Source: Muricea muricata (taxonomy: Eukaryota; Cnidaria; Anthozoa; Malacalcyonacea; Plexauridae). Taken from it: a DNA stretch of 64,000 nucleotides. Under the pieces are notes generated by a model that was not told where the DNA came from, searched no databases, and saw only the letters and a program-made list of their open reading frames with translations. The stretch is taken from the NCBI GenBank assembly GCA_963855995.1, contig OY979724.1, forward strand, positions 1,124,858 to 1,188,857. The letters run 5' to 3'. Both the position numbers and the translations under genes were made by a program. How positions within the stretch are numbered: the first letter of the stretch is position 1; every line of letters begins with the position of its first letter. Of this stretch, positions 1 through 64,000 are shown one piece after another.

Positions 1-3000
1 GTGAATAAGTAGAAGTACTTGTACTACATGTATAAGTACTTCTACTTAGGTGGAAGTGGCACTTGGGGAGCTGGCCGGGGTAGGGGGATTTTTTTTATTC
101 AATTTCTCAATTCCCATGGGAATTGAATTTTTAATTAAAAAGGGGTCACAAGTAAATTTTGTAAACAATTTATTGAAAAAATTTGTAAAGATTACATACA
201 ATTTGAATAACAATAAAAAGAGATTAACTACCACACATTGTACTTATTAAAATAACAACAGAAGAAAACAGAACATGGCAGAGAGAACAATAACACAAGT
301 GAATGAACAAAGTCCTAAAAAACTTGGGTCTTTTCAACGTAAGTAAATGTTTATACTTCAAAATATATTATAACAATGAAACAACTTGAAGTGATAAATT
401 TTGAGAGTTTTGCAAAAGTTTACCCAGCATATAACGAGTTGTTTCACAATTACAAAGAAAAACATGTGGCTCAAAACATGCAACTGATAGAGATGACGAG
501 AAGGCTTAACAAGTCTAAGTAGAAAGGTTTTCAAAAGTTAGTCACATTTTTATAACCATTTGTAACTACCCTGTCAACTCTCCCAGTGGGAAGAACCGGA
601 GTACCCGGAGAAAACCCACGAGTTTTGGCGGAGCGTTGACCAACGCTTTTTCAAATACAGCCAGCCTCACAGAAGAAAGGTATTTTTGTCAAAAGAAAAA
701 TATCATTTTTAATCAATTGTGCTTTTATAAGTCAGAAAAAATACATGCACGAATTACCAACGAATTTTGATGGCTTTGAGACATGTAACGTGGGCACATA
801 ATTCTTCCTAAAAATACTTTTTTGTACTCGAAACAACCCTTCAAAACGTCGAAAAACAACGAAGAAACGATTTTTTTATAAATTCCAAATTGACCAAGCT
901 GTAATGTTCGGAGCCACATTTTTCTTATTGCGTTTCTAACCTGACAATGTGAAATGCACTAAACATTGCTACCTTTATTTTTTTTAACAAAAAATTCAAA
1001 AATACATAGAATAAAAACCAAGCATTTTTAGAATATTGTGTGTAGCACGACATTTTTCAGAAACCAATCTCTTACACTTTTCTTTGCATAACAGTGCATG
1101 CGATCTATTTTTCGCAAAAAAATACAAAGAAAGTCTCAGACATCTCATTTTTCTGGTGGGCACAAGAACAGAAGCTTTTTGTTCAAATTGTGATAATTTA
1201 TTTGAGATAACTTTGGGCAAAATTCTATTTTTCATTGAAAACAGCCGAAAAATCAATGCTTTGGCTTTGCCCAGCAACTAATGAAGTCACTCGATAGTGA
1301 AGTTGCTTTATATACAATTGATAGTTTCAGTGTTAAAGAGACCAAAATAAAAGTAGAAATACATAACTTAGATTGATCTTGGATTGAAAAGTAAAAAATT
1401 TATTCGAAGAATCAATTTAAATTTAGTCTTTTTGGAAGGTACCATTGTCAGGTTAGGAACATATCTCTTTGAAGTATAAATTCATCTTTACTTACTTGTT
1501 GAAAAGACTATATTCAAGAGCCATGTAAACCTGTTTTCTTATATTATTATTACCACGCAAGTATTACAAAGTGGAATATTTGAAATGTAAACTTGAACTG
1601 AAGCAAAGGAAATGCACATACAAATTCAGAAATATTTCAATCGCCAAAATACAAATTCACCACAACCAAACAATATAAAAAGTTCCAGTAGGCAATATGT
1701 TGTAATTTTAATTAAGAAACTTATAAAGTAATAAATCATACAGGAAACACAAAAGAAATCATTTTCTCATCTTACAGAATCGGTATTTTCAAAATCACTT
1801 TGCTATAGATCTGATGTATAAAATTGACGAGTTTCACAAGCCATTTACAACATTCGCATCTGTGTATGTCAGATATCTCGCCTTCAGCTTGGGTTTGTAT
1901 ATCCGATACAACCCGGTCACTTGTATTGTAAATAGTACAAATCAAAATTGTTATCAAATCAAAGTCTCAAACTAATTTAAATTATTCTACTCCATATAAT
2001 GCCAGACAGTTTTACTTTTTCTCAGGAAAGACCTTATGTTCAACAAGGTAAATTTGGCATGTTAATTAAGAAGTCTGTAAAATTTGAAATTGCATAGTAT
2101 CAACTAAAAGCTTCATGTGACTTAAAACTTTTTCAAGTCGATGTAATACGAAGAACTCTGGTAAAGTATTTACTGTATCCAGGCATCAATAGAAAACTTT
2201 AAAATTAAAAATTGTAGTTACTTATACTTATTATTGGCCAACATCTGTACTGCTTGTTTATCTAGAAAATCTGGCATACTGTCAATTTTTTTAGTCCAAG
2301 GAAACTTTTTTACTCTTAAATTCTTACATCCGCCACATCTTTTCTTTGCTAATAAAAAGAGCCCACAGAATTTATTTGGCAAGTTGTGGTTTTCTTTTTC
2401 ATTTAAGATATGTAATTAATTGATAAAGTTAAAGAACAACTGCATCAGTTCATCTCAATTCCAAACAAGTTCCACTTTGTAAACAAAAGACAATATGCTA
2501 GCTTATTTTGTCCTTAATAAGTAGTTCATCTTAAAGTTTGAAAGTCAACATTCTAGTACAAAATCACAAAGTCTGTATCTAAGATAAATTACCAGTAGTA
2601 TAAAATATTACAAAGTATTTTTTTAACTTTAAAGGGTCCAATATAACATTGAGAACTATTGTGATTTTCAAATGAACTTTCCAAACTTTCAAATGAACAC
2701 TCAAAGCCAGCTTAAACAAAAGATGATTGAGATAGTAAACCAGGAAATAACATAGGTGTTGTAGTTTTTATCAAAAATATGATATAGTGCATATAACAGA
2801 AACATTTCAATTAAAAAGTAGAAATATATTTCCTGTGGTTAGTTTTAATTGCTATATATATTGAAATTTTAGTATAATAATGGATGTTTTTGTTTCTGGC
2901 AAAGTCACCTCAATCTCCTTATGTTTAACCAACATTACAAAGTCAAATAATGACAAACACGAATGATTAAACACAAATTTATATTTTAATGGGTAAAAAT

Positions 3001-3729
3001 AAATATGTCCAAATTAGTATAATCATGCATATAGGTCTAGTAGGGTACCAATTTTTAGAAACAGAATTGTGTTGTTTAGAGGCATAACATATAAAATTGC
3101 TAGATTTGATATTTCAGTTTTTTAAGAAAGCCTTTTGTATGTGTTTTCATGAACTCTTGGGCCATAATTCAATTGATTTGAACCAAATAAGATTCTAACT
3201 TTCTTTTAAAACACAGTTCATCATTATTTGACTTTTTCTAAGATTAAAATGCTTCTGGAGCACATGAGATTCCACGGTATGTGTACCCACAAAATAATCG
3301 TCAAATTAGGTGAGAATGAAACCGTCATGTCCAAAATTATATTGTCCCAAATTGTCCCATATTCAATATTGTACATGCAATATTCCAATACCTTTAACAA
3401 TTTCATTTTTCATAATCTGCCAGTTGTTGAGAGGAGGTTAAGCATTTTGTCGATCTACAAACAAATTTCAAAGAATTCTATTGAAGATAGATAACTGAAA
3501 TGGTAAACAAACTGCAAAAGATAACAATGCAAGTGGTTGTGTAAAAACTAAAGACCACGTAAAGTCGGCCATTCTGTACAGTGTTTGGATTTGACAGTTT
3601 GAATTTCAATTGCCTCAAGAAAAGTCTAAAAGGCATTAAAAACATAACATTCCTTGTTCTTTTTTAACCTCCCGACCTTGCACGACTCCCACATCCTGCT
3701 CCGTCTCCTCCTATCCACCTCCCATCCTC
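1..3729. other. Intergenic AT-rich DNA, no gene recognised
   Basis: No exon with recognisable protein similarity was seen on either strand. A short hairpin lies at about 7-50, where AAGTAGAAGTACTT pairs with AAGTACTTCTACTT. The longest open frames (996-1277 minus, 1036-1281 plus, 3228-3494 plus) are low-complexity, overlap one another on opposite strands and lack convincing splice contexts. The rest is A+T-rich sequence with occasional homopolymer runs. Confidence 0.6.
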
Positions 3730-4237
3730 AAGGCCCTGTCACACGGTGCAATTTTTCTTGCACTTGTAACTGCTCCGTCTCCTTCTCTATCCACCTCTTA
3801 CCCTTAAGGCCCTGTCACACGGTGCACTTTTCCTTGCATTCACCGTAGCAAAAAAGATGGCGACATGTCGATTTTACCAGAATGCATTGCAGGTATTAAG
3901 AAAGAATACGTGGGAAAAGATGACAAGAAGCAAAGCTACTGGATTGAAATTTTAACACAAGTGTGAAAATAACCTATTGTCTTCTGTCTGTTCTTCAAAA
4001 GACGTTAATTTGCCTTTTTAAACAATTTCAGACTGCCATGCACTCTGGTAAAATCGACATTTGCCATCTTTTTTGCTACAGGGAAAATCTACTCTTAAGT
4101 AAATTTGTGACAAATGTTTGGTACGTTAAAAAACCCCAGCAAACTGTGATGGAAACTTGCATTTGCCAATTTTACATCTCCCAATAGTAGAATTGCATTT
4201 CAAGTTGCAAGAAAAATTGCATTGTGACAGGACCTTT
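3730..4237. mobile_element. MITE-like element with ~30-bp terminal inverted repeats
   Basis: The left end begins AAGGCCCTGTCACACGGTGC followed by AATTTTTCTTGCA. The right end (about 4195-4237) is its imperfect reverse complement, with GCAAGAAAAATTGCATTGTGACAGGACCTT. The left terminus is itself tandemly duplicated: a second AAGGCCCTGTCACACGGTGC starts near 3806, so the element may truly begin there. No transposase frame is present, so this is a non-autonomous copy. The superfamily cannot be assigned from the ends alone. Confidence 0.7.
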
Positions 4238-5546
4238 ATTCTCCAGTGTTCCCGCCAACCTGCTCCCACCATTAGATGGAAAGTCCTTTTTTCACTACAT
4301 TTTAGTAATTAGGCTACCCCCCTCCTCTCACAAGTCTGTAATCGCCTGACGAAATCAATTGGTCGACAGTCCAAGGCATGTTTTGTAATCGAAATTCACA
4401 AAATTAAAATTAAATTGCCTTTTTTCAATAAATTTGAACCAGAACCAACTCTATACATAGAACTGTCTCAGCATACTTTCTTCGACAATCTCAACAATTC
4501 AAGACCTCATTCAGTTTCTATAGCGGATTTCATGGTATTATTATCGAACCAACTTCAACTGAAAACGGTAGCCTTAATCTTACATGCGACCATAGCCATG
4601 CTTGGAAAGCACAAACTTACAATACTCGAAAATTGTACTTATTTCCAGTCTGATCTCTCAAAAATCGATCTCTATGCACAATCTAAGTACTTTGCTACAA
4701 ATAATGATAGAAAATAAAGCATATTACCTTAAAACAAAGTTAGGATGCATGAAAATTTAGAGGACTTTCAAGGAGCAAAATCTTCGAGCTAGAGAAAAAT
4801 TTTGAAAAAATAGTATTCGGAAAATCTTCGAGCAGCGTCGGAAACCGACGAATTCCGAGGAACGCCGAAACTACCACTTTGTGTCGACATGCTCCGAGCA
4901 AGTTCCTTGTTCCTGATTCAGAAGAAGCTGTATCACAGATCAGATATATACAGATAGGGAACTCGCACTCAATAACCTCAATTTTTGTGTCCCCGTGCTC
5001 AAGTCATTCCACGCGCCACGCAAATTGCTCTGGCAAGTGTCGTTCGTCGTGTTTTCAGTCAAAAGCATAGGAAAAACGCCGTTCAAAAGTACAAAAATGA
5101 ATATTTTTGCGAAGTTCCTTCACCGATCTTCATTTTGTATGTATGTAGATATTTCAGTAGAATTTGCGTTTGATTCTTGTGTAGAAATTTCTAAATTTCC
5201 TTAAAAGTAGGAATAAACCAGAAAATGACGGAAACACGCTCTCAAAACTTCACCGCGACACATCGCTGGAATTTGTCGTTTTAAAGCATTTTGCATGAGA
5301 ATCTTTGCACGTAAAACCTTCTTGCGGTTTAGATGTTCTAGCATGCACGTTTAAATGCGTGTTTTGTTGACACATTTCGCTAGAAATTGAGTTTAAACGC
5401 CGTGTTTAGGTCGGCTCACGCGGTTTGTGCCAGCGGTATCACCCATGAGCGCTGCACCGACTTCTGACACCGAAAAAAAATAAAAAAAAAAAAAAAAACA
5501 GAAACGGGGCGAATTTAAAACTCCGCCTCGCCTACGGCAGGCGGAG
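4238..5546. other. Intergenic DNA, nothing assignable
   Basis: Open frames at 4415-4717 and 4879-5204 (plus) have no recognisable similarity or splice context. GC-rich runs such as CGTCGGAAACCGACGAATTC near 4835 form small local hairpins. An A-rich tract of about 30 bases lies at 5471-5500, directly before the palindrome cluster, and could be a remnant poly-A tail of a retrotransposed fragment. No gene is supported. Confidence 0.5.
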
Positions 5547-5791
5547 TAATAACTAGATTGTTGTGAGAACTATAAAGTTGTGAAATTCTATGGGGTGGTA
5601 AGGGTGGCGGGGTGGTTAGTGGGATTAGTTTGAACTGTAAGTACCAATTACTAGATATAAATTTAGTAAAGTTAATTAGAACTGTTGGTGATTGGTACGT
5701 ACAGTCATAACTAATCCCACTAACCACCCCACCACCCTTACCACCCTTAGAATTTCACAACTTTATAGTTCTCACAACAATCTAGTTATTA
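5547..5791. repeat. Palindrome 1 of nested foldback cluster
   Basis: The left arm runs from TAATAACTAGATTGTTGTGA at 5547 through GGTGGTTAGTGGGATTAGT. The right arm (about 5708-5791) is its near-perfect reverse complement, from ACTAATCCCACTAACCACCC to ATCTAGTTATTA. The centre is near 5669 with a loop of roughly 70 bases. No coding capacity is seen. The right arm abuts the second palindrome and shares its last bases with it. Confidence 0.85.
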
Positions 5792-6126
5792 CGGTTACTG
5801 TTAGGTAGGTAAGTCTATCTGACATGCTCAGAAGGTAACTCTAATCTACTATAGTTAGTACACTAGAGTTACCTTGGTTGAGTAAAGTAACTCTAGTCTA
5901 CCTTGGTAGTTGACTGCATGGAGTTACGTTAGTTAACTAAGGTAGAGTTAACTCAGATAACTTAGATAACTCTACCTTAACTAACGTAACTTCATGCAGT
6001 CAACTACCAAGGTAGACTAGAGTTACTTTAGTTAACTAAGGTAACTCTAGTGTACTAACTATAGTAGATTAGACTTACCTTCTGAGCATGTCAGATAGAC
6101 TTACCTACCTACAGTAACCGTAATAA
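5786..6126. repeat. Palindrome 2: ~165-bp arms, near-perfect
   Basis: The sequence from 5786 (TTATTACGGTTACTGT) to about 5950 is repeated in reverse complement from about 5957 to 6126 (ACAGTAACCGTAATAA), with a loop of only about ten bases. Each arm also contains shorter repeats of GGTAACTCTA and GTTAACTAAGGTA, giving hairpins within hairpins. A partial direct copy of the palindrome 1 left arm follows at 6121-6230 (TAATAACTAACGAAC, then GGTGGTTAGTGGGATTAGTT). This layout is typical of a foldback transposon cluster or of secondary insertion into an older foldback element. Confidence 0.85.
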
Positions 6127-6309
6127 CTAACGAACAGTGAGAGCTATAAAGCTACGAAAACCGGTAGGGGTGGAAATTCAAATAGTCGGGGGTGGTTAGT
6201 GGGATTAGTTAGAACTGTAAGTACCTGTACAAATTTATATTTAGTATACTTACCTCTGCTAACTATACTAAGTATAGTTCGTGTATATCAGCTAGTGCAC
6301 ACTCATCTG

Positions 6310-6345
6310 CCTCCAGGAATTGAACCTGGAAACCTAATTAGGTCC
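6310..6345 (-). repeat. tRNA T-arm-like sequence, possible SINE remnant
   Basis: On the minus strand, CCAGGTTCAATTCCTGG reproduces a tRNA T-stem-loop, with a five-pair stem and a loop containing TTCAATT, the pol III B-box pattern. No matching D-arm or acceptor stem was found at the right distance, so this is not a functional tRNA. A SINE remnant or chance hairpin are both possible. Confidence 0.2.
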
Positions 6346-6629
6346 ACTCTAATTAGGTCCCCTCCAGGGGCATTTTTTTTTTCTACCAACGTAGTACTAA
6401 GGTTTACAGGCGTGACATAACAAAATATAGTAGAAAATATCATAATGCACCACCTCTATGTTTTCGAGTGCTTTTGACTGCAACTACCGGCATTGAAACG
6501 AAAGCTGAACTGACAGAATAAAATCAACAAACTTACTTTCCCACTCTCTTTGGATCGTCGTGACTTCGTTTGGCCTCGTTTTATCATGCTGTTTATGGTT
6601 TCATCTGGTAAAATAGAGACCTGCAAAGT

Positions 6630-6765
6630 CACCTATTTTCAAACGCCTTTTGCAGCCTAGGATAGCGCCCTTTTAACCTTGTTTTAGTCAACATTATCAT
6701 CTAGACTTAAAACAGGGTTAAAAGGGCGCTATTCTACGATTGAAATCAGCGTTTGAAAATGGGTG
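6630..6765. mobile_element. Short hairpin MITE
   Basis: The ends CACCTATTTTCAAACGC and GCGTTTGAAAATGGGTG are inverted. Internally, GATAGCGCCCTTTTAACCTTG pairs with AACAGGGTTAAAAGGGCGCT. Almost the whole 136-bp unit folds into one hairpin. It has no open frame. Confidence 0.7.
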
Positions 6766-6882
6766 AATTTTTTGGCTCATGCATGAATATCAATGGCGAC
6801 CTTCAACTTGCCTTCAAAGAAAGAGTCCACTGATTCTGACTATCGAGCCACCTTAAGAAAGCTCTTGCATGCCGGGTTTTTT

Positions 6883-6976
6883 GTAGCCTGATCTCACTCA
6901 GACACTGTTTATGGACTCTTTTTTTGGCTTTGGCTAAGCTTACACGAGTCTACAAAGACTGTCTGAAATCAGGCTA
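6883..6976. mobile_element. Short MITE with inverted ends
   Basis: GTAGCCTGATCTCACTCAGACA at the left is matched by TGTCTGAAATCAGGCTAC at the right, giving about 18-22 bp imperfect terminal inverted repeats around a ~55-bp core. It lies just upstream of the SPSB3-like gene. It is non-coding. Confidence 0.6.
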
Positions 6977-7537
6977 CTTTTTTTCGGAAACAACTCTAGA
7001 TAATTCTTCGTAGGACATACGAAAACAAAGAGACGTTAGGCACTAAATTACACTCAAAGTTTCCCCCCACAAGCTTGCCATATTTGATTGGTCATTGATC
7101 AATCTAGTACAAGTGGTATACAAAATATTAAGTGCCCCATTAGGAAGAACTACTTGTCCAATATTCTGGCTCTTTCCGAATGTCAACATGAATCTAGAAT
7201 CTCATTCCAGCAATTGTATTAAAATTTAAACCGTTTCAAGTACTGGATATCTTGTTTGCATAGAAAATGAAAATCAATCGAAAATTCCAAATTTTTCGCG
7301 TGACCAATCGAATCACTAAGTATTCGGTAATTTCTTAATTGAAACTTAAATCCATTCTAATTTATTCTTGTACCGCCCACATTTCCAAATAAGGCAAACG
7401 ACAACAATACAAGCAGCAAACTCAGTTCGCTTGCTTACACAAAAATATACACGCGTGACAACACAATTTATGTTGCCTAGAAAGCAGTGTAGAACGTCCG
7501 TCTGTGTAGAAACCATACCAGACATTATCGTTGATCA

Positions 7538-10500
7538 ATGAAGACTTTATCTGCCGCGGCGAACGCTAATATTTTAGCTCCAAAAAGTATACGAGATGAA
7601 CCAGGGCCAAATTTAGATACAGCAATTGACAATGCCAGAAGCGCAACATGTAGCAAAGAAGAATCGACGACTTACGGTGGGTATTGTTTATGAAATTAAG
7701 ACGTATCAACTGTGGGGTAATATGTGTTTTCTATCTTCTTTGTGTCATTATTTCGTACCGTACGTCGATGCATCAGTATATTTTATGTATTCCCAAGCTA
7801 TTTATGAATAATACTATAGTAAATATGTATCAAAAAGTCGAATACCGAAAAAAAGGAGGATATGATTTTAAAGCGGGCATATTGCCACATCTTTTTGAAG
7901 AAATACTTCCCTATAATACTCATCTTTTTCACGCGGTTCTCAAATAAACCGTGGGAAATTCTTGTTGAATAATACTTCCAACAAAGCCTGCGTTTAAGAC
8001 AGATTTTAGACGGCTGACACACAAACCACGACAGCTCATTGTAGCCTTAAAAAACTGGTAGAAAAATTTTGTAACAAGGCGGATGAAATAATCGCAAACA
8101 TGCTGGCAGATAAGAGAAATTGTTGGGGAACTTTCTTCTCTAACAACGCATACAAGCTAAAACAAACGGAAAATACACCCTGAACCTTATTTTTTTAAGC
8201 AGGTTGCATTTTTGTTATGTAAATACATGCAAATACTGCAGGAAATCTTTCCAGAATGTCAGATTTTTAATCGGTATTTTGCATTTCTTTGTCAATGTCC
8301 ATATTGTTTTCCCTTTCAAAATGTTTTTTTAGTTTTATTGGTGTCATTTCTGACAACAGACGTCAGCTCGACTCATGTGATGCGCCTCTATTGCTTTGTT
8401 GTGCATCGAATTCAAACTTTCGTAGCAGGTGTTTAACGCTTTCTTGCTGCATTCACAATTTCCACATACCGCAGCTCTTGAAAGAGTAAATACCACTAAA
8501 TGCCTATTTAATTTAAGTGTCTACGTGCAAGGTGTCTGGATGGAATAGTCGAGACTTTACTGGCAGAGTATTAAATGACATAGTTGACGTAACAAAGCCT
8601 GTTGCGGCTTGTTCATGTACTAAGAGAAAACAAAATTTCACTTAACGAAATTGAATTTGTCGCAGTTGCATTTCTACAGAACTACACTTGCACTTTGATG
8701 TTAACATGCACGCAGTACCCTTACATCCCAGCTTAAAGGAGAACAAATAAGTCCAGAAGGGCAGTCAAACCAAATAAAGCCTTTCTTTTACCGGTCTGTG
8801 GCAAATGTTTAATACATCCATTGTTCGTTTTGTACCTATTTTGTTCAACTCCAGCCACTGTAGTCCATATAGTTAACAGTCAATAGTCTTCAAAAAGGTA
8901 TCCACCGAATAGGATAGAAATTCAGACATAAAAACGACGTCTAAGATGAAAAAAGTAGTGTAATACACAACTTCATGTTGCCAACTGATGTCAGTGGCGC
9001 CACGAAGAATTACAAATTGCTGCTTCAATAACGACATTTTATGAATTAAATAACGTACGTATTTCTCTTAAATCGATATTAGTGTAACTTTGAAGATCTT
9101 TTCCCCCGGTAAGCTTAATAAACCATGCATTAATTGTGGTAGAGTCAAAAAATATTGTTATAAATAGACACAAGTGTTACACGTTCACTTTGTCGTTCAT
9201 GTTTCTTTATCGATTTCAGAATTCGTAAAATTGACCAATCACAGCGAAGCACAAAAGTTCTAAACATTTGCCACAGACCAGCTTTTATAAGACTCCGACT
9301 GTTGATCATCAACAGATTAACTTGATTACACCCTTATTTCGGTAATAATTCCGTGTTCTAATATAAATCTTAATCCAAGCCCTAATCCAAACACTAATCC
9401 TAACCAGCATTTTATTTGTCAAGTTTTAACTTTGATGGATTGAAGATTAATTTCGCATACTGAGAACACGGAATTAGTACCCCTATTTCTTATGCATGCC
9501 CCAGATGTCACATTTGTCCCCCTAATCTTAATCTATTCTCATTGTGTTTTAACAGAACGGGAATGTTGTTGGACGTGGGACACACATTCAATGTCCGGTT
9601 CCATTACCCTCGGTAATCAGGACGAAGTATTGTTTCACCCAGACTATAGCTGTGGAACAGCAGCCATCCGAGGTGAAGAACCATTCGAGCTTGGGTCTCA
9701 ACATTACTGGGAGATTAAAATGACAAGTGCTGTCTATGGAACTGATATGGTAAGACGTGACCCTATGCACCATGTTGTATTATTACGTATGTAGAGAAGA
9801 CAAAAGGGAATTGTTAAAAGAAAGGAAAAAAAGCAATAAAAATTAGAAAGAGATGAAGAAATAGTAAGATGGAATGAAGGAGCAAGAGAAGAGACATGAA
9901 TTGATGTTTGAAAAATAGAAGTAGAAGAGAAACATAGGGGGGGGGGATTACAATATGAAATAAATGATTGAAATGAAAAGAAAGGGCTAAGAAAATTGCC
10001 TGAAACAGCTAAACTAACACTTGTGTGACAATCTTTCTAGGAACAAACTACAGACTGACAGAACTGGCAACAAACTAAACCAAACTACATTACAAAAAAC
10101 TTTGACAAAAGCGGTTTGTATAGCAAGTGGCGAACGACAGGTTAACATGCGAGAGAGATCTTGTTTGAAAGCTAGACAACTTGAGCCCAACATCTAGAAC
10201 AACATTGCTATACAAAAACAATGTTACTTTTTAAGTGCACACATAGCTTTTGGATATGTAACATATTTGTGATATTCCGGACATTTTAGGAGAAAATGTA
10301 AGATATATTCTAAACAAAAAATACCATACTCAATATTCATGGTCTTTTTTGTTCCATAAGGTGGCACGATTAGTCAGAATTCATTAGGAGTTTTATTTTT
10401 TCACCATAAATAATACTGTATACTTGAGCTTTAAGTTAGGTCTCTGGACAGCTCTAAACCACTGTTCTCTCTACAACACAAAAAGTTTCTTCAAAGTTTG

Positions 10501-11249
10501 CCTGTACATATGAATCATGTGTCCTGTTTGAATTCTATGAGCATAAACTACACATCTTATCAATGACAACGATGTCTTAATGTCCATTGTTTTGTGCTTC
10601 AAAAATAAGTGAAACAACGTCAGTTTCTTTTTCTAAAATAATACGTTGTACTAAATTTTACAAATATGTTAAATCCAAAATGACTGCATACATGTGCAAT
10701 TAAATCATGAGCTATTATTGTTATTATTAATAATAACATTAGTTATTATTGTTTGTTTGTTAGATGGTTGGCATAGGAAGCAGTGCGGTGGACTTCCACA
10801 ACTCAAGGACGACCTTCACTAGCTTATTGGGCAGAGATTCAGAGAGTTGGGGCCTTTCTTATCTTGGTACGATTCAACATAGAGGAATAATGAAACAATT
10901 TACATCCAAGCTGGAACGAGATGACACAATAGGCCTACATCTGGATATGTGGCATGGCACACTCAGTATCTATAATTCTGGGAAACGATGTGGTATTGCA
11001 TTTCGCGGACTACAAAATAAAGAACTCTATCCTATGCTTTCGTCGACTGCTGCTCGTACAAAAATGAAACTGGTTCGGAGTTCTAGCTTGCCTACAACTC
11101 TACAGTATTTATGCTGTGCAAAAATTGGAAGCCAAATTTCAGGCATAAAGGACTTAGAGGAACTACCCTTGCCTCCAGGAATGAAAAGATACTTAAGTAA
11201 ACACATGGCATGGGTTTTACAGACAAAGAGTAGTCAGAATTCAAAATAA
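7538..11249 (+). CDS. SPSB3: SPRY domain-containing SOCS box protein 3 (SPSB3-like)
   Basis: SPSB3 is the substrate-recognition subunit of a Cullin-RING (ECS) ubiquitin ligase: its SPRY domain binds targets and its SOCS box contacts Elongin B/C. I assemble three exons: 7538-7676, 9556-9749 and 10764-11249. Splice sites are ACG|gtgggt, aacag|AA, ATG|gtaaga and gttag|ATG, and phases close for 272 residues. An in-frame TGA at 7532 lies directly before the chosen ATG. SPSB3 hallmarks visible are [22 protein letters not shown] and VYGTDM (exon 2), then [39 protein letters not shown] and LQYLCC (exon 3), with a C-terminal LPLPPGMK...MAWVLQ segment like the human SOCS region. It is shorter than human SPSB3 (355 residues), mainly in the divergent N- and C-terminal parts. 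Residues encoded by exon 1 are not conserved, so that exon is less certain than the others. It converges tail-to-tail with the next gene. Confidence 0.9.
10362..10570. repeat. Partial copy of the GGTGGCTCGATAGTC repeat family
   Basis: In intron 2 of the SPSB3-like gene, AAGGTGGCACGATTAGTCAG and the following ~200 bases align with the reverse complement of the element at 24054-24455. They share AATTCATTAG, CTTGAGCTT and TTTCTTCAAAGTTTG at the same spacing. Only one end is recognisable here, so the copy is truncated or decayed. Confidence 0.6.
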
Positions 11250-11765
11250 GCTTTTCTAAATTTCAGTGGGGAGGGAAAATACTAATATACAGAAACATGC
11301 ATTGGCAGGAGATTTGTAAATACAATATACATTGTACATAAGGTTTGTTGTTTAAATATTATCATCATAGAAAATATAATGTCTATTTCTGGTGCAACTA
11401 TGTATATTGTTATACTTGAACATGTTTTTCTCATTACAGCTTAAAATGTTTGGTTTAAGTTTTGGTTTTATTAAAAAAACATTTTTATACAGGCAATATA
11501 ATTTAACATTTATTGAATGCAGAAACACAATTTTGGTACAATTTACAAAAAGTCCAAATATCAATCAAAATTCTTAATCTGTTGAAGCCACAATCGTGTG
11601 CACATTATGATGAGATTAATGCTAGTTTGTGCATTAGTGCTAGTTCATCATACTTCCAATACATGCTGAACAATGTACTGCATTTGGGCACCACCTCCTC
11701 ACAGCTTTTGAGGAGACTGCACAGCCACCCACCAAAGACCAGCGCAATCTTCAAGTCTTTAATTG

Positions 11766-14700
11766 TCATTTCTTTGCTCGTTTCTTTGGCCCCTTGGCCT
11801 CAGGTACTTCCTCTGCTTTTCTTTTCGTTTGGCTATCAACCCCCTGTTCGCAACCGTTCATGTGCAGTTCTGATAAAATGTCAAAATTGTATTTTCGTGC
11901 CATGACTTCTGTCCATAACGCCAGTTCGACTTTATGTGCTGTCCAATCACCTTCAGGATCTAAAATTAAATAAAAGCATCCACATTTACATAACAATTAC
12001 CAGTAACGATATGCAAAACAAACAATGAAAACATTGCAATGCTCTTGTAATCAAACTATTTGCTCACCTTTCTTCTTAAGCTGTTTTACAACTTTGTTAA
12101 TTTTTTCCAGAAATTTCATGTAAAATGGTAGATTATAACTGATCTCTCCCAGATCAGGTATCGCCATCATTGCCTCGTCTGCCATAAACGGGACAAGATC
12201 TGGAGCTCCAGCTGAAAGAATTGCTGAAGAACAGGGGACCAGTTGTAAAGTTGATAGTGGTATAAAGGGGTTACTCATCTCTTCAACTGCCGCAAAAAGG
12301 CATAAAAAAGCAACACCAGAAATACTGAATTCGCAAGAGATAAAAGGAGACTTTAACTTGAAAATGCTGAACTTTAATATGGGTTTACGATGTTAAAATA
12401 CTTGAGAAAATCACTATCCAGTAGATAGCGCCATTCACCTTTGATGCAACTGACCCCAGACTATCAAAACCTGCTACAAATAGACCTTTCTTTACAATGG
12501 GATCAAATATGAAATATTAGTGTCACAATATATTTGATCGGCCCAACGTTTTTCCTGGCTAATCAAATTTTGTGTAACAACTCGAATTTGCATTTGATGT
12601 CATCATGTGAGCAGTCCCTTGTGCACAATGTCCTATCTTTATCAGCCAGAGATGAGACTGGTCACGGCAAATATTACCACGGTAAATAAAAAGTGGTATA
12701 CAGAAAAGAAACGTGAATAAGCAATTAGGGCTGTGGCGGTTAAGGTGAGCTAAAAATGTTTACAAATTGCACATTGGCAAACTCATTCCACTGACCTGAG
12801 GCTGTAGCTGGACCCACAGCTTTCAACTTTGAAAGTTCACGTATTGCTGATGACACATCTGGTAGACAATCGAAGGCTTTGCGACTTAAATCTTCAACTG
12901 TCACCTTGTCATTAGCCTTGACGAGATCGGATAACCTCGGTCGGAACTTTCCCCGCTACAACAAACAAATGTTCTTGTTAGGGAACTGCGTTCCGCAAAA
13001 GCTAACATTGTGCATCGTCCATCACGGATTAAATACTTACAGTTAATTTCCACGTCATTAACTGACATAATTCCTCTAAATTTAGAAATGTTTTCTCTCG
13101 ACTTTTCAAACTTTTTGGTAGGTCATGTTGATACCTATATGCAAAGAAATATTGATGCATTAATGCAAAAGAAAAGCATTGCAATAAATTAGCACAGCTC
13201 CATGAAAGATTTAGGCGATTGTCGAGTATTGATTACTTAAACTTAAATATAAAATGTCAAAATTTGCATCTCATGACATATAGCCCTGTAAGAATACCAT
13301 GCTCAAACCAAAATTATTACAAGTCATTTCAACTTCTTATCGTGACAATTCAACACAAAAACGTTTGCCATAGATAGATGGAGATAGATAGATAAAACTT
13401 TATTTAAACACGCTAACCTCGTCAACAAAAGCTGATTTCCACGAGGGGCGTGTGAAGCAGGTAACAGATACATAAAAATATTTAAAAGCTATTTACAAAA
13501 TGTAAGATATAGTGCGGTAGCGAGGTATTTACAATGCACATTTGCTTTAACTATCAAAGTAAGCAGCGATTTTCGTCCGAAAGGAAGAAAGGGATTTGCT
13601 CTCTCTAATTTCCTTAGGAATGGAATTCCAAAGAAATGATCCATCATACACTAAACTTTTTTTTAGATTATTAGTACGCGGTTGCGGTAAACAAAGTGTA
13701 CCTGAAATGTTTCGGAGATTATAGCTAGTCGTCTCACCTTTATAAGTGAATAAATTGGTGAGTGATTGAGGCCCCATGTTATTTAACAACTTATACATCA
13801 TTTTTGCCTTGGCTTTCTTCCTTTCTACTTTGAGTGTTTTCCAGCCCAACGCTTTCAATGCTACAGAATGATCTGTATCATTGCTCATATTCATGATAAT
13901 TCGAGCGGCTCTATTTTGGAGTTTTTGAAGTCGTTTAGATTGTGTTTCACTGAACACATCCCATACTTCACAGCAGTAATCGAAATATGGGCGGATAATA
14001 GCATTATAAACGGAAAGAAGTGTTTGCCTATCAACAAAATCCTTTAAACGTCTAAGAGCAGAAATTACTTATTACTTTTCCACGACAAATGCTGGTCGAC
14101 TGTCACTCCGAGAGTTTTGCACTCATGCACTTGTTTAATCCGTTTGTTTTCAATTACCACATTTGGCTGGAAGTTTGAAATATTTTTAACCATTTGTTTT
14201 GAACCAATTAGCATAAATTCAGTTTTCGCGACATTGAGGCTTAGTTTATTGGCAATTAGCCATTTTCTAAGATTTTCTAAATCAGAATTTACTGCATCTT
14301 CAAGTTCAGTTACAGAGACGCCAGAAGCTGTCAGGTTTGTGTCGTCAGCAAATAACCGTGGTTTTGTTTTTGATAAACATTGGGGCAAATCATTGATATA
14401 CAATAAAAAGAATAATGGTCCTAAAATAGAGCCTTGTGGTACACCACACCTAATTGCTTTCTCTGATGATAAAAATCCGTTTATGTGACATTTCTGACTT
14501 CGATTTGAGAGATATGAATCAAGTAGACACAAAGCCTGGCCTTTTATACCGTATATCTCCAATTTCCTCAATAAAATTCGATGATCAACTGTATCAAATG
14601 CTTTTTTTAAGTTGATTTGGACAACTAGGTTAAACATTTTTTTGTCTAAATTTGCATACCAGTCATTAGTGCAGTCCAATAATGCTGTAGCGGTAGAATG

Positions 14701-16427
14701 AAATTTTTAAAAACCAAATTGACCATCACTTAAAAGTCTAAATTTGGATAAGTAACAGTATAGTTGATCATAAAGAATTTTTTCCATAATTTTGCTGATG
14801 GCTGGCAGGGCAGAAATTGGTCTGTAATTTCCTGCCACATTACGTTGGCCATTTTTGTATAGCGGTATTACTCTAGCCGTTTTCCATTCATCAGGGAATA
14901 AGGACAGAGCAATGGCCTGATTAAAAATGTGCGTTAGTGAATCTGAAATAGCAGGTGAAGCAATCTTAATAATTTTGCAAGAAATCTTGTCAACACCTGT
15001 TGCTTTGTTGCTTGAAAGACCAGTCAGAAGTTGATTGACATGGTTGACCGTGACAGGCTGGAATGCAGCAAACTCTGATTCAATATTTTTGACATATGTC
15101 TTAAAGTTGAAATTTTGTGTATTGATCTGACTAGCTAAATTTGGGCCAATATTTGAAAAATAATCATTAAAACCCTCTGCAATATCTCTAGGGTTTGTTA
15201 GGCTGTTTTCTCCAAGTTTTAGCTCATTTACAATTGACGGTTTGTTTTGCCTTCCCAATAAACTGTTTATAGTCTTCCAAGCCTGCTTAGGATTGGACTT
15301 ATCATCAGCAATCTTCGTGGAATAGTAATCCCTTTTTGCATTTCTTAATTCTATATTTACTCTATTTCTAGTTCTTGTGTAGTTTAACCAATCATTTTCG
15401 AGGTTTGTAATAATGGCTTTTCTTTTGAGCTTGTCCCTTGTATTAATGAGCTCCTTTATAGAACTTGTAATCCAAGGGACTTGTCTTGCTCTAATTTTTT
15501 TATGTTGAAGAGGTGCATGTTTGTCAAAAACTTCTAAAAATAGTATTTTCCAAATTTCCCACCTTGCATTTGGAGTATCAGCAAAGAAATACACATTTTG
15601 CCAGGGTTGTTGTTTTAGATCCTCGACAAATTTTTTAGTATCAAATTTCTTCATATTTCTAATTTCAACTGTATGTTCTACTTTCCTAGCAACAGAGATC
15701 TTCCTAATTGCAAAAACTAAACTATGGTCACTTATTCCAGTATGAATAACACCAGAATCACAAACGTTTTCTGGAGTATTAGTAATTATATGGTCAATAA
15801 GGGTGGAGGTTGTCATAGTTACTCGGGTGGCTTCTTGAATTAATTGTGTTAATTGATATAATTCATATAGAGATTTAATTTTCTTTATCTGCATGTTTTC
15901 ATTACCATCTGTTTTTAACATATCACAGTTCAAATCACCAAGAATATAAAATTCTTTATTTTCATCATCAATAGCTTTGATTAAGTTTTCAAAATGCTCA
16001 AAGAAATCTGCCGATGCATTTGGTGGTCTATAGACTGTTGTCACAAGAAATGGTTTGCTATGTGGTTTGACAATTTCTAGACAAACTGCCTCTAGTTCAC
16101 TAGGAACCAGATCATGCCTTAACTTGTAGTTTATGGAGCTACGCAAGTAAATACACACTCCACCACCACTTCTTGATCTGTCTTTTGATCCATATGTTTT
16201 AAAATATGTCTTTTGATCCATATGTTTTCATATCATATGTCTTTTGATCCATATGTTTTAAAAACTTACCATTGGTCCAAGGCTACGAGATCTCGATCTT
16301 TCTTAGCTCTGCTGCTTTCTTTACTGGCTTTTAGCTTAAGCACATTGTTGTACGCTTTGAGTGCTGATCTCCAAGCTACGACATTTTCGTTCGTGTACAA
16401 ATTAATATTAGATTTGTTTCCTTCCAT
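11766..16427 (-). CDS. Conserved protein of unknown function with HhH-like motif
   Basis: Five exons assemble on the minus strand: 16270-16427, 13041-13134, 12796-12955, 12068-12223 and 11766-11959. All have GT-AG boundaries and phases that close to 253 residues. I recognise the pattern (W-x-x-ALxxY near the N-terminus, LDQWY, LxxLMTWKLTRGKFRPRL, then LPDVSSAI and LKAVGPATAS) as an uncharacterised family conserved among eukaryotes, but know no assigned function. LKAVGPATAS (about residues 128-137) has the glycine-rich turn of a helix-hairpin-helix DNA-binding element as in DNA glycosylases. It is followed by a helix-rich region containing PFMADEAM. The C-terminus is very basic (KRKAEEV...KKRAKK), consistent with a nuclear localisation signal. 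A nuclear, nucleic-acid-related role is inference only. Intron 1 is enlarged by a LINE insertion. Confidence 0.8.
13373..16262 (-). mobile_element. 5'-truncated CR1/L2-type LINE, degenerate
   Basis: This element lies in intron 1 of the preceding gene, in the same orientation. From 16221 down to 13547 it encodes the C-terminal part of an AP endonuclease (GGGVCIYLRS, LGDLNCDML, GISDHSLVFA), then a reverse transcriptase (NYRPISALP, GVPQGSILGP, LFADDTNL) and a C-terminal segment (WNSIPKEIRES). Coding is interrupted by an in-frame TAA at 14707-14709 just after QFGF and by a frameshift near 14065-14075, so the copy is inactive. The endonuclease lacks its N-terminal part, as expected for 5' truncation. 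The 3' end on the minus strand is AAATAAAGTTTTATC followed by TCTA-type repeats (13373-13400). A ~37-bp stretch around 16200-16255 is tandemly duplicated at the 5' junction. Confidence 0.88.
13547..16221 (-). pseudogene. Endonuclease/reverse transcriptase ORF of the LINE (broken)
   Basis: Three open segments (14707-16221, 14065-14679 and 13547-13957) are parts of one original ORF2. The first two are in the same frame and separated only by one stop codon and nine codons. The third is shifted by a small deletion around 14070. The RT active-site motif FADD and the endonuclease SDH motif are both intact, so decay is recent or slight. The likely relatives are jockey/CR1/L2 retrotransposons. Exact clade needs phylogeny. 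Confidence 0.85.
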
Positions 16428-16836
16428 AATAGAATTAAAAGGTTTCCTTCAAGATAACGTTTTGGTTTAGCGTCTTTTGTACAAAAATTGTACAGTTAAT
16501 TACCGTCAATTTTATTTTATCCAGTGCTAATAAATAAATTATAAAACCAAGCAACACGACATGGCGCGTTCTTTTCAAAGCGCGGGATTCTTGTGACGTT
16601 TATTTAGCTAAATTTAGCTTGCCGTATCCCCCCTGGCTTTAATTAATAAATCAATTATATCCGGGGGGCTCTCGATAATATTGTAGGTTGACTTACAGTA
16701 AAATGTCCCCCCCCCCCCGTGCAAGACATATCAAATCCCAGGAGAAGCCGGATGTTATTTTCTAGTTTCCGTTACGGTTGTTTATATACTTATGCAATTA
16801 GACAACTAAATTATTTATTATTGCAAAATAATGCAG

Positions 16837-17162
16837 TAATGGATCATTCCCCCGTTACACAAACTTTTGAATTCGGAAAATCAATTGGCACAGCTGGAAA
16901 GAGCATTCTAACATTTCATACCATTGTCAAGTTTAGTTGTAAAATGTGGAAAATATAGTCCTGTAAGCGTTACCACAAACGCTTTTTCCCGCGTAATACA
17001 AAAGTATAGAAATTCGCAAAGTTTACATTACTATACTTTCGACATTTTTCAATATTTTGCAACCACACTTCACAAATTCACTAAATTTAGGAAGCTCTTT
17101 CCAGTTGTGCTAAAATTGTTTTCAAATTTAAAAGTTTGTCAAATTAGGGAATGGTCCATTGA
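16837..17162. mobile_element. Foldback element family FB, copy 1
   Basis: The ends read ATGGATCATTCCCC...CAAACTTTT and CAAATTAGGGAATGGTCCAT, and are inverted. The centre carries CGTTACCACAAACGC around a symmetric core with GTAATACAAAAGTATA. It has the same architecture as copies at 25832, 28190, 47018 and 58949. No protein is encoded. Confidence 0.75.
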
Positions 17163-18774
17163 ATGACGTAGGAAAATTTAAATTGTATTTAGATTTGTTT
17201 TCATGACTCGATTTCAATGAAAATGTGGCCAAAAAATCAGTCCGCTTAGTCTAAAATCTGACGAAATAGAAATGTATTTAGCACCATGGAGTGTTTTGAA
17301 AAGTGTTGTAGCTGCATGCAACAAGATGACGCTTCTTAATTAGCATAATTAGCGTAATTAACATTATGACGTCATCGTCGAGCAAGCTCGCGCTGCACAA
17401 TGAACGAAGACCTTAGCCATTTGACACGCTATGTTTTCACAACGCGGCCCCGAGCACTTGACAAACGCTGTTTCTGAAAATCAAATATGGTACGACCAAG
17501 TATTAATGCGTAAATACATAAACACTACCGAACTGTAAATTGTAAGTTTTGAAATACAACAGCTTTTATCAAAATTTTTCATAGGAAAGATCGCGTACGA
17601 AAAGAGAACGCAGCGAGACAGAACTACAATGGCTGGCGAGACCTTTACGATGAATATAAAACGGTTGGTATGCAAACTTAAACCGATTTACTTACGTGAT
17701 TTTGAGGCACTTTCAGGCGATGTAGAAGTACTCTCAAAGGGGTTAATGTGTCGGAATTCGAGTGGAAATCGTACACATCGAAATTCAACTGTCCCCGGCT
17801 TAAGATTTCACATGTGTATGATTTTCACTCTAATTTACACGCACATTGACCTTCAGAAAATGGTTTACTAACGGCATTTTCCAAATCGACCTTTTCTAGT
17901 CTTAATCTGCGTAAACGCAAAAATAAACTGCGCAAAGACAAATTGCGCAAACTAATTGCACTCCTATATGTTTAGCTGTACTCTTATTGTCGAAACAGAA
18001 CAACAACATGCGCGTCTGTCCTGAAAGCGCAACACCTGCGACAAGCAACAGAAACTGCTGGACGAAGACTCTATCCTTCAACAACACAACGAGAAATTGG
18101 CTGGCGACAAAGTCAAGCAAACAAGCTGGAAAAATTCGGCACGAATATTCGTGGTTTGAAAACGAAACGAGACATATACAAGTCCTTTAATTGGCCGCAA
18201 AACTAACCGTACATCTCATTGGCTGCGACAATGGCCTATGGGATATTAGGCACAAGAATTGACCCAATTATTTATAAAGTTATTTAATTGGTCACAAAAA
18301 ATGACCAATCACACAAAACCAGTGTCCAGAAATTTTGCGTGATTTAGGTCATAGAAATTCGCGTGCTATGAACTGCGTGAATCGTTGAGCTGTTTGTTAA
18401 TTCATTGTGGTACTAAAGAATTATACTTATCAAAATTCGTAAGTATTCGTTGTGGATCAGTTATAGACTTATATAGACTTATGCTTCGACTCCCTCTTGT
18501 CAACAAGCAAATCTTAATGGTTTGAAATTATTTTGTTCAATTGAAGAGACTGTCGTAGTTTATATAATGCAATTGACAAATACACAAAGCAATTTGATTA
18601 CTACTATTTATATCGGGTGCAACTCTGTACAAAAATTAGTGTGGTATCTTTGGTTATATATCACAAATAACACACGTACAGACTAATTCTTCAGGCAGTT
18701 CAACAAACCACACATAAATGGGCTTGTCCTGCCCTGGGCAAGCTAATGTACATTTTGATTTGACCGTCAGAAAG

Positions 18775-18985
18775 ATGGCAAGGAAACAATGTTTTCTGGT
18801 TCGTCCACCTTTGAGAAAAATTTCTAGAAAACAATGTCTCCTGGTTCGTCCACCTTTGAGAAAAATTTCTAGAAAACAATGTTTTCTGGTTTGTCCTCCT
18901 TCATGAAACATGGCTAGGAAACAATATTTACTGGTTTGTCCACCTTTAAAAAACATAGCTAGGAAACAATGTTTTCATATTTTCC
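18775..18985. repeat. 45-bp tandem repeat, ~5 units
   Basis: The unit AGGAAACAATGTTTTCTGGT, followed by a TTGTCCACCTTTGAG-type segment, repeats about five times with 45-bp spacing. Because 45 is a multiple of three, the minus strand reads as a repeating 15-residue peptide (KGGRTRKHCFLEIFL-type, open frame 18654-18956). I treat this as a by-product of the repeat period, not as a gene. Confidence 0.75.
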
Positions 18986-20026
18986 CCAACCAATTATGTA
19001 AAACTTTGATTGGCACCAAACAAATTTATAAGCCTTAATCGAACAAGGACGGCAGTTTATAGCAATTTAGGAAATTTCAAGTCTTAGATAGACAAAATAA
19101 AGGTTTGCAACAGCAAAAACTCCCAGCCTTATTGGATTTAGGATATCCTAGCTAACAACGAGCCATAACAGTTCAGCAGACTGGGATTTCAGCGCCAGAA
19201 TAGTGTATAAAAACAGATCTAATTAAAATTACAGTCAATATTTGGGCGACTGCAACATTTTACTAAATATAACCTGATCAAAAACAAGTTGTTGGCTTTC
19301 GCTAATTTGTTTTTAAAATTTGTCCCTTGGTGGACTAAAAAAGCATTGCGAGAGAACAGATGGCTTTAAAGACCTGAGAAATATTCAACATAATTTCACC
19401 CCCCCCCCCCCCCCGTTGCTCGATAATGCTCAATAAACCCATCTATGATATGGAATACTATAGTAAACTGCCACTGAACTCTATACATGGTTAATTACTC
19501 CAGCTTAAAACATCATCAATCCCAGTCTCCGCCTCACGATTGCCAATGTATGGGGGCTGAAACTGACCCGCAAGCACCCAAACTATGCTTGCCTTTATTT
19601 TTGATCACGTAACCAAAGGGAGTTAGCATTCCATGTATACACAGCTCAGTGGCAACTATTTGTTGCTATCTATTTGACGAACGTTGCCGACACAACGCGA
19701 CAATTCGATTTCTCATTTCGAGTTGAACTTAACTAGGTCGATTATACATGTATTTACAATTTATTTCAGATACACGCGTAAAAACACGATTATGAAAGAC
19801 CAGTCATAACCTTGACGTCAATTTGTGAACTACAATCTGGAACAGTCCAGACAATAAGCTTAAGACTAAAGCAACTGGTACTACCCTGCCGAAATACTAT
19901 CTTCTACACGATCGAGTATTACCCCAATAGTTCTACATAGGTTACGGACAGGAATGCTGGAACAACATTGAAGCAAGCCTACTTCGGGCCTCACTACTCG
20001 GGTGTTTTTACGTGTGTAGCCCGCAA

Positions 20027-23000
20027 TCAGGTGTGCATGCCATTCAATAGGAGTTCGTCGTCAGCTTTCTTCCAGCGAACCATAACGGGCGACTCATGTG
20101 CAACGTGATCTCCTCCGTTTCGCAAGATTGCTGGCGAGTTCCGGAACGAGCCTCGCATTGAGCCGCGTAAGGAGAGATTAGAACTATGCAAATCTCTCAA
20201 ATCTCTAAGCTCTCTCAGGCCGCCGGTCGGTCTGGATAGCTGAATGTCCGTTGGGATCATTTCCCTGTGCGGGGAACGTGGCACGTCGCTGTTGGCGCCC
20301 AGAAGCCAGTACGTTACAAGCCCTCCCTTGCCCTGAAATTGCAATGTTTGCATTCAGTACTTAAAGAGAGACGGCACTCTCTCCTGTGGACAACACCACA
20401 ATAAAGACATTCTTAGCACGGTGCTGACAAATATTTAGATAACTTACCTTCACTTCGATTTCTCCACGCTTTTCGGTTCGGAATCCGCCAAGTTTCTCCA
20501 AAATTTCATTCGTTGTGCTACTGATGTGGATACTCAGGGCTGCAGAGATATATGGTACGTGATTTTTACGTCACAAACACAGGCTTGCTACAAGTTGTTT
20601 CAACGACTTGTAAGAAGTCTGCAAATGACAAGCTGCAAGAAGTCAGACCTTAACAGACTTGTTGCAACTTGATGAAACAAACAACTTGCCAACAAGTTGC
20701 AGAAAAGTGGTAAATTGACAACTTGCAACAAGTCCGTTGTTTTTCTTGTATGTAGGCAAACACAGAAGTATTGATGGGAAATATAATGTTTTCGAATTAT
20801 GTGTTTCCTAGTTTGGCCAGGTCTTAAGGATGATATGAGTATTTGTACCTTCTCCGTTCGACTCCAGTCGTGAAGCAGTGTTCACCGTATCCCCAAATAA
20901 ACAATATCTTGGCATGGTGCGACCCACAACGCCCGCTACTACAGCACCAGAATGTATACCAATACGTAACATTAACTTATGGTTTGGTTTGTGCCTTATT
21001 TTGAAGTCCAGCACGGAATCTCTGATGCGAATTGCCATGCAGCAAATCTCAGAGGCGTGGAGATTCTCGTTCCTCTTCGGAAGGCCAGAAACGACCATGT
21101 ACGCATCGCCTATTGTTTCAACCTGAATCACAAAGAAGGAATCAGAAAGAGGGAAATTTTAGGGAAGTTCGTTCTTATTAGAGAGCTTAAGCAAGCGACG
21201 TTTTTGTCAACACGAACGGCAGCCGGAAGTGAGTTGCATCGTTATAGATGGCGAATGATGGCGTCAGCCGTTCTCGTTTGAAATCATGAACGTGAAAGTT
21301 GACTGACTGCCGTTGTTGATTTCAAACAAGAACGGCTGACGCCATCATTCGCCATCTATAACGATGCAACTTACTTCCGGCTGCCGTCCGTGTTGACAAA
21401 AACGTCGCTTGCTTAAGCTGTCTATTACTCGCACCTTGGGGAAGACATCCAAGAACATATTTGGAGGGGGTGGGTCTTAAGGAAAAGGCATCTGAGCAGT
21501 GTGATCGAGGGGGAAAATCATACTGGGCTGTTCGCTTAGCCACATTCCCTCAGCGAGAATGTTAAGACATCCCAGAATAAGTTGGAAGGGGGTGTTTAGG
21601 AAAAAGTATCACAAACTACGAGATACACGCACACAAATCAAATATACCTTATAAACATCAAATTCTCTAATGATCTCGTCAAACAACGTATACAAGTCAT
21701 TGAGCAACGACACAACCTGAAAGAGGAGTACAAAGATTTGTGACAAGCAGAACAATCAGATAAACACGCGCAGAACACTTAGTAGCATCTAGTATGCATC
21801 ACGAACCTGCAACGGTGTACTCTCGGCACAAAGCTCAGTGAAAGACACGATATCACTGAAATAAATGGTGACACATTGGAAAGATTCTGCTTCGACGGCT
21901 TTGCCTTTCTTTAGCTGTTCCGCCACAGAACTGCAAGAAATGGGGAATACAAGTTGACATATTAAGTAAAAGGCCTTCGCTTGAAATTCTGGGGTTCTTG
22001 TGCTTTCTCAATCTACCGATACAAAATCAAGCCTTTGCACAGAACTTTTCAAGGCGTATTAGATGTTAATGTAAAAACAGCGGCACGAAACATACGATGG
22101 TAACATGCGTTCCAAAAGAGCATCGGTCTTTTTCTTCTCGTCAATCAATTGTCCAGTTCTCTCGACCACTAATTCCTCCAGATTGTCTGTGTATTTCTCC
22201 ATCATGTAGATCATATTGTCAAGGATATTTGTCTTCCTACAAAGTTAAACGCATAACCACAGTGAGTGATCACATTTTTGTGGGTGCAGTGTTATGCTAC
22301 AATTTTAAATGAACTTTATTTTCACTGGATAGCTCCATCAGTTCTAAACTGTTCTTCCTAGAGGTTCAGTAAGGATCATCTCTTATTGATCCAGTGTTGC
22401 TAGAGAAGGAAACGTAAACTAAACTAACTTTATTTATACTGGATAGCTCTATCAGTTCTAAACTGTTCTTCCTAGAGGTCCAGTAAGGATCATCTCTTAT
22501 TGATCCAGTGTTACTACAGGAGGAAACCTAAACTAAACTAACTTTACAACACATAGTTCCGTGTGCTCCGACCGGTCCAGTATCTGTTACAAAGCACTCA
22601 CATTTTCAAATTAACAAGCAGCCGATGAATTTTCTTCTTTAATTCAGCAAACGAAGGTCTCTCGTGTGGGACTTCAGACCAACACTCTTTGGCCATCTCG
22701 CGTAATTCTTCAAGTTTCTCAATCAGGTCTGGAATAACCGGTCTGTACGGTGGAAACTCTATTGCCTTCACATGTTCTATGATTTCTGCAAAAGAATAAT
22801 GTTACTATCAAAGCTAAATTCAAGGGCAGGGAGGGAGGGGGAGGGTATGTATAAGGTGTAACAACACATTCATGTAAGCATATAAAACAAACATGAGAAA
22901 AGACAGATGACTGATGTGGGCTTGAGACAACGGAGTGTTTCTTGGGAGGAGGGGGGGGGGTTATACATCTTATCTCCTCTCTCCTACATACCTCTTATGT

Positions 23001-26000
23001 CATCAAAGTTGTGACTGTATGGTCCTTTTCGCGTGTGGAATTCTTGAAGAATGATGGCAAAACTGTAAATATCCCCAGACTGTGTTCCTCGTTGAATACC
23101 ATTTGGTGATCTCAACAATTCTGGCGCCCGCCACAACATATCTAGAAGGAATCATAAGATTATTTATTTCCAATATTCAAATTTTCACTTTTTTACATTG
23201 TTCGTACAGGTCAATGAGAGCAAAATTAAAGGATTAAAAAAGTACTGTTAAATAATGCACCAACCAACTGCGACCTAACTGAATTTGAAACACATTTAGA
23301 AGTAATGAACAATGAACAATTTTCAATGTCACAAAATGTCCAGAAACGAAAGCAAGACGGATGCAAGGTCTTTCAAGCACTTCTTTATAAATTCAAAAAC
23401 TTTTAAGGTCTTGAATTTTTGCTTCCAAATTCAAGGGTACTTGAGTACATTCAAGTTTTGTACGTACCGTTTTTTCATCGACTAAATGACTTAAGTTCAG
23501 AGTTGCAAAAAGCGTTCATCCTTCCGCCGGGCAAAATATCAAAGTTTACAAACCTTCCTCAAAATGTTGTAAAGTTGGGCTTTCCAAACAGAAGATAAGA
23601 ATAATGCTTGATCACTATTTTTTCAGAACGAAGGCATGATTTCTGGAATAGTGTTTTGTATAGATTATGTAGTTTGTTGACATGAATGAAACCTTTCTCA
23701 CAGACCGCCCATTTGGCTAATTATCCTCACGGGTAATACCCGCATAACAGTGGCTTTTTTGCAACTCTGCTTAAGTTTTTACCCTCTCCCAAATATACCA
23801 GTACACAGAGATAGTCCGTACCTCTAAATCTCGCGTGCTCGCAACTATATGGCTTGACTTGTTTTGATTTGAAGGTTGGTAATCCATAATCTGTGATCTT
23901 CAGTTGCCAACGACTGTCCACCAAACAGTTACTAGATTTCAGATTGCCGTGAACTTTTATGTCTGAACTGTGCAAGAACGTCATGCCCTGAAAATAAAAT
24001 GACGATAAATATTGAAGATACCGGAATTACGTGAGCTATGTTCTTTTCATAGTTTAAGGTGGCTCGATAGTCTAACTCATAGCACATAATACTTTTTTCG
24101 CCATAAAATCTTTTATGGTGCGCGTGTAAAGCTTAGTTCAAGTCATTGCATAGCTCTACTGGTTGTCTTCATAATTGGAAAAGTGTTACACTCCTACCGT
24201 TCGTATGTCCAGAGATATTGCTGTCATAGGTAAGGTGTGGAGTTTATGCAAATGAAATTATAATTAGAATCGAGTTCCAACAAGAAACGTGATTTCTATG
24301 TTCAGACAAACTTTGAAGAAATTCCTTTTTAAATACAGCAAACAGTGCTATAGGGCTGTGCAAAGACCCAAAATGAAGCTCAAGCATTCACTACAAAACA
24401 TTTAATCGTAGAGACATAAAATTTCTAATGAATTCCGACTATCGAGGCACCTTAATCCAGTAAGGATCATTTCTTATTGACCCAGTGTTACCACAGGAAG
24501 AACCTATACTACACTAACTTAACTTATACTTGCTAGCTCTATCAGTTATAAACTGTTCTTCTTAGAGGTCCAGTACGGATCATCTCTTTTTGATCCAGTG
24601 TTACTACAGGAGGGAACCTAAACTAAACTAACTTTATTTATACTGGATAACTCTATCAGTTCTAAATTGTTCTTCCTAGAGGTCAAGTAAGGATCATCTC
24701 TTATTGATCAAGGGTTACAACAGTGGGAAACCTAAACTATCTTTATATATACTGGACAGCTTTATCTGCTCTAAACTGTTCTTCCGAGACATCCACAAGG
24801 AATCAACTCTTATCGAACGAAGAGAAACTATTACAGAAGAAAACCTAAACCAAGCGCTATTTCGCCGCGATAGATTTTAGGCAAATTTAAATTAACCCAC
24901 CTTTGCAATATCATAAACTAAGGACATAATAAACATGTGGTCCAGATTAACATCTTCGTTCAACAAAATATCCTACAATAAAAATAATAAAACGAAAGCG
25001 GTACTTTATTGTGTTTCCATGTGTTGTTATTATCAAGTTATAATTACAGTCGAGGCAATAGAAGCGAAATTATTTGACCAATTCATTTTCTCAAGTTTAG
25101 CAGTTCCTCTCATCAGTTTCTGCGGTGATGCCTCAAATTTTGAAGAAGTTCCTTAAAATGTTCACAACTTCCTGTTTATTGACCATATTGACCAATCAGT
25201 ATGCTCACGAATAAGGTATGGAATCCTGATGGGTCAATAAACAGGAAGTTGTGAACATTTTAAGGAACTTCTTCAAAATTTTGAGGAATTGATCACAATG
25301 CTAAACTTGAGCAAGCGAATTGGTCAAATCTTTTTGGAACACTTCTATTGCCGCGACTGTAAGTTGCTGCTGCTGCAAGCCTGTCACCAACAATCTGTAC
25401 CATATGCAAGATATATATGGCAAGACATAAATAAGAATAAATAAATATAGATATATATTACACTAATAAGTTCCTTGTATGTTTGCATGGTGAATATCAA
25501 ATTTAAATATAATTTTGTGGAAACACCACGTAAGTTTATTATCGCAGAGCTTTCGATCCGTAAGCTCCGATCTTATTATAAGCACTGATGAAGATCCGAG
25601 CATACGAATCGAAAGCTTTGCGATCATAAACTTACGTGGTGTTTCGGACCACAAAATTATATTTACAAAATTTCCACTCACCTGCAGACTTCCTTTGGGA
25701 CAGTAACCTGTGATGATACAGATGTTCCCAGGCTCTACGCATGCTCCAATGAAAGGATTAAGATTCTCGTGTCGTACTTCCCGAAGCTAAAACAACGAGA
25801 TGAAACATTTCATGAGAAGAACACCTCAGCAATGGACCATTTCCCAATTAAACAAACTTTTAAATTCGAAAACAGTTTTAGCACAGTTGGAAAGAGCTTC
25901 CTAAATTTAGTGAAATTGTGAAGTTTGGTTGTAAAATATTGTAAAATGTAGAAAGTACAGTAATTTAAAATTTGCGAATTTTGTATACTTTTGTATTACG

Positions 26001-29000
26001 CGAGAAAAAGCGTTACCACATTTCCACATAGTGGTAACGCTTTTCCGTCCGTAATACGAAAGTATACAAAATTCGCAAACTTTACAGGACTATATTTTCC
26101 TCGTTTTACAATATTTTGCAACCAAACTTCACAGTTTCACTAAGTTTAGGAAGCTCTTTCCAATTGTGCTAAAATTGTTTTCAAATTTAAAAGTTTGTGT
26201 AATTGGGGAATGGTCCAACGTGCTCGCACAGAACACAGCCAAAATTTCAACAGACTTGTTGCAACTTGATGAAATTGACAAATCTGTTTCCACTTGTTAA
26301 CAACGGTAATATTGTAGGGCCACTCAAGAGAAGTGTGTGTGTGTGTCCGCGCATGTCTCATTACGCATTACGCATGTTCACTGAACTGACTGGTCACAGC
26401 GAGCAAACTACATAAAAATGCTGGGTGAGCCTGCTGTCCATTCACTATAGATTGCGGTTCCAGGTTCAACGCGCCTTACCAAATTTAGTTCTTTTAATAC
26501 AGTTCTGGTCAAATCGACGTTTTTCTTCGAGAGCTTCTTAACTGCAACATAGTTACCCTACACATAAATTAGAAAAATACTCTCACTACTCATATTCTCT
26601 ATATACATATGTATTATTACATCGAATATTGCCGATTAGTATAAATTTCCAGGTGACTATTGATCTTCCTGCATGCTGATTTGCCAAGATTCGCTGTCCC
26701 TGAAGCAATAGTTACAAGCCAGTGGCTATAGCTTCTAGCTTTTTTATACAGTAATAAGAAGTGAATAATAAAGTTGTTTAGAAAATTTCCGAATTATAAA
26801 ATTCTTAAAAAGTTGCGTTGATTATTATTTGTAAACACCTGGAAATTTATATTAAAACAATTACTCCCCTCAGGCTAGGTCATTAAAAGCCATTATAGGC
26901 TTGTAATCACCTCGCCTTTGGCGATTAATTGTAAAATATCTCAACAAGGTAAATTCTATCAAAGAATTGACACTGTAAATTTAAGCGCTCTCTAAAAAGA
27001 ATCGGATCATCCTGGGAACGTACAGTTTAAGATCGCAATTTTTGCAGAAAAATAATAACTTCCAAAATTAACTCTGTTAATCAATTTTCCGTGCGTAATA
27101 CAAAAATATACAAAATTTGCAATCTTCACAGGCTTACATTGTCCACATTTTACAACGTTTCGCAACCAAACTTTTCAATTTTACTAATTTTAGGATGCTC
27201 TTCAATGCTGTGGTAATAAATTTTCCTATTTAAACTTTTTTCAAAATTTTGCCCATAATGCAATCGGTCCATTACTTTGTTATTTTATTGTCAAACCCAG
27301 GTTCCCAGAAAGAGGAAAACGTTTTTCGAGCTCAGTTAAAAGAACATCGCTCACCTTAAAAAGTCCAACTGTTGTGTATTTTACTGTTGTAGGATCGTCA
27401 TCACAATTGTTCAGCAACGTGTCTGTTGGCTCATAGTCTCGTGGCTAGATATTAAGATATTAGTCACAGTTAATCAAACGATTCAGCTACACGCAAAAAC
27501 AACAATAAATTGCTGCTACGAGTAGCTTTATACAAAAGTATATTTTTGTATAAAGCATGGTCCACACTTGCAGCCCAGAATCGGGAATGACTTGTTCAGG
27601 CCGATGTGATTGAGTGAATTCTGTACAATTGCAAAAGCCATCTAACATTTGTCCTATACTTTAACGTGTTCACATATTTATTCACATAAGTGAGAAGGAG
27701 AAAATCTCCCATAATATTTCTCACCTTTCCCTGCTCACTCGAACTTGAATGATTGTCTTGCATGAAAGATCCGAGGACCTAAAATAAGAAAGCAAATGGC
27801 TGAGCAACGTTGCCAGACTTGTCAATCGTTTTAGAAGAAATGCAGAAAGGAAATCTGTGCATCTATAAACGCTTACTCCACTTTCGATGGATACTTGCGA
27901 GTTACGACGGGCTTCAAATTGAATTTCGGCATAATCGACCTTCCACAACAAACTGTGAAGTTCCTTTTCCATTTTATATTGTCTAGATAGATATGAAAAT
28001 AACGCGTACTCGATTCAGAAAGCATACACCATATAACACCACCAACATATTTGAGGCAATTATGGGCAAGTTCAAAATCATTACCACCCCCCCCCCCCCT
28101 CCCTCCTTTCCTCTTCTGGCACCATTTCTACCGACAGTGTTCAGGTGAGTTTACGATATTTCATTCTAGTTTAGTTTCACTAGTTTACCTATGGACCATT
28201 TTCCAATTAGACAAACTTTTAAATTCGAAAACAATTTTAGCACAATTGAAAAGAGCGTCCTAAATTTAGTGAAATTGTCAAGTTTGGTTGCAAAATATTG
28301 TAAAATGTAGAAAATATAGTCCTGTAAAGTTTGCGAATTTTGTATACTTTTGTATTACGAACAGAAAAGCGTTGCCACTATGTGGGAATGTGGCAGCGCT
28401 TTTTCCCGCGTAATACAAAAGTATACAAAATTCGCACACTTCACATTACTATATCTTCGACATTTTACAATATTCTACAACCAAACTTGATAATTACACT
28501 AAATTTAGGACGCTCTTTCCAACTGTGCTAAAATTGTTTTCGAATTTAAAGGTTTGTCTAATTGGGGAATGGTCCATTACTTCGGGAGGGAAAGGCTTGT
28601 TGTCAACTGTACCATACTGTAACGCAAGGGCAGTGGGAATAAGCATGCCCGACGAATCAACCAACCTCATACCTGTATATGTTGTAGAGTAAGAGCAACA
28701 GCAACAGAGCGAGAATACCAGAAACACTAGCGATGATCTTTGTAATATCTTGAACAAAAAATATCTCATTTTATATTGTTGAAAACTGTAAAAGTGATAT
28801 TTGGGACAAACAAGGAACTTGTAAAAATATACCCAACCACAAAACTTTTGAAAGAAACGAAAAGAAACTAGACCATAAAGGAACTGGACCATAAAGGTCA
28901 GGCATGTAGTGAAATCTTATTCACGGTAAAACTTTGGATATAACAGGAGTATCTGAGATGATCAGGCTCAGTGACTGGCCTTATATGAAACAAAAGTCGT

Positions 29001-30057
29001 CGTGGTTTATTCTTAAGAAAACAAATTTCTATAGTTTATTGTCGTTCATTGACGTCATCCCAATAGGCACACTTTTGCGTCCCCCAATCAACACACCCTT
29101 GCACCCCCCCCCCAATCAGCACACTTGTGCATCCACCCTAATCAGCACACCTTTGCGTCCCCCCCCCAATCAGCACACCTTTGCGCCCCCCCCCCCAATC
29201 AGCACACTCTTACGTCCACCCCAATCAGCACACTCTTGCATCACCCCAATCAATACACGTTTGCGTTCCCCCCCCCCCCAATCAACACACCTTTGCGTCA
29301 TCCCAATCAGCACACCCTTGCGTGCCCCCAAATCAGCACACCTTTGCGTCCCCCTTAATCAGCACACCCTTGCGTGCCCCCAAATCAGCACACCTTTGCG
29401 TCATTCCAATCAGCACACCCTTGCGCCCCCTCCCCCCCCAAAAAAAAATCTAAGACTGACCTATGGTCAAACTAACAGGCCTTGACTATACTGCATGTCT
29501 CAGGGTGGTATTTATCGAGGTATGAACTCCCCCCTCCCCAATGTTACATAAGTGAACATACTGTCAGATTTCGTTCGTTTCTTGCAAAGCTCCCCGGCAA
29601 AGCCACATTTGGGAGTGTCAGGTGGGATGCCAGTTCGTCCATCGTACCACGTCAATTTCTTTTTAAAAACATGATAAATCTGTTCTATCCGTTCACTACC
29701 ATTCTTTTTCTTCAGCCAAAATTCTCCGAACTTTCTCATAACTACAAATAAACAGTGTCTGAATGGCGATAGCAACAAGTTTATCGATATATATATATAT
29801 ATATATAGACAATGAAATAGACTTTGGTTACTTCATAAAGTTTTATTCACAACAAATCTGTTTCGTATGACAAGCAATGCTTGCCACACTCGTCAGGTGA
29901 TGATCGCGTGACGAGTGTGACAAGCATTGCTTGTCATACGAAACAGATTTGTTGTGAATAAAACTTTATGAAGTAACCAAAGTCTATTTCATTGTCTATT
30001 CCGCTCTACTTCGGTATTGAGCACTTTCTTCATATATATGGTTTTATTTTTATTCCT

Positions 30058-30117
<60 letters not shown>

Positions 30118-33100
30118 CAAAGTAAAAGATTTGTGAAAATCGACATGTGTTTTATCTCATATATAGACTCTAGTCACGGCTATGATTTCCTTTGTGTTTT
30201 TCTCATGAATTATTAATGAGGTTTAGAAATATATATATAACATTCAACGAAGGGAGGTAAACTGGCTACTAGCAAAGATCAAGCTTCTCAGAATCGCAGC
30301 CCAAAGGAGTGACTTACCACGGCAAGGATTTTCAGGAAGAAATGGCACACAATTTGTTTTCTCCTTTGTACCATTGACGTACTCCAGATGCAGTAGAGTC
30401 ATATTAAACATCACATCCGCCTGGTCATCAAAAGCCATTTGAAAACCGAATACACCTAGAGTCAAAATCGTACATACATTAATTAGTGCACTGGAAAGTT
30501 TGTCTTTCAAGTTATCCTAACCAGCCTTCGAATTACAAGCCACGGGGTTACATCACTTACTGTCGAAAGTGTGTCCTTTTAAAGCATTAATGATATTGCT
30601 TCCATTCGTCTCTAGATTATTTGCCAAAGTTTCATTCAGAGCATATGCATATTGCAATATACCATCATACAGATGTGCTCCTTCGATAGGCACCTGAAAA
30701 GGGAGAGAAGGGAAAGAAAAAACCCCGAATTATCAAAGAGTGAAAAACGATTGACAGAAGATGTCATTTCCCACACTATACAACATTTCGTGATCAAACT
30801 GTTCCCAACGTTCTTTCTAGCTTTGGTCACAGTATAACGAATAAACAGTAGGGCCATGCGCTCAGCAATGCAACACATCCGCTTATTTTTATGCACTTGA
30901 CTGGCTAAGAGCAACCCGTTTAGCGTTTCTATCGGCCAGAAAAGGCAATTGACTGGCAAGAGCCTGCATAATGAAGGTGCCTAATGTGACATCTTCTATT
31001 CTGTGCTTTGGTGATTGATTTTTTTTTCATCAAATAGATTGTAAATATTGCACCTTACCTTGGTTGTGTTTTTTTGGAAGACGCAATGACAATTACTTTC
31101 ATCTAAAAATAAACGAGTATTCAGTTTCAAGGAACTGAAACATGGAGAAGGTACAGGAGGGGACTGGCTTTATTTCTGACGCTCTAGCTCCCCTAATTGA
31201 TTAATGTGAAACAAATTCGTCTCCAACGAAAGTCGAGGGGTTTTTTCCACCAGGGGAAGAAAATATACGAGTTTTCACGTAATGTTCACGGGCCAAACAA
31301 AAATCAAACGAGCCAACGTGAAAGGGTTATTTGGTGTAGTTGAATAATTTTACACTATACTTACTGCATTCTTTACCAGAGGCGTTTTTCCACAGGCAGC
31401 CTGTATAAGCGTCTGTTTCGAACGGTAACTCGTGGCTTTTTTCTCGAACTTTAGCAGTAAAATTCAAATACTTCGGTTCAATTTCACCCGAGAGACCTGT
31501 GATTGGCCTAACTTCCAGGAGCAGCAACGCAGCAAAACTGCTCATGATCTCAAACATGTACTTGTCTCCATGGTAATGACTGAAAAACCACTTCATTGGA
31601 CTCTTTGACGAATGGAAAAATATTTAGATGCCTATGTATACTAGAGAGATGTCTGTATCAGAGAGAAATGTCTGTATTAGAAAGACGTGGGTATTAGAGA
31701 GGTGTCTGCATTAGAGAGATGTCTGCCTTAGAGAGATGTCTGCCTAGAGAGATGTCTATATTGGAAAAATGTCTGCATTAGACAGATGTCTGTATTAGAA
31801 AGATGTCCGTGTTAGAGGGATGTCTGTATTAGAAAGAAGAGATGTCTGTATTAGAGAAATGTCCACTTTCGATGGATATCGTTATCCGAACTTGGTACGA
31901 CCGGTTTCTCGTATTAACAAGACGCCCATTAAGGGCATAGTCTCACCTTGTGTACTAACAGGTGAGGGTTAAGATGGAATCCGATGAAGACGTATTCTCC
32001 CGTCTGAACCAGACCTTCCTCATAGGCTTGCAGCATATACTCAATGGTTATTTCTCGTTCCATGAGGAGAATCACGACTAATAATAAGCAAATATACAAT
32101 TATATTTTGGCGGGCTTGTGAATAATTTTGCGGGCTAAAGCGAAGGTGCTTACACGCTGCAATTCGTCTCACAACTCGCCATGCAATTCTACTCATAAGA
32201 GTGGTGAAGAAGACATCAACAAATTGTAATGAAGTCGCATATTTGCTAAACTTACATCACTAAGGAGTACTGCGTTGCAAAAGATGCAAGAAAAAATGCA
32301 GCATGACAGTGCCTTGGGCAAATTAGCGGGCTTGAAAAAAGGCTTCGGGCAAGAAATTAGATTGATAGCTCAACGCCTACAGCGGTGTTCATGCGAGTTA
32401 AGACAACGAATTTCTAGTTGTTGTTTACGCTTACTCCTTGCTTGTTGCTTGATTCTTTTCACAGAAGCACGCAAATTGTCGAATTGGTTTTGGAAAAACT
32501 TGTCGGCATCAAATGCTACTTTATCTTCGAACAAAATAGTGATGTTGTTCTTTGGCGAATCGAGTATCTTCGAGACGTATTCGCGAATCATAACCCATTT
32601 ACTCATATCCTGATGGACAAGTGCAACCCTTTTCCAATTGAACTGTTTCAACGTTGCAAGCAGAGGAGGAATAAGATGGACATTGACGATGGAGGTTCGG
32701 GCAACTGTTTTATAAATCTTCTTGTTAGCTGGTGGCGCATCTGGACATTTCTAGACGCAACAAAAATTTGATTTGATTTGATTTGACTTTATTGACACTC
32801 CCCTGAAGGGGCTTTTCAGCGACAGTGATAGCTACGTGTATATACATATAGAACAATTAATATGGTTACTATTTTGTCCTAAATATACATATGAATTAAA
32901 ATAGAATTATTTGAACGATAGAAAATACAACACACTTACAACACAACGATAGAAAATACAACAGACTCGACAACAGTCACATAGATATCAACATCATCAA
33001 CAACAACAGCCAAAACAACAACAGCAAAACATGCACCTAACATCTTAACTTTCTAGAAATTGCTTTAGGAGTTCTCGTTTCAGTTTTGAAGTTTGGAAGA

Positions 33101-33819
33101 GATTTGTAGAGTTTAATCAGTGGCTATAATATTGGTGGACACAAGGAGGGTAGGGAGGACCCTACGGGGGGGAAGATGTTAGGAGGGGGGAGGACGTTAG
33201 GAGGGGTAGGGAGGACACTAGGAGAGAGAAGTTAAAAGAGGAGGGGAGTGGGAGGAAAATAAGGGCAATTCTGTGCAGGATTCCATAGAGATTTATTGAT
33301 AAAGAGTGCAAATTTATATCCACAAGCTTGCTGCAAGTTGTTTCCACAAGTTTGCAAATCTGCAAATGACAAGTAGAGTAGCAAGCCTAATTGTAACAAA
33401 GCAACATTGCCTGATGACATAAGCAACATTTTTGCAACTTGTTGGCAAGTTACAACGAGCTGTGGTATTTTTGGCTGTGTACTTGTTCGTTCAACTTACA
33501 AACGACATGACCGGTTTGTCAAAAGCTACTGCAGTCCTGGATGTGTACGCACAGCTCTTTACAGGTCCAAAGAAAACATCGACGCCGTTATTTAGTTGCC
33601 AGATTTGCTGTTTAATTGCTAAGGACTCCTGACACATCGTATCATTCCAAACCCAAGTCAGATTGAAATTGTAGTTCATCGTTTTTAATTTCTCCATTGC
33701 AACTGGTATCGCCTGTGCGTACAACTGGGCAGAATGGGATTGTTCAAGGCATGGATTGCCCTTGTTGAAGGGCACGAGAAAGCCCAACTTGTACGTTTTT
33801 TTAACATGTGGATCAGTGC
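20027..33819 (-). CDS. Receptor A: membrane guanylate cyclase, natriuretic-peptide-receptor type
   Basis: This is a single-pass receptor that converts GTP to cGMP on peptide-ligand binding. Twenty-four coding exons, 5' to 3': 33500-33819, 32435-32750, 31947-32077, 31365-31602, 31059-31102, 30561-30693, 30318-30455, 29562-29741, 28673-28748 (membrane), 27877-27982, 27725-27778, 27355-27444, 26480-26557, 25682-25786, 24901-24972, 23822-23987, 22992-23141, 22602-22785, 22096-22236, 21807-21930, 21648-21716, 20849-21122, 20448-20539 and 20027-20332. Phases close for about 1194 residues plus a missing signal-peptide exon. Domains in order: ANF-type ligand-binding domain (about 1-500), membrane helix ([18 protein letters not shown]), kinase-homology domain, coiled dimerisation segment, cyclase domain and a ~100-residue arginine/serine-rich C-tail. 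Cyclase residues look complete. The first coding exon and 5' UTR should lie between 33.8 and 41.8 kb. Confidence 0.92.
20554..20745. repeat. CAACTTGCAACAAGT-type repeat, intronic
   Basis: Short motifs such as ACAAGTTGT, CAACTTG and AAGTTGCA recur in both orientations over about 190 bases in an intron of receptor A. Related sequence occurs at 33300-33480 and 33930-33990, and briefly at 26240-26275. It is probably a small palindromic repeat family. Confidence 0.55.
20849..21930 (-). other. Guanylate cyclase catalytic domain of receptor A
   Basis: Exons 21807-21930, 21648-21716 and 20849-21122 encode the class III cyclase core, finished by 20448-20539. The first metal-binding aspartate is in [10 protein letters not shown] and the second in [12 protein letters not shown]. 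Guanine-selecting residues are E of VETIGDA and C of PRYCLFGD, as in guanylate (not adenylate) cyclases. The transition-state pair N and R lies in NTASRLES. No active-site substitution is visible, so an active homodimeric enzyme is predicted. Confidence 0.9.
21186..21417. mobile_element. Palindromic MITE with TTAA-containing ends
   Basis: CTTAAGCAAGCGACGTTTTT at 21186 is matched by AAAAACGTCGCTTGCTTAAG ending at 21417. The arms stay almost perfectly complementary for about 100 bases (GGCAGCCGGAAGT, ATGGCGAATGATGGCGTCAG). The TTAA at both ends suggests a TTAA-targeting DNA transposon group such as piggyBac or Kolobok, which is inference. It is intronic in receptor A. Confidence 0.8.
22305..22550. 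repeat. ~115-bp minisatellite, locus 1 (two units)
   Basis: The unit reads ACTTTATTTATACTGGATAG, then CTCTATCAGTTCTAAACTGT, TCTTCCTAGAGGTCCAGTAA, GGATCATCTCTTATTGATCC and AGTGTTACTACAGGAGGAAA, ending in CCTAAACTAAACTAA. An internal hairpin GGATCA...TGATCC is conserved. This locus lies immediately upstream (in transcript sense) of the dimerisation exon of receptor A, the same relative position as in gene B. Confidence 0.9.
22810..22970. repeat. G-rich simple sequence in intron
   Basis: GGGAGGGAGGGGGAGGG (about 22829-22846) and a G-tract near 22948 occur within this receptor A intron. Both are purine/G-rich enough for quadruplex formation. No coding content is present. Confidence 0.4.
23142..23821. 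other. Large intron of receptor A, no feature
   Basis: This ~680-bp intron separates the exons carrying TDYG and APELL. It is A+T-rich and I see no repeat family or exon in it. Confidence 0.5.
24054..24455. mobile_element. ~400-bp element with TAAGGTGGCTCGATAGTC ends
   Basis: TAAGGTGGCTCGATAGTC at the left and GACTATCGAGGCACCTTAA at the right are inverted ends. The interior is non-coding. A related end with GACTATCGAGCCACCTTAAG occurs near 6838, and a partial copy lies at 10362-10570. It is intronic in receptor A and directly abuts the minisatellite at 24455. Confidence 0.7.
24456..24850. repeat. ~115-bp minisatellite, locus 2 (3-4 units)
   Basis: This is the same unit as locus 1, with more divergence between copies. 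It lies in the intron before exon 24901-24972 of receptor A, inside the kinase-homology block that is deleted in gene B. Confidence 0.9.
25046..25360. mobile_element. MITE with ACAGTCG-type inverted ends
   Basis: ACAGTCGAGGCAATAGAAG at the left is matched by CTTCTATTGCCGCGACTGT at the right. An inner perfect block (AAGAAGTTCCTTAAAATGTT, then CACAACTTCCTGTTTATTGA) is also inverted. The whole ~315-bp unit folds back. It is intronic in receptor A. Confidence 0.8.
25490..25672. mobile_element. Foldback element, intronic
   Basis: CACCACGTAAGTTTATTATCGC at the left pairs with GCGATCATAAACTTACGTGGTG at the right, and AGCTTTCGATCCGTA pairs with TACGAATCGAAAGCT. The loop carries TTATAAGCACTGATGAAGATC. 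It ends about ten bases from exon 25682-25786 of receptor A. Confidence 0.75.
25832..26218. mobile_element. Foldback element family FB, copy 2
   Basis: It begins ATGGACCATTTCCCAATTA and ends AATTGGGGAATGGTCCA. A central inverted pair (GTAATACAAAAGTATACAAAATTCGC-type, broken as GTATACTTTTGTATTACG and CGTAATACGAAAGTATAC) flanks GCGTTACCAC. It is about 385 bp and intronic in receptor A. Confidence 0.8.
27080..27275. mobile_element. Foldback family FB, half copy
   Basis: This has only the right arm of the family: CGTAATACAAAAATATAC, TTTCGCAACCAAACTTTTCA, GGATGCTCTTCAATGCTGTG and ending ATGCAATCGGTCCATT. It is closest to the copy in gene B at 47018-47424. It is intronic in receptor A. Confidence 0.65.
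28190..28577. mobile_element. Foldback element family FB, copy 3
   Basis: It begins TATGGACCATTTTCCAATTA and ends AATTGGGGAATGGTCCAT, with the same central GTATACTTTTGTATTACG inverted pair. It lies between exon 27877-27982 and the membrane exon of receptor A. Confidence 0.8.
28673..28748 (-). other. Transmembrane exon of receptor A
   Basis: The exon begins at phase 1 and ends at phase 2 (ACAG|gtatga). It encodes [20 protein letters not shown] followed by YNIYR, one hydrophobic membrane helix ending in a positive stop-transfer residue. The following exon (27877-27982) starts [13 protein letters not shown], the juxtamembrane segment. The matching exon in gene B is 45170-45251. Confidence 0.92.
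29070..29445. repeat. ~27-bp C-rich minisatellite, about 14 units
   Basis: The unit is AATCAGCACACCTTTGCGTC followed by a variable C-run. It repeats about 14 times with 25-31 bp spacing because C-tract length varies. All three forward frames are open over parts of it, giving spurious proline/histidine-rich open frames. It is intronic in receptor A, between the last extracellular exon and the membrane exon. Confidence 0.9.
29806..29999. mobile_element. Near-perfect ~90-bp palindrome in TA-repeat context
   Basis: ATAGACAATGAAATAGACTT starts the left arm and AAGTCTATTTCATTGTCTAT ends the right arm. The whole arm, including TTTCGTATGACAAGCAATGC, is complementary with a loop near GGTGATGATCGC. 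A TA dinucleotide run lies directly before it and another at about 30062-30114. The ends are TA-rich, so a TA-targeting insertion is plausible. It is intronic in receptor A. Confidence 0.85.
30062..30114. repeat. TA dinucleotide microsatellite
   Basis: An uninterrupted TA/AT run of about 50 bases, intronic in receptor A. A shorter run lies at 29787-29806. Confidence 0.95.
31640..31870. repeat. ~19-bp AGAGATGTCTGTATTAG minisatellite (gene A)
   Basis: Variants of AGAGAGATGTCTGTATTAGA repeat about 12 times. The same array lies at the same intronic position of gene B (47830-48060), between the exons encoding ILLMERE and [12 protein letters not shown], so it predates the receptor duplication. Confidence 0.9.
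32762..33135 (-). mobile_element. LINE 3'-end fragment
   Basis: A GATTT pentamer run (32766-32787) followed by GACTTTATTGACACTCCCCT and GAAGGGGCTTTTCAGC resembles the inverted 3' end of a CR1/L2-type LINE: a short tandem tail, then 3' UTR. Near 33060-33110 the minus strand could encode the last residues of an ORF2. No larger coding part remains. It is intronic in receptor A. Confidence 0.45.
33138..33258. repeat. GGGAGG-type purine-rich repeat
   Basis: Repeats of GTAGGGAGGAC, GGAGGGGGGAGGAC and similar units cover about 120 bases. Several G-runs of four or more could form quadruplexes. It is intronic in receptor A. Confidence 0.75.
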
Positions 33820-34398
33820 CTGAAAAGAAAGAAAACTGTTAATATGTTGGAAGTATTTATTCCAACCGGCTATGCGACTTGATATTAGCAGGATTTGTGT
33901 AAGATCTTCAAGCAACTTGCATTAAGCTTAAGAATAAAAAGTGCTGACAATCAACTTGCAGCAAGTCGGTCGACAGCTTTCAGCAGACGTGTTGACGCAT
34001 CCTGATATTAACTTGACGATTGCAAGGCACCAAGATTGCTTATTGTGTAATATTGTGGATATAGGAATGTTTGAAGGGATATATGGAACAACGTACAACG
34101 TCAAAGGGTAATGCCAACAAGAAAAATTCTTTGCTCACAAAAGGGGTTTGAAATAACTGAGAAAGCCCATTACGGCTTTTTCATATCTTGCGTGATCTTC
34201 GATATATTTCAACTCAAACATGTGAGTTATTCGCCATCTTGGATTTAAATTTTGAGCTCATTATTACTTGACGTCACAAGTGGGATAAGGCAGTAAGTAA
34301 CAACCAATAGTTGGTTAAAAGACTTTTACTCAATGCGTGACATCAAATAGCGAGTAGAAACGAGTTTCTGGTTTGCCCTGATCATTGCTTGTCAACTG

Positions 34399-34646
34399 GC
34401 TGATCTGACCGTGAGTAAAAGGCCTGGAACTAGCTACCAAATAGAAATCTATTTCGTTGTTGTTAATCAGTTATATCTTTTGTTTTCCTTTGTGAAACTT
34501 GTTGAAACTTAGTGGCTGTCTTTAATAAAGAAAATTATAAGTCTAGCAGAAATTTAAAAACAAAGTAAATTATATTTCATGACAAATTTGATCATTTGGA
34601 TCGATTTCTATTTGACAACTAGTGCCAGTACTTTTCCGTGTTTTCA
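34399..34646 (+). repeat. Intron-like repeat IL, copy 1
   Basis: It begins GCTGATCTGACCGTGAGTAA and ends GCCAGTACTTTTCCGTG followed by TTTTCAC. The interior includes TTATATCTTTTGTTTTCCTT and TTAATAAAGAAAATT. Weak inverted ends are visible (AAAAGGCCTGGAACTAG against CTAGTGCCAGTACTTTT). In this copy the final AG is mutated to AC. Confidence 0.75.
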
Positions 34647-34761
34647 CATTAGCTAGAATAATTAAATAAAGCGCGATCCCACTAGTGACGTAACATGCAC
34701 ATCCTACAAAATCCAAGATGGCCGACAACTGGTGTGTTTTAGCCGAACTTCATTTTAAGAA

Positions 34762-34965
34762 TCAAGCTAGATATAAAAAAGGGTAAACATGCTTTGTTAG
34801 TTCTTTCAAACGTTCTTCCAAATCACCAAAGATTTTTTTGTTGCCATAACCCTTTGAATTTTTTATAAAAACCTTTAAAGCAATTGTAATATCAGTTGTT
34901 AAATGTTTCGTAGCATGCTTAGTTTCTGAAACATTGAGGGGGAAATTACCCCAGCCGTCCGCCAT
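34762..34965 (-). CDS. Unrecognised 67-codon open frame
   Basis: It starts in a good initiation context (acaagATGGCGGACGG). The product is about 67 residues, hydrophilic and lysine-rich, with an uncharged start MADGWGNFPLNVSE and no membrane segment. I recognise no family. It sits in the first intron of receptor A on the same strand and has no obvious partner exon. It could be a small gene, a transposon fragment or chance. Confidence 0.2.
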   Translation of the reverse strand: MADGWGNFPLNVSETKHATKHLTTDITIALKVFIKNSKGYGNKKIFGDLEERLKELTKHVYPFLYLA

Positions 34966-35204
34966 CTTGTTTTATAATTAGGTCTATTTTAATGACGTCG
35001 CAACGGGGGTAAAATTTACAGTCAATTAGTTACATCTCCATGAAATTTTGACTTCGCAACTTACGTATACGAAGCATATACATATAGCTACATACAGAAG
35101 CATATACATACAAATCGAAATGGATTTTAACATAAATTATCGTCGAATTCAGGTCACTTTTCACTGCAATATTGCGAACTTCGTTGATGTGCGAAGTTCG
35201 TAAG

Positions 35205-35365
35205 TTCGTTGCGAAGTTCAAAAATTCATTTCAGAATTCGCGAGCCGGTGTGTAAACTAAGCATTTGATTGGCTTCTTTGAGTTCAGGGACCAATCACAG
35301 CCTTTGTTCACAAACCGGCTTGCGAATTCTGAAACGAATTTTCGAACTTCGCAACGAAGTTGGGA
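35205..35365. mobile_element. Foldback hairpin element
   Basis: GTTGCGAAGTTCAAAAATTC, ATTTCAGAATTCGCGAGCCG at the left are complementary to CGGCTTGCGAATTCTGAAAC, GAATTTTCGAACTTCGCAAC at the right. The loop includes GATTGGCTTCTTTGAG. No coding is present. Confidence 0.7.
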
Positions 35366-37087
35366 ACATTATGGACTTACTTCGCAACAGAGGAGCGAAC
35401 AAAACTATCAGACCAAAATGCCACAGGAGAGCCATTACTCTTTAGTAATTCGGTCGAAATACGCGAAGCATTTGATTCTGATGAACTTATAATCACAATT
35501 CTGTCTCATCGTTGTGTTATATGGGATTTCAGCGACCATATACGTGCAGTGTCACATCTAGAGAGGATTAGACGAAAAGTCAAATTAAACTGTCAGTAGA
35601 ATGTTTGAAATCAAGCCCAGCTCAACGAGAGTTCTCGAGAGCTGGTGGGGGGCACAATGAAAGCTAACAGAATAAGTGTTTTGTCTATGTTTTTATTGCA
35701 ATCAAATACATCAATGTGTTGGAAAAGTTGAGAGCGAGGGCCTTTATTGCACGTTGGTATCAGTACTACCAACTTCCCGACGACAGATCTTTTCTCAACG
35801 AACTTCCTTTGTATTTCTGCGGTATTAACCGATCTAGTGATGTCACTTACGTCTCATTAGTAATCTCTACATGGTTTGTAGATTGTAATAATCACAACCA
35901 GGTAGCAGGTGCCGAATTCGAAGAACGGCAGCTGTCAGTGCTCTTCATTATAAAGCATTTGTCATTTGTCATGAATTATGCACGTTTTCGACTCAAATCT
36001 ATTATTGGTAAGATCCCAAGACAAAATACAAGAGCAACGCAAAGCCTGGAAGGAGACATTACGCGTGCAATATAAACGACAAGAGAACGTAAGAAAGTTG
36101 AGAAAATTCTTGCACGTCGACAAAAGAGTTTGAACAAAAGGAGGATGTGAATACAAGAAATTTTCAAGTAACGCTACGGTACAAGTGACTCGTTTGTTTG
36201 CGAAATATCAGGCATTTACGTTTGAAGACAGGCCATCAAATTACGAACAATAAGTGGCTGCTTCACAAGTTGTGTTTCTGTATTCGTCGTATTGGAAGAC
36301 AGAGATACATGGATAGCCAAACACGCTAGCTTTGTTACGCGTGTTCAGAGATTTTGGAGCGAAGGTAGGCAAAGAGGTCAACCCTTTATCCAGGTTGCTT
36401 CCTTTTACACCACGACGGGATGACGACGGCAAATCTCGCAACGGCAAAATGTTTGTTTTAACATAGTGGCCCAGAAATCGGTGGTTTTTAACCTTAAATT
36501 GAATCTTGTATTTCTTGTACATGATATTCCTTTTACAGCTGTCAAAATCTCGCGGAATTGTTTTTTTCTCGTGCGATAGTCGGTCAGTCTCGCGCGACGT
36601 TCGTGTGGTATTATCGGTTTAAAGTAAAATATATATTAAACAATTATTGAATGAAGTCGAGCAGATAACGCAAACCTCTGCCTTAATAATTCCTCATATC
36701 CTGCAAGAACCGAATTCAATAATTGTTTTATTATTTTTTGAAAATATTTTAAACTTAGTTTAAACGTTTGCTTTGTAAGTAAGAAGACACAAGCTGCTAA
36801 TAATGGAACAGCATGAAATTGTTCGGAAACTTTAATAAGCCAATCAGACTACGAAAACTCTTCTACGAAATTCTTAAAACAATTGTCAGATTACAAGGTC
36901 ACTCAATATACGACGAAATGAGTCATGTCATATATTTGTTTTCAATATACGATGAAATGACTCATAACGTCGTATATTAATTTTCAACCCCAAATTTGGG
37001 CAACTACCAAGCGGATATGACGATTTTACCTTTAGCTCTCAACCAATCAAAACTCCTCAAATATTTTCAATAAATAATAATATGAAA

Positions 37088-37442
37088 TATTTAACAAATA
37101 GATTTCATTTTTGCGTGCGTCTGTACTGTAATAGATCACAGATGACGTCATAGCGTGTGAAGAACAAAAAAGTACGCACGAGACGCAGTCGAGTGCGTGA
37201 CTTTTTGTTCTTCACACGCTATGGCGTCATCTGTGATCTATTACAGTGCAGAAGCACAAAAAAATGAAATCTATTTGTTGTATATTATAATAAAGTTGAC
37301 AAAAATCATGCGAAGATCGACCCGCGAAATAAATTAGCTAAATTAGATCACGCCATCAGCTGACGTCATCCGTGCGTGTGTACTTTAATAACACACAGCT
37401 CGCGACCAATGAAAATGCAGAATGAACACGTATTATTATATA
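37088..37442. mobile_element. CRE-containing MITE, copy 1
   Basis: The element runs from TATTTAACAAATAGATTTCA to ACACGTATTATTATATA and is matched nearly base for base by 54207-54561. An inner inverted pair (TAATAGATCACAGATGACGTCA, with TGACGTCATCTGTGATCTATTA in the other copy) surrounds GAACAAAAAAGT. Two TGACGTCA cyclic-AMP-response-element-like sites occur (about 37142 and 37365). It is non-coding. Confidence 0.85.
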
Positions 37443-38379
37443 AATATTAATATATATATTAAACCTATATATTTAATATATATATATTAAATACTGCACG
37501 ACTTCATCACGGTTAAAAACCATTGATTTCTGGGCCGCCTATTGTTTTAAGACGAAATTTACGCGGGTAAATTGCTTCAATAAAACCATATCCGTGCTAA
37601 AACTGGCGTTTCGATAAGTATATTTTCGTTGAGTACTAGTTCTAAAAACCGTTTTCCACTTCGAGTGTATCACAGCCAAACGTAGCGTAATTCATCGTTT
37701 CGTCAAGCCCAACTAATGGATATGGACACAATAGAATATGCCACGTCTCGCTATAAAATATTGTTGATTCAGAAGAATAGCTTAAATCTTGGAAATACGG
37801 CGCGACATTTGCGGAATCAATGCCGCCATTAATTCTCACCAATGCCGATTGGACAAATAAAATTCACATAAACAAAAAGATCTTGTACTCATTCAACTCG
37901 TACTAGTTCGATTCCTCTAAAAATAGTTTTTAATCCTGAAGTGAAGAACACCTTTGAATCAACTTGAAATGTCCCCCCCCCCTTGCCCCGTAACCCCTTC
38001 GTGTGTCCGGCAAAAAGACGCTACTTGGACGAAGTCTAGGCGAATTATCGTCAAGTGAGGAACGAAATAGACATAGTTCGTCTAGACAAAGCATATTTTC
38101 TGCTCAAATAACAAACTGTTTGCCTCAGATCCCTTCAGACACACAGACCTACAAAATTATATACAGAACTTGTCTGGAAGATAATCTTTAAGAAATTCTG
38201 ACTGTACATTGGCAAAACAACATAAAAGGATTATTAAAAAATCCACCAAGTGTGGTAATATCCGCGAGTATTAAGGGATTTTCTGCGAAGGCTTAATCTA
38301 TTAATAAATCTTAAATCTGGCCATGGCTATAGGATAAAATACCGTTCAGGTTTTCAAGAAATACACTTGTAAATGGTTT

Positions 38380-39050
38380 TCATAGAGGTCAAGTAAGGAT
38401 TGTCTCTTATATTGACCCAGTTCTAAACTAACTTTATTTATTTTTTATACTGGATCAGCTCTAAACTGATCCAGTGTTACCACAGGAGGAAACCTAAACT
38501 AAACTACTTTTTTTATACTGGATAGCTCTATCAGTTCTAAACTGTTCTTCCTAGAGGTTCAGTAAGGATCATCTCTTATTGATCCAGTGTTACTACAGGA
38601 AGAAACCTAAACTAAACTAACTTTATTTTATACTGGATAGCTCTATCAGTTCTAAACTGTTCTTCCTAGAGGTCCAGTAAGGATCATCTCTTATTGATCC
38701 AGTGTTACCACAGGAGGAAACCTAAACTAAATTAACTTTATTTATACTGGCTCTATTAGTTTTAAATTGCTCTTCCTACATGTTCAGCAAGGATAATCTC
38801 TTCTTGATCCAGTGTCACTACAGGGGAAAACCTAAACTAAACTATAACTTTATTTATACTGGGTACTTGTATCAGTTATAAACTGTTCTTCCTAGAGGTA
38901 GATTAAGGATCATCTCTATTTAATTGACCCACTGTTACCACAGAAGGAATCTGAAACTAAACTAACTGTATTTATACTGGATAGCTAGATTAGTTTCAAA
39001 CTGTTTTTTCTACAGATCCAGATTGTCTTTTATTGAACTAAAACAAGAGG
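38380..39050. repeat. ~115-bp minisatellite, locus 3 (about 6 units)
   Basis: This is the longest array of the family in the window. Units near 38510-38720 are closest to the consensus, and outer units are decayed. It lies in the presumed first intron of receptor A. Confidence 0.92.
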
Positions 39051-40999
39051 TGTAATTACTGATTCCACAATTAAACACTAATGCTATGACTACAAGTGTA
39101 CTAATTATTTCTGGACAGTGTCTCAAATAAGCGTTACACTTAGCCCACTTCCTACATGAAGCATATTGCCCAGCCATAAACCATGTTTCATGTTTCATAA
39201 TGTTCCCTGAACACAAGTGTGGAACACATGATGTTCATTCAAGCACTAACAAGAATGGAGTTTGGTAAATTTTATAACAAACCAAAATATTATGCATCAT
39301 AGACCACAATTATACAGCATGCACAAGCCAAAAGCCATTATGGGTAAGTAATAGGTAAACATTTGCAAAAACCACTCCATAAAGAATGCCAAATTATCAC
39401 AGTAATTACAAAATGTGGTCTGTATTTTAAAAAATTAAATAAATATAGGCACGCCTCCAACACATATGTTTAAATGAAGAACAAAAGATAGGTGCTTTAT
39501 TTGTTGATAAAATTTGCCCAAATTCAGCTGACACACACTTTTTAAAATTATTAATTTTGTTATGTAAGATGTAAAACAAAGTAAGTGTTAGCTATATAAG
39601 GACCAAAAAATATCTAAATTTGCAATGCATTCAACTATTTTTAGTTAGCAGTTGCATAAACTGGAATCACCCATTTCTGAATTCTAGTCTTGTGCGAACA
39701 GTATCTGGAGAAGACCCTTGTTTCACATGGAAAAACGACACATAGTTGCATAGTTGCAATGAATTACATACACAAATTGTTTTATTTCCTGTGAAAACAA
39801 CTTTGCTTCTCTTGAAGTTTTTTAAGAGTAGATTTCTCGAGAAGAAAATGGCACCCAATACGAAATGTTTGTGCTAATAAAGCCTCAAGCAACAAATATA
39901 CACTTCCAAGTTAAATGTTTAAACGTTGTCCTGCTGAAAGGATGGAGTATTAACTATAAAATTTAAACACTTTATGCTTTTAGAACTCAACATGTGCCTG
40001 ATATAAATTAGCAACACGATGGCAGAGTAACATTATCTGGCATAAGACAGATTTGCGATAAAAATAATAAAATATACTACATCAATACATATTACAATTT
40101 AATAAATTAGGACGTCTTTTTCGAGATATAGTGTGACATAATACGCGCAACATCGGAGTCTGTTCTCAATTAATACACCTTACGGCACTATTTGGCAAAA
40201 CAGACAGTCAAACGAATCGAACCGCGAGATTCGAGTGTTTGCAAAAAAAATACACCACACTGTCACCATTGTGCGATTAAATACAAATTTAAATATTTAT
40301 TCCAAACTTTTATCGTGTCTTGGACGAAAGGCAAGAAATTAAACAAGACTGGTGCATATTATATTCAAAAATTTATACTCGAAATTGGAACTTGGGTAAA
40401 AATATTGCAACACGAGTTTAATTAAACCCATGTGGCGCCTATCGCGAGCAATCGATTCGACATCAACGCGAAATAATAAATTGTTTCATTTTTTTCCAAA
40501 TTAAAATGTCGGGTGGCAAATTGACGAGGGGAAGATCTCTTATCGAAATGAGACAGACTTTACAGGTTTCTAGAAAGAAGAAAGCCATGTGCAAATTGAG
40601 CAGACGTTTTTTTATTTATTGTTGAGATTAAAAGCTAAACAATTGGTTGTGTTTATTGCCTGCTAAAAGGCAAAGTAGCCGGCACGCATAATACAGACGG
40701 GGCACGAAAACAGTGAACTATTTAGGGAATTTTATACACTCTGATACGAAAAGGATGGCATTCTAATAAAAGGAAATGAGCTTGAAAAGCGAACATTGTG
40801 TACTTTGCCAATTTAAGTGATTCAACCGGAATTTTTAATAATATTAATAGCATATAAGTATGTCTCGGCTCTGTGACCTATACGCCGGTTAATACCGGCA
40901 ATATTTCTCGATATTCAACCGGGATTTTCTTAAAAGAACCCATGACAAATACCTTTTCAAACAAAACGTGATTTAGAAATCCTGCCAAAAATGTCGCCA

Positions 41000-41850
41000 C
41001 GGGGGTTTAAGAATATCATGCAACCACATAAAACCGTACATAATTTGTGGCAAGTTTGTTTGCTCGCATCCCAACCACATCGTCACATATTTACAATCGC
41101 TCATTTCTCACTTTCTAACGAGAAATTCTCGCTGAAGTCTATAGATGGCGATGCGTGCTTACTCTGGGCCCGTCTTCGGCATAAAACGACACTTTCAAGA
41201 GCTACATATAAACGGACTCAAAACATGTTCTCTACACCCCGCTACAAGTAGCATTTGGCAAAATAAAACACAACGCAGCACTTAGGGCAAAAATATTGCG
41301 TTGTTTATTTCGCCAATTGCAACATACAAATGTTCTAATCGGTCGGGATATTTTGATGCTTTTTTCAGCCGTTAATCGGGAAGATAAATGCGTTTATCAG
41401 AGGGCGAAAAGAACTACAAATTGCAACTAATGAGTTACCCTGCAAGACAGAAGATTCCAAACACATAATTACAACTACAAGATTTCGTGCTCGTTAATTT
41501 CGCTTTTTAAACAATCGTCAAAAAAGTTACGAACCCACGGGCGATGTTCGAATAATACAGAGCGTCTAACGGGCTGATATACTTGAAAAGGAAAGAGAAA
41601 CGGAGCACAAGTTACATACCTTTTACATACAACAACAAACACAGGCGGGCAAAAAATCGCGAGCGATATCAACACCAGTGAAAAGCACCGCAAATTCGCC
41701 GTACGAATCACGCGATGTCTCTCGTGTTCGTAAACTAAGCAGTTAGCCAAACGAGGCGACAGATGAACCAGAAATCTGCCAACAAAATCCTTAAAACATC
41801 TGCTATTCGCTTTCAAAAAACCCAAGACTTTATATCCGAAGAAACCTATT
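41000..41850 (-). promoter_or_regulatory. Candidate promoter and 5' UTR exon of receptor A
   Basis: This block is homologous to 53150-53715 upstream of gene B. Shared segments include AAAACGAC-TTTCAAGAGC, GAAATTCTCGCT/GAAATGCTCGCT and the exon end before a conserved donor (AAAAG|gtatgt at 41620 here; AGAG|gtacgt at 53553 in B). A TATA-like GATATAAAG lies at 41828-41836 on the minus strand, at roughly the place of TATATA in B. I infer a non-coding first exon of about 41620-41800. The open frame 41475-41876 crosses the donor and is not taken as coding. Confidence 0.45.
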
Positions 41851-42639
41851 TCAAGCGGCGAGAAATACAATACCATTTAACTTCCACTTGACATAACATA
41901 ATTTTGTTATTTAGATTTTCCTTATTTTTTAAAATTGATATAACTATATTTAACAACGAAAACATTCGATAATTTAGGAAAAGAACTACACAAAACATAC
42001 TTCAGAGAAAAAGGAAAAATCTTGAAAATCTGAGATATTGATTGACAAGTAAAGGCAGATTTAAACGATCATAAACCGGCAGAATTTGAAAATGTCATCA
42101 ACCACGATTATATCGAAATATAATCATTTGAATTCGCGTAAAATTCTACTAGACTATACGTTGGGTTTTAGATCGTGTTCTTTTGTTCAGACAATATTTT
42201 GTACAGTACAAAAATTCTGTGCTTCGGTTCAATTGTCTATGAAATGTATCCGTGTGAAGTGGAAACAAGGAATGGAAAAAAATGCGCAGTCATGCGCGAG
42301 ACACACGCGTGGGAAGATATTCACTTGTTTATATATTTCACATATTCACAAAATCACGCCGCCCGTACCCCCCCCCCCCCTCCAATATTTCTGCACAGCC
42401 CATTTCAATATTGACAACCTTCAAGATTAAAAATAAGCGAAGCTACAGTCAAACATACCGGTTATTGTACAGAACCATTTGATTAATTCAAGCTGCTGTC
42501 GTCGCTGTTCGGCATTTGTGGCCGGATGTCATTAACTAGACATATTTCGCGATTATATTCTGTATAAAAAACAAATCTTTTATAGTAACTTAATATCAAA
42601 ACGTATTATATTTCTTCCTTCCAAGTGCTGTAATCCGGA

Positions 42640-43060
42640 ACACGCTGAAAAAAGATATCTCAAACTAGGCGGTCTAGTGTGGGTAGTATTTTACAACAAG
42701 CTGTCGTGGTTTGTAATTGTGTCTGAATTGCCTGAAAAAGATATCTCAAACGTGGTGGTCCAGTGTTGGTAGTATTCTACAATAAACTGTCATGGTTTGT
42801 GTCTGAACTGCCTGAAAAAAATATATATTGAACTAACGTTTCCAGTGTAAGTAGTACAGTAACTAAGGGCCAGTGTAGATAGAATTCTGCATAAAGCTGT
42901 CGTCGTGGTTTGTCTGGAATACCTAAAAATGATATCGCAAAAGTGGAAACCTGGTTTGTCTCGGCAATAAAGACATTTCAGAGGTTGAGGTCAAGCACTG
43001 ACTATACGAATAGTGTTCTACAATGGGCTGTGGCGATTCGTGTCTGCGTTACCAGGAAAA
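42640..43060. repeat. ~75-80-bp tandem repeat, about 5 units
   Basis: Units contain CTGAAAAAGATATCTCAAAC, then GTCCAGTGT-GGTAGTATTCTACA and AAGCTGTCGTGGTTTGTGTC. Copies degenerate toward 43060. It lies between the two receptor genes and is non-coding. Confidence 0.8.
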
Positions 43061-43257
43061 AAGCGCATCACACGTGACGTTGCGTGGGCGCGTGTTCATT
43101 TCCACCGAGTATCCATGGCCTGTATCAAGTATCCTAAAAGTTGACAATTCTAAAGAGAGAACAGTTTTTGAATGACCTAATTAACGCCCCCCGTGCGCTC
43201 TTAAATGGGCGGCTGATTATCAGCTCTGTTCGTTGAGATAAGTCGTTTCAAGCAGAC

Positions 43258-43476
43258 GTGTTCAGGCTGTTCCAGCCTAGTACCTACAGCCGGCGATATC
43301 GGACTGCCCCACCACAACTTGGCAATGTTGATGAAAGCAAGATTGAATCATGTTTTGCTGTCCACATCGTTCATAGTTCAGCATTTTTCAGGCTCGACAA
43401 TATTGCCAACGATGTTACTCTAGCCACACCGGAGAGGCTACAAAATATACCTGACCACGGACCAGCTGATCTGACC
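43258..43476 (+). other. Exon-like open segment, unrecognised
   Basis: From a possible acceptor (tcaagcag at 43249-43256) to the gtgagt at 43477 the plus strand is open: MFRLFQPSTYSRRYRTAPPQ, then a serine/alanine/aspartate-containing stretch ending GPADLT. I recognise no domain. It ends exactly where intron-like repeat IL copy 2 begins. It could be a transposon-captured exon or a chance open frame. Confidence 0.2.
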
Positions 43477-43720
43477 GTGAGTAAAAGGCCTGAAACTAGC
43501 TACCGAATAAAAATCCATTTTGCTGTTTTTTAACACTTATATCTTTTATTTTCCTTTATGCAACCTGTTGAAACTTTGTAATCATGTTCAGTAAAGACAA
43601 TTGTAAATCTATCAGAAATTTGGAACCGAAGTAAATTATACTTAATGAGAAATTTGCAAGTTTGGCTGAAAAATGGATTTCTATTTCACAGCTAGTGCCA
43701 GTACTTTTCCGTGTTTTCAG
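43465..43720 (+). repeat. Intron-like repeat IL, copy 2
   Basis: It runs from GCTGATCTGACC|GTGAGTAA to CCGTGTTTTCAG and is homologous to 34399-34646 and 54594-54853. This copy has intact GTGAGT and TTTTCAG ends. It is directly followed by a tRNA-like sequence. Confidence 0.8.
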
Positions 43721-43741
43721 ACACCTCATTGAGTCACCTAG

Positions 43742-43797
43742 GCGGGAATAGAGTCCTACGAGCCCGATACTCTGCCGACCGAGCTACGCGACCAGGT
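43742..43797 (-). repeat. tRNA-like SINE head
   Basis: On the minus strand, GGTCGCGTAGCTCGGTCGGC followed by AGAGTATCGGGCTCGTAG resembles a tRNA from the 5' end through the anticodon loop, with an A-box-like TAGCTCGGTCGG. The T-arm region (GGACTCTATTCCCGCC) is shortened and the anticodon stem does not close. This is therefore a tRNA-derived SINE or pseudogene, not a functional tRNA. Confidence 0.4.
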
Positions 43798-43836
43798 CGA
43801 TATCAGAGCATGTGATACTTCAAAGTCCAGTTCCTC

Positions 43837-44696
43837 TGACACTAATGTAACAAATATTTTTCAATATTGTTGACAAACATGCATGGATAGCAAATTAAAG
43901 TTGAAAACAATATCTTCCAGATTTGTAACTCGGAACGAAGTAGTATAAGTAGCAGACCTTGTGTGCAAACGTTGAAAGATCCTGACGTGCAATTAAATGC
44001 AATTTCCAATGAAACGACCCCCCGACACAACAGGTATAGCCGAATTTGGCAGTTTTGGCAAAACAGCCAACTGTGAGGACCCGAGAAAGCCAAAGTAGGG
44101 ATCTATCTTCGATTGATTTAAACATCCATGTTTATTAAAAACGTTAAATGCTCCTCTAAACTGACAATATTTGAAAGGGCTACGTACAGTAAAATTACGC
44201 GTTATTTTAAAGCTATGTACATCCATGGGTTGACTCAAAATTCATGGAAAATTTATTTGCATGAATCTTGCTTCGATCGATTGCAGTTTTAAGAGAAAGG
44301 GGGGGGGGGGGGTATTGAAACACACAAACTCAAATAGTAGCTTACACCAGCTTTGAAGAACTGGCCAACCATGTCGTTTCCGAGCGCTCTTCGCATGAAG
44401 ATTCCCATTAGTGTTTGTCCAGAAACGTGAATACTAAATCTGCTATTTACATAAATTTGTTAATTGAACTGTGTTTAATTAGTTTGGTCTTTAAAATGAA
44501 AAATTTATGAAGTCCAAAAGACATCATATTTATGTTACAACGACATATAATTACATGTACATCATATCGCTCAAAATTGTCCTTCGTATTGTAATAGCAA
44601 TTAAACCTTTTACCCTATTAACACTAATTTATATACCCTCCACGGTATCTAAGCTATCCTAATGCATGCATCGTTTTCACATTTACAATTAGCGAA
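43837..44696. other. Region between the 3' end of gene B and the IL repeat; no gene
   Basis: Overlapping minus-strand open frames at 43842-44238 share no recognised domain. A G-homopolymer of about 12 bases lies at 44300-44312. An AATAAA-type polyadenylation signal for gene B could lie in its A+T-rich part, but no single site stands out. Confidence 0.4.
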
Positions 44697-44817
44697 TCAA
44701 ACATCAAGCGACATCTGACTAGCTGGAGTTGAACAAAACTGATCATAATCCTCATTTTTATGTTTCTTCCGCGGTGTCCGACGTATAGAGACCAACTTGT
44801 CTAGAATATTTGTGTTC
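44697..44817 (-). other. Tail exon of receptor B, remnant of the dimerisation exon
   Basis: The exon opens G-AAC-ACA-AAT-ATT-CTA-GAC, read as NTNILDKL. Receptor A's exon at 22096-22236 opens G-AAG-ACA-AAT-ATC-CTT-GAC, read as KTNILDNM, with the same phase. Similarity fades after about eight codons. Both exons are preceded, about 50-75 bases upstream, by the same ~115-bp minisatellite. The membrane exon also ends in phase 2, so the new junction is in frame. The exon then reads SIRRTPRKKHKNEDYDQF and stops at TGA (44697-44699). Confidence 0.8.
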
Positions 44818-47800
44818 CTGCAACGATGAGCGTCGAATATTACTGTTAATGTGAAAACGAACATATTTTATTTATAATGGATAGCTCTTATCAGTTCTAA
44901 AATGCTCTTTCTAGAGGTTCCGTAAGGATCATCTGTTATTGACCCAGTGTTACTATAGCGGGAAGAAACCTAAACTAAACTAACTTTATTTATAGTGGAA
45001 TAAATCGATAGCTCAATCAGTTCTAAACTGTTCTTGCTAGTGGCCAAATAAGGATCATCTCTTATTGATCCAGTGTTACTACAGGAGGAAACCTAAACTA
45101 AACTAAACTAACTTTATTTATACTGGATAGCTCTATCTGGCTTCTTCTTCACACCAACAAACCTCGTACCTGTATATAATGTAGAAGACCAGTACAACTA
45201 CCAACAGACCAAGAATACCACAAACGCTTCCTAAAATCACAGTGCTATTGTCTGAAAGAAAGAAGTGTTGTCTTAGTGTGTTTTGTTGGCTACTGTCAAA
45301 ACTGGAGCTCAAGGCAACAGTTTATTCGTCTTGGGACTTATTTATTCATCAAATGGTTGTAGAATACCAGTCGTTTTTTATCGAAAGCACGAATTTAATA
45401 CAGCTTGCATGAATGGGATACGGAGAGGTGTCGTGTTCTCAGGGACGTTCTACAGTGATCTCTAAGCAAATTCACGAGCTTACGTCGTTTCATGGCTTGA
45501 AAAACAGACGTTATACACTTCACGTGGTGTGGGAATTTCTCACACCTGTGAAACTCAAATTACTCATACAGTATTACAGTATTTTCCTTTGGGCACAGAT
45601 CAAGTAAGGTCTAGTTTCCAATTTGGTCGTAGCTGTCGTAGCAAATTCATTCTCGACGATATGATATAGCCTGGATCTACCTTTTCTTTTTTCGGTCGTA
45701 TTCAAATTATTCGTAAAAAGTGCAGATTATATCAGTCATATTGATATATTCACGACATTGACGACTTAATGGAAACTAGGCCTAAGAGAATCTCCATATT
45801 TCTATCGAGGTATGAACGGCCTCCTAAAATGTAATAAATGTTAACATACCGTCAGATTCCTTTGTATTCGGGCAAAGTTCGTTGGAAAAGCCACATTTGG
45901 GAGTGTCCGGCGGGACACCCGTTCTTCCATTGTACCAAGTTAACTTCTTTTTCACAGCATGATAAACTTGTTCATCAATATCCTTTGCATTCCACCAAAA
46001 CTCTCCGATCGACCTCATAACTACAAGTAGACAAGTCTGAATGATATTAACAAATTTATCGCTACCTAACAAGAGCTTTCGGCAAAGACACATCGATGTA
46101 AGGTTAGTAGACAACTTATCAAAGCTCAAGCCTCTAAGAATCGCAGCCCAAAGGAGTGACTTACCACGGCAAGGCTCTTCAGGAAGAAATGGCTCACAAT
46201 TTGTTTTCTCTTTTGTACCATTGACGTACTCTTGATGCAGTAGAGTCACATTAAACACCACGTCCACCTGGTCATCAAAACCCATTTGAAAACCGAATAC
46301 ACCTAGGATCAGAATCGAACACACATTAATTAGTGCACTGGAAAGTTTGTCTTTCGAGTTATCTTAACCAGCCTTCGAATTACCAGCCACGGGATTAGAT
46401 CACTTACTGTCGAAAGCGTGTCCTTTTAAAGCATTAATGATATTGTCGCCATTCGGCTCCAAATTATTTGCCAAAGTTTCATTCAGAGCATATGCATACT
46501 GCATTATGGCATGATACAGGTGTGCCGCTTCGAGAGGCACCTAATTGGGAAGAAAAATGATTCAAGATATCATAAATGAGAAGGGCAGAAAGGAAAAGGC
46601 GTAATTTATTAAGGAATGAAGAATGATCAATATAAGATGTCATCGTCGTTTGAATGATAGATAAATTACATCCGCATTGCAGCCTAATTTTTGATCAAGG
46701 CAACATATAGGAAATTCCAGAAAAGAACATAATGAGATTAGTGAAATTGTAAAATTTGCTAGCAAAATTTTGTAATTATACTAATTCCGCGATATTTTTT
46801 CTGCCGCTGTTGTTTTTTTACTTGTTTTTCATTAAACATGTTACAATTTAGTGTCTATTGTTCAATGTAAAATTGCAACTTACCTTGAAGGTGCTTCTCT
46901 TGAAAACGCATTCACATGAAGTTTCACCTAAAAATAAACGAATATTCAATTCAAGGAATTAAAATATGGGCATGGTTGGAATGCGGGTGGAGGTGGAGTA
47001 CTTTATCCCTGATATCAATGGACCGATTGCATTATGGACAAAATTTTGAAAAAAGTTGAAATAGGAAAATTTATTACCACAGCATTGAAGAGCATCCTAA
47101 AATTAGTAAAATTGCAAAGTTTGGTTGTGAAACGTTGTAAAACGTGGAAAATGTTTGCCTGTGAAAATTGCAAATTTTGTATATTTTTGTGTTCCGCACC
47201 GAAAATTGATACCAACATCGAGAGAACGGTATCAATTTTCAGTGCGTAATACAAAAGAGTACAAAATTCGCAAACTTTGCAGGGCTATATTTTCCTCATT
47301 TTACAACATTTCGCAACCAAACTTTGCAATTTTACTAATTTTAGGATGCTCTTCAACGCTGTGGTATTGAATTTTCCCATTTGAAAGTTTTTCAAAATTT
47401 TGTCCATAATGCAATCGGTCCATTCACTTCTTAGTAACTTAGCAGGTGTTCACATGCCCCCCCCCCCCGCTTTTGAATCGAACAAAAATCAAACGAGCCA
47501 ACGTGAAAAGGTTCTTTGGTGTAGTTCAATAGTTTTACAATATACTTACTGCATCCTTTATCAGAGCCGTTTTTCCACAGGCAGCCTATGTAAGCGTCTG
47601 TTTTGAACGGTAACTCGTGGCTTTTTTCTCGAACTTTAGCAGTAAAATTCAAATACTTCGGTTCAATTTCACCCGAGGGACCTGTGATTGGCCTAACTTG
47701 CAGGAGCAACAATGCAGCGAAACTGTTCATGATCTTAATCATGTTCTTGTCTCCATGGTAATGACTGAAATACCACTTCATTGGATTCTTTGACAAAAGG

Positions 47801-50489
47801 AAAAGTATTTAGATGCCTATGTATACTAGAGAGATGTCTGTATCAGAGAGAAATGTCTGTTTTAAAGAGACGTCTGTACCAGATAGATGTCTATATTCGA
47901 AAGATATCTGCATTAGAGAGTTGTCTGTATTAGAAAGGTGTCTGCATTAGAGAGATGTCCGTGTTAGAGGGATGTTTGTATTAGAGAGATGTCTGTATTA
48001 GAGAGAAGAGATGTCTGTATTAGAAAGAAGAAATGTCTGTATTGGAAAGATGTCCACTTTCGATGGATATCATTATCCGAACTTGGTACGACCGGTTTTC
48101 CGTATTAACAAGACGTCCATTAAGGGCACAGTCTCACCTTGTGTGGTAACAGGTGAGGATCAAGATGGAATCCGATGAAGACGTAATCTCCAGTCTGAAC
48201 CAGACCTTCCTCATAGGCTTGCAGCATATACTCAATGGTTATTTCTTGTTCCATGAGGAGAATCACGACTAATAATAAGAAAATATACAATTATAATATT
48301 TTGGTGGGCATTGTGAATAATTTTGCGGGCTAGAGCGAAGGTGATCCCACGCTGGAATTCGTTTCACAACTTGCCGTGCAATTCTACTCGTAAGAGTTGT
48401 GAAGAAGACATCAACAAATTGTAATGAAGTCGCGCATTTGCTAAATTTACATCTCTCAGGAGTACGTACTGGGTTGCAAAAGATGCATGAAAAAATGCAG
48501 CATGACAGTGCCTTGGGCAAATTAGCGGGCTTAAAAAAGGCTTCGGGCAAGAAATTAGATTGCTAGCTCAACGCCTACAGCGGTGTTCATGCGAGTTAAG
48601 ACAACGAATTTCTAATTGTTGTTTACACTTACTTCTTGCTTGTTGCTTAATTCTTTTCACAGAAGCATGCAAATTGTGGAATTTGTTCATGAAAAAGTTG
48701 TGGGCATCAAATGCCACTGTATCTTCGAACAAAATGGTGATATTGTTCTTCGGCGAATTGAGTATCTTCGAGACGTATTCGCGAATCATAACCCATTTAT
48801 CCAAATCCTGATAGACAAGTGCAACCTTTTTCCAATCAAAATGTTTTAGCGTTGCGATAAGAGGTCGCACCACGTAAAAATTAGTTAACGAGGTTCGTGC
48901 CACTGTTTTGTAAATTTTCCTGTCGGCAAGAAAGGTGTCGTCACATTTCTAAAAACATAGCAAAATTCCATGAGTTTTGCATCGTAATTAACCTTCTTTT
49001 AAAACGTCGACCTCATCAGCGTTTGACTGATTTTCATGAGGGGCGAATCACTGGTGAATAAGAACAGCAATGACATGAGATGATAATTCCGGTCAAATGC
49101 AAGCGCATACGTAATGCTCGTTTGACTTTGGTCCCAACAGTAGAGTGTATTTTAATGCTACTTCAGGGCGTGCATGCTGAGTAATGTATGTGCGTGGGAG
49201 GGGGGGGGGAAGCTGTGATGCCCTTAACTTTGGAAAGCTCATGGGTAAAATGTCGTGAAAACGAAACAGTATGTCCCGGAAAAATTTTCACTGTACCAAA
49301 ATAAGCAATAAAATAAGATCTGTGTGAAATACAGCTAAAAGAATTGATGAAATGTTTGAAGTTGCCAATGTTGCCTAACCTCCCTGCATATCAGCTGCTT
49401 TCGTTAAGACACGACAGAAAAACAAAGGTTTTAATTTTTGCCTAAAAATTCAAAGATACACTTCAAATGTAGCTATTTCTCTTTTTGTGCAATTGTGCTC
49501 AGTTCACTACAGAGAATGGTGCACATGTCGAGTGATGATTAAACAGTGATTATTCTCATTTTACCCAAATCACATGATGGCTGTCGCATGATATAATAAA
49601 GTTGGGAGCGAAAATGAGAAAAATCATCGTTTAAATAAAAAAGCATGCAATATTTCTGCGATGCGTTGATGAATGTTCTTCAAATTAAAAGCAATGCTAG
49701 TACATAACAAAATACCGTAATAATATTCGACTTTGAAAGAATCTTTATGAAGAATGATTCGATTTTGTTAGAGTGACACATTTCCCGAGACACATTGTAA
49801 TCGACGTCTGTACAGGAACACTATAAAAAAAAATGCCGCTAGCTTCTACCCTCGACTTACAAATGACATGACAGGTTTGTTAAATGCTACAGCAGTCTTC
49901 AACGTGTGCTTGCAGTTCTTTGCAGGTCCAACGAAAGCATCGACGCCGTTATGTAGTTGCCAGATTTGCTGTTGAATAGCCAAGGATTCATCATTACACA
50001 TCGTATCATTCCAAACCCAAGTCAGATTGAAGTTGTAGTTCATCGTTTTAAATTTCTCCATTGCAACTGGAATCGCCTGTGCGTACAACCGAGCAGATTG
50101 TTCAACGCATGGATTGCCCTTGTTGAAGGGCACGAGAAAGCCCAACTTGTAAGTTGTTTTAACATTGGAACCTGAAACTGCATGAGAGACAAACACTAAG
50201 CCTCAGTATGGATACACACGAAACTCATGCTCGCGTGTGATGTTTTCAGCATGCTCGTGGCGTTTCAACCATATAGAGATTATAAAAGAATGGAGGGGAC
50301 ATCGTAGGATAAACTCAGTAACGAAATATGTTTTAAAAACAATAAGACCGATTTAGGCTTTCTGTTTTAAAAATACCTTGCAATTCTTTAATTAATCGTG
50401 CACTCTATGTTTCACTTACCTTCCCATAACGAAGTGCAGAAAAGTACAAAGCTACAACTCCACCAAAGACCCACGGGATGAGGCAGCAT
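44697..50489 (-). CDS. Receptor B: short-tailed natriuretic-peptide-receptor paralogue lacking kinase and cyclase domains
   Basis: Eleven coding exons, 5' to 3': 50420-50489 (ATG, signal peptide), 49861-50171, 48633-48948, 48138-48268, 47550-47787, 46884-46927, 46408-46540, 46165-46302, 45850-46020, 45170-45251 (membrane) and 44697-44817 (tail and stop). Splice phases close to 584 residues. The signal peptide is MLPHPVGLWWSCSFVLFCTS. The extracellular domain matches receptor A exon for exon, with six internal exons identical in length. The membrane segment is VILGSVCGILGLLVVVLVFY. The cytoplasmic tail is R plus 39 residues with a basic cluster RRTPRKKHK. Vertebrate NPR-C has the same plan (541 residues in human, 37-residue tail), so a ligand-clearance, decoy or G-protein-coupled role is a reasonable inference. 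Independent origin from gene A is supported by the remnant exon. The frame is intact throughout, arguing against a pseudogene. Confidence 0.85.
44865..45138. repeat. ~115-bp minisatellite, locus 4 (about 2.5 units)
   Basis: This sits in the last intron of gene B, between the tail exon and the membrane exon, and reaches within about 30 bases of the membrane exon donor at 45169. In receptor A the same inter-exon interval contains all the kinase-homology exons. Confidence 0.9.
47018..47424. mobile_element. Foldback element family FB, copy 4
   Basis: It begins AATGGACCGATTGCATTATG and ends CATAATGCAATCGGTCCATT, with a central pair CCGAAAATTGATACC and GGTATCAATTTTCAGTGCG. It is about 400 bp and intronic in gene B. 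The half copy in gene A at 27080-27275 is its closest relative. Confidence 0.85.
47825..48060. repeat. ~19-bp AGAGATGTCTGTATTAG minisatellite (gene B)
   Basis: Same unit and same intron as the array at 31640-31870 in gene A. Copy order differs, showing independent turnover after the duplication. Confidence 0.9.
48985..49060 (-). mobile_element. LINE 3'-end remnant
   Basis: AAAACGTCGACCTCATCAGC and TGATTTTCATGAGGGGCGAA resemble the 3' end of the LINE at 13400-13450 (AACACGCTAACCTCGTCAAC, TGATTTCCACGAGGGGCGTG). It is a short fragment in an intron of gene B. Confidence 0.55.
49062..49860. other. Intron of gene B, no feature
   Basis: A G-run (GGGAGGGGGGGGG near 49198) and A+T-rich sequence only. 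No exon, repeat family or RNA gene recognised. Confidence 0.5.
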
Positions 50490-50499
50490 TCTTTACACT

Positions 50500-51026
50500 C
50501 TAAAAAATTGTGTGTAACATTACAACACACCTAAGGTGTGTGTAAATACACAACTTTACCATACGTCACGCGCTTTAAGTTGTGTAGAATTACGCACTTT
50601 AAATGTTTGAAAAACATGCCTGTGCACTATCTTTTACCTTACCAAGGCGTGCCAATTTACACACGCTTTCCTGAACTACATACCTTTGCTTACTACACAC
50701 AATTTAGAGCTGTACACCTTTTGGGTAAATATACATTTATGAAAGAAGCATGGTCGAAATAAGAGGCTTGCACGAGGTCAAGATTACTTCTCTACACAAC
50801 TTGAAACCAATAATGGATACATAAATGTTACATGATTTGACACATGACGTTCGTGAAATTCAGATCGAAATTTGAAACAGTTGAACGCGAGAAATATTTT
50901 CAAGTAATTCCATGCTTCCTTGACCCATACAAGTATTATAGGAATTCATGAGCGGTAGTCTAGTGTCTTCACCAGGCAGGGCTGACCTGATGTCGCAACA
51001 GCGAGTTACCCTACTACAATACGTTT
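50500..51026. other. First intron of gene B, no feature
   Basis: Contains a plus-strand open frame at 50538-50762 without recognised similarity. The motif ACACACC.TAAGGTGTGTGTAA at about 50525-50545 is a short hairpin. Nothing else is assignable. Confidence 0.4.
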
Positions 51027-51472
51027 TATAGGAAGCGTTTACATGTGCGCTAGGGTTACCCTAGCGGTAGGGTTGCCCTATCAAATAGATAGGGTTACCC
51101 TAGCAGTAGGGCTATCTTTTTGTTTACATAAGCCATGTAAACGCGTCAGGTAGGGTTACCCTATCAAGCGGGTCGAGTAATTCACCTTCAGTAAATGTCA
51201 AACAAACAAAGATGGTCACAACACTGAAATGAAACAACAAAATGAGCCAGACATAGTATCACACAGCATACCACAAGAACTTCGCACGTTAATATCATTT
51301 TTCAAATGAATGGCTTAGCGACCACATTAAGATAGGGTGACCCTACCGGTGAACATAGCCCTAGCAGTAGGGTTACCCTATCTCATGTAAACGCTCGCTT
51401 TTTTCTGACCCGTTTGCTAGGGTAACCCTTCTACTAGGGTCACCCTACCTTCATGTAAACAGGCCCTTATAA
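51027..51472. mobile_element. MITE carrying an array of TAGGGT-N-ACCCTA palindromes
   Basis: The termini TATAGGAAGCGTTTACATG and CATGTAAACAGGCCCTTATA are inverted. Inside each end lie several copies of the short palindrome TAGGGTTACCCTA or TAGGGTGACCCTA, about ten in all, with a further GTTTACAT/ATGTAAAC pair near 51110-51140. The central ~190 bases are unrelated A+T-rich DNA. It is non-coding and lies in the first intron of gene B. Confidence 0.8.
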
Positions 51473-52269
51473 TTCCACTATGCCTTGTAAAAGCCGCGGA
51501 AATTCGAGTGGAGAAATAACAGCTATTTGAATTGACGTTGTCCCAGACCAAAGCGAATACAAACGTGAAAGACGAATACAAACGTGAAAAACGAAAATAC
51601 AGATGTCAAAACAAAGACCAGAAACATTTATTTCAAATTGCTTCTCGTGACATATAGATATGTTTTAAAAAAACATAAACCCCCAAAAAAAAACCACCGC
51701 CAAAAGCTGCTAAAAAACCCCGAAAACCGCTAATAGATGCAATTAATTTATTTCCGCAAGCCTTCGGCCTCGCGCTTGTGTTCGACTTTTCGACCACGGA
51801 TTACTAATTACTAATACCACTACTTGTTTTTCAACAGGTGCTGAACAACACGTCAGCCAATCAAGGTGAATCACCATGAACACAGATAGATTGGATTGCA
51901 ATGTACGCAAGAAACCTCCTTAAACGTGATCAACCAGCGTCATCACTTATAACCTCAACGTCACTATCCGCGACAACTTGTAAAGACACTTGATAAACAA
52001 GGTATATACGCCGATCTAATCTTAACATGATTAATTTGAACACAGCCCACAAAAAGAAAAGGTACACTGGACTATATGGTTGAAACTGACTTTGCTACAT
52101 TTACAACTAATAGGAAAACTAGGATAATGAGTGGGTGTCTACGAGATTTCTAATTTTGCTACACGAAACTGCGCGCAAGCCATGATTAATTACTAGGCCT
52201 GTGGCGTCGAAAACTTCGGGCTACAAAAATTAAATAATGCTGTCAAAGGATGTTTCTCTCCCAGAAAGA
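51473..52269. other. Intronic DNA, no feature
   Basis: A+T-rich sequence with a short A-rich and C-rich stretch at 51670-51730. No open frame or repeat family recognised. Confidence 0.45.
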
Positions 52270-52560
52270 TAGAATTTATTTATCCACGATAAAATCTTCA
52301 GTATTACAAGCATTAAAATATAAAAAAAGTAAACTGATTTACAAGATTGCCGTGAGTAAGTCAATATTTTATATATCAACATAACAATCATTTGTAGCCC
52401 TTTTAAACTGTGACAAATTTGGAAGATTTCGTATTTCCTGGGGTAAGTTATTCCACAGTAATCCTACATAGTACATTGCACCATCACGTCTTGTTTCATT
52501 TAATCTATTTAAAGTCCTTTTAGACTATTTCTATTATTCTGTCGCAGCGTATGATTATCT
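52270..52560 (-). pseudogene. LINE ORF2 C-terminal fragment
   Basis: On the minus strand the sequence encodes NETRRDGAMYYVGLLWNNLP, then QEIRNLPNLSQFKRATNDCY, the usual C-terminal end of CR1/L2-type ORF2 proteins (compare WNSIPKEIRESKSLSSFRTK in the LINE at 13.5 kb). The 3' UTR side extends to about 52270 with a TTTATTTATC stretch. Upstream coding is lost. Confidence 0.7.
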
Positions 52561-53149
52561 GAATAACAACTGCGAGCAAACAAAAGGTCACAACTTTCGG
52601 AATTGTATTACATCGTATGACATATTAACATTTTCCGTTAGATGACGACTTACGTAATAGCTAAAACAAGATGGTCAGAAAACATATTCAGTGTACAGTT
52701 TAGAAGGAATTTTCAAGGGGTTTTCGTGCCGCTCTGGTTAATGGCGATGAAACGATGCACGCGGCGAAACTACGCATTTGTGCAAGCCCACAGAATAAAA
52801 GACGTGACTAAACTAAACATTTGCGTGGGATTATATGAAGGTCTGGCGAAATTCGCTGCTGGCTAGCCTAAACTGACAACCTTGGTATATATTTCTCAAA
52901 AAACAGTATAATACTTCAATAAAATAAATGAAACGATACAATCCCAATTCGAGAGAGGCACTTCTTCGATCGGGAAGTCAGTAGTAGTCAACGTTAACTT
53001 CACGACGAAAGGCGTTTGCTAAAAACGACAAATTGTAGTGGATAATCCTATGCCGCTTTATGCTTTCTACCGCACTGCCGACACGTAATACTTTCATCTC
53101 GTACGAAAAGGTCTTTGTGCTAGCTACCCATTTGGAGTTACCCATGCAA

Positions 53150-53715
53150 CATTGTTCGATCCCCAACCACACAGGTCCACATTAGCACATCTCTTTCCTT
53201 CTTTAATGACGAGAAATGCTCGCTGGAGTCCGTATCTAAATGTACGTGGATACCCTAGGCTTTTCGGTACAAAACGACATTTTCAAGAGCATCAAACCTA
53301 CTCATGTGAGATCCTCCGTTCCGCTGCAAGAGCCACGCCGCCAAATGAAAACAAAGCAGATTTAGGATCAAAATACGGAGCTTTTGCAACACGGTAATGC
53401 AGCAATATCAACGTATTACGCTGAGTTGTATTCGCGCTGTTCCCACAGGAACATACTTTTGCGGGAGATGCCCTATACTCCATTCGCAATTAAATTATTT
53501 AATGAACTAATGAGTCACACAACGGACCGGTAGAAAGCAACACATTACGTACCTCTTACACACAACAACAAACGCAGGTCAGCGAGAGTCAAGCGATATG
53601 GATAGCAGCTGACAGTACTCGGAACAGATGGCAAACTCAAATTGATAACCGCGCGATTTTACCAGCGACAGCAGTCTGAGGATACACGAAAGCCTCGCTC
53701 AATATATAGCGATTC
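53150..53715 (-). promoter_or_regulatory. Candidate promoter and 5' UTR exon of receptor B
   Basis: Homologous to the block upstream of receptor A (see 41000-41850). The donor AGAG|gtacgt at 53553/53552 would join the acceptor at 50500 (tttttag|AGTGTAAAGAATG), giving a 5' UTR ending eleven bases before the start codon. A TATA-like GCTATATATT lies at 53701-53710 on the minus strand. I infer a non-coding first exon of roughly 53553-53675. Confidence 0.45.
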
Positions 53716-54206
53716 TCCCTACTTAGCTATGCGCATGCTGTTCTACGCATCCCCCATACTTACCCGGAAAATGGAACAATAGTGGTCATCTCTCAAACAG
53801 CCGGAAGGAGATACTTGCACATACATAGGGGCTTCAGAGCTGTTGAAGCGGTTAAAAAAAGAAAATCACAACCGTGAGAAGTGCTTGGATATACCGGTCT
53901 TAATTTGCATAGATTTTTACGCTTCTATTTTGGTAATTATCTGTATACTAACCAACCTAAAATGATCGGACCTTGTGATTGGACCTTTGAAATATTATTG
54001 AATTATTCGTTCTTCAGGAAACAAACTTCTAGTTGCTTGTCTTTTATGTTTAGAGCCAACCACTCAAAATGGTTGTTAATGTTAGTGTATATTGGTTTAC
54101 TGTGTCGTTTTTGTCTCGATTGAGACTATATGTCGAACACTCGAGAAAGTGTTTCATCGGTTATGCGAACACTTCAAATTTCGTCAAAAAATACTCCGCT
54201 GCGTGT
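53716..54206. other. Intergenic DNA upstream of receptor B
   Basis: No recognised feature. The plus-strand open frame 53881-54123 is aromatic-rich and without similarity. Confidence 0.4.
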
Positions 54207-54561
54207 TGTATTTAACAAATAGATTTCATTTTTGCGTACGTCTGTACTGTAATAGATCACAGACGACGTCATAGCGTGTGAAGAACAAAAAAAGTACGCA
54301 CGAGACGCAGTCGAGTGCGTGACTTTTTGTTCTTCACACGCTATGACGTCATCTGTGATCTATTACAGTACAGAAGCACAAAAATGAAATCTATTTGTTT
54401 TATATTATAATAAAGTTGACAAAAATCATGCGAAGAGCCGCGAAATAAATTAGCGAAATTAGATCACGCCATCAGTTGACGTCATCCGTGCGTGTGCACT
54501 TTAATGGCACACAGCTCGCGACCAATGAAAATGCAGAATGAACACGTATTATTATATAATT
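54207..54561. mobile_element. CRE-containing MITE, copy 2
   Basis: Second copy of the element at 37088-37442, with the same ends, the same inner GAACAAAAAAAGT hairpin and TGACGTCA sites near 54343 and 54479 (a third, near 54266, is altered to CGACGTCA). Only scattered substitutions separate the copies, so both are fairly young or were co-duplicated with the receptor promoters. Confidence 0.85.
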
Positions 54562-54593
54562 TCAGCTCTCTTCTCGGCGTTTGGATAACCCCA

Positions 54594-54853
54594 GCTGATC
54601 TGACCGTGAGTAAAACCTGGAACTAGCTACCGAATAAAAATCAACTTTACTGTTTTTAATCACTTATATCTTTTATTTTCCTTTATGAAACTTGTTGAAA
54701 CTTTGTGATCATGTTCAGTAAAGAAAATTATAAGTCCAACAGAAATTTGGAACCGAAGTAAATTATACTTAATGAGAAATTTGCTAGTTTGGTTTGGCTC
54801 GAAAAATGGATTTCTATTTGACAACTAGTGCCAGTACTTTTCCGTGTTTTCAG
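54594..54853 (+). repeat. Intron-like repeat IL, copy 3
   Basis: From GCTGATCTGACC|GTGAGTAA to CCGTGTTTTCAG, intact at both ends. It follows the CRE-containing MITE by about 30 bases, whereas copies 1 and 2 have different left neighbours. Confidence 0.8.
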
Positions 54854-55472
54854 ATCAGGTACCTAGCCGATGAAACACTAGTTACTATCGCTCGTTTGTG
54901 ATATATTACAGAATTTTTTTGCTTTTATTCTTCTTTTGAAGCGACTCTGTTTTTAGTGAAAACACGCAATCGGATTTCATATAAATATTCACATGTTTAT
55001 TAAAACAAGTTAAAACAGTCTAGAAAACGAAAATACCAAAGGACTTTCTAAAATTACATGTTTATGCTGTGTGGCGATGCGCGTATTAATTTTGTTATCG
55101 TTAAAACAATCTTAAAAATTAGTTGTAAAGGCTTTAGAAATCATTTCGAGATAACTTCCCAAATTAAATATATTCTACCTACTCTGCATGTCATTCTCCT
55201 ACATAGTACAACTAGGGATCTTCAGCAATTGTAATCACCTGCTATACACTAGTGCACTTTGTGTCCCCAAGCTATCCCAATTTATCCATCGTTTCCACAT
55301 CGAAGCTGCACAAAATATCAACTGTTATCACTGACTGTACCTGCGCAATATCTTTACCATTGATGTTCATGTACATCTTTCATAAACAGGACCCGAAAGA
55401 TCACCAGTTATCCTATTGAGTACCTTGCTTCGGTACCTTCATTATCCAGCAGGTTCCCATCTGTACCCTTCT
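54854..55472. other. Region 3' of the iRhom gene
   Basis: Probably includes the iRhom 3' UTR on the minus strand. The A+T-rich minus strand has AATAAA-like sequence (TTTATT at about 54995 on plus). No other feature is seen. Confidence 0.4.
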
Positions 55473-58400
55473 TTATTTTGCCGATATTCTAGGGTCAAGG
55501 CCCACACCTCGTAACGAAGGCGCGCAGAAATCAGTTGTAAATGGGATACAGTTTATATGATGGCAGGCGGAACACGTACTTTCCTGATCGACAAAGAACA
55601 CTAAACACAGAGTAATGAATATAGCGACTGTCAAGCCGAGAGAAACCACGATTTGGATGAGTTTCCGACGTCTGTCCCATTTGCCAAACGTAATATAGGG
55701 CAAAAACGCGAAGCCCAGTAACATTCCAAACATCAGACCACCCAGATGAGCAAAATTGTCCACCCAAGGAAAGCAGCCAATCACGAGAAGAATTGCAGTC
55801 AGAATGCCGAGCTTAAAGGCATTTTGTAGAGGTTTTTTGATGATCTGCCAGTTCTGCATCAGTTCTACAAGAAGACACGCAATGATTCCGAACAGAGCAC
55901 CAGATGGACCAACCTAAAAAGATGCAAGCAAAAATTACGATCACTCTGGCGTGTTTGCATTCTTATGTACGCAAGGTGAAAAATATTTTAACCTTCTTCT
56001 GAGAAAACTTAGGGAACCCTACGTCAGTCTGAAACCGCGATAAATTGTGAAAATGAAAGATTCAATATGACCTCTTGCTAAAATTAAGGCTACGTCTTAA
56101 TTGTAAAAAGGGCTAAATTTAAGACATAGGCTTAATTTTAATGCACCATAATAATCAAACAAGCTTGTACGGCATAAATGAAAGCTTTGCTGTAAAGGGG
56201 TGGGCGAGATTTAAGACTAGGACTAGCGTTCGGGTGCCTTTGGGGTTAGCACTATATTTTATTTTGAGAAGCTTTTTGACAATTAAGACATAGCCTTAAC
56301 TTGAGTTCGAGACTATGCGGGAAAAACTGCACGAACTCTCTTACTAGAAACGAATAGTAATGTTCATCAGAACAATCAGGAAATATGATCTCCCATAGAT
56401 CACAACTGGTAGACTTAAGGACACTTTTATTCCGTAGTATGCGTCATGAAAGGAATTGAACTTATATTAAATTTTGTATATACAGTATTGTTGGGTATTC
56501 TGCGATGCTCGTGTCCCATGCCCTATTTGCAATGTTGTTTTAAATCAATTTGCTCTTAATATGCTGTTTAAGAGTACTTGATATCGTACACCAACATTGG
56601 TAAGGGGGAAAGGCGGAAACTATTAATCTTTGATTGATAGTCTCAAGTTTTAGACAATTTTTTAAGAGTGCCCGAAGGTGTTCTGTCAATGATTGCAGCA
56701 TTGTCTAAGTTTTACATAAAGTATCTGTATAAATTGATATGTAAAGTCAATAATAATTCCGTCTTAGGACTGCAATAACTGAGTATTTAAAGGATTTAGG
56801 TACCAGCCTACCTCCGGCTGATACGGTGTCACGATGGCGCTCAGAAGGTTCCCTCCGATACCGCTGAATATGTAAATGATCGCAATTCTATGCCAGCCCG
56901 CCATTTTCTCCATATCTTTGAGAATCGTGAAGTGGAACAAGAGCGTGATGCATAGATGAAGTATCCTTAACATATTTGAAAAAGTCCGGTATGAGACAAA
57001 GTCATTCGTACAAATCAGCGGTCGGTTGTTAAAGTCATAAAAAGCAATGACACCAGGGATATTGAACCCACAAGAGATGAATGTGACTTCAACTTGAAAA
57101 TACCGAACTTTAATATAACAATAGAGTTGACGTTCGCGGGCATAAATATGTTTTTGGCCCGACTCAGAATCATTTTAGCCCAAGCGTAGCGAGGGTTAAA
57201 ATGAGCTCTGAGAAGGGCCAAAAACATATTCATGCCCAAGAACATCAACTCTATTACTATTATAATAACTTTAAAGGCCTTTTAACGTTTAACTTTAGCT
57301 TTGTTTTTCAAAAAAACAACAGCACTTAAATGGCTTCCGACTATTTATACTACTATCACGTCAGCAGGCTAAAATGTATTTTAGCCCGCTGATTTGTTGA
57401 TTTTAGCCCGCAAAATACATCATAATGCTCGCTAAAGTTATTATAACATGGGTTTTACCAGTTACTAAACACGTTTAAAAAGTTTTGAAAAAATCATTAT
57501 CCGGTGGGTAGGGCCGTTCACCTTTCATACAACCCCCCCCCCCCCCGATGACAAACATTGCAAAGGCTTTCTCGTGGTCGTACGCAAACTCACCCAGCGT
57601 GCAAAAATAAGGACAACCACAATCTGTAAATCTGATCAGGCGTTTCTGGATGGAGAAACGGTAGCAGACCACAGGTCGCCCCCAGACAATCAACCTAGAC
57701 AAAAAAGAAATGACGCCTCTTAAATACACGAACTTTTTACAAACTTTTATAACCTAGGTAGCAACATACATGTAAGAAAAAACATACTCCAAAGAACAAC
57801 ATCTTGTAAACTCAAGATATGAGCTATTAACAACAAGAAAACAGTTTTGCGGCGATATCTATTTCACAGACACATACCGTTCTCCATCATTCTGGTTAGA
57901 CAATGACTTTGAAATAGAGTCGAAGTATTACCGCAAAACTGTTGTCTTGTTATTAACAGCTCATATCTTGAGTTTACCAAATGTTGTTCTTCGGAGCATG
58001 TTTTTTCTTATATTTTATTAAATTGTCCGCTAGTAAGGGTTTTTACACACATGTGTTTCATGCAAACAGCCAAGATAACAGCCAAAAATGAACAACCTGT
58101 TCTGGCCTGATGTTTTGATGCCAAAATTGTTCAATGTTGTCAACAATACTGAACAAGTTGTTGAGCCTGAACTAGCCTGCAATCAGGTGTAACAATGTTG
58201 AACAATATTGTTGACAACCTTGAACAATGTGGGCAGCAAAACATTGTTCAATGCTGTTTTCATCAAGCCAGAACAGGTTGTTCGTTTTTGGCTGTGTATA
58301 GCTCCATCCTCACCTGCGAGCACAATGTGGCCTCCTCGTGATACACTCCTTTCATAAACTCGCAATATTCCTGACTGACGATGGCGCATTCCGCCTGATC

Positions 58401-61400
58401 ACGGATACAGCAAGGTCGTGCAGTGATTGTGCAACTCAAGTGTTTTGCACTTGTGTCATTCCTCGATCCTTCCGCAAGCCTATTGCAAATCTGTAGAAAA
58501 AATCCAAAATGAACAAGGCCGCTTGACAAATATTACCCATGTATTGTTATTGTATTACATTCACGATCTATAACGTTCCTAGGCAATATCTGTAGCAAAC
58601 AGTCAAACAAAAATACAGGAACTTATGAACAGAGTAGGACTTTTCGAGCGAAGGTTCCAGGTTACTACTAACTTCCCAAGTAAGGGTCTTCTTTCGAAAT
58701 GTCGAGTTCTGTTTATATCCCTTCAGGTAGCAAACGATCCTGTGTTTTCGTATTGTATTAACGTTCAATTTCGGCCGGGAATATACCGAGATTTAGTGTT
58801 TTTGGTTTGTTTAAAAAAGTAATGTTATGGTTTATGAACTTAAATCTTGGTTTTCGATACAGTCTTTTTGAAAAAGAGGAAGTACCTTGGGAAAAAGGCA
58901 TCAAAACATTTTACAATATTCATAGCTGTTGAACGTCAATGGATCTTTAACCTTTTAGACGAAATTTTGGCAAACATATTACCACATTTTGAAAGAGCAA
59001 CCTGAACTTGGTAAAATTGCAAAGTTGTGTTGTGAAATGTTCTAAAATATGGAAAATATAGCCATGCGAATTTGGGAAATTTTGTATACATTTGTATTCC
59101 GGGTGGAATATAATACCCAGTTGATACCCTTGGGCATTTGTTTCTCACGGATAATACAAAACTACAGAAAATTTGCAAATTCGCAAGGCTATATTTTCCA
59201 TAGTTTACAACATTTTACAATCAAATTTTGCAATTTTACTATGTTTAGGATGCTCTTTCAAGCTGTGGTAATATTTTTTCCTATTTCCATTTTTTTTTCA
59301 AATTTCGTCTAAAAGGTTACAGGTTGCCATCTTGGCTCCATTCAAACACAAGGCCTTTACCGCTCCAGTTTTTATAGAGTTCACTGGGTTTTTCCCGGAG
59401 TTATCGCTCCAGTGTTTATAGAGTTCGCTGGGCTTATTTTACACTTACCGGCCATTTTGTGATATCATAAGGAGGCCATTCGTTTGGCTCTACAGACGGT
59501 GGATCAACGCACGCACTGCAATTAAAAATGGATCATAATTCAGAGCTATATACAGATCAGTCTGCGAGCAGTATCTTTTAGCCACTGAGTTATGACATTA
59601 CTGGAGTGGTAGCGACAAGATTTCACCCGAGCCGTTACTCCAGTAATTGCAAAGTTCAGTGCTTTTGGGACGGGATTATAGTCTTCACTCAAAGCGAGAA
59701 AACATGTTCGCAGGCGTAAAAAACTACTTTTGCCTACCGGGGATCCTGTCCACATACAGCCCTGGATGAATTGTCCTTCGTGTACTTGTACAACGTTGAA
59801 AAAGTTTTCTAAGTAAGCATAAAAAGTTAGTTTAGTTTAGGTTTCCTCCTGTAGTAACACTGGATCAATGACAGATGATTCTTACTGAACCTCTAGGAAG
59901 AACAGTTTAGAACTGATAAAGCTATCCAGTACAAATAAAGTTAGTGTCCCACCTTGCAATTGTCTTGCGACGTTTGTATACAACCATTTTGATCCGTTCC
60001 AACACAGCACCCACTTTGGGCTTCTTTTTGACGTTCTTTGTCCAACAAAAGATTCAATTCCTTATCCTTTCTCATACACGGCGCGTATTTCGCTCCAAGC
60101 TGAATCAGGGCGTCCTAGATGGAAAAATTTAGAGTTAACATCGTTACTTATCACAGAGTTTGTAAAACTTACAAAAAAGTTACCAACTTACTCGAGAAGG
60201 ACCAATCCAAAAGTTGTCTGGAAACTTAGCATTAACTTTTTCTTTTATCAAGTAACCACCACGACTCATGTGAAGCTGAAAAATTACGGACATTTATGAA
60301 TGTTTAGAGATTGGTTGGGTTATAGACTGTAAATAACATTTAGCTTTTTTCTGTAGTAATACTGGATTAATACGAGATTATCTTTATTTGATCTTTAGGA
60401 AGAACAGTTTAGAACTGTTAGAGCTAATCAGTATAAATAAAGTTTAGTTTAGATTTCCACCTATAGTAACACTGGATCAATAAGAGATGATCCTTAATAG
60501 ACCTCTAAGAAGAACAGTTTAGAACTGATAGAGCTATCCAGTGTAAATCTAGTTAGACAGTTAGTTTAGTTTAGGTTTTCTCTTTTAGTGACACAGGATC
60601 AATAAGAGATGATCCTTATAATAGACCTCTAGGAAGAACAGTTTAGAACTGATAGAGCTATCCCGTATAAATAAAGTTAGTTTAGTTTAGGTTTCCTTCT
60701 GTAGTAACAGTGGATAAATAAGAGATAATCCAAACTGGACCTCTAGAAAGAACAGTTTAGAACTGATAGAGCTATCCAGTACAAATAAAATTAGTTTAGT
60801 TTAGGTTTCCTTCTGTAGTAACACTGGATCAATAAGAGATGAACCTTGACGAAGAACGTAGAGCTATCCAATACAAACAATGTTTGCAGTTTAAAAGCTG
60901 ACCGTGGCTACTTCTTCTGTCACTGTAAATCCAACTGGAGCAAATCCGTAAACGATCAACGTGATGATAAGAATTGTCGTTTGAACACACGAGACCCAGT
61001 AGGTAAAGTACGGCCTGAAAACAAGAATGAACAAATTAACAGACTACACTTCCATCATCGGACGATATGGAAAACAGTGAGATCTTCAAAGCAATCAAAA
61101 GACAATGGAACATTCTGATAACTGGATCATAACTTAATGACATGGAGAACAGTGAGGTTTTCAAAGCAATGAAAAGACAATGGAACATTCTGATCACTGG
61201 ATCATGACTGGATGACATGAAGAACAGTGAGATTTTCGAAACAATGAAAAGACAATGGAACATTTTGATCACTGGATCATGACTGGATGACACCGGGAAC
61301 AGTGAGATTTCGAAGAAAATACAATGCACAATCCAACCGTTCGTGAAGCTAGTAGACCAACCTATGATCTTCTAAGCTATCCATTTGTTCCTTAACCGAG

Positions 61401-63946
61401 CTTGTCAAACGCCTTCTTTTAATTGTTCTATTCAACCATCGGCCAACTAGACCTTTGCCAATCTGTCGGCGATACCCGGATGATACTGGAGCCTGGGGTA
61501 GCCTAATGATGCGGTTACCACGTTGGCTAGCCGTGCTGATCTGTCGAGTGATGCGAGGTCGAACCGCCGGGGGTTCAACCACCGGTAATGGAACGCGTTC
61601 TTCATGTTGTCTTCCAAGTCGTTTCTTCACCGGCAATGGCGGAGGTGGGGTCGAGGGTTCGTACTGGTCACCCATTTTAAGTTTTTCGGGAAGTTCTGGC
61701 GTGATATCGATCTGTGGCGACGCGTGTCTAGTTGGAAAGAGAATGGAAATCAAATCTGCGATTTCATGTATAAAAATAGAGAGAGGGGCTCCCCATTTGA
61801 AGGTTTACAGGTGGGACATGCTGCCAGAGAGAGACCTATTGCCAGGTCACCAGGACTGGAGTGTTTTAAAGTTGAGGGGGGGGTATCTACTGTAGAAAGG
61901 TGCAGGGGTATGCTGCCTCACAAGATTTTAGAATGCTAGAAACTTGGGAATGTGATTTCCTGGATTCTGAAGCCCGACTACAGTCACTATCAAAGTAATT
62001 ACACTCACCGAGGAGTCTCAACTTCATCATCTTCCCTTATTGCTGGGAGAGAGGACTGGGTTGAGCCCGGAGCTCCAGATATGAAATCAAAGAATACTTC
62101 ATCATCAATATCTCGCAGTGATCTGGGACTGTTCGGCTGAAGATAAAATGGAGAAAAAAATTTGGTTAAACTACTATTTTATACCTGATAGCTCTATCAG
62201 TTCTAAACTGTTCTTCCTAGAGGTCCAGTAAGGATCATCTCTTATTGATCCAGTGCTACTACAGGAGGAAACCTAAACTAAACTAACTTTATTTATACTG
62301 GATAGCTCTATCAGTTCTAAACTGTTCTTCCTAGAGGTCCAATAAGGATCATCTCTTATTGATCCTGTGTTACTACAGAAGGAAATGTAAACTAAACTAA
62401 CTTTATTTAAGCTTTATCATAGATAGCTTTATCAGTTCTAAACTGTTCTTCCTAGAGGTCCAGTAAGGATCATCTCTTATTGATGCAGTGTTAATACAAG
62501 AAAAAACCTACACTAAGCTAACTTTATCCATACTGGATAGCTCTATCAGTTCTTCAGTGAAGTATTTTTGCAGAAATAATAAAATGTACATTAACTCACA
62601 GCACTTTCAAAAACACCATCCTCTTCGTCGTGAGCCAAATGAGCGAGAGTCGCAGGAGCAAAACTTCTCCCCTTACCGATCATTTCTCCATTCGACAATG
62701 CTGCCGGAAAATCTCCGCCCTGGAAGAGGAAAAAAGAAATTTATCTTTTTTCTGTATGTAAACTAATAATACACAACTGAATGTATGGACAAGTATAAAT
62801 AGGAACTACTTGTACACTCCCTTACCATTATTATTTAATTGTAAATGTTATTGTTAGTGGGAGAGTGCCTCACAAGAGACTTTGAGTCCTGTTTGTGCTC
62901 TCACCATTTGGTTGAGTCCAATGAAGTTGTTACAATAAGTATTACATTAAACTGTATCTCAAAACATACCACAATTCTGGCTTTAAGACCTTGCCACGCC
63001 ATAGAGGCAACCGATTCCTTCCTACTTTTTTGCCTCTGTAACACAGGGGGCTGAGCCTGAGCAGGACTGACAGTCATGAAGACATTCTGATGGCTACGAC
63101 TGCTGCTGACGCTGGCAAATCTGGGAGTCGCATCACCATCTGGTTGGTCTGTTTTGACAAGTTGCCCGTAAACTTTGCTGCAGTATCGTTGCCGACGTGT
63201 TTTCCACTTCTGTTCCAGCACATGTCGCTGTTGCTCATCCTCGCAAAGGCCAAAAAATTCTTCAGTGCCTTTCTTGATTTTACTGCAAAATAAAATAGAT
63301 TACACATTTTGAAGTGCAATGCCAGGGTATTGGCTTGGGCTAACAAAGCCGTAATTATCATGCTGTTAAAACCATTTCTTAGTGCAGAAGTCATTTTTTA
63401 AACGATTCCTTTTTGCCCAGATCTGAGATGGCTGAATTTTTAGTGCTGACACCAGAGCAGGAACAAGCACTTTAATTGGGGGCAGTGGTGAAGGTTAATA
63501 TGTTCAGAGAAATGCAGAGAAAAACGCACAGATGATTCTAAGAATATATTTTGACTATGATTGGTTAATAGGTAAAGGTGATAATTGCATGACGCCAATC
63601 ACCCGTAATGGACAAAAACACATTTGTCATGGCCATTTGGGCAGGTGGTTCCTTGCACCAAATGCCTGCTATGCAGGCTAGCTTTGGTTTGACTAACTCC
63701 TTTGAAATCAATCTCAAATCAATTGATATTGTTCACATAGCCCTCCCAATTAAATGTAGTTTCTCCCTATGGTGACGATGGGTAACATACCTACGAACAA
63801 CATTCCATTTGCTTCCAGTATTAGCACCTGGTTTCGGAGTTTCTGGATCTCTTTCCAACGTGCTTCCTAATGATGTCTTCGATGTTGACCGTGCCGGACC
63901 ACTAGCTGACTGAGTGGGAACACATGGCAATGGTCGACATAGTTGA
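55473..63946 (-). CDS. RHBDF: iRhom (inactive rhomboid, RHBDF family), 5' end outside window
   Basis: iRhoms are ER/Golgi polytopic rhomboid-family proteins; in mammals they escort the protease ADAM17 and control EGF-family ligand traffic. Fourteen exons, 5' to 3': 63791-63946, 62970-63282, 62600-62719, 62009-62136, 61362-61727, 60903-61014, 60192-60275, 59953-60114, 59738-59808, 59449-59515, 58314-58490, 57594-57694, 56812-56965 and 55473-55913. Phases close for 816 residues (human iRhom1 has 855), so little is missing. Visible: cytosolic N-terminus with [13 protein letters not shown] and DDEVFFDF; first membrane segment [20 protein letters not shown]; the cysteine-rich iRhom homology loop ([68 protein letters not shown]); rhomboid core with [45 protein letters not shown] and [12 protein letters not shown]. 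The GPSG motif is discussed in findings. Confidence 0.93.
56084..56299. mobile_element. MITE with TTAAGGCTA ends, iRhom intron
   Basis: TTAAGGCTACGTCTTAATTG and CAATTAAGACATAGCCTTAA are inverted ends around a ~165-bp core containing further TTAAGACAT-type motifs. It is non-coding. Confidence 0.65.
57113..57256. mobile_element. Foldback element, iRhom intron
   Basis: ATAGAGTTGACGTTCGCGGG, CATAAATATGTTTTTGGCCC at the left pair with GGGCCAAAAACATATTCATG, CCCAAGAACATCAACTCTAT at the right. The loop includes TTTTAGCCCAAGCGTAGCGA. Further TTTTAGCCCG motifs occur at 57370-57415. Confidence 0.75.
57765..58015. mobile_element. Foldback element, iRhom intron
   Basis: AACAACATCTTGTAAACTCA, AGATATGAGCT and AAAACAGTTTTGCGG at the left are inverted as CCGCAAAACTGTT, AGCTCATATCTTGAGTTTAC and AATGTTGTTCTTCGGAGCAT at the right. 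The whole unit folds back over about 250 bases. Confidence 0.75.
58078..58295. mobile_element. MITE with ACAGCCAAAAA ends beside a splice donor
   Basis: ACAGCCAAAAATGAACAACC and TGTTCTGGC at the left are inverted as GCCAGAACAGGTTGTTCG and TTTTTGGCTGT at the right. The core holds repeated AACAATGTTGAACAATATTG-type palindromes. The right end is only about 17 bases from the donor of exon 58314-58490. Confidence 0.75.
58491..58948. other. iRhom intron, no feature
   Basis: A+T-rich intron. Open frames on both strands at 58568-58822 overlap each other and carry no recognised similarity. Confidence 0.45.
58949..59320. mobile_element. Foldback element family FB, copy 5
   Basis: It begins AACCTTTTAGACGAAATTTT and ends TCGTCTAAAAGGTT. 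The arms carry the family motifs ATATTACCACATTTTGAAAG, GTAAAATTGCAAAG and AAATATAGCCATGCGAAT. It is more diverged at its ends than the copies in the receptor genes. It is in an iRhom intron. Confidence 0.7.
59822..59943. repeat. ~115-bp minisatellite, locus 5 (one unit, reversed)
   Basis: The unit is in the opposite orientation to loci 1-4 (TTTAGGTTTCCTCCTGTAGT at the left, CAGTACAAATAAAGTTAG at the right). It lies between two iRhom exons, ending about ten bases from the donor of 59953-60114. Confidence 0.9.
60330..60872. repeat. ~115-bp minisatellite, locus 6 (about 4.5 units, reversed)
   Basis: Tandem reversed units with the conserved GGATCAATAAGAGATGATCC hairpin. It lies in the iRhom intron between exons 60192-60275 and 60903-61014, ending about 30 bases from the latter. 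Confidence 0.92.
61075..61318. repeat. ~78-bp tandem repeat, about 3 units, iRhom intron
   Basis: ACAGTGAGATTTTCGAAACA, ATGAAAAGACAATGGAACAT and TCTGATCACTGGATCATGAC recur three times. The minus strand stays open through it (61036-61329), giving a repetitive peptide that I do not accept as coding. Confidence 0.85.
62170..62552. repeat. ~115-bp minisatellite, locus 7 (3-4 units)
   Basis: Same orientation as loci 1-4. It lies in the iRhom intron between exons 62009-62136 and 62600-62719, only about 35 bases from the first and 50 from the second. Confidence 0.92.
63283..63790. other. iRhom intron, no feature
   Basis: Ordinary intronic sequence between exons 63791-63946 and 62970-63282. No repeat or RNA recognised. 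The window ends in the next intron (63947-64000). Confidence 0.5.
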
Positions 63947-64000
63947 CTGAAATATAGAACCACAGGTTGGCTGTTTAAAAGTTTTATGTGAGACGGATTC

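Follow-up and report, generated by a model that had tools for sequence, protein, structure and literature searches.

The locus described here raises the question of how a receptor gene may lose its whole intracellular enzyme part and still keep an open reading frame, and of what the remaining protein might do. The analysed window is a stretch of 64,000 nucleotides of Muricea muricata DNA (1.12–1.19 Mb on a 14.3-Mb contig; genome 453 Mb), in which a full receptor guanylate cyclase gene (A) lies downstream of a short-tailed relative (B). A sequence-only reading of this DNA had proposed that B was made in this animal's own lineage by tandem duplication and truncation.

Organization of the locus

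The positions of the features of both genes are presented in Table 1. The layout of the B protein comprises a signal peptide, an ANF-receptor ectodomain, a cysteine hinge, a single membrane-spanning segment and a tail some 40 residues long. Each of the ten introns begins with GT and ends with AG, and once the exons are joined the frame runs without a stop to the TGA ending at 44697. The frame is thus intact from signal peptide to stop, as had been claimed, with the 11 exons at their expected places. Pfam analysis identified ANF_receptor alone in gene B (1.2e-28), and ANF_receptor, kinase and Guanylate_cyc in gene A. Alignment to NPR-A revealed the hinge motif PPD.PKCGF.NE before the membrane span of B. 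The joining of the membrane exon to the tail exon (45170/44817) is a predicted splice; the tail acceptor is the top-scoring AG within 45168–44000, and 72 of the 3515 AGs of the same strand score above it.

The 14 exons that follow the membrane exon of gene A encode a juxtamembrane region, a kinase-homology domain, a linker and a cyclase, and this inner part matches human NPR-A along its full length (2e-182). The scan for the signal exon of A returned three rows, two of them overlapping, from which 35435–35381 was picked as the best signal peptide; it is a candidate only, since the same scan missed the known exon 1 of B at its cut-off.

Table 1. Features of genes B and A (window coordinates; dS, synonymous divergence of each B exon from its A counterpart)
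Feature	Position	Strand	dS	Description
B 5' non-coding region	53152..53608	minus		two blocks resembling 41678-41060 of A
Gene B	50489-44697	minus		intact 11-exon model, 584 residues
B exon 1	50420..50489	minus		initiator ATG and signal peptide MLPHPVGLWWSCSFVLFCTSLWEG; preceded two codons upstream by an in-frame TAA
B exon 2	49861..50171	minus	0.28	ectodomain
B exon 3	48633..48948	minus	0.63	ectodomain
B exon 4	48138..48268	minus	0.075	ectodomain, low-divergence patch
B exon 5	47550..47787	minus	0.090	ectodomain, low-divergence patch
B exon 6	46884..46927	minus	0.90	ectodomain
B exon 7	46408..46540	minus	0.29	ectodomain
B exon 8	46165..46302	minus	0.112	ectodomain, low-divergence patch
B exon 9	45850..46020	minus	0.76	juxtamembrane hinge; aligns to NPR-A hinge
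B exon 10	45170..45251	minus	1.35	hydrophobic membrane span; donor phase 2
Dispersed repeat	44855..45137	minus		occupies most of the last intron of B
B exon 11 (tail)	44697..44817	minus		39 complete codons and a split codon, then TGA
A 5' non-coding region	41060..41678	minus		matches the 5' region of B
Candidate A signal-peptide exon	35381..35435	minus		MALLWHFGLIVLFAPLLR; donor phase 1
Gene A	33819-20027 (exons)	minus		full receptor guanylate cyclase, 11 kb downstream of B
A exons 2-10	28673..33819	minus		ectodomain and membrane span
A exons 2-6	33819-33500, 32750-32435, 32077-31947, 31602-31365, 31102-31059	minus
A exons 7-10	30693-30561, 30455-30318, 29741-29562, 28748-28673	minus
A exons 11-18	22602..27982	minus		juxtamembrane and kinase-homology block, eight exons; missing in B
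A exon 19	22096..22236	minus		linker (signalling-helix) exon; counterpart of the B tail exon
A exons 20-24	20027..21930	minus		guanylate cyclase domain and C-terminus

Outside the window, a third receptor guanylate cyclase, paralogue C, occurs on the same strand (C9, about 1224100–1213600); its ectodomain is about 32% identical and its kinase-homology and cyclase exons are present. The locus is therefore arranged as a tandem array, C-B-A. An exon of a rhomboid-family gene is situated upstream of B (55473–55913, minus; Pfam Rhomboid 8.5e-15), and elsewhere in the window are a frame with SPRY and SOCS-box domains (10764–11249, plus) and frames resembling retrotransposon endonuclease and reverse transcriptase (13547–16227, minus; judged by eye). 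The sequences at 54168–54559 and 37051–37443 are two copies, 91% alike and with inverted halves (GATCACAGATGACGTCATAGCG...), of what looks like a small inverted-repeat element. The tRNA and Rfam scans returned 0 matches.

Genes A and B share their extracellular and membrane exons

The proteins encoded by A and B are 77% identical. Among the comparable exon pairs (exons 2–10), phases are identical in 9/9 and lengths in 6/9, and the three unequal pairs (311/320, 171/180 and 82/76 bases) differ by multiples of three. B retains 12 of the 12 cysteines of A, and the membrane-span exons share just about 50% identity. The 5' blocks of the two genes also match (71% for the block of 83 aligned columns and 66% for that of 237), from which it follows that the duplication took in the 5' region and at least the linker exon. 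These results agree with two earlier claims: that B repeats the extracellular and membrane exons of A, and that the genes are sisters. The second is supported by the protein identity, the common phases and the alignable introns.

Loss of the enzyme exons and origin of the tail

A tblastn search of the window with the whole intracellular part of A revealed no exon of the kinase or cyclase domain, either within B or downstream of it. Together with the Pfam result, this upholds the earlier statement that no kinase-homology or cyclase exon lies between the membrane exon and the stop of B. The genome-wide cyclase matches nearest to the window on this contig belong to A (up to 1,146,753) and paralogue C (from 1,214,457), and whole-genome searches placed no B kinase or cyclase exon between A and the next receptor cyclase (79 of 187 candidates were scored with the full-inner-part query). 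Relics of the 14 post-membrane exons of A were sought in 44696–35440 and none rose above shuffled controls, although old neutral relics could have faded. The enzyme exons are absent from B, which has neither the kinase-homology nor the cyclase domain of a receptor guanylate cyclase.

The beginning of the tail exon points to where the tail came from. Directly after its acceptor it reads GAACACAAATATTCTAGACAA, and the linker exon of A opens with GAAGACAAATATCCTTGACAA, both in phase 2; the two match at 18 positions within the first 21 bases and at 23 within the first 30. In a comparison of the tail start with 32 further exon starts from the two genes, the score was 18/21 for the linker exon and 3 to 11 for the other 31. 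Among 7084 AG sites in the window (both strands) the linker was again the best non-self match, the next reaching 15/21, and it was also the top non-self match for the tail start across all positions. The same linker-exon start and phase were found in paralogue C and in a receptor cyclase gene situated at C9:10.68 Mb, and a start of that kind was not seen in eight other receptor- or nucleotide-cyclase loci (L018–L025). The stretch NILDN is common to the B tail, the linker start and human NPR-A. The best local alignment of the tail with the linker-to-end region of A runs exactly from exon start to exon start, but 3 of 60 shuffles reached its score, making this particular test weak.

Since register, phase and motif coincide, we take the tail exon of B to be a remnant of the linker (signalling-helix) exon. 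It would retain roughly seven codons from the beginning of the signalling helix, as the sequence diverges from that of A after about 29 bases and then stops. For the remainder of the tail, no significant similarity to the later exons of A or C was found, and the tail region (44300–44830) is single copy in the genome. The earlier description of an in-frame splice to one 39-residue exon and a TGA therefore stands as to exon and frame, and needs amending in one respect: the exon appears to be the shortened linker exon of a cyclase-family gene and not an unrelated one.

Age of the duplication, probable gene conversion and selection

Synonymous divergence between A and B is strikingly uneven (Table 1): high in exons 3, 6, 9 and 10, low in exons 4, 5 and 8, and between these in exons 2 and 7. 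The low- and high-dS groups differ at 9/104 and 60/126 synonymous sites, respectively (Fisher 3e-11; the groups were chosen after the values had been seen, and exons 2 and 7 omitted). Introns 3-4, 4-5 and 7-8, on the side of the patches, are 94, 86 and 90% identical, compared with 71, 75 and 75% for introns 2-3, 6-7 and 9-10 (gap-tolerant global alignments without a shuffled control). The low-divergence patches extend over exons and introns (B 47787–48268 and 46165–46302; A 31365–32077 and 30318–30455). Because the introns follow the pattern of the exons, protein constraint cannot account for the mosaic, but gene conversion can, and the patches are likely to be the product of conversion over an old duplication. 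A recent duplication was rejected, since the 77% protein identity is itself a mosaic that includes the strongly diverged exons; the duplication looks older than that value implies.

Overall dN/dS between A and B is 0.36 (bootstrap 0.28–0.49). Exons 3, 9 and 10, which lie outside the patches, have stayed open at dS 0.63–1.35 with dN/dS of 0.23–0.33. In a neutral simulation of their 190 codons, 3 of 1000 runs remained open at 0.4 substitutions per site, and 9, 22 and 138 of 1000 did so at 0.3, 0.2 and 0.1, respectively. With paralogue C as outgroup (represented by pieces taken from its reading frames and not by a complete gene model), private changes numbered 16 in B and 21 in A over 428 sites. 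Broken frames and neutral divergence, which mark a pseudogene, were not found in B: its frame is open, its dN/dS is the overall 0.36, and the rates of the two genes are equal. The frame of B has probably been under selection and the gene is likely to be functional, although conversion could have held the frame open for part of its history.

Proposed origin and role of gene B

A tandem duplication from the 5' region through at least the linker exon would have produced two receptor cyclases, the upstream of which would then have lost exons 11–18. This block has 915 bases, a number divisible by three, and phase 2 on both sides; its removal leaves the frame intact, with the membrane exon meeting the linker exon, which is the present structure of B. 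Loss of the rest of the linker and of the cyclase as well would have left the 39-residue tail. The ectodomain has probably since been maintained by purifying selection and partly homogenised with A by conversion. Of the proposal that B came from its own tandem duplication and truncation, the duplication and the loss of the inner part can be kept, but not a simple truncation at the 3' end: the kinase-homology block was lost internally, the opening of the linker exon persists in the tail, and the duplication appears to be an old one on which conversion has since acted.

A repeat-mediated deletion was considered but not demonstrated. The repeat in the last intron of B has relatives in introns of A (24853–24460 and 22546–22306) and between the genes (39036–38418), and it matches the copy before the A linker exon at 85.4% and the intergenic one at 85.0%. 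In paralogue C a repeat related to it follows the membrane exon, in the opposite orientation.

The simplest role for B would be that of a sink or decoy. Lying in the membrane, the protein would bind the ligand of A and make no cGMP, thereby limiting the signal of A. That B is a receptor cyclase paralogue stripped of its inside and acting as such a signalling-dead sink or decoy is a reading to which we give an even chance. A more speculative version, in which the animal built its own clearance-type receptor by dropping a phase-symmetric cassette and ending on the stump of the helix exon, with recurrent conversion matching sink to sensor as the ligand changes, seems rather unlikely.

The main rival is a dominant-negative partnership, in which B would associate with A by way of the ectodomain and the membrane span, giving a mixed dimer unable to form the two-chain cyclase site. 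The ectodomains, similar as they are and with every cysteine in common, would allow this, and receptor cyclases function as dimers, with heterodimers reported in C. elegans (PMC5225109). However, the membrane spans have diverged considerably, and deletion of the signalling helix from human receptor cyclases is reported to yield inactive monomers (PMC1592074), so that the few helix codons left in B argue mildly against strong inner pairing with A. We consider this partnership possible, but doubtful. That B is instead a copy in decay, whose frame remains open by chance or has been renewed by conversion from A, would agree with the low-divergence patches and with the loss of the kinase and cyclase parts. 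It is made improbable by the constraint on exons 3, 9 and 10, by A/B length differences that are all multiples of three, by the similar relative rates and by the strong tail acceptor.

Two further readings have little in their favour. A basic run in the tail (RRTPRKKHK) and the length of the tail resemble NPR-C, and B might on that ground be a receptor of the NPR-C type with additional signalling through Gi; but basic residues just inside the membrane are commonplace, the tail appears to derive from a linker exon, and the hinge fits NPR-A, with NPR-C the weaker match, which makes Gi signalling very improbable. Slimmer still is the chance that the B ectodomain serves as an alternative front end for the A cyclase, with the tail exon as an alternative ending. 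B lies upstream of A in the same orientation, their 5' regions are related, and the phase 2 donor of the B membrane exon would join exon 11 of A (phase 2) in frame. Such a transcript would nevertheless have to skip 17 kb, past nine exons and the tail exon, whose acceptor is the strongest AG near B.

Comparison with known systems

Vertebrate NPR-C clears its ligand and signals via Gi, its tail carrying the Gi motif. B resembles this receptor (NPR3) in its ANF-receptor ectodomain, one membrane span and tail of about 40 residues without a kinase-homology or cyclase domain, so that the NPR-C plan attributed to it earlier is confirmed in each part. It differs from NPR-C in belonging to the family of its neighbour A, with 77% identity to that gene, a linker-exon tail and an NPR-A-type hinge. 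Among solved structures, B matched NPR-A best (E 7.3e-6), by way of the juxtamembrane hinge; GABA-B subunit 2 ranked next (4.8e-5), by way of the binding domain, and NPR-C further down (0.0068). Judged by homology to A and by the linker-derived tail, without a tree including NPR-C, B is NPR-C-like by anatomy but apparently not by descent from the bilaterian NPR-C lineage. NPR-C is described as having the same plan and no enzyme activity, and natriuretic peptides as reported from vertebrates only (PMC6878697).

Another ANF-receptor gene of the same genome (C7:11032820–11025750; L029, L030) reaches about 34% identity to B in the best of its exons; no cyclase match was found on C7 and no membrane span in the stretch read. 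It is possibly a further enzyme-less receptor, or a decayed one.

With receptor guanylate cyclases such as A and human NPR-A, B shares the ectodomain, hinge and membrane span, the exon phases of A, and a tail that starts with the linker exon; unlike them, it has no kinase-homology domain, complete signalling helix or cyclase. The coral Euphyllia ancora offers a comparable case of multi-copy receptor cyclases in a non-bilaterian: its six (GC-A to GC-F), one of them located on sperm flagella, are described as chosen for containing all three domains (PMC6787079), a criterion that a B-like gene would presumably fail. Searches of titles and abstracts in an open-access library revealed no description of a short-tailed partner gene of this kind outside vertebrates.

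The origin of enzyme-less receptors can seldom be seen. At this locus the parent gene and its stripped copy adjoin and the exon record is intact, so that the pair shows which exons were lost, why the frame survived and from where the tail was taken. If expressed, the pair would demonstrate that receptor cyclases can repeatedly give rise to clearance or decoy receptors, and it would offer a simple system for studying how a receptor without signalling output stays matched to the ligand of its active counterpart.

Dominant-negative splice forms of GC-B occur in vertebrates, and a dominant-negative NPR-B rat model has reportedly been made. These forms resemble B in that a catalytically dead receptor can restrain an intact one; they are, however, mutants or splice forms of one gene, whereas B is a separate gene.
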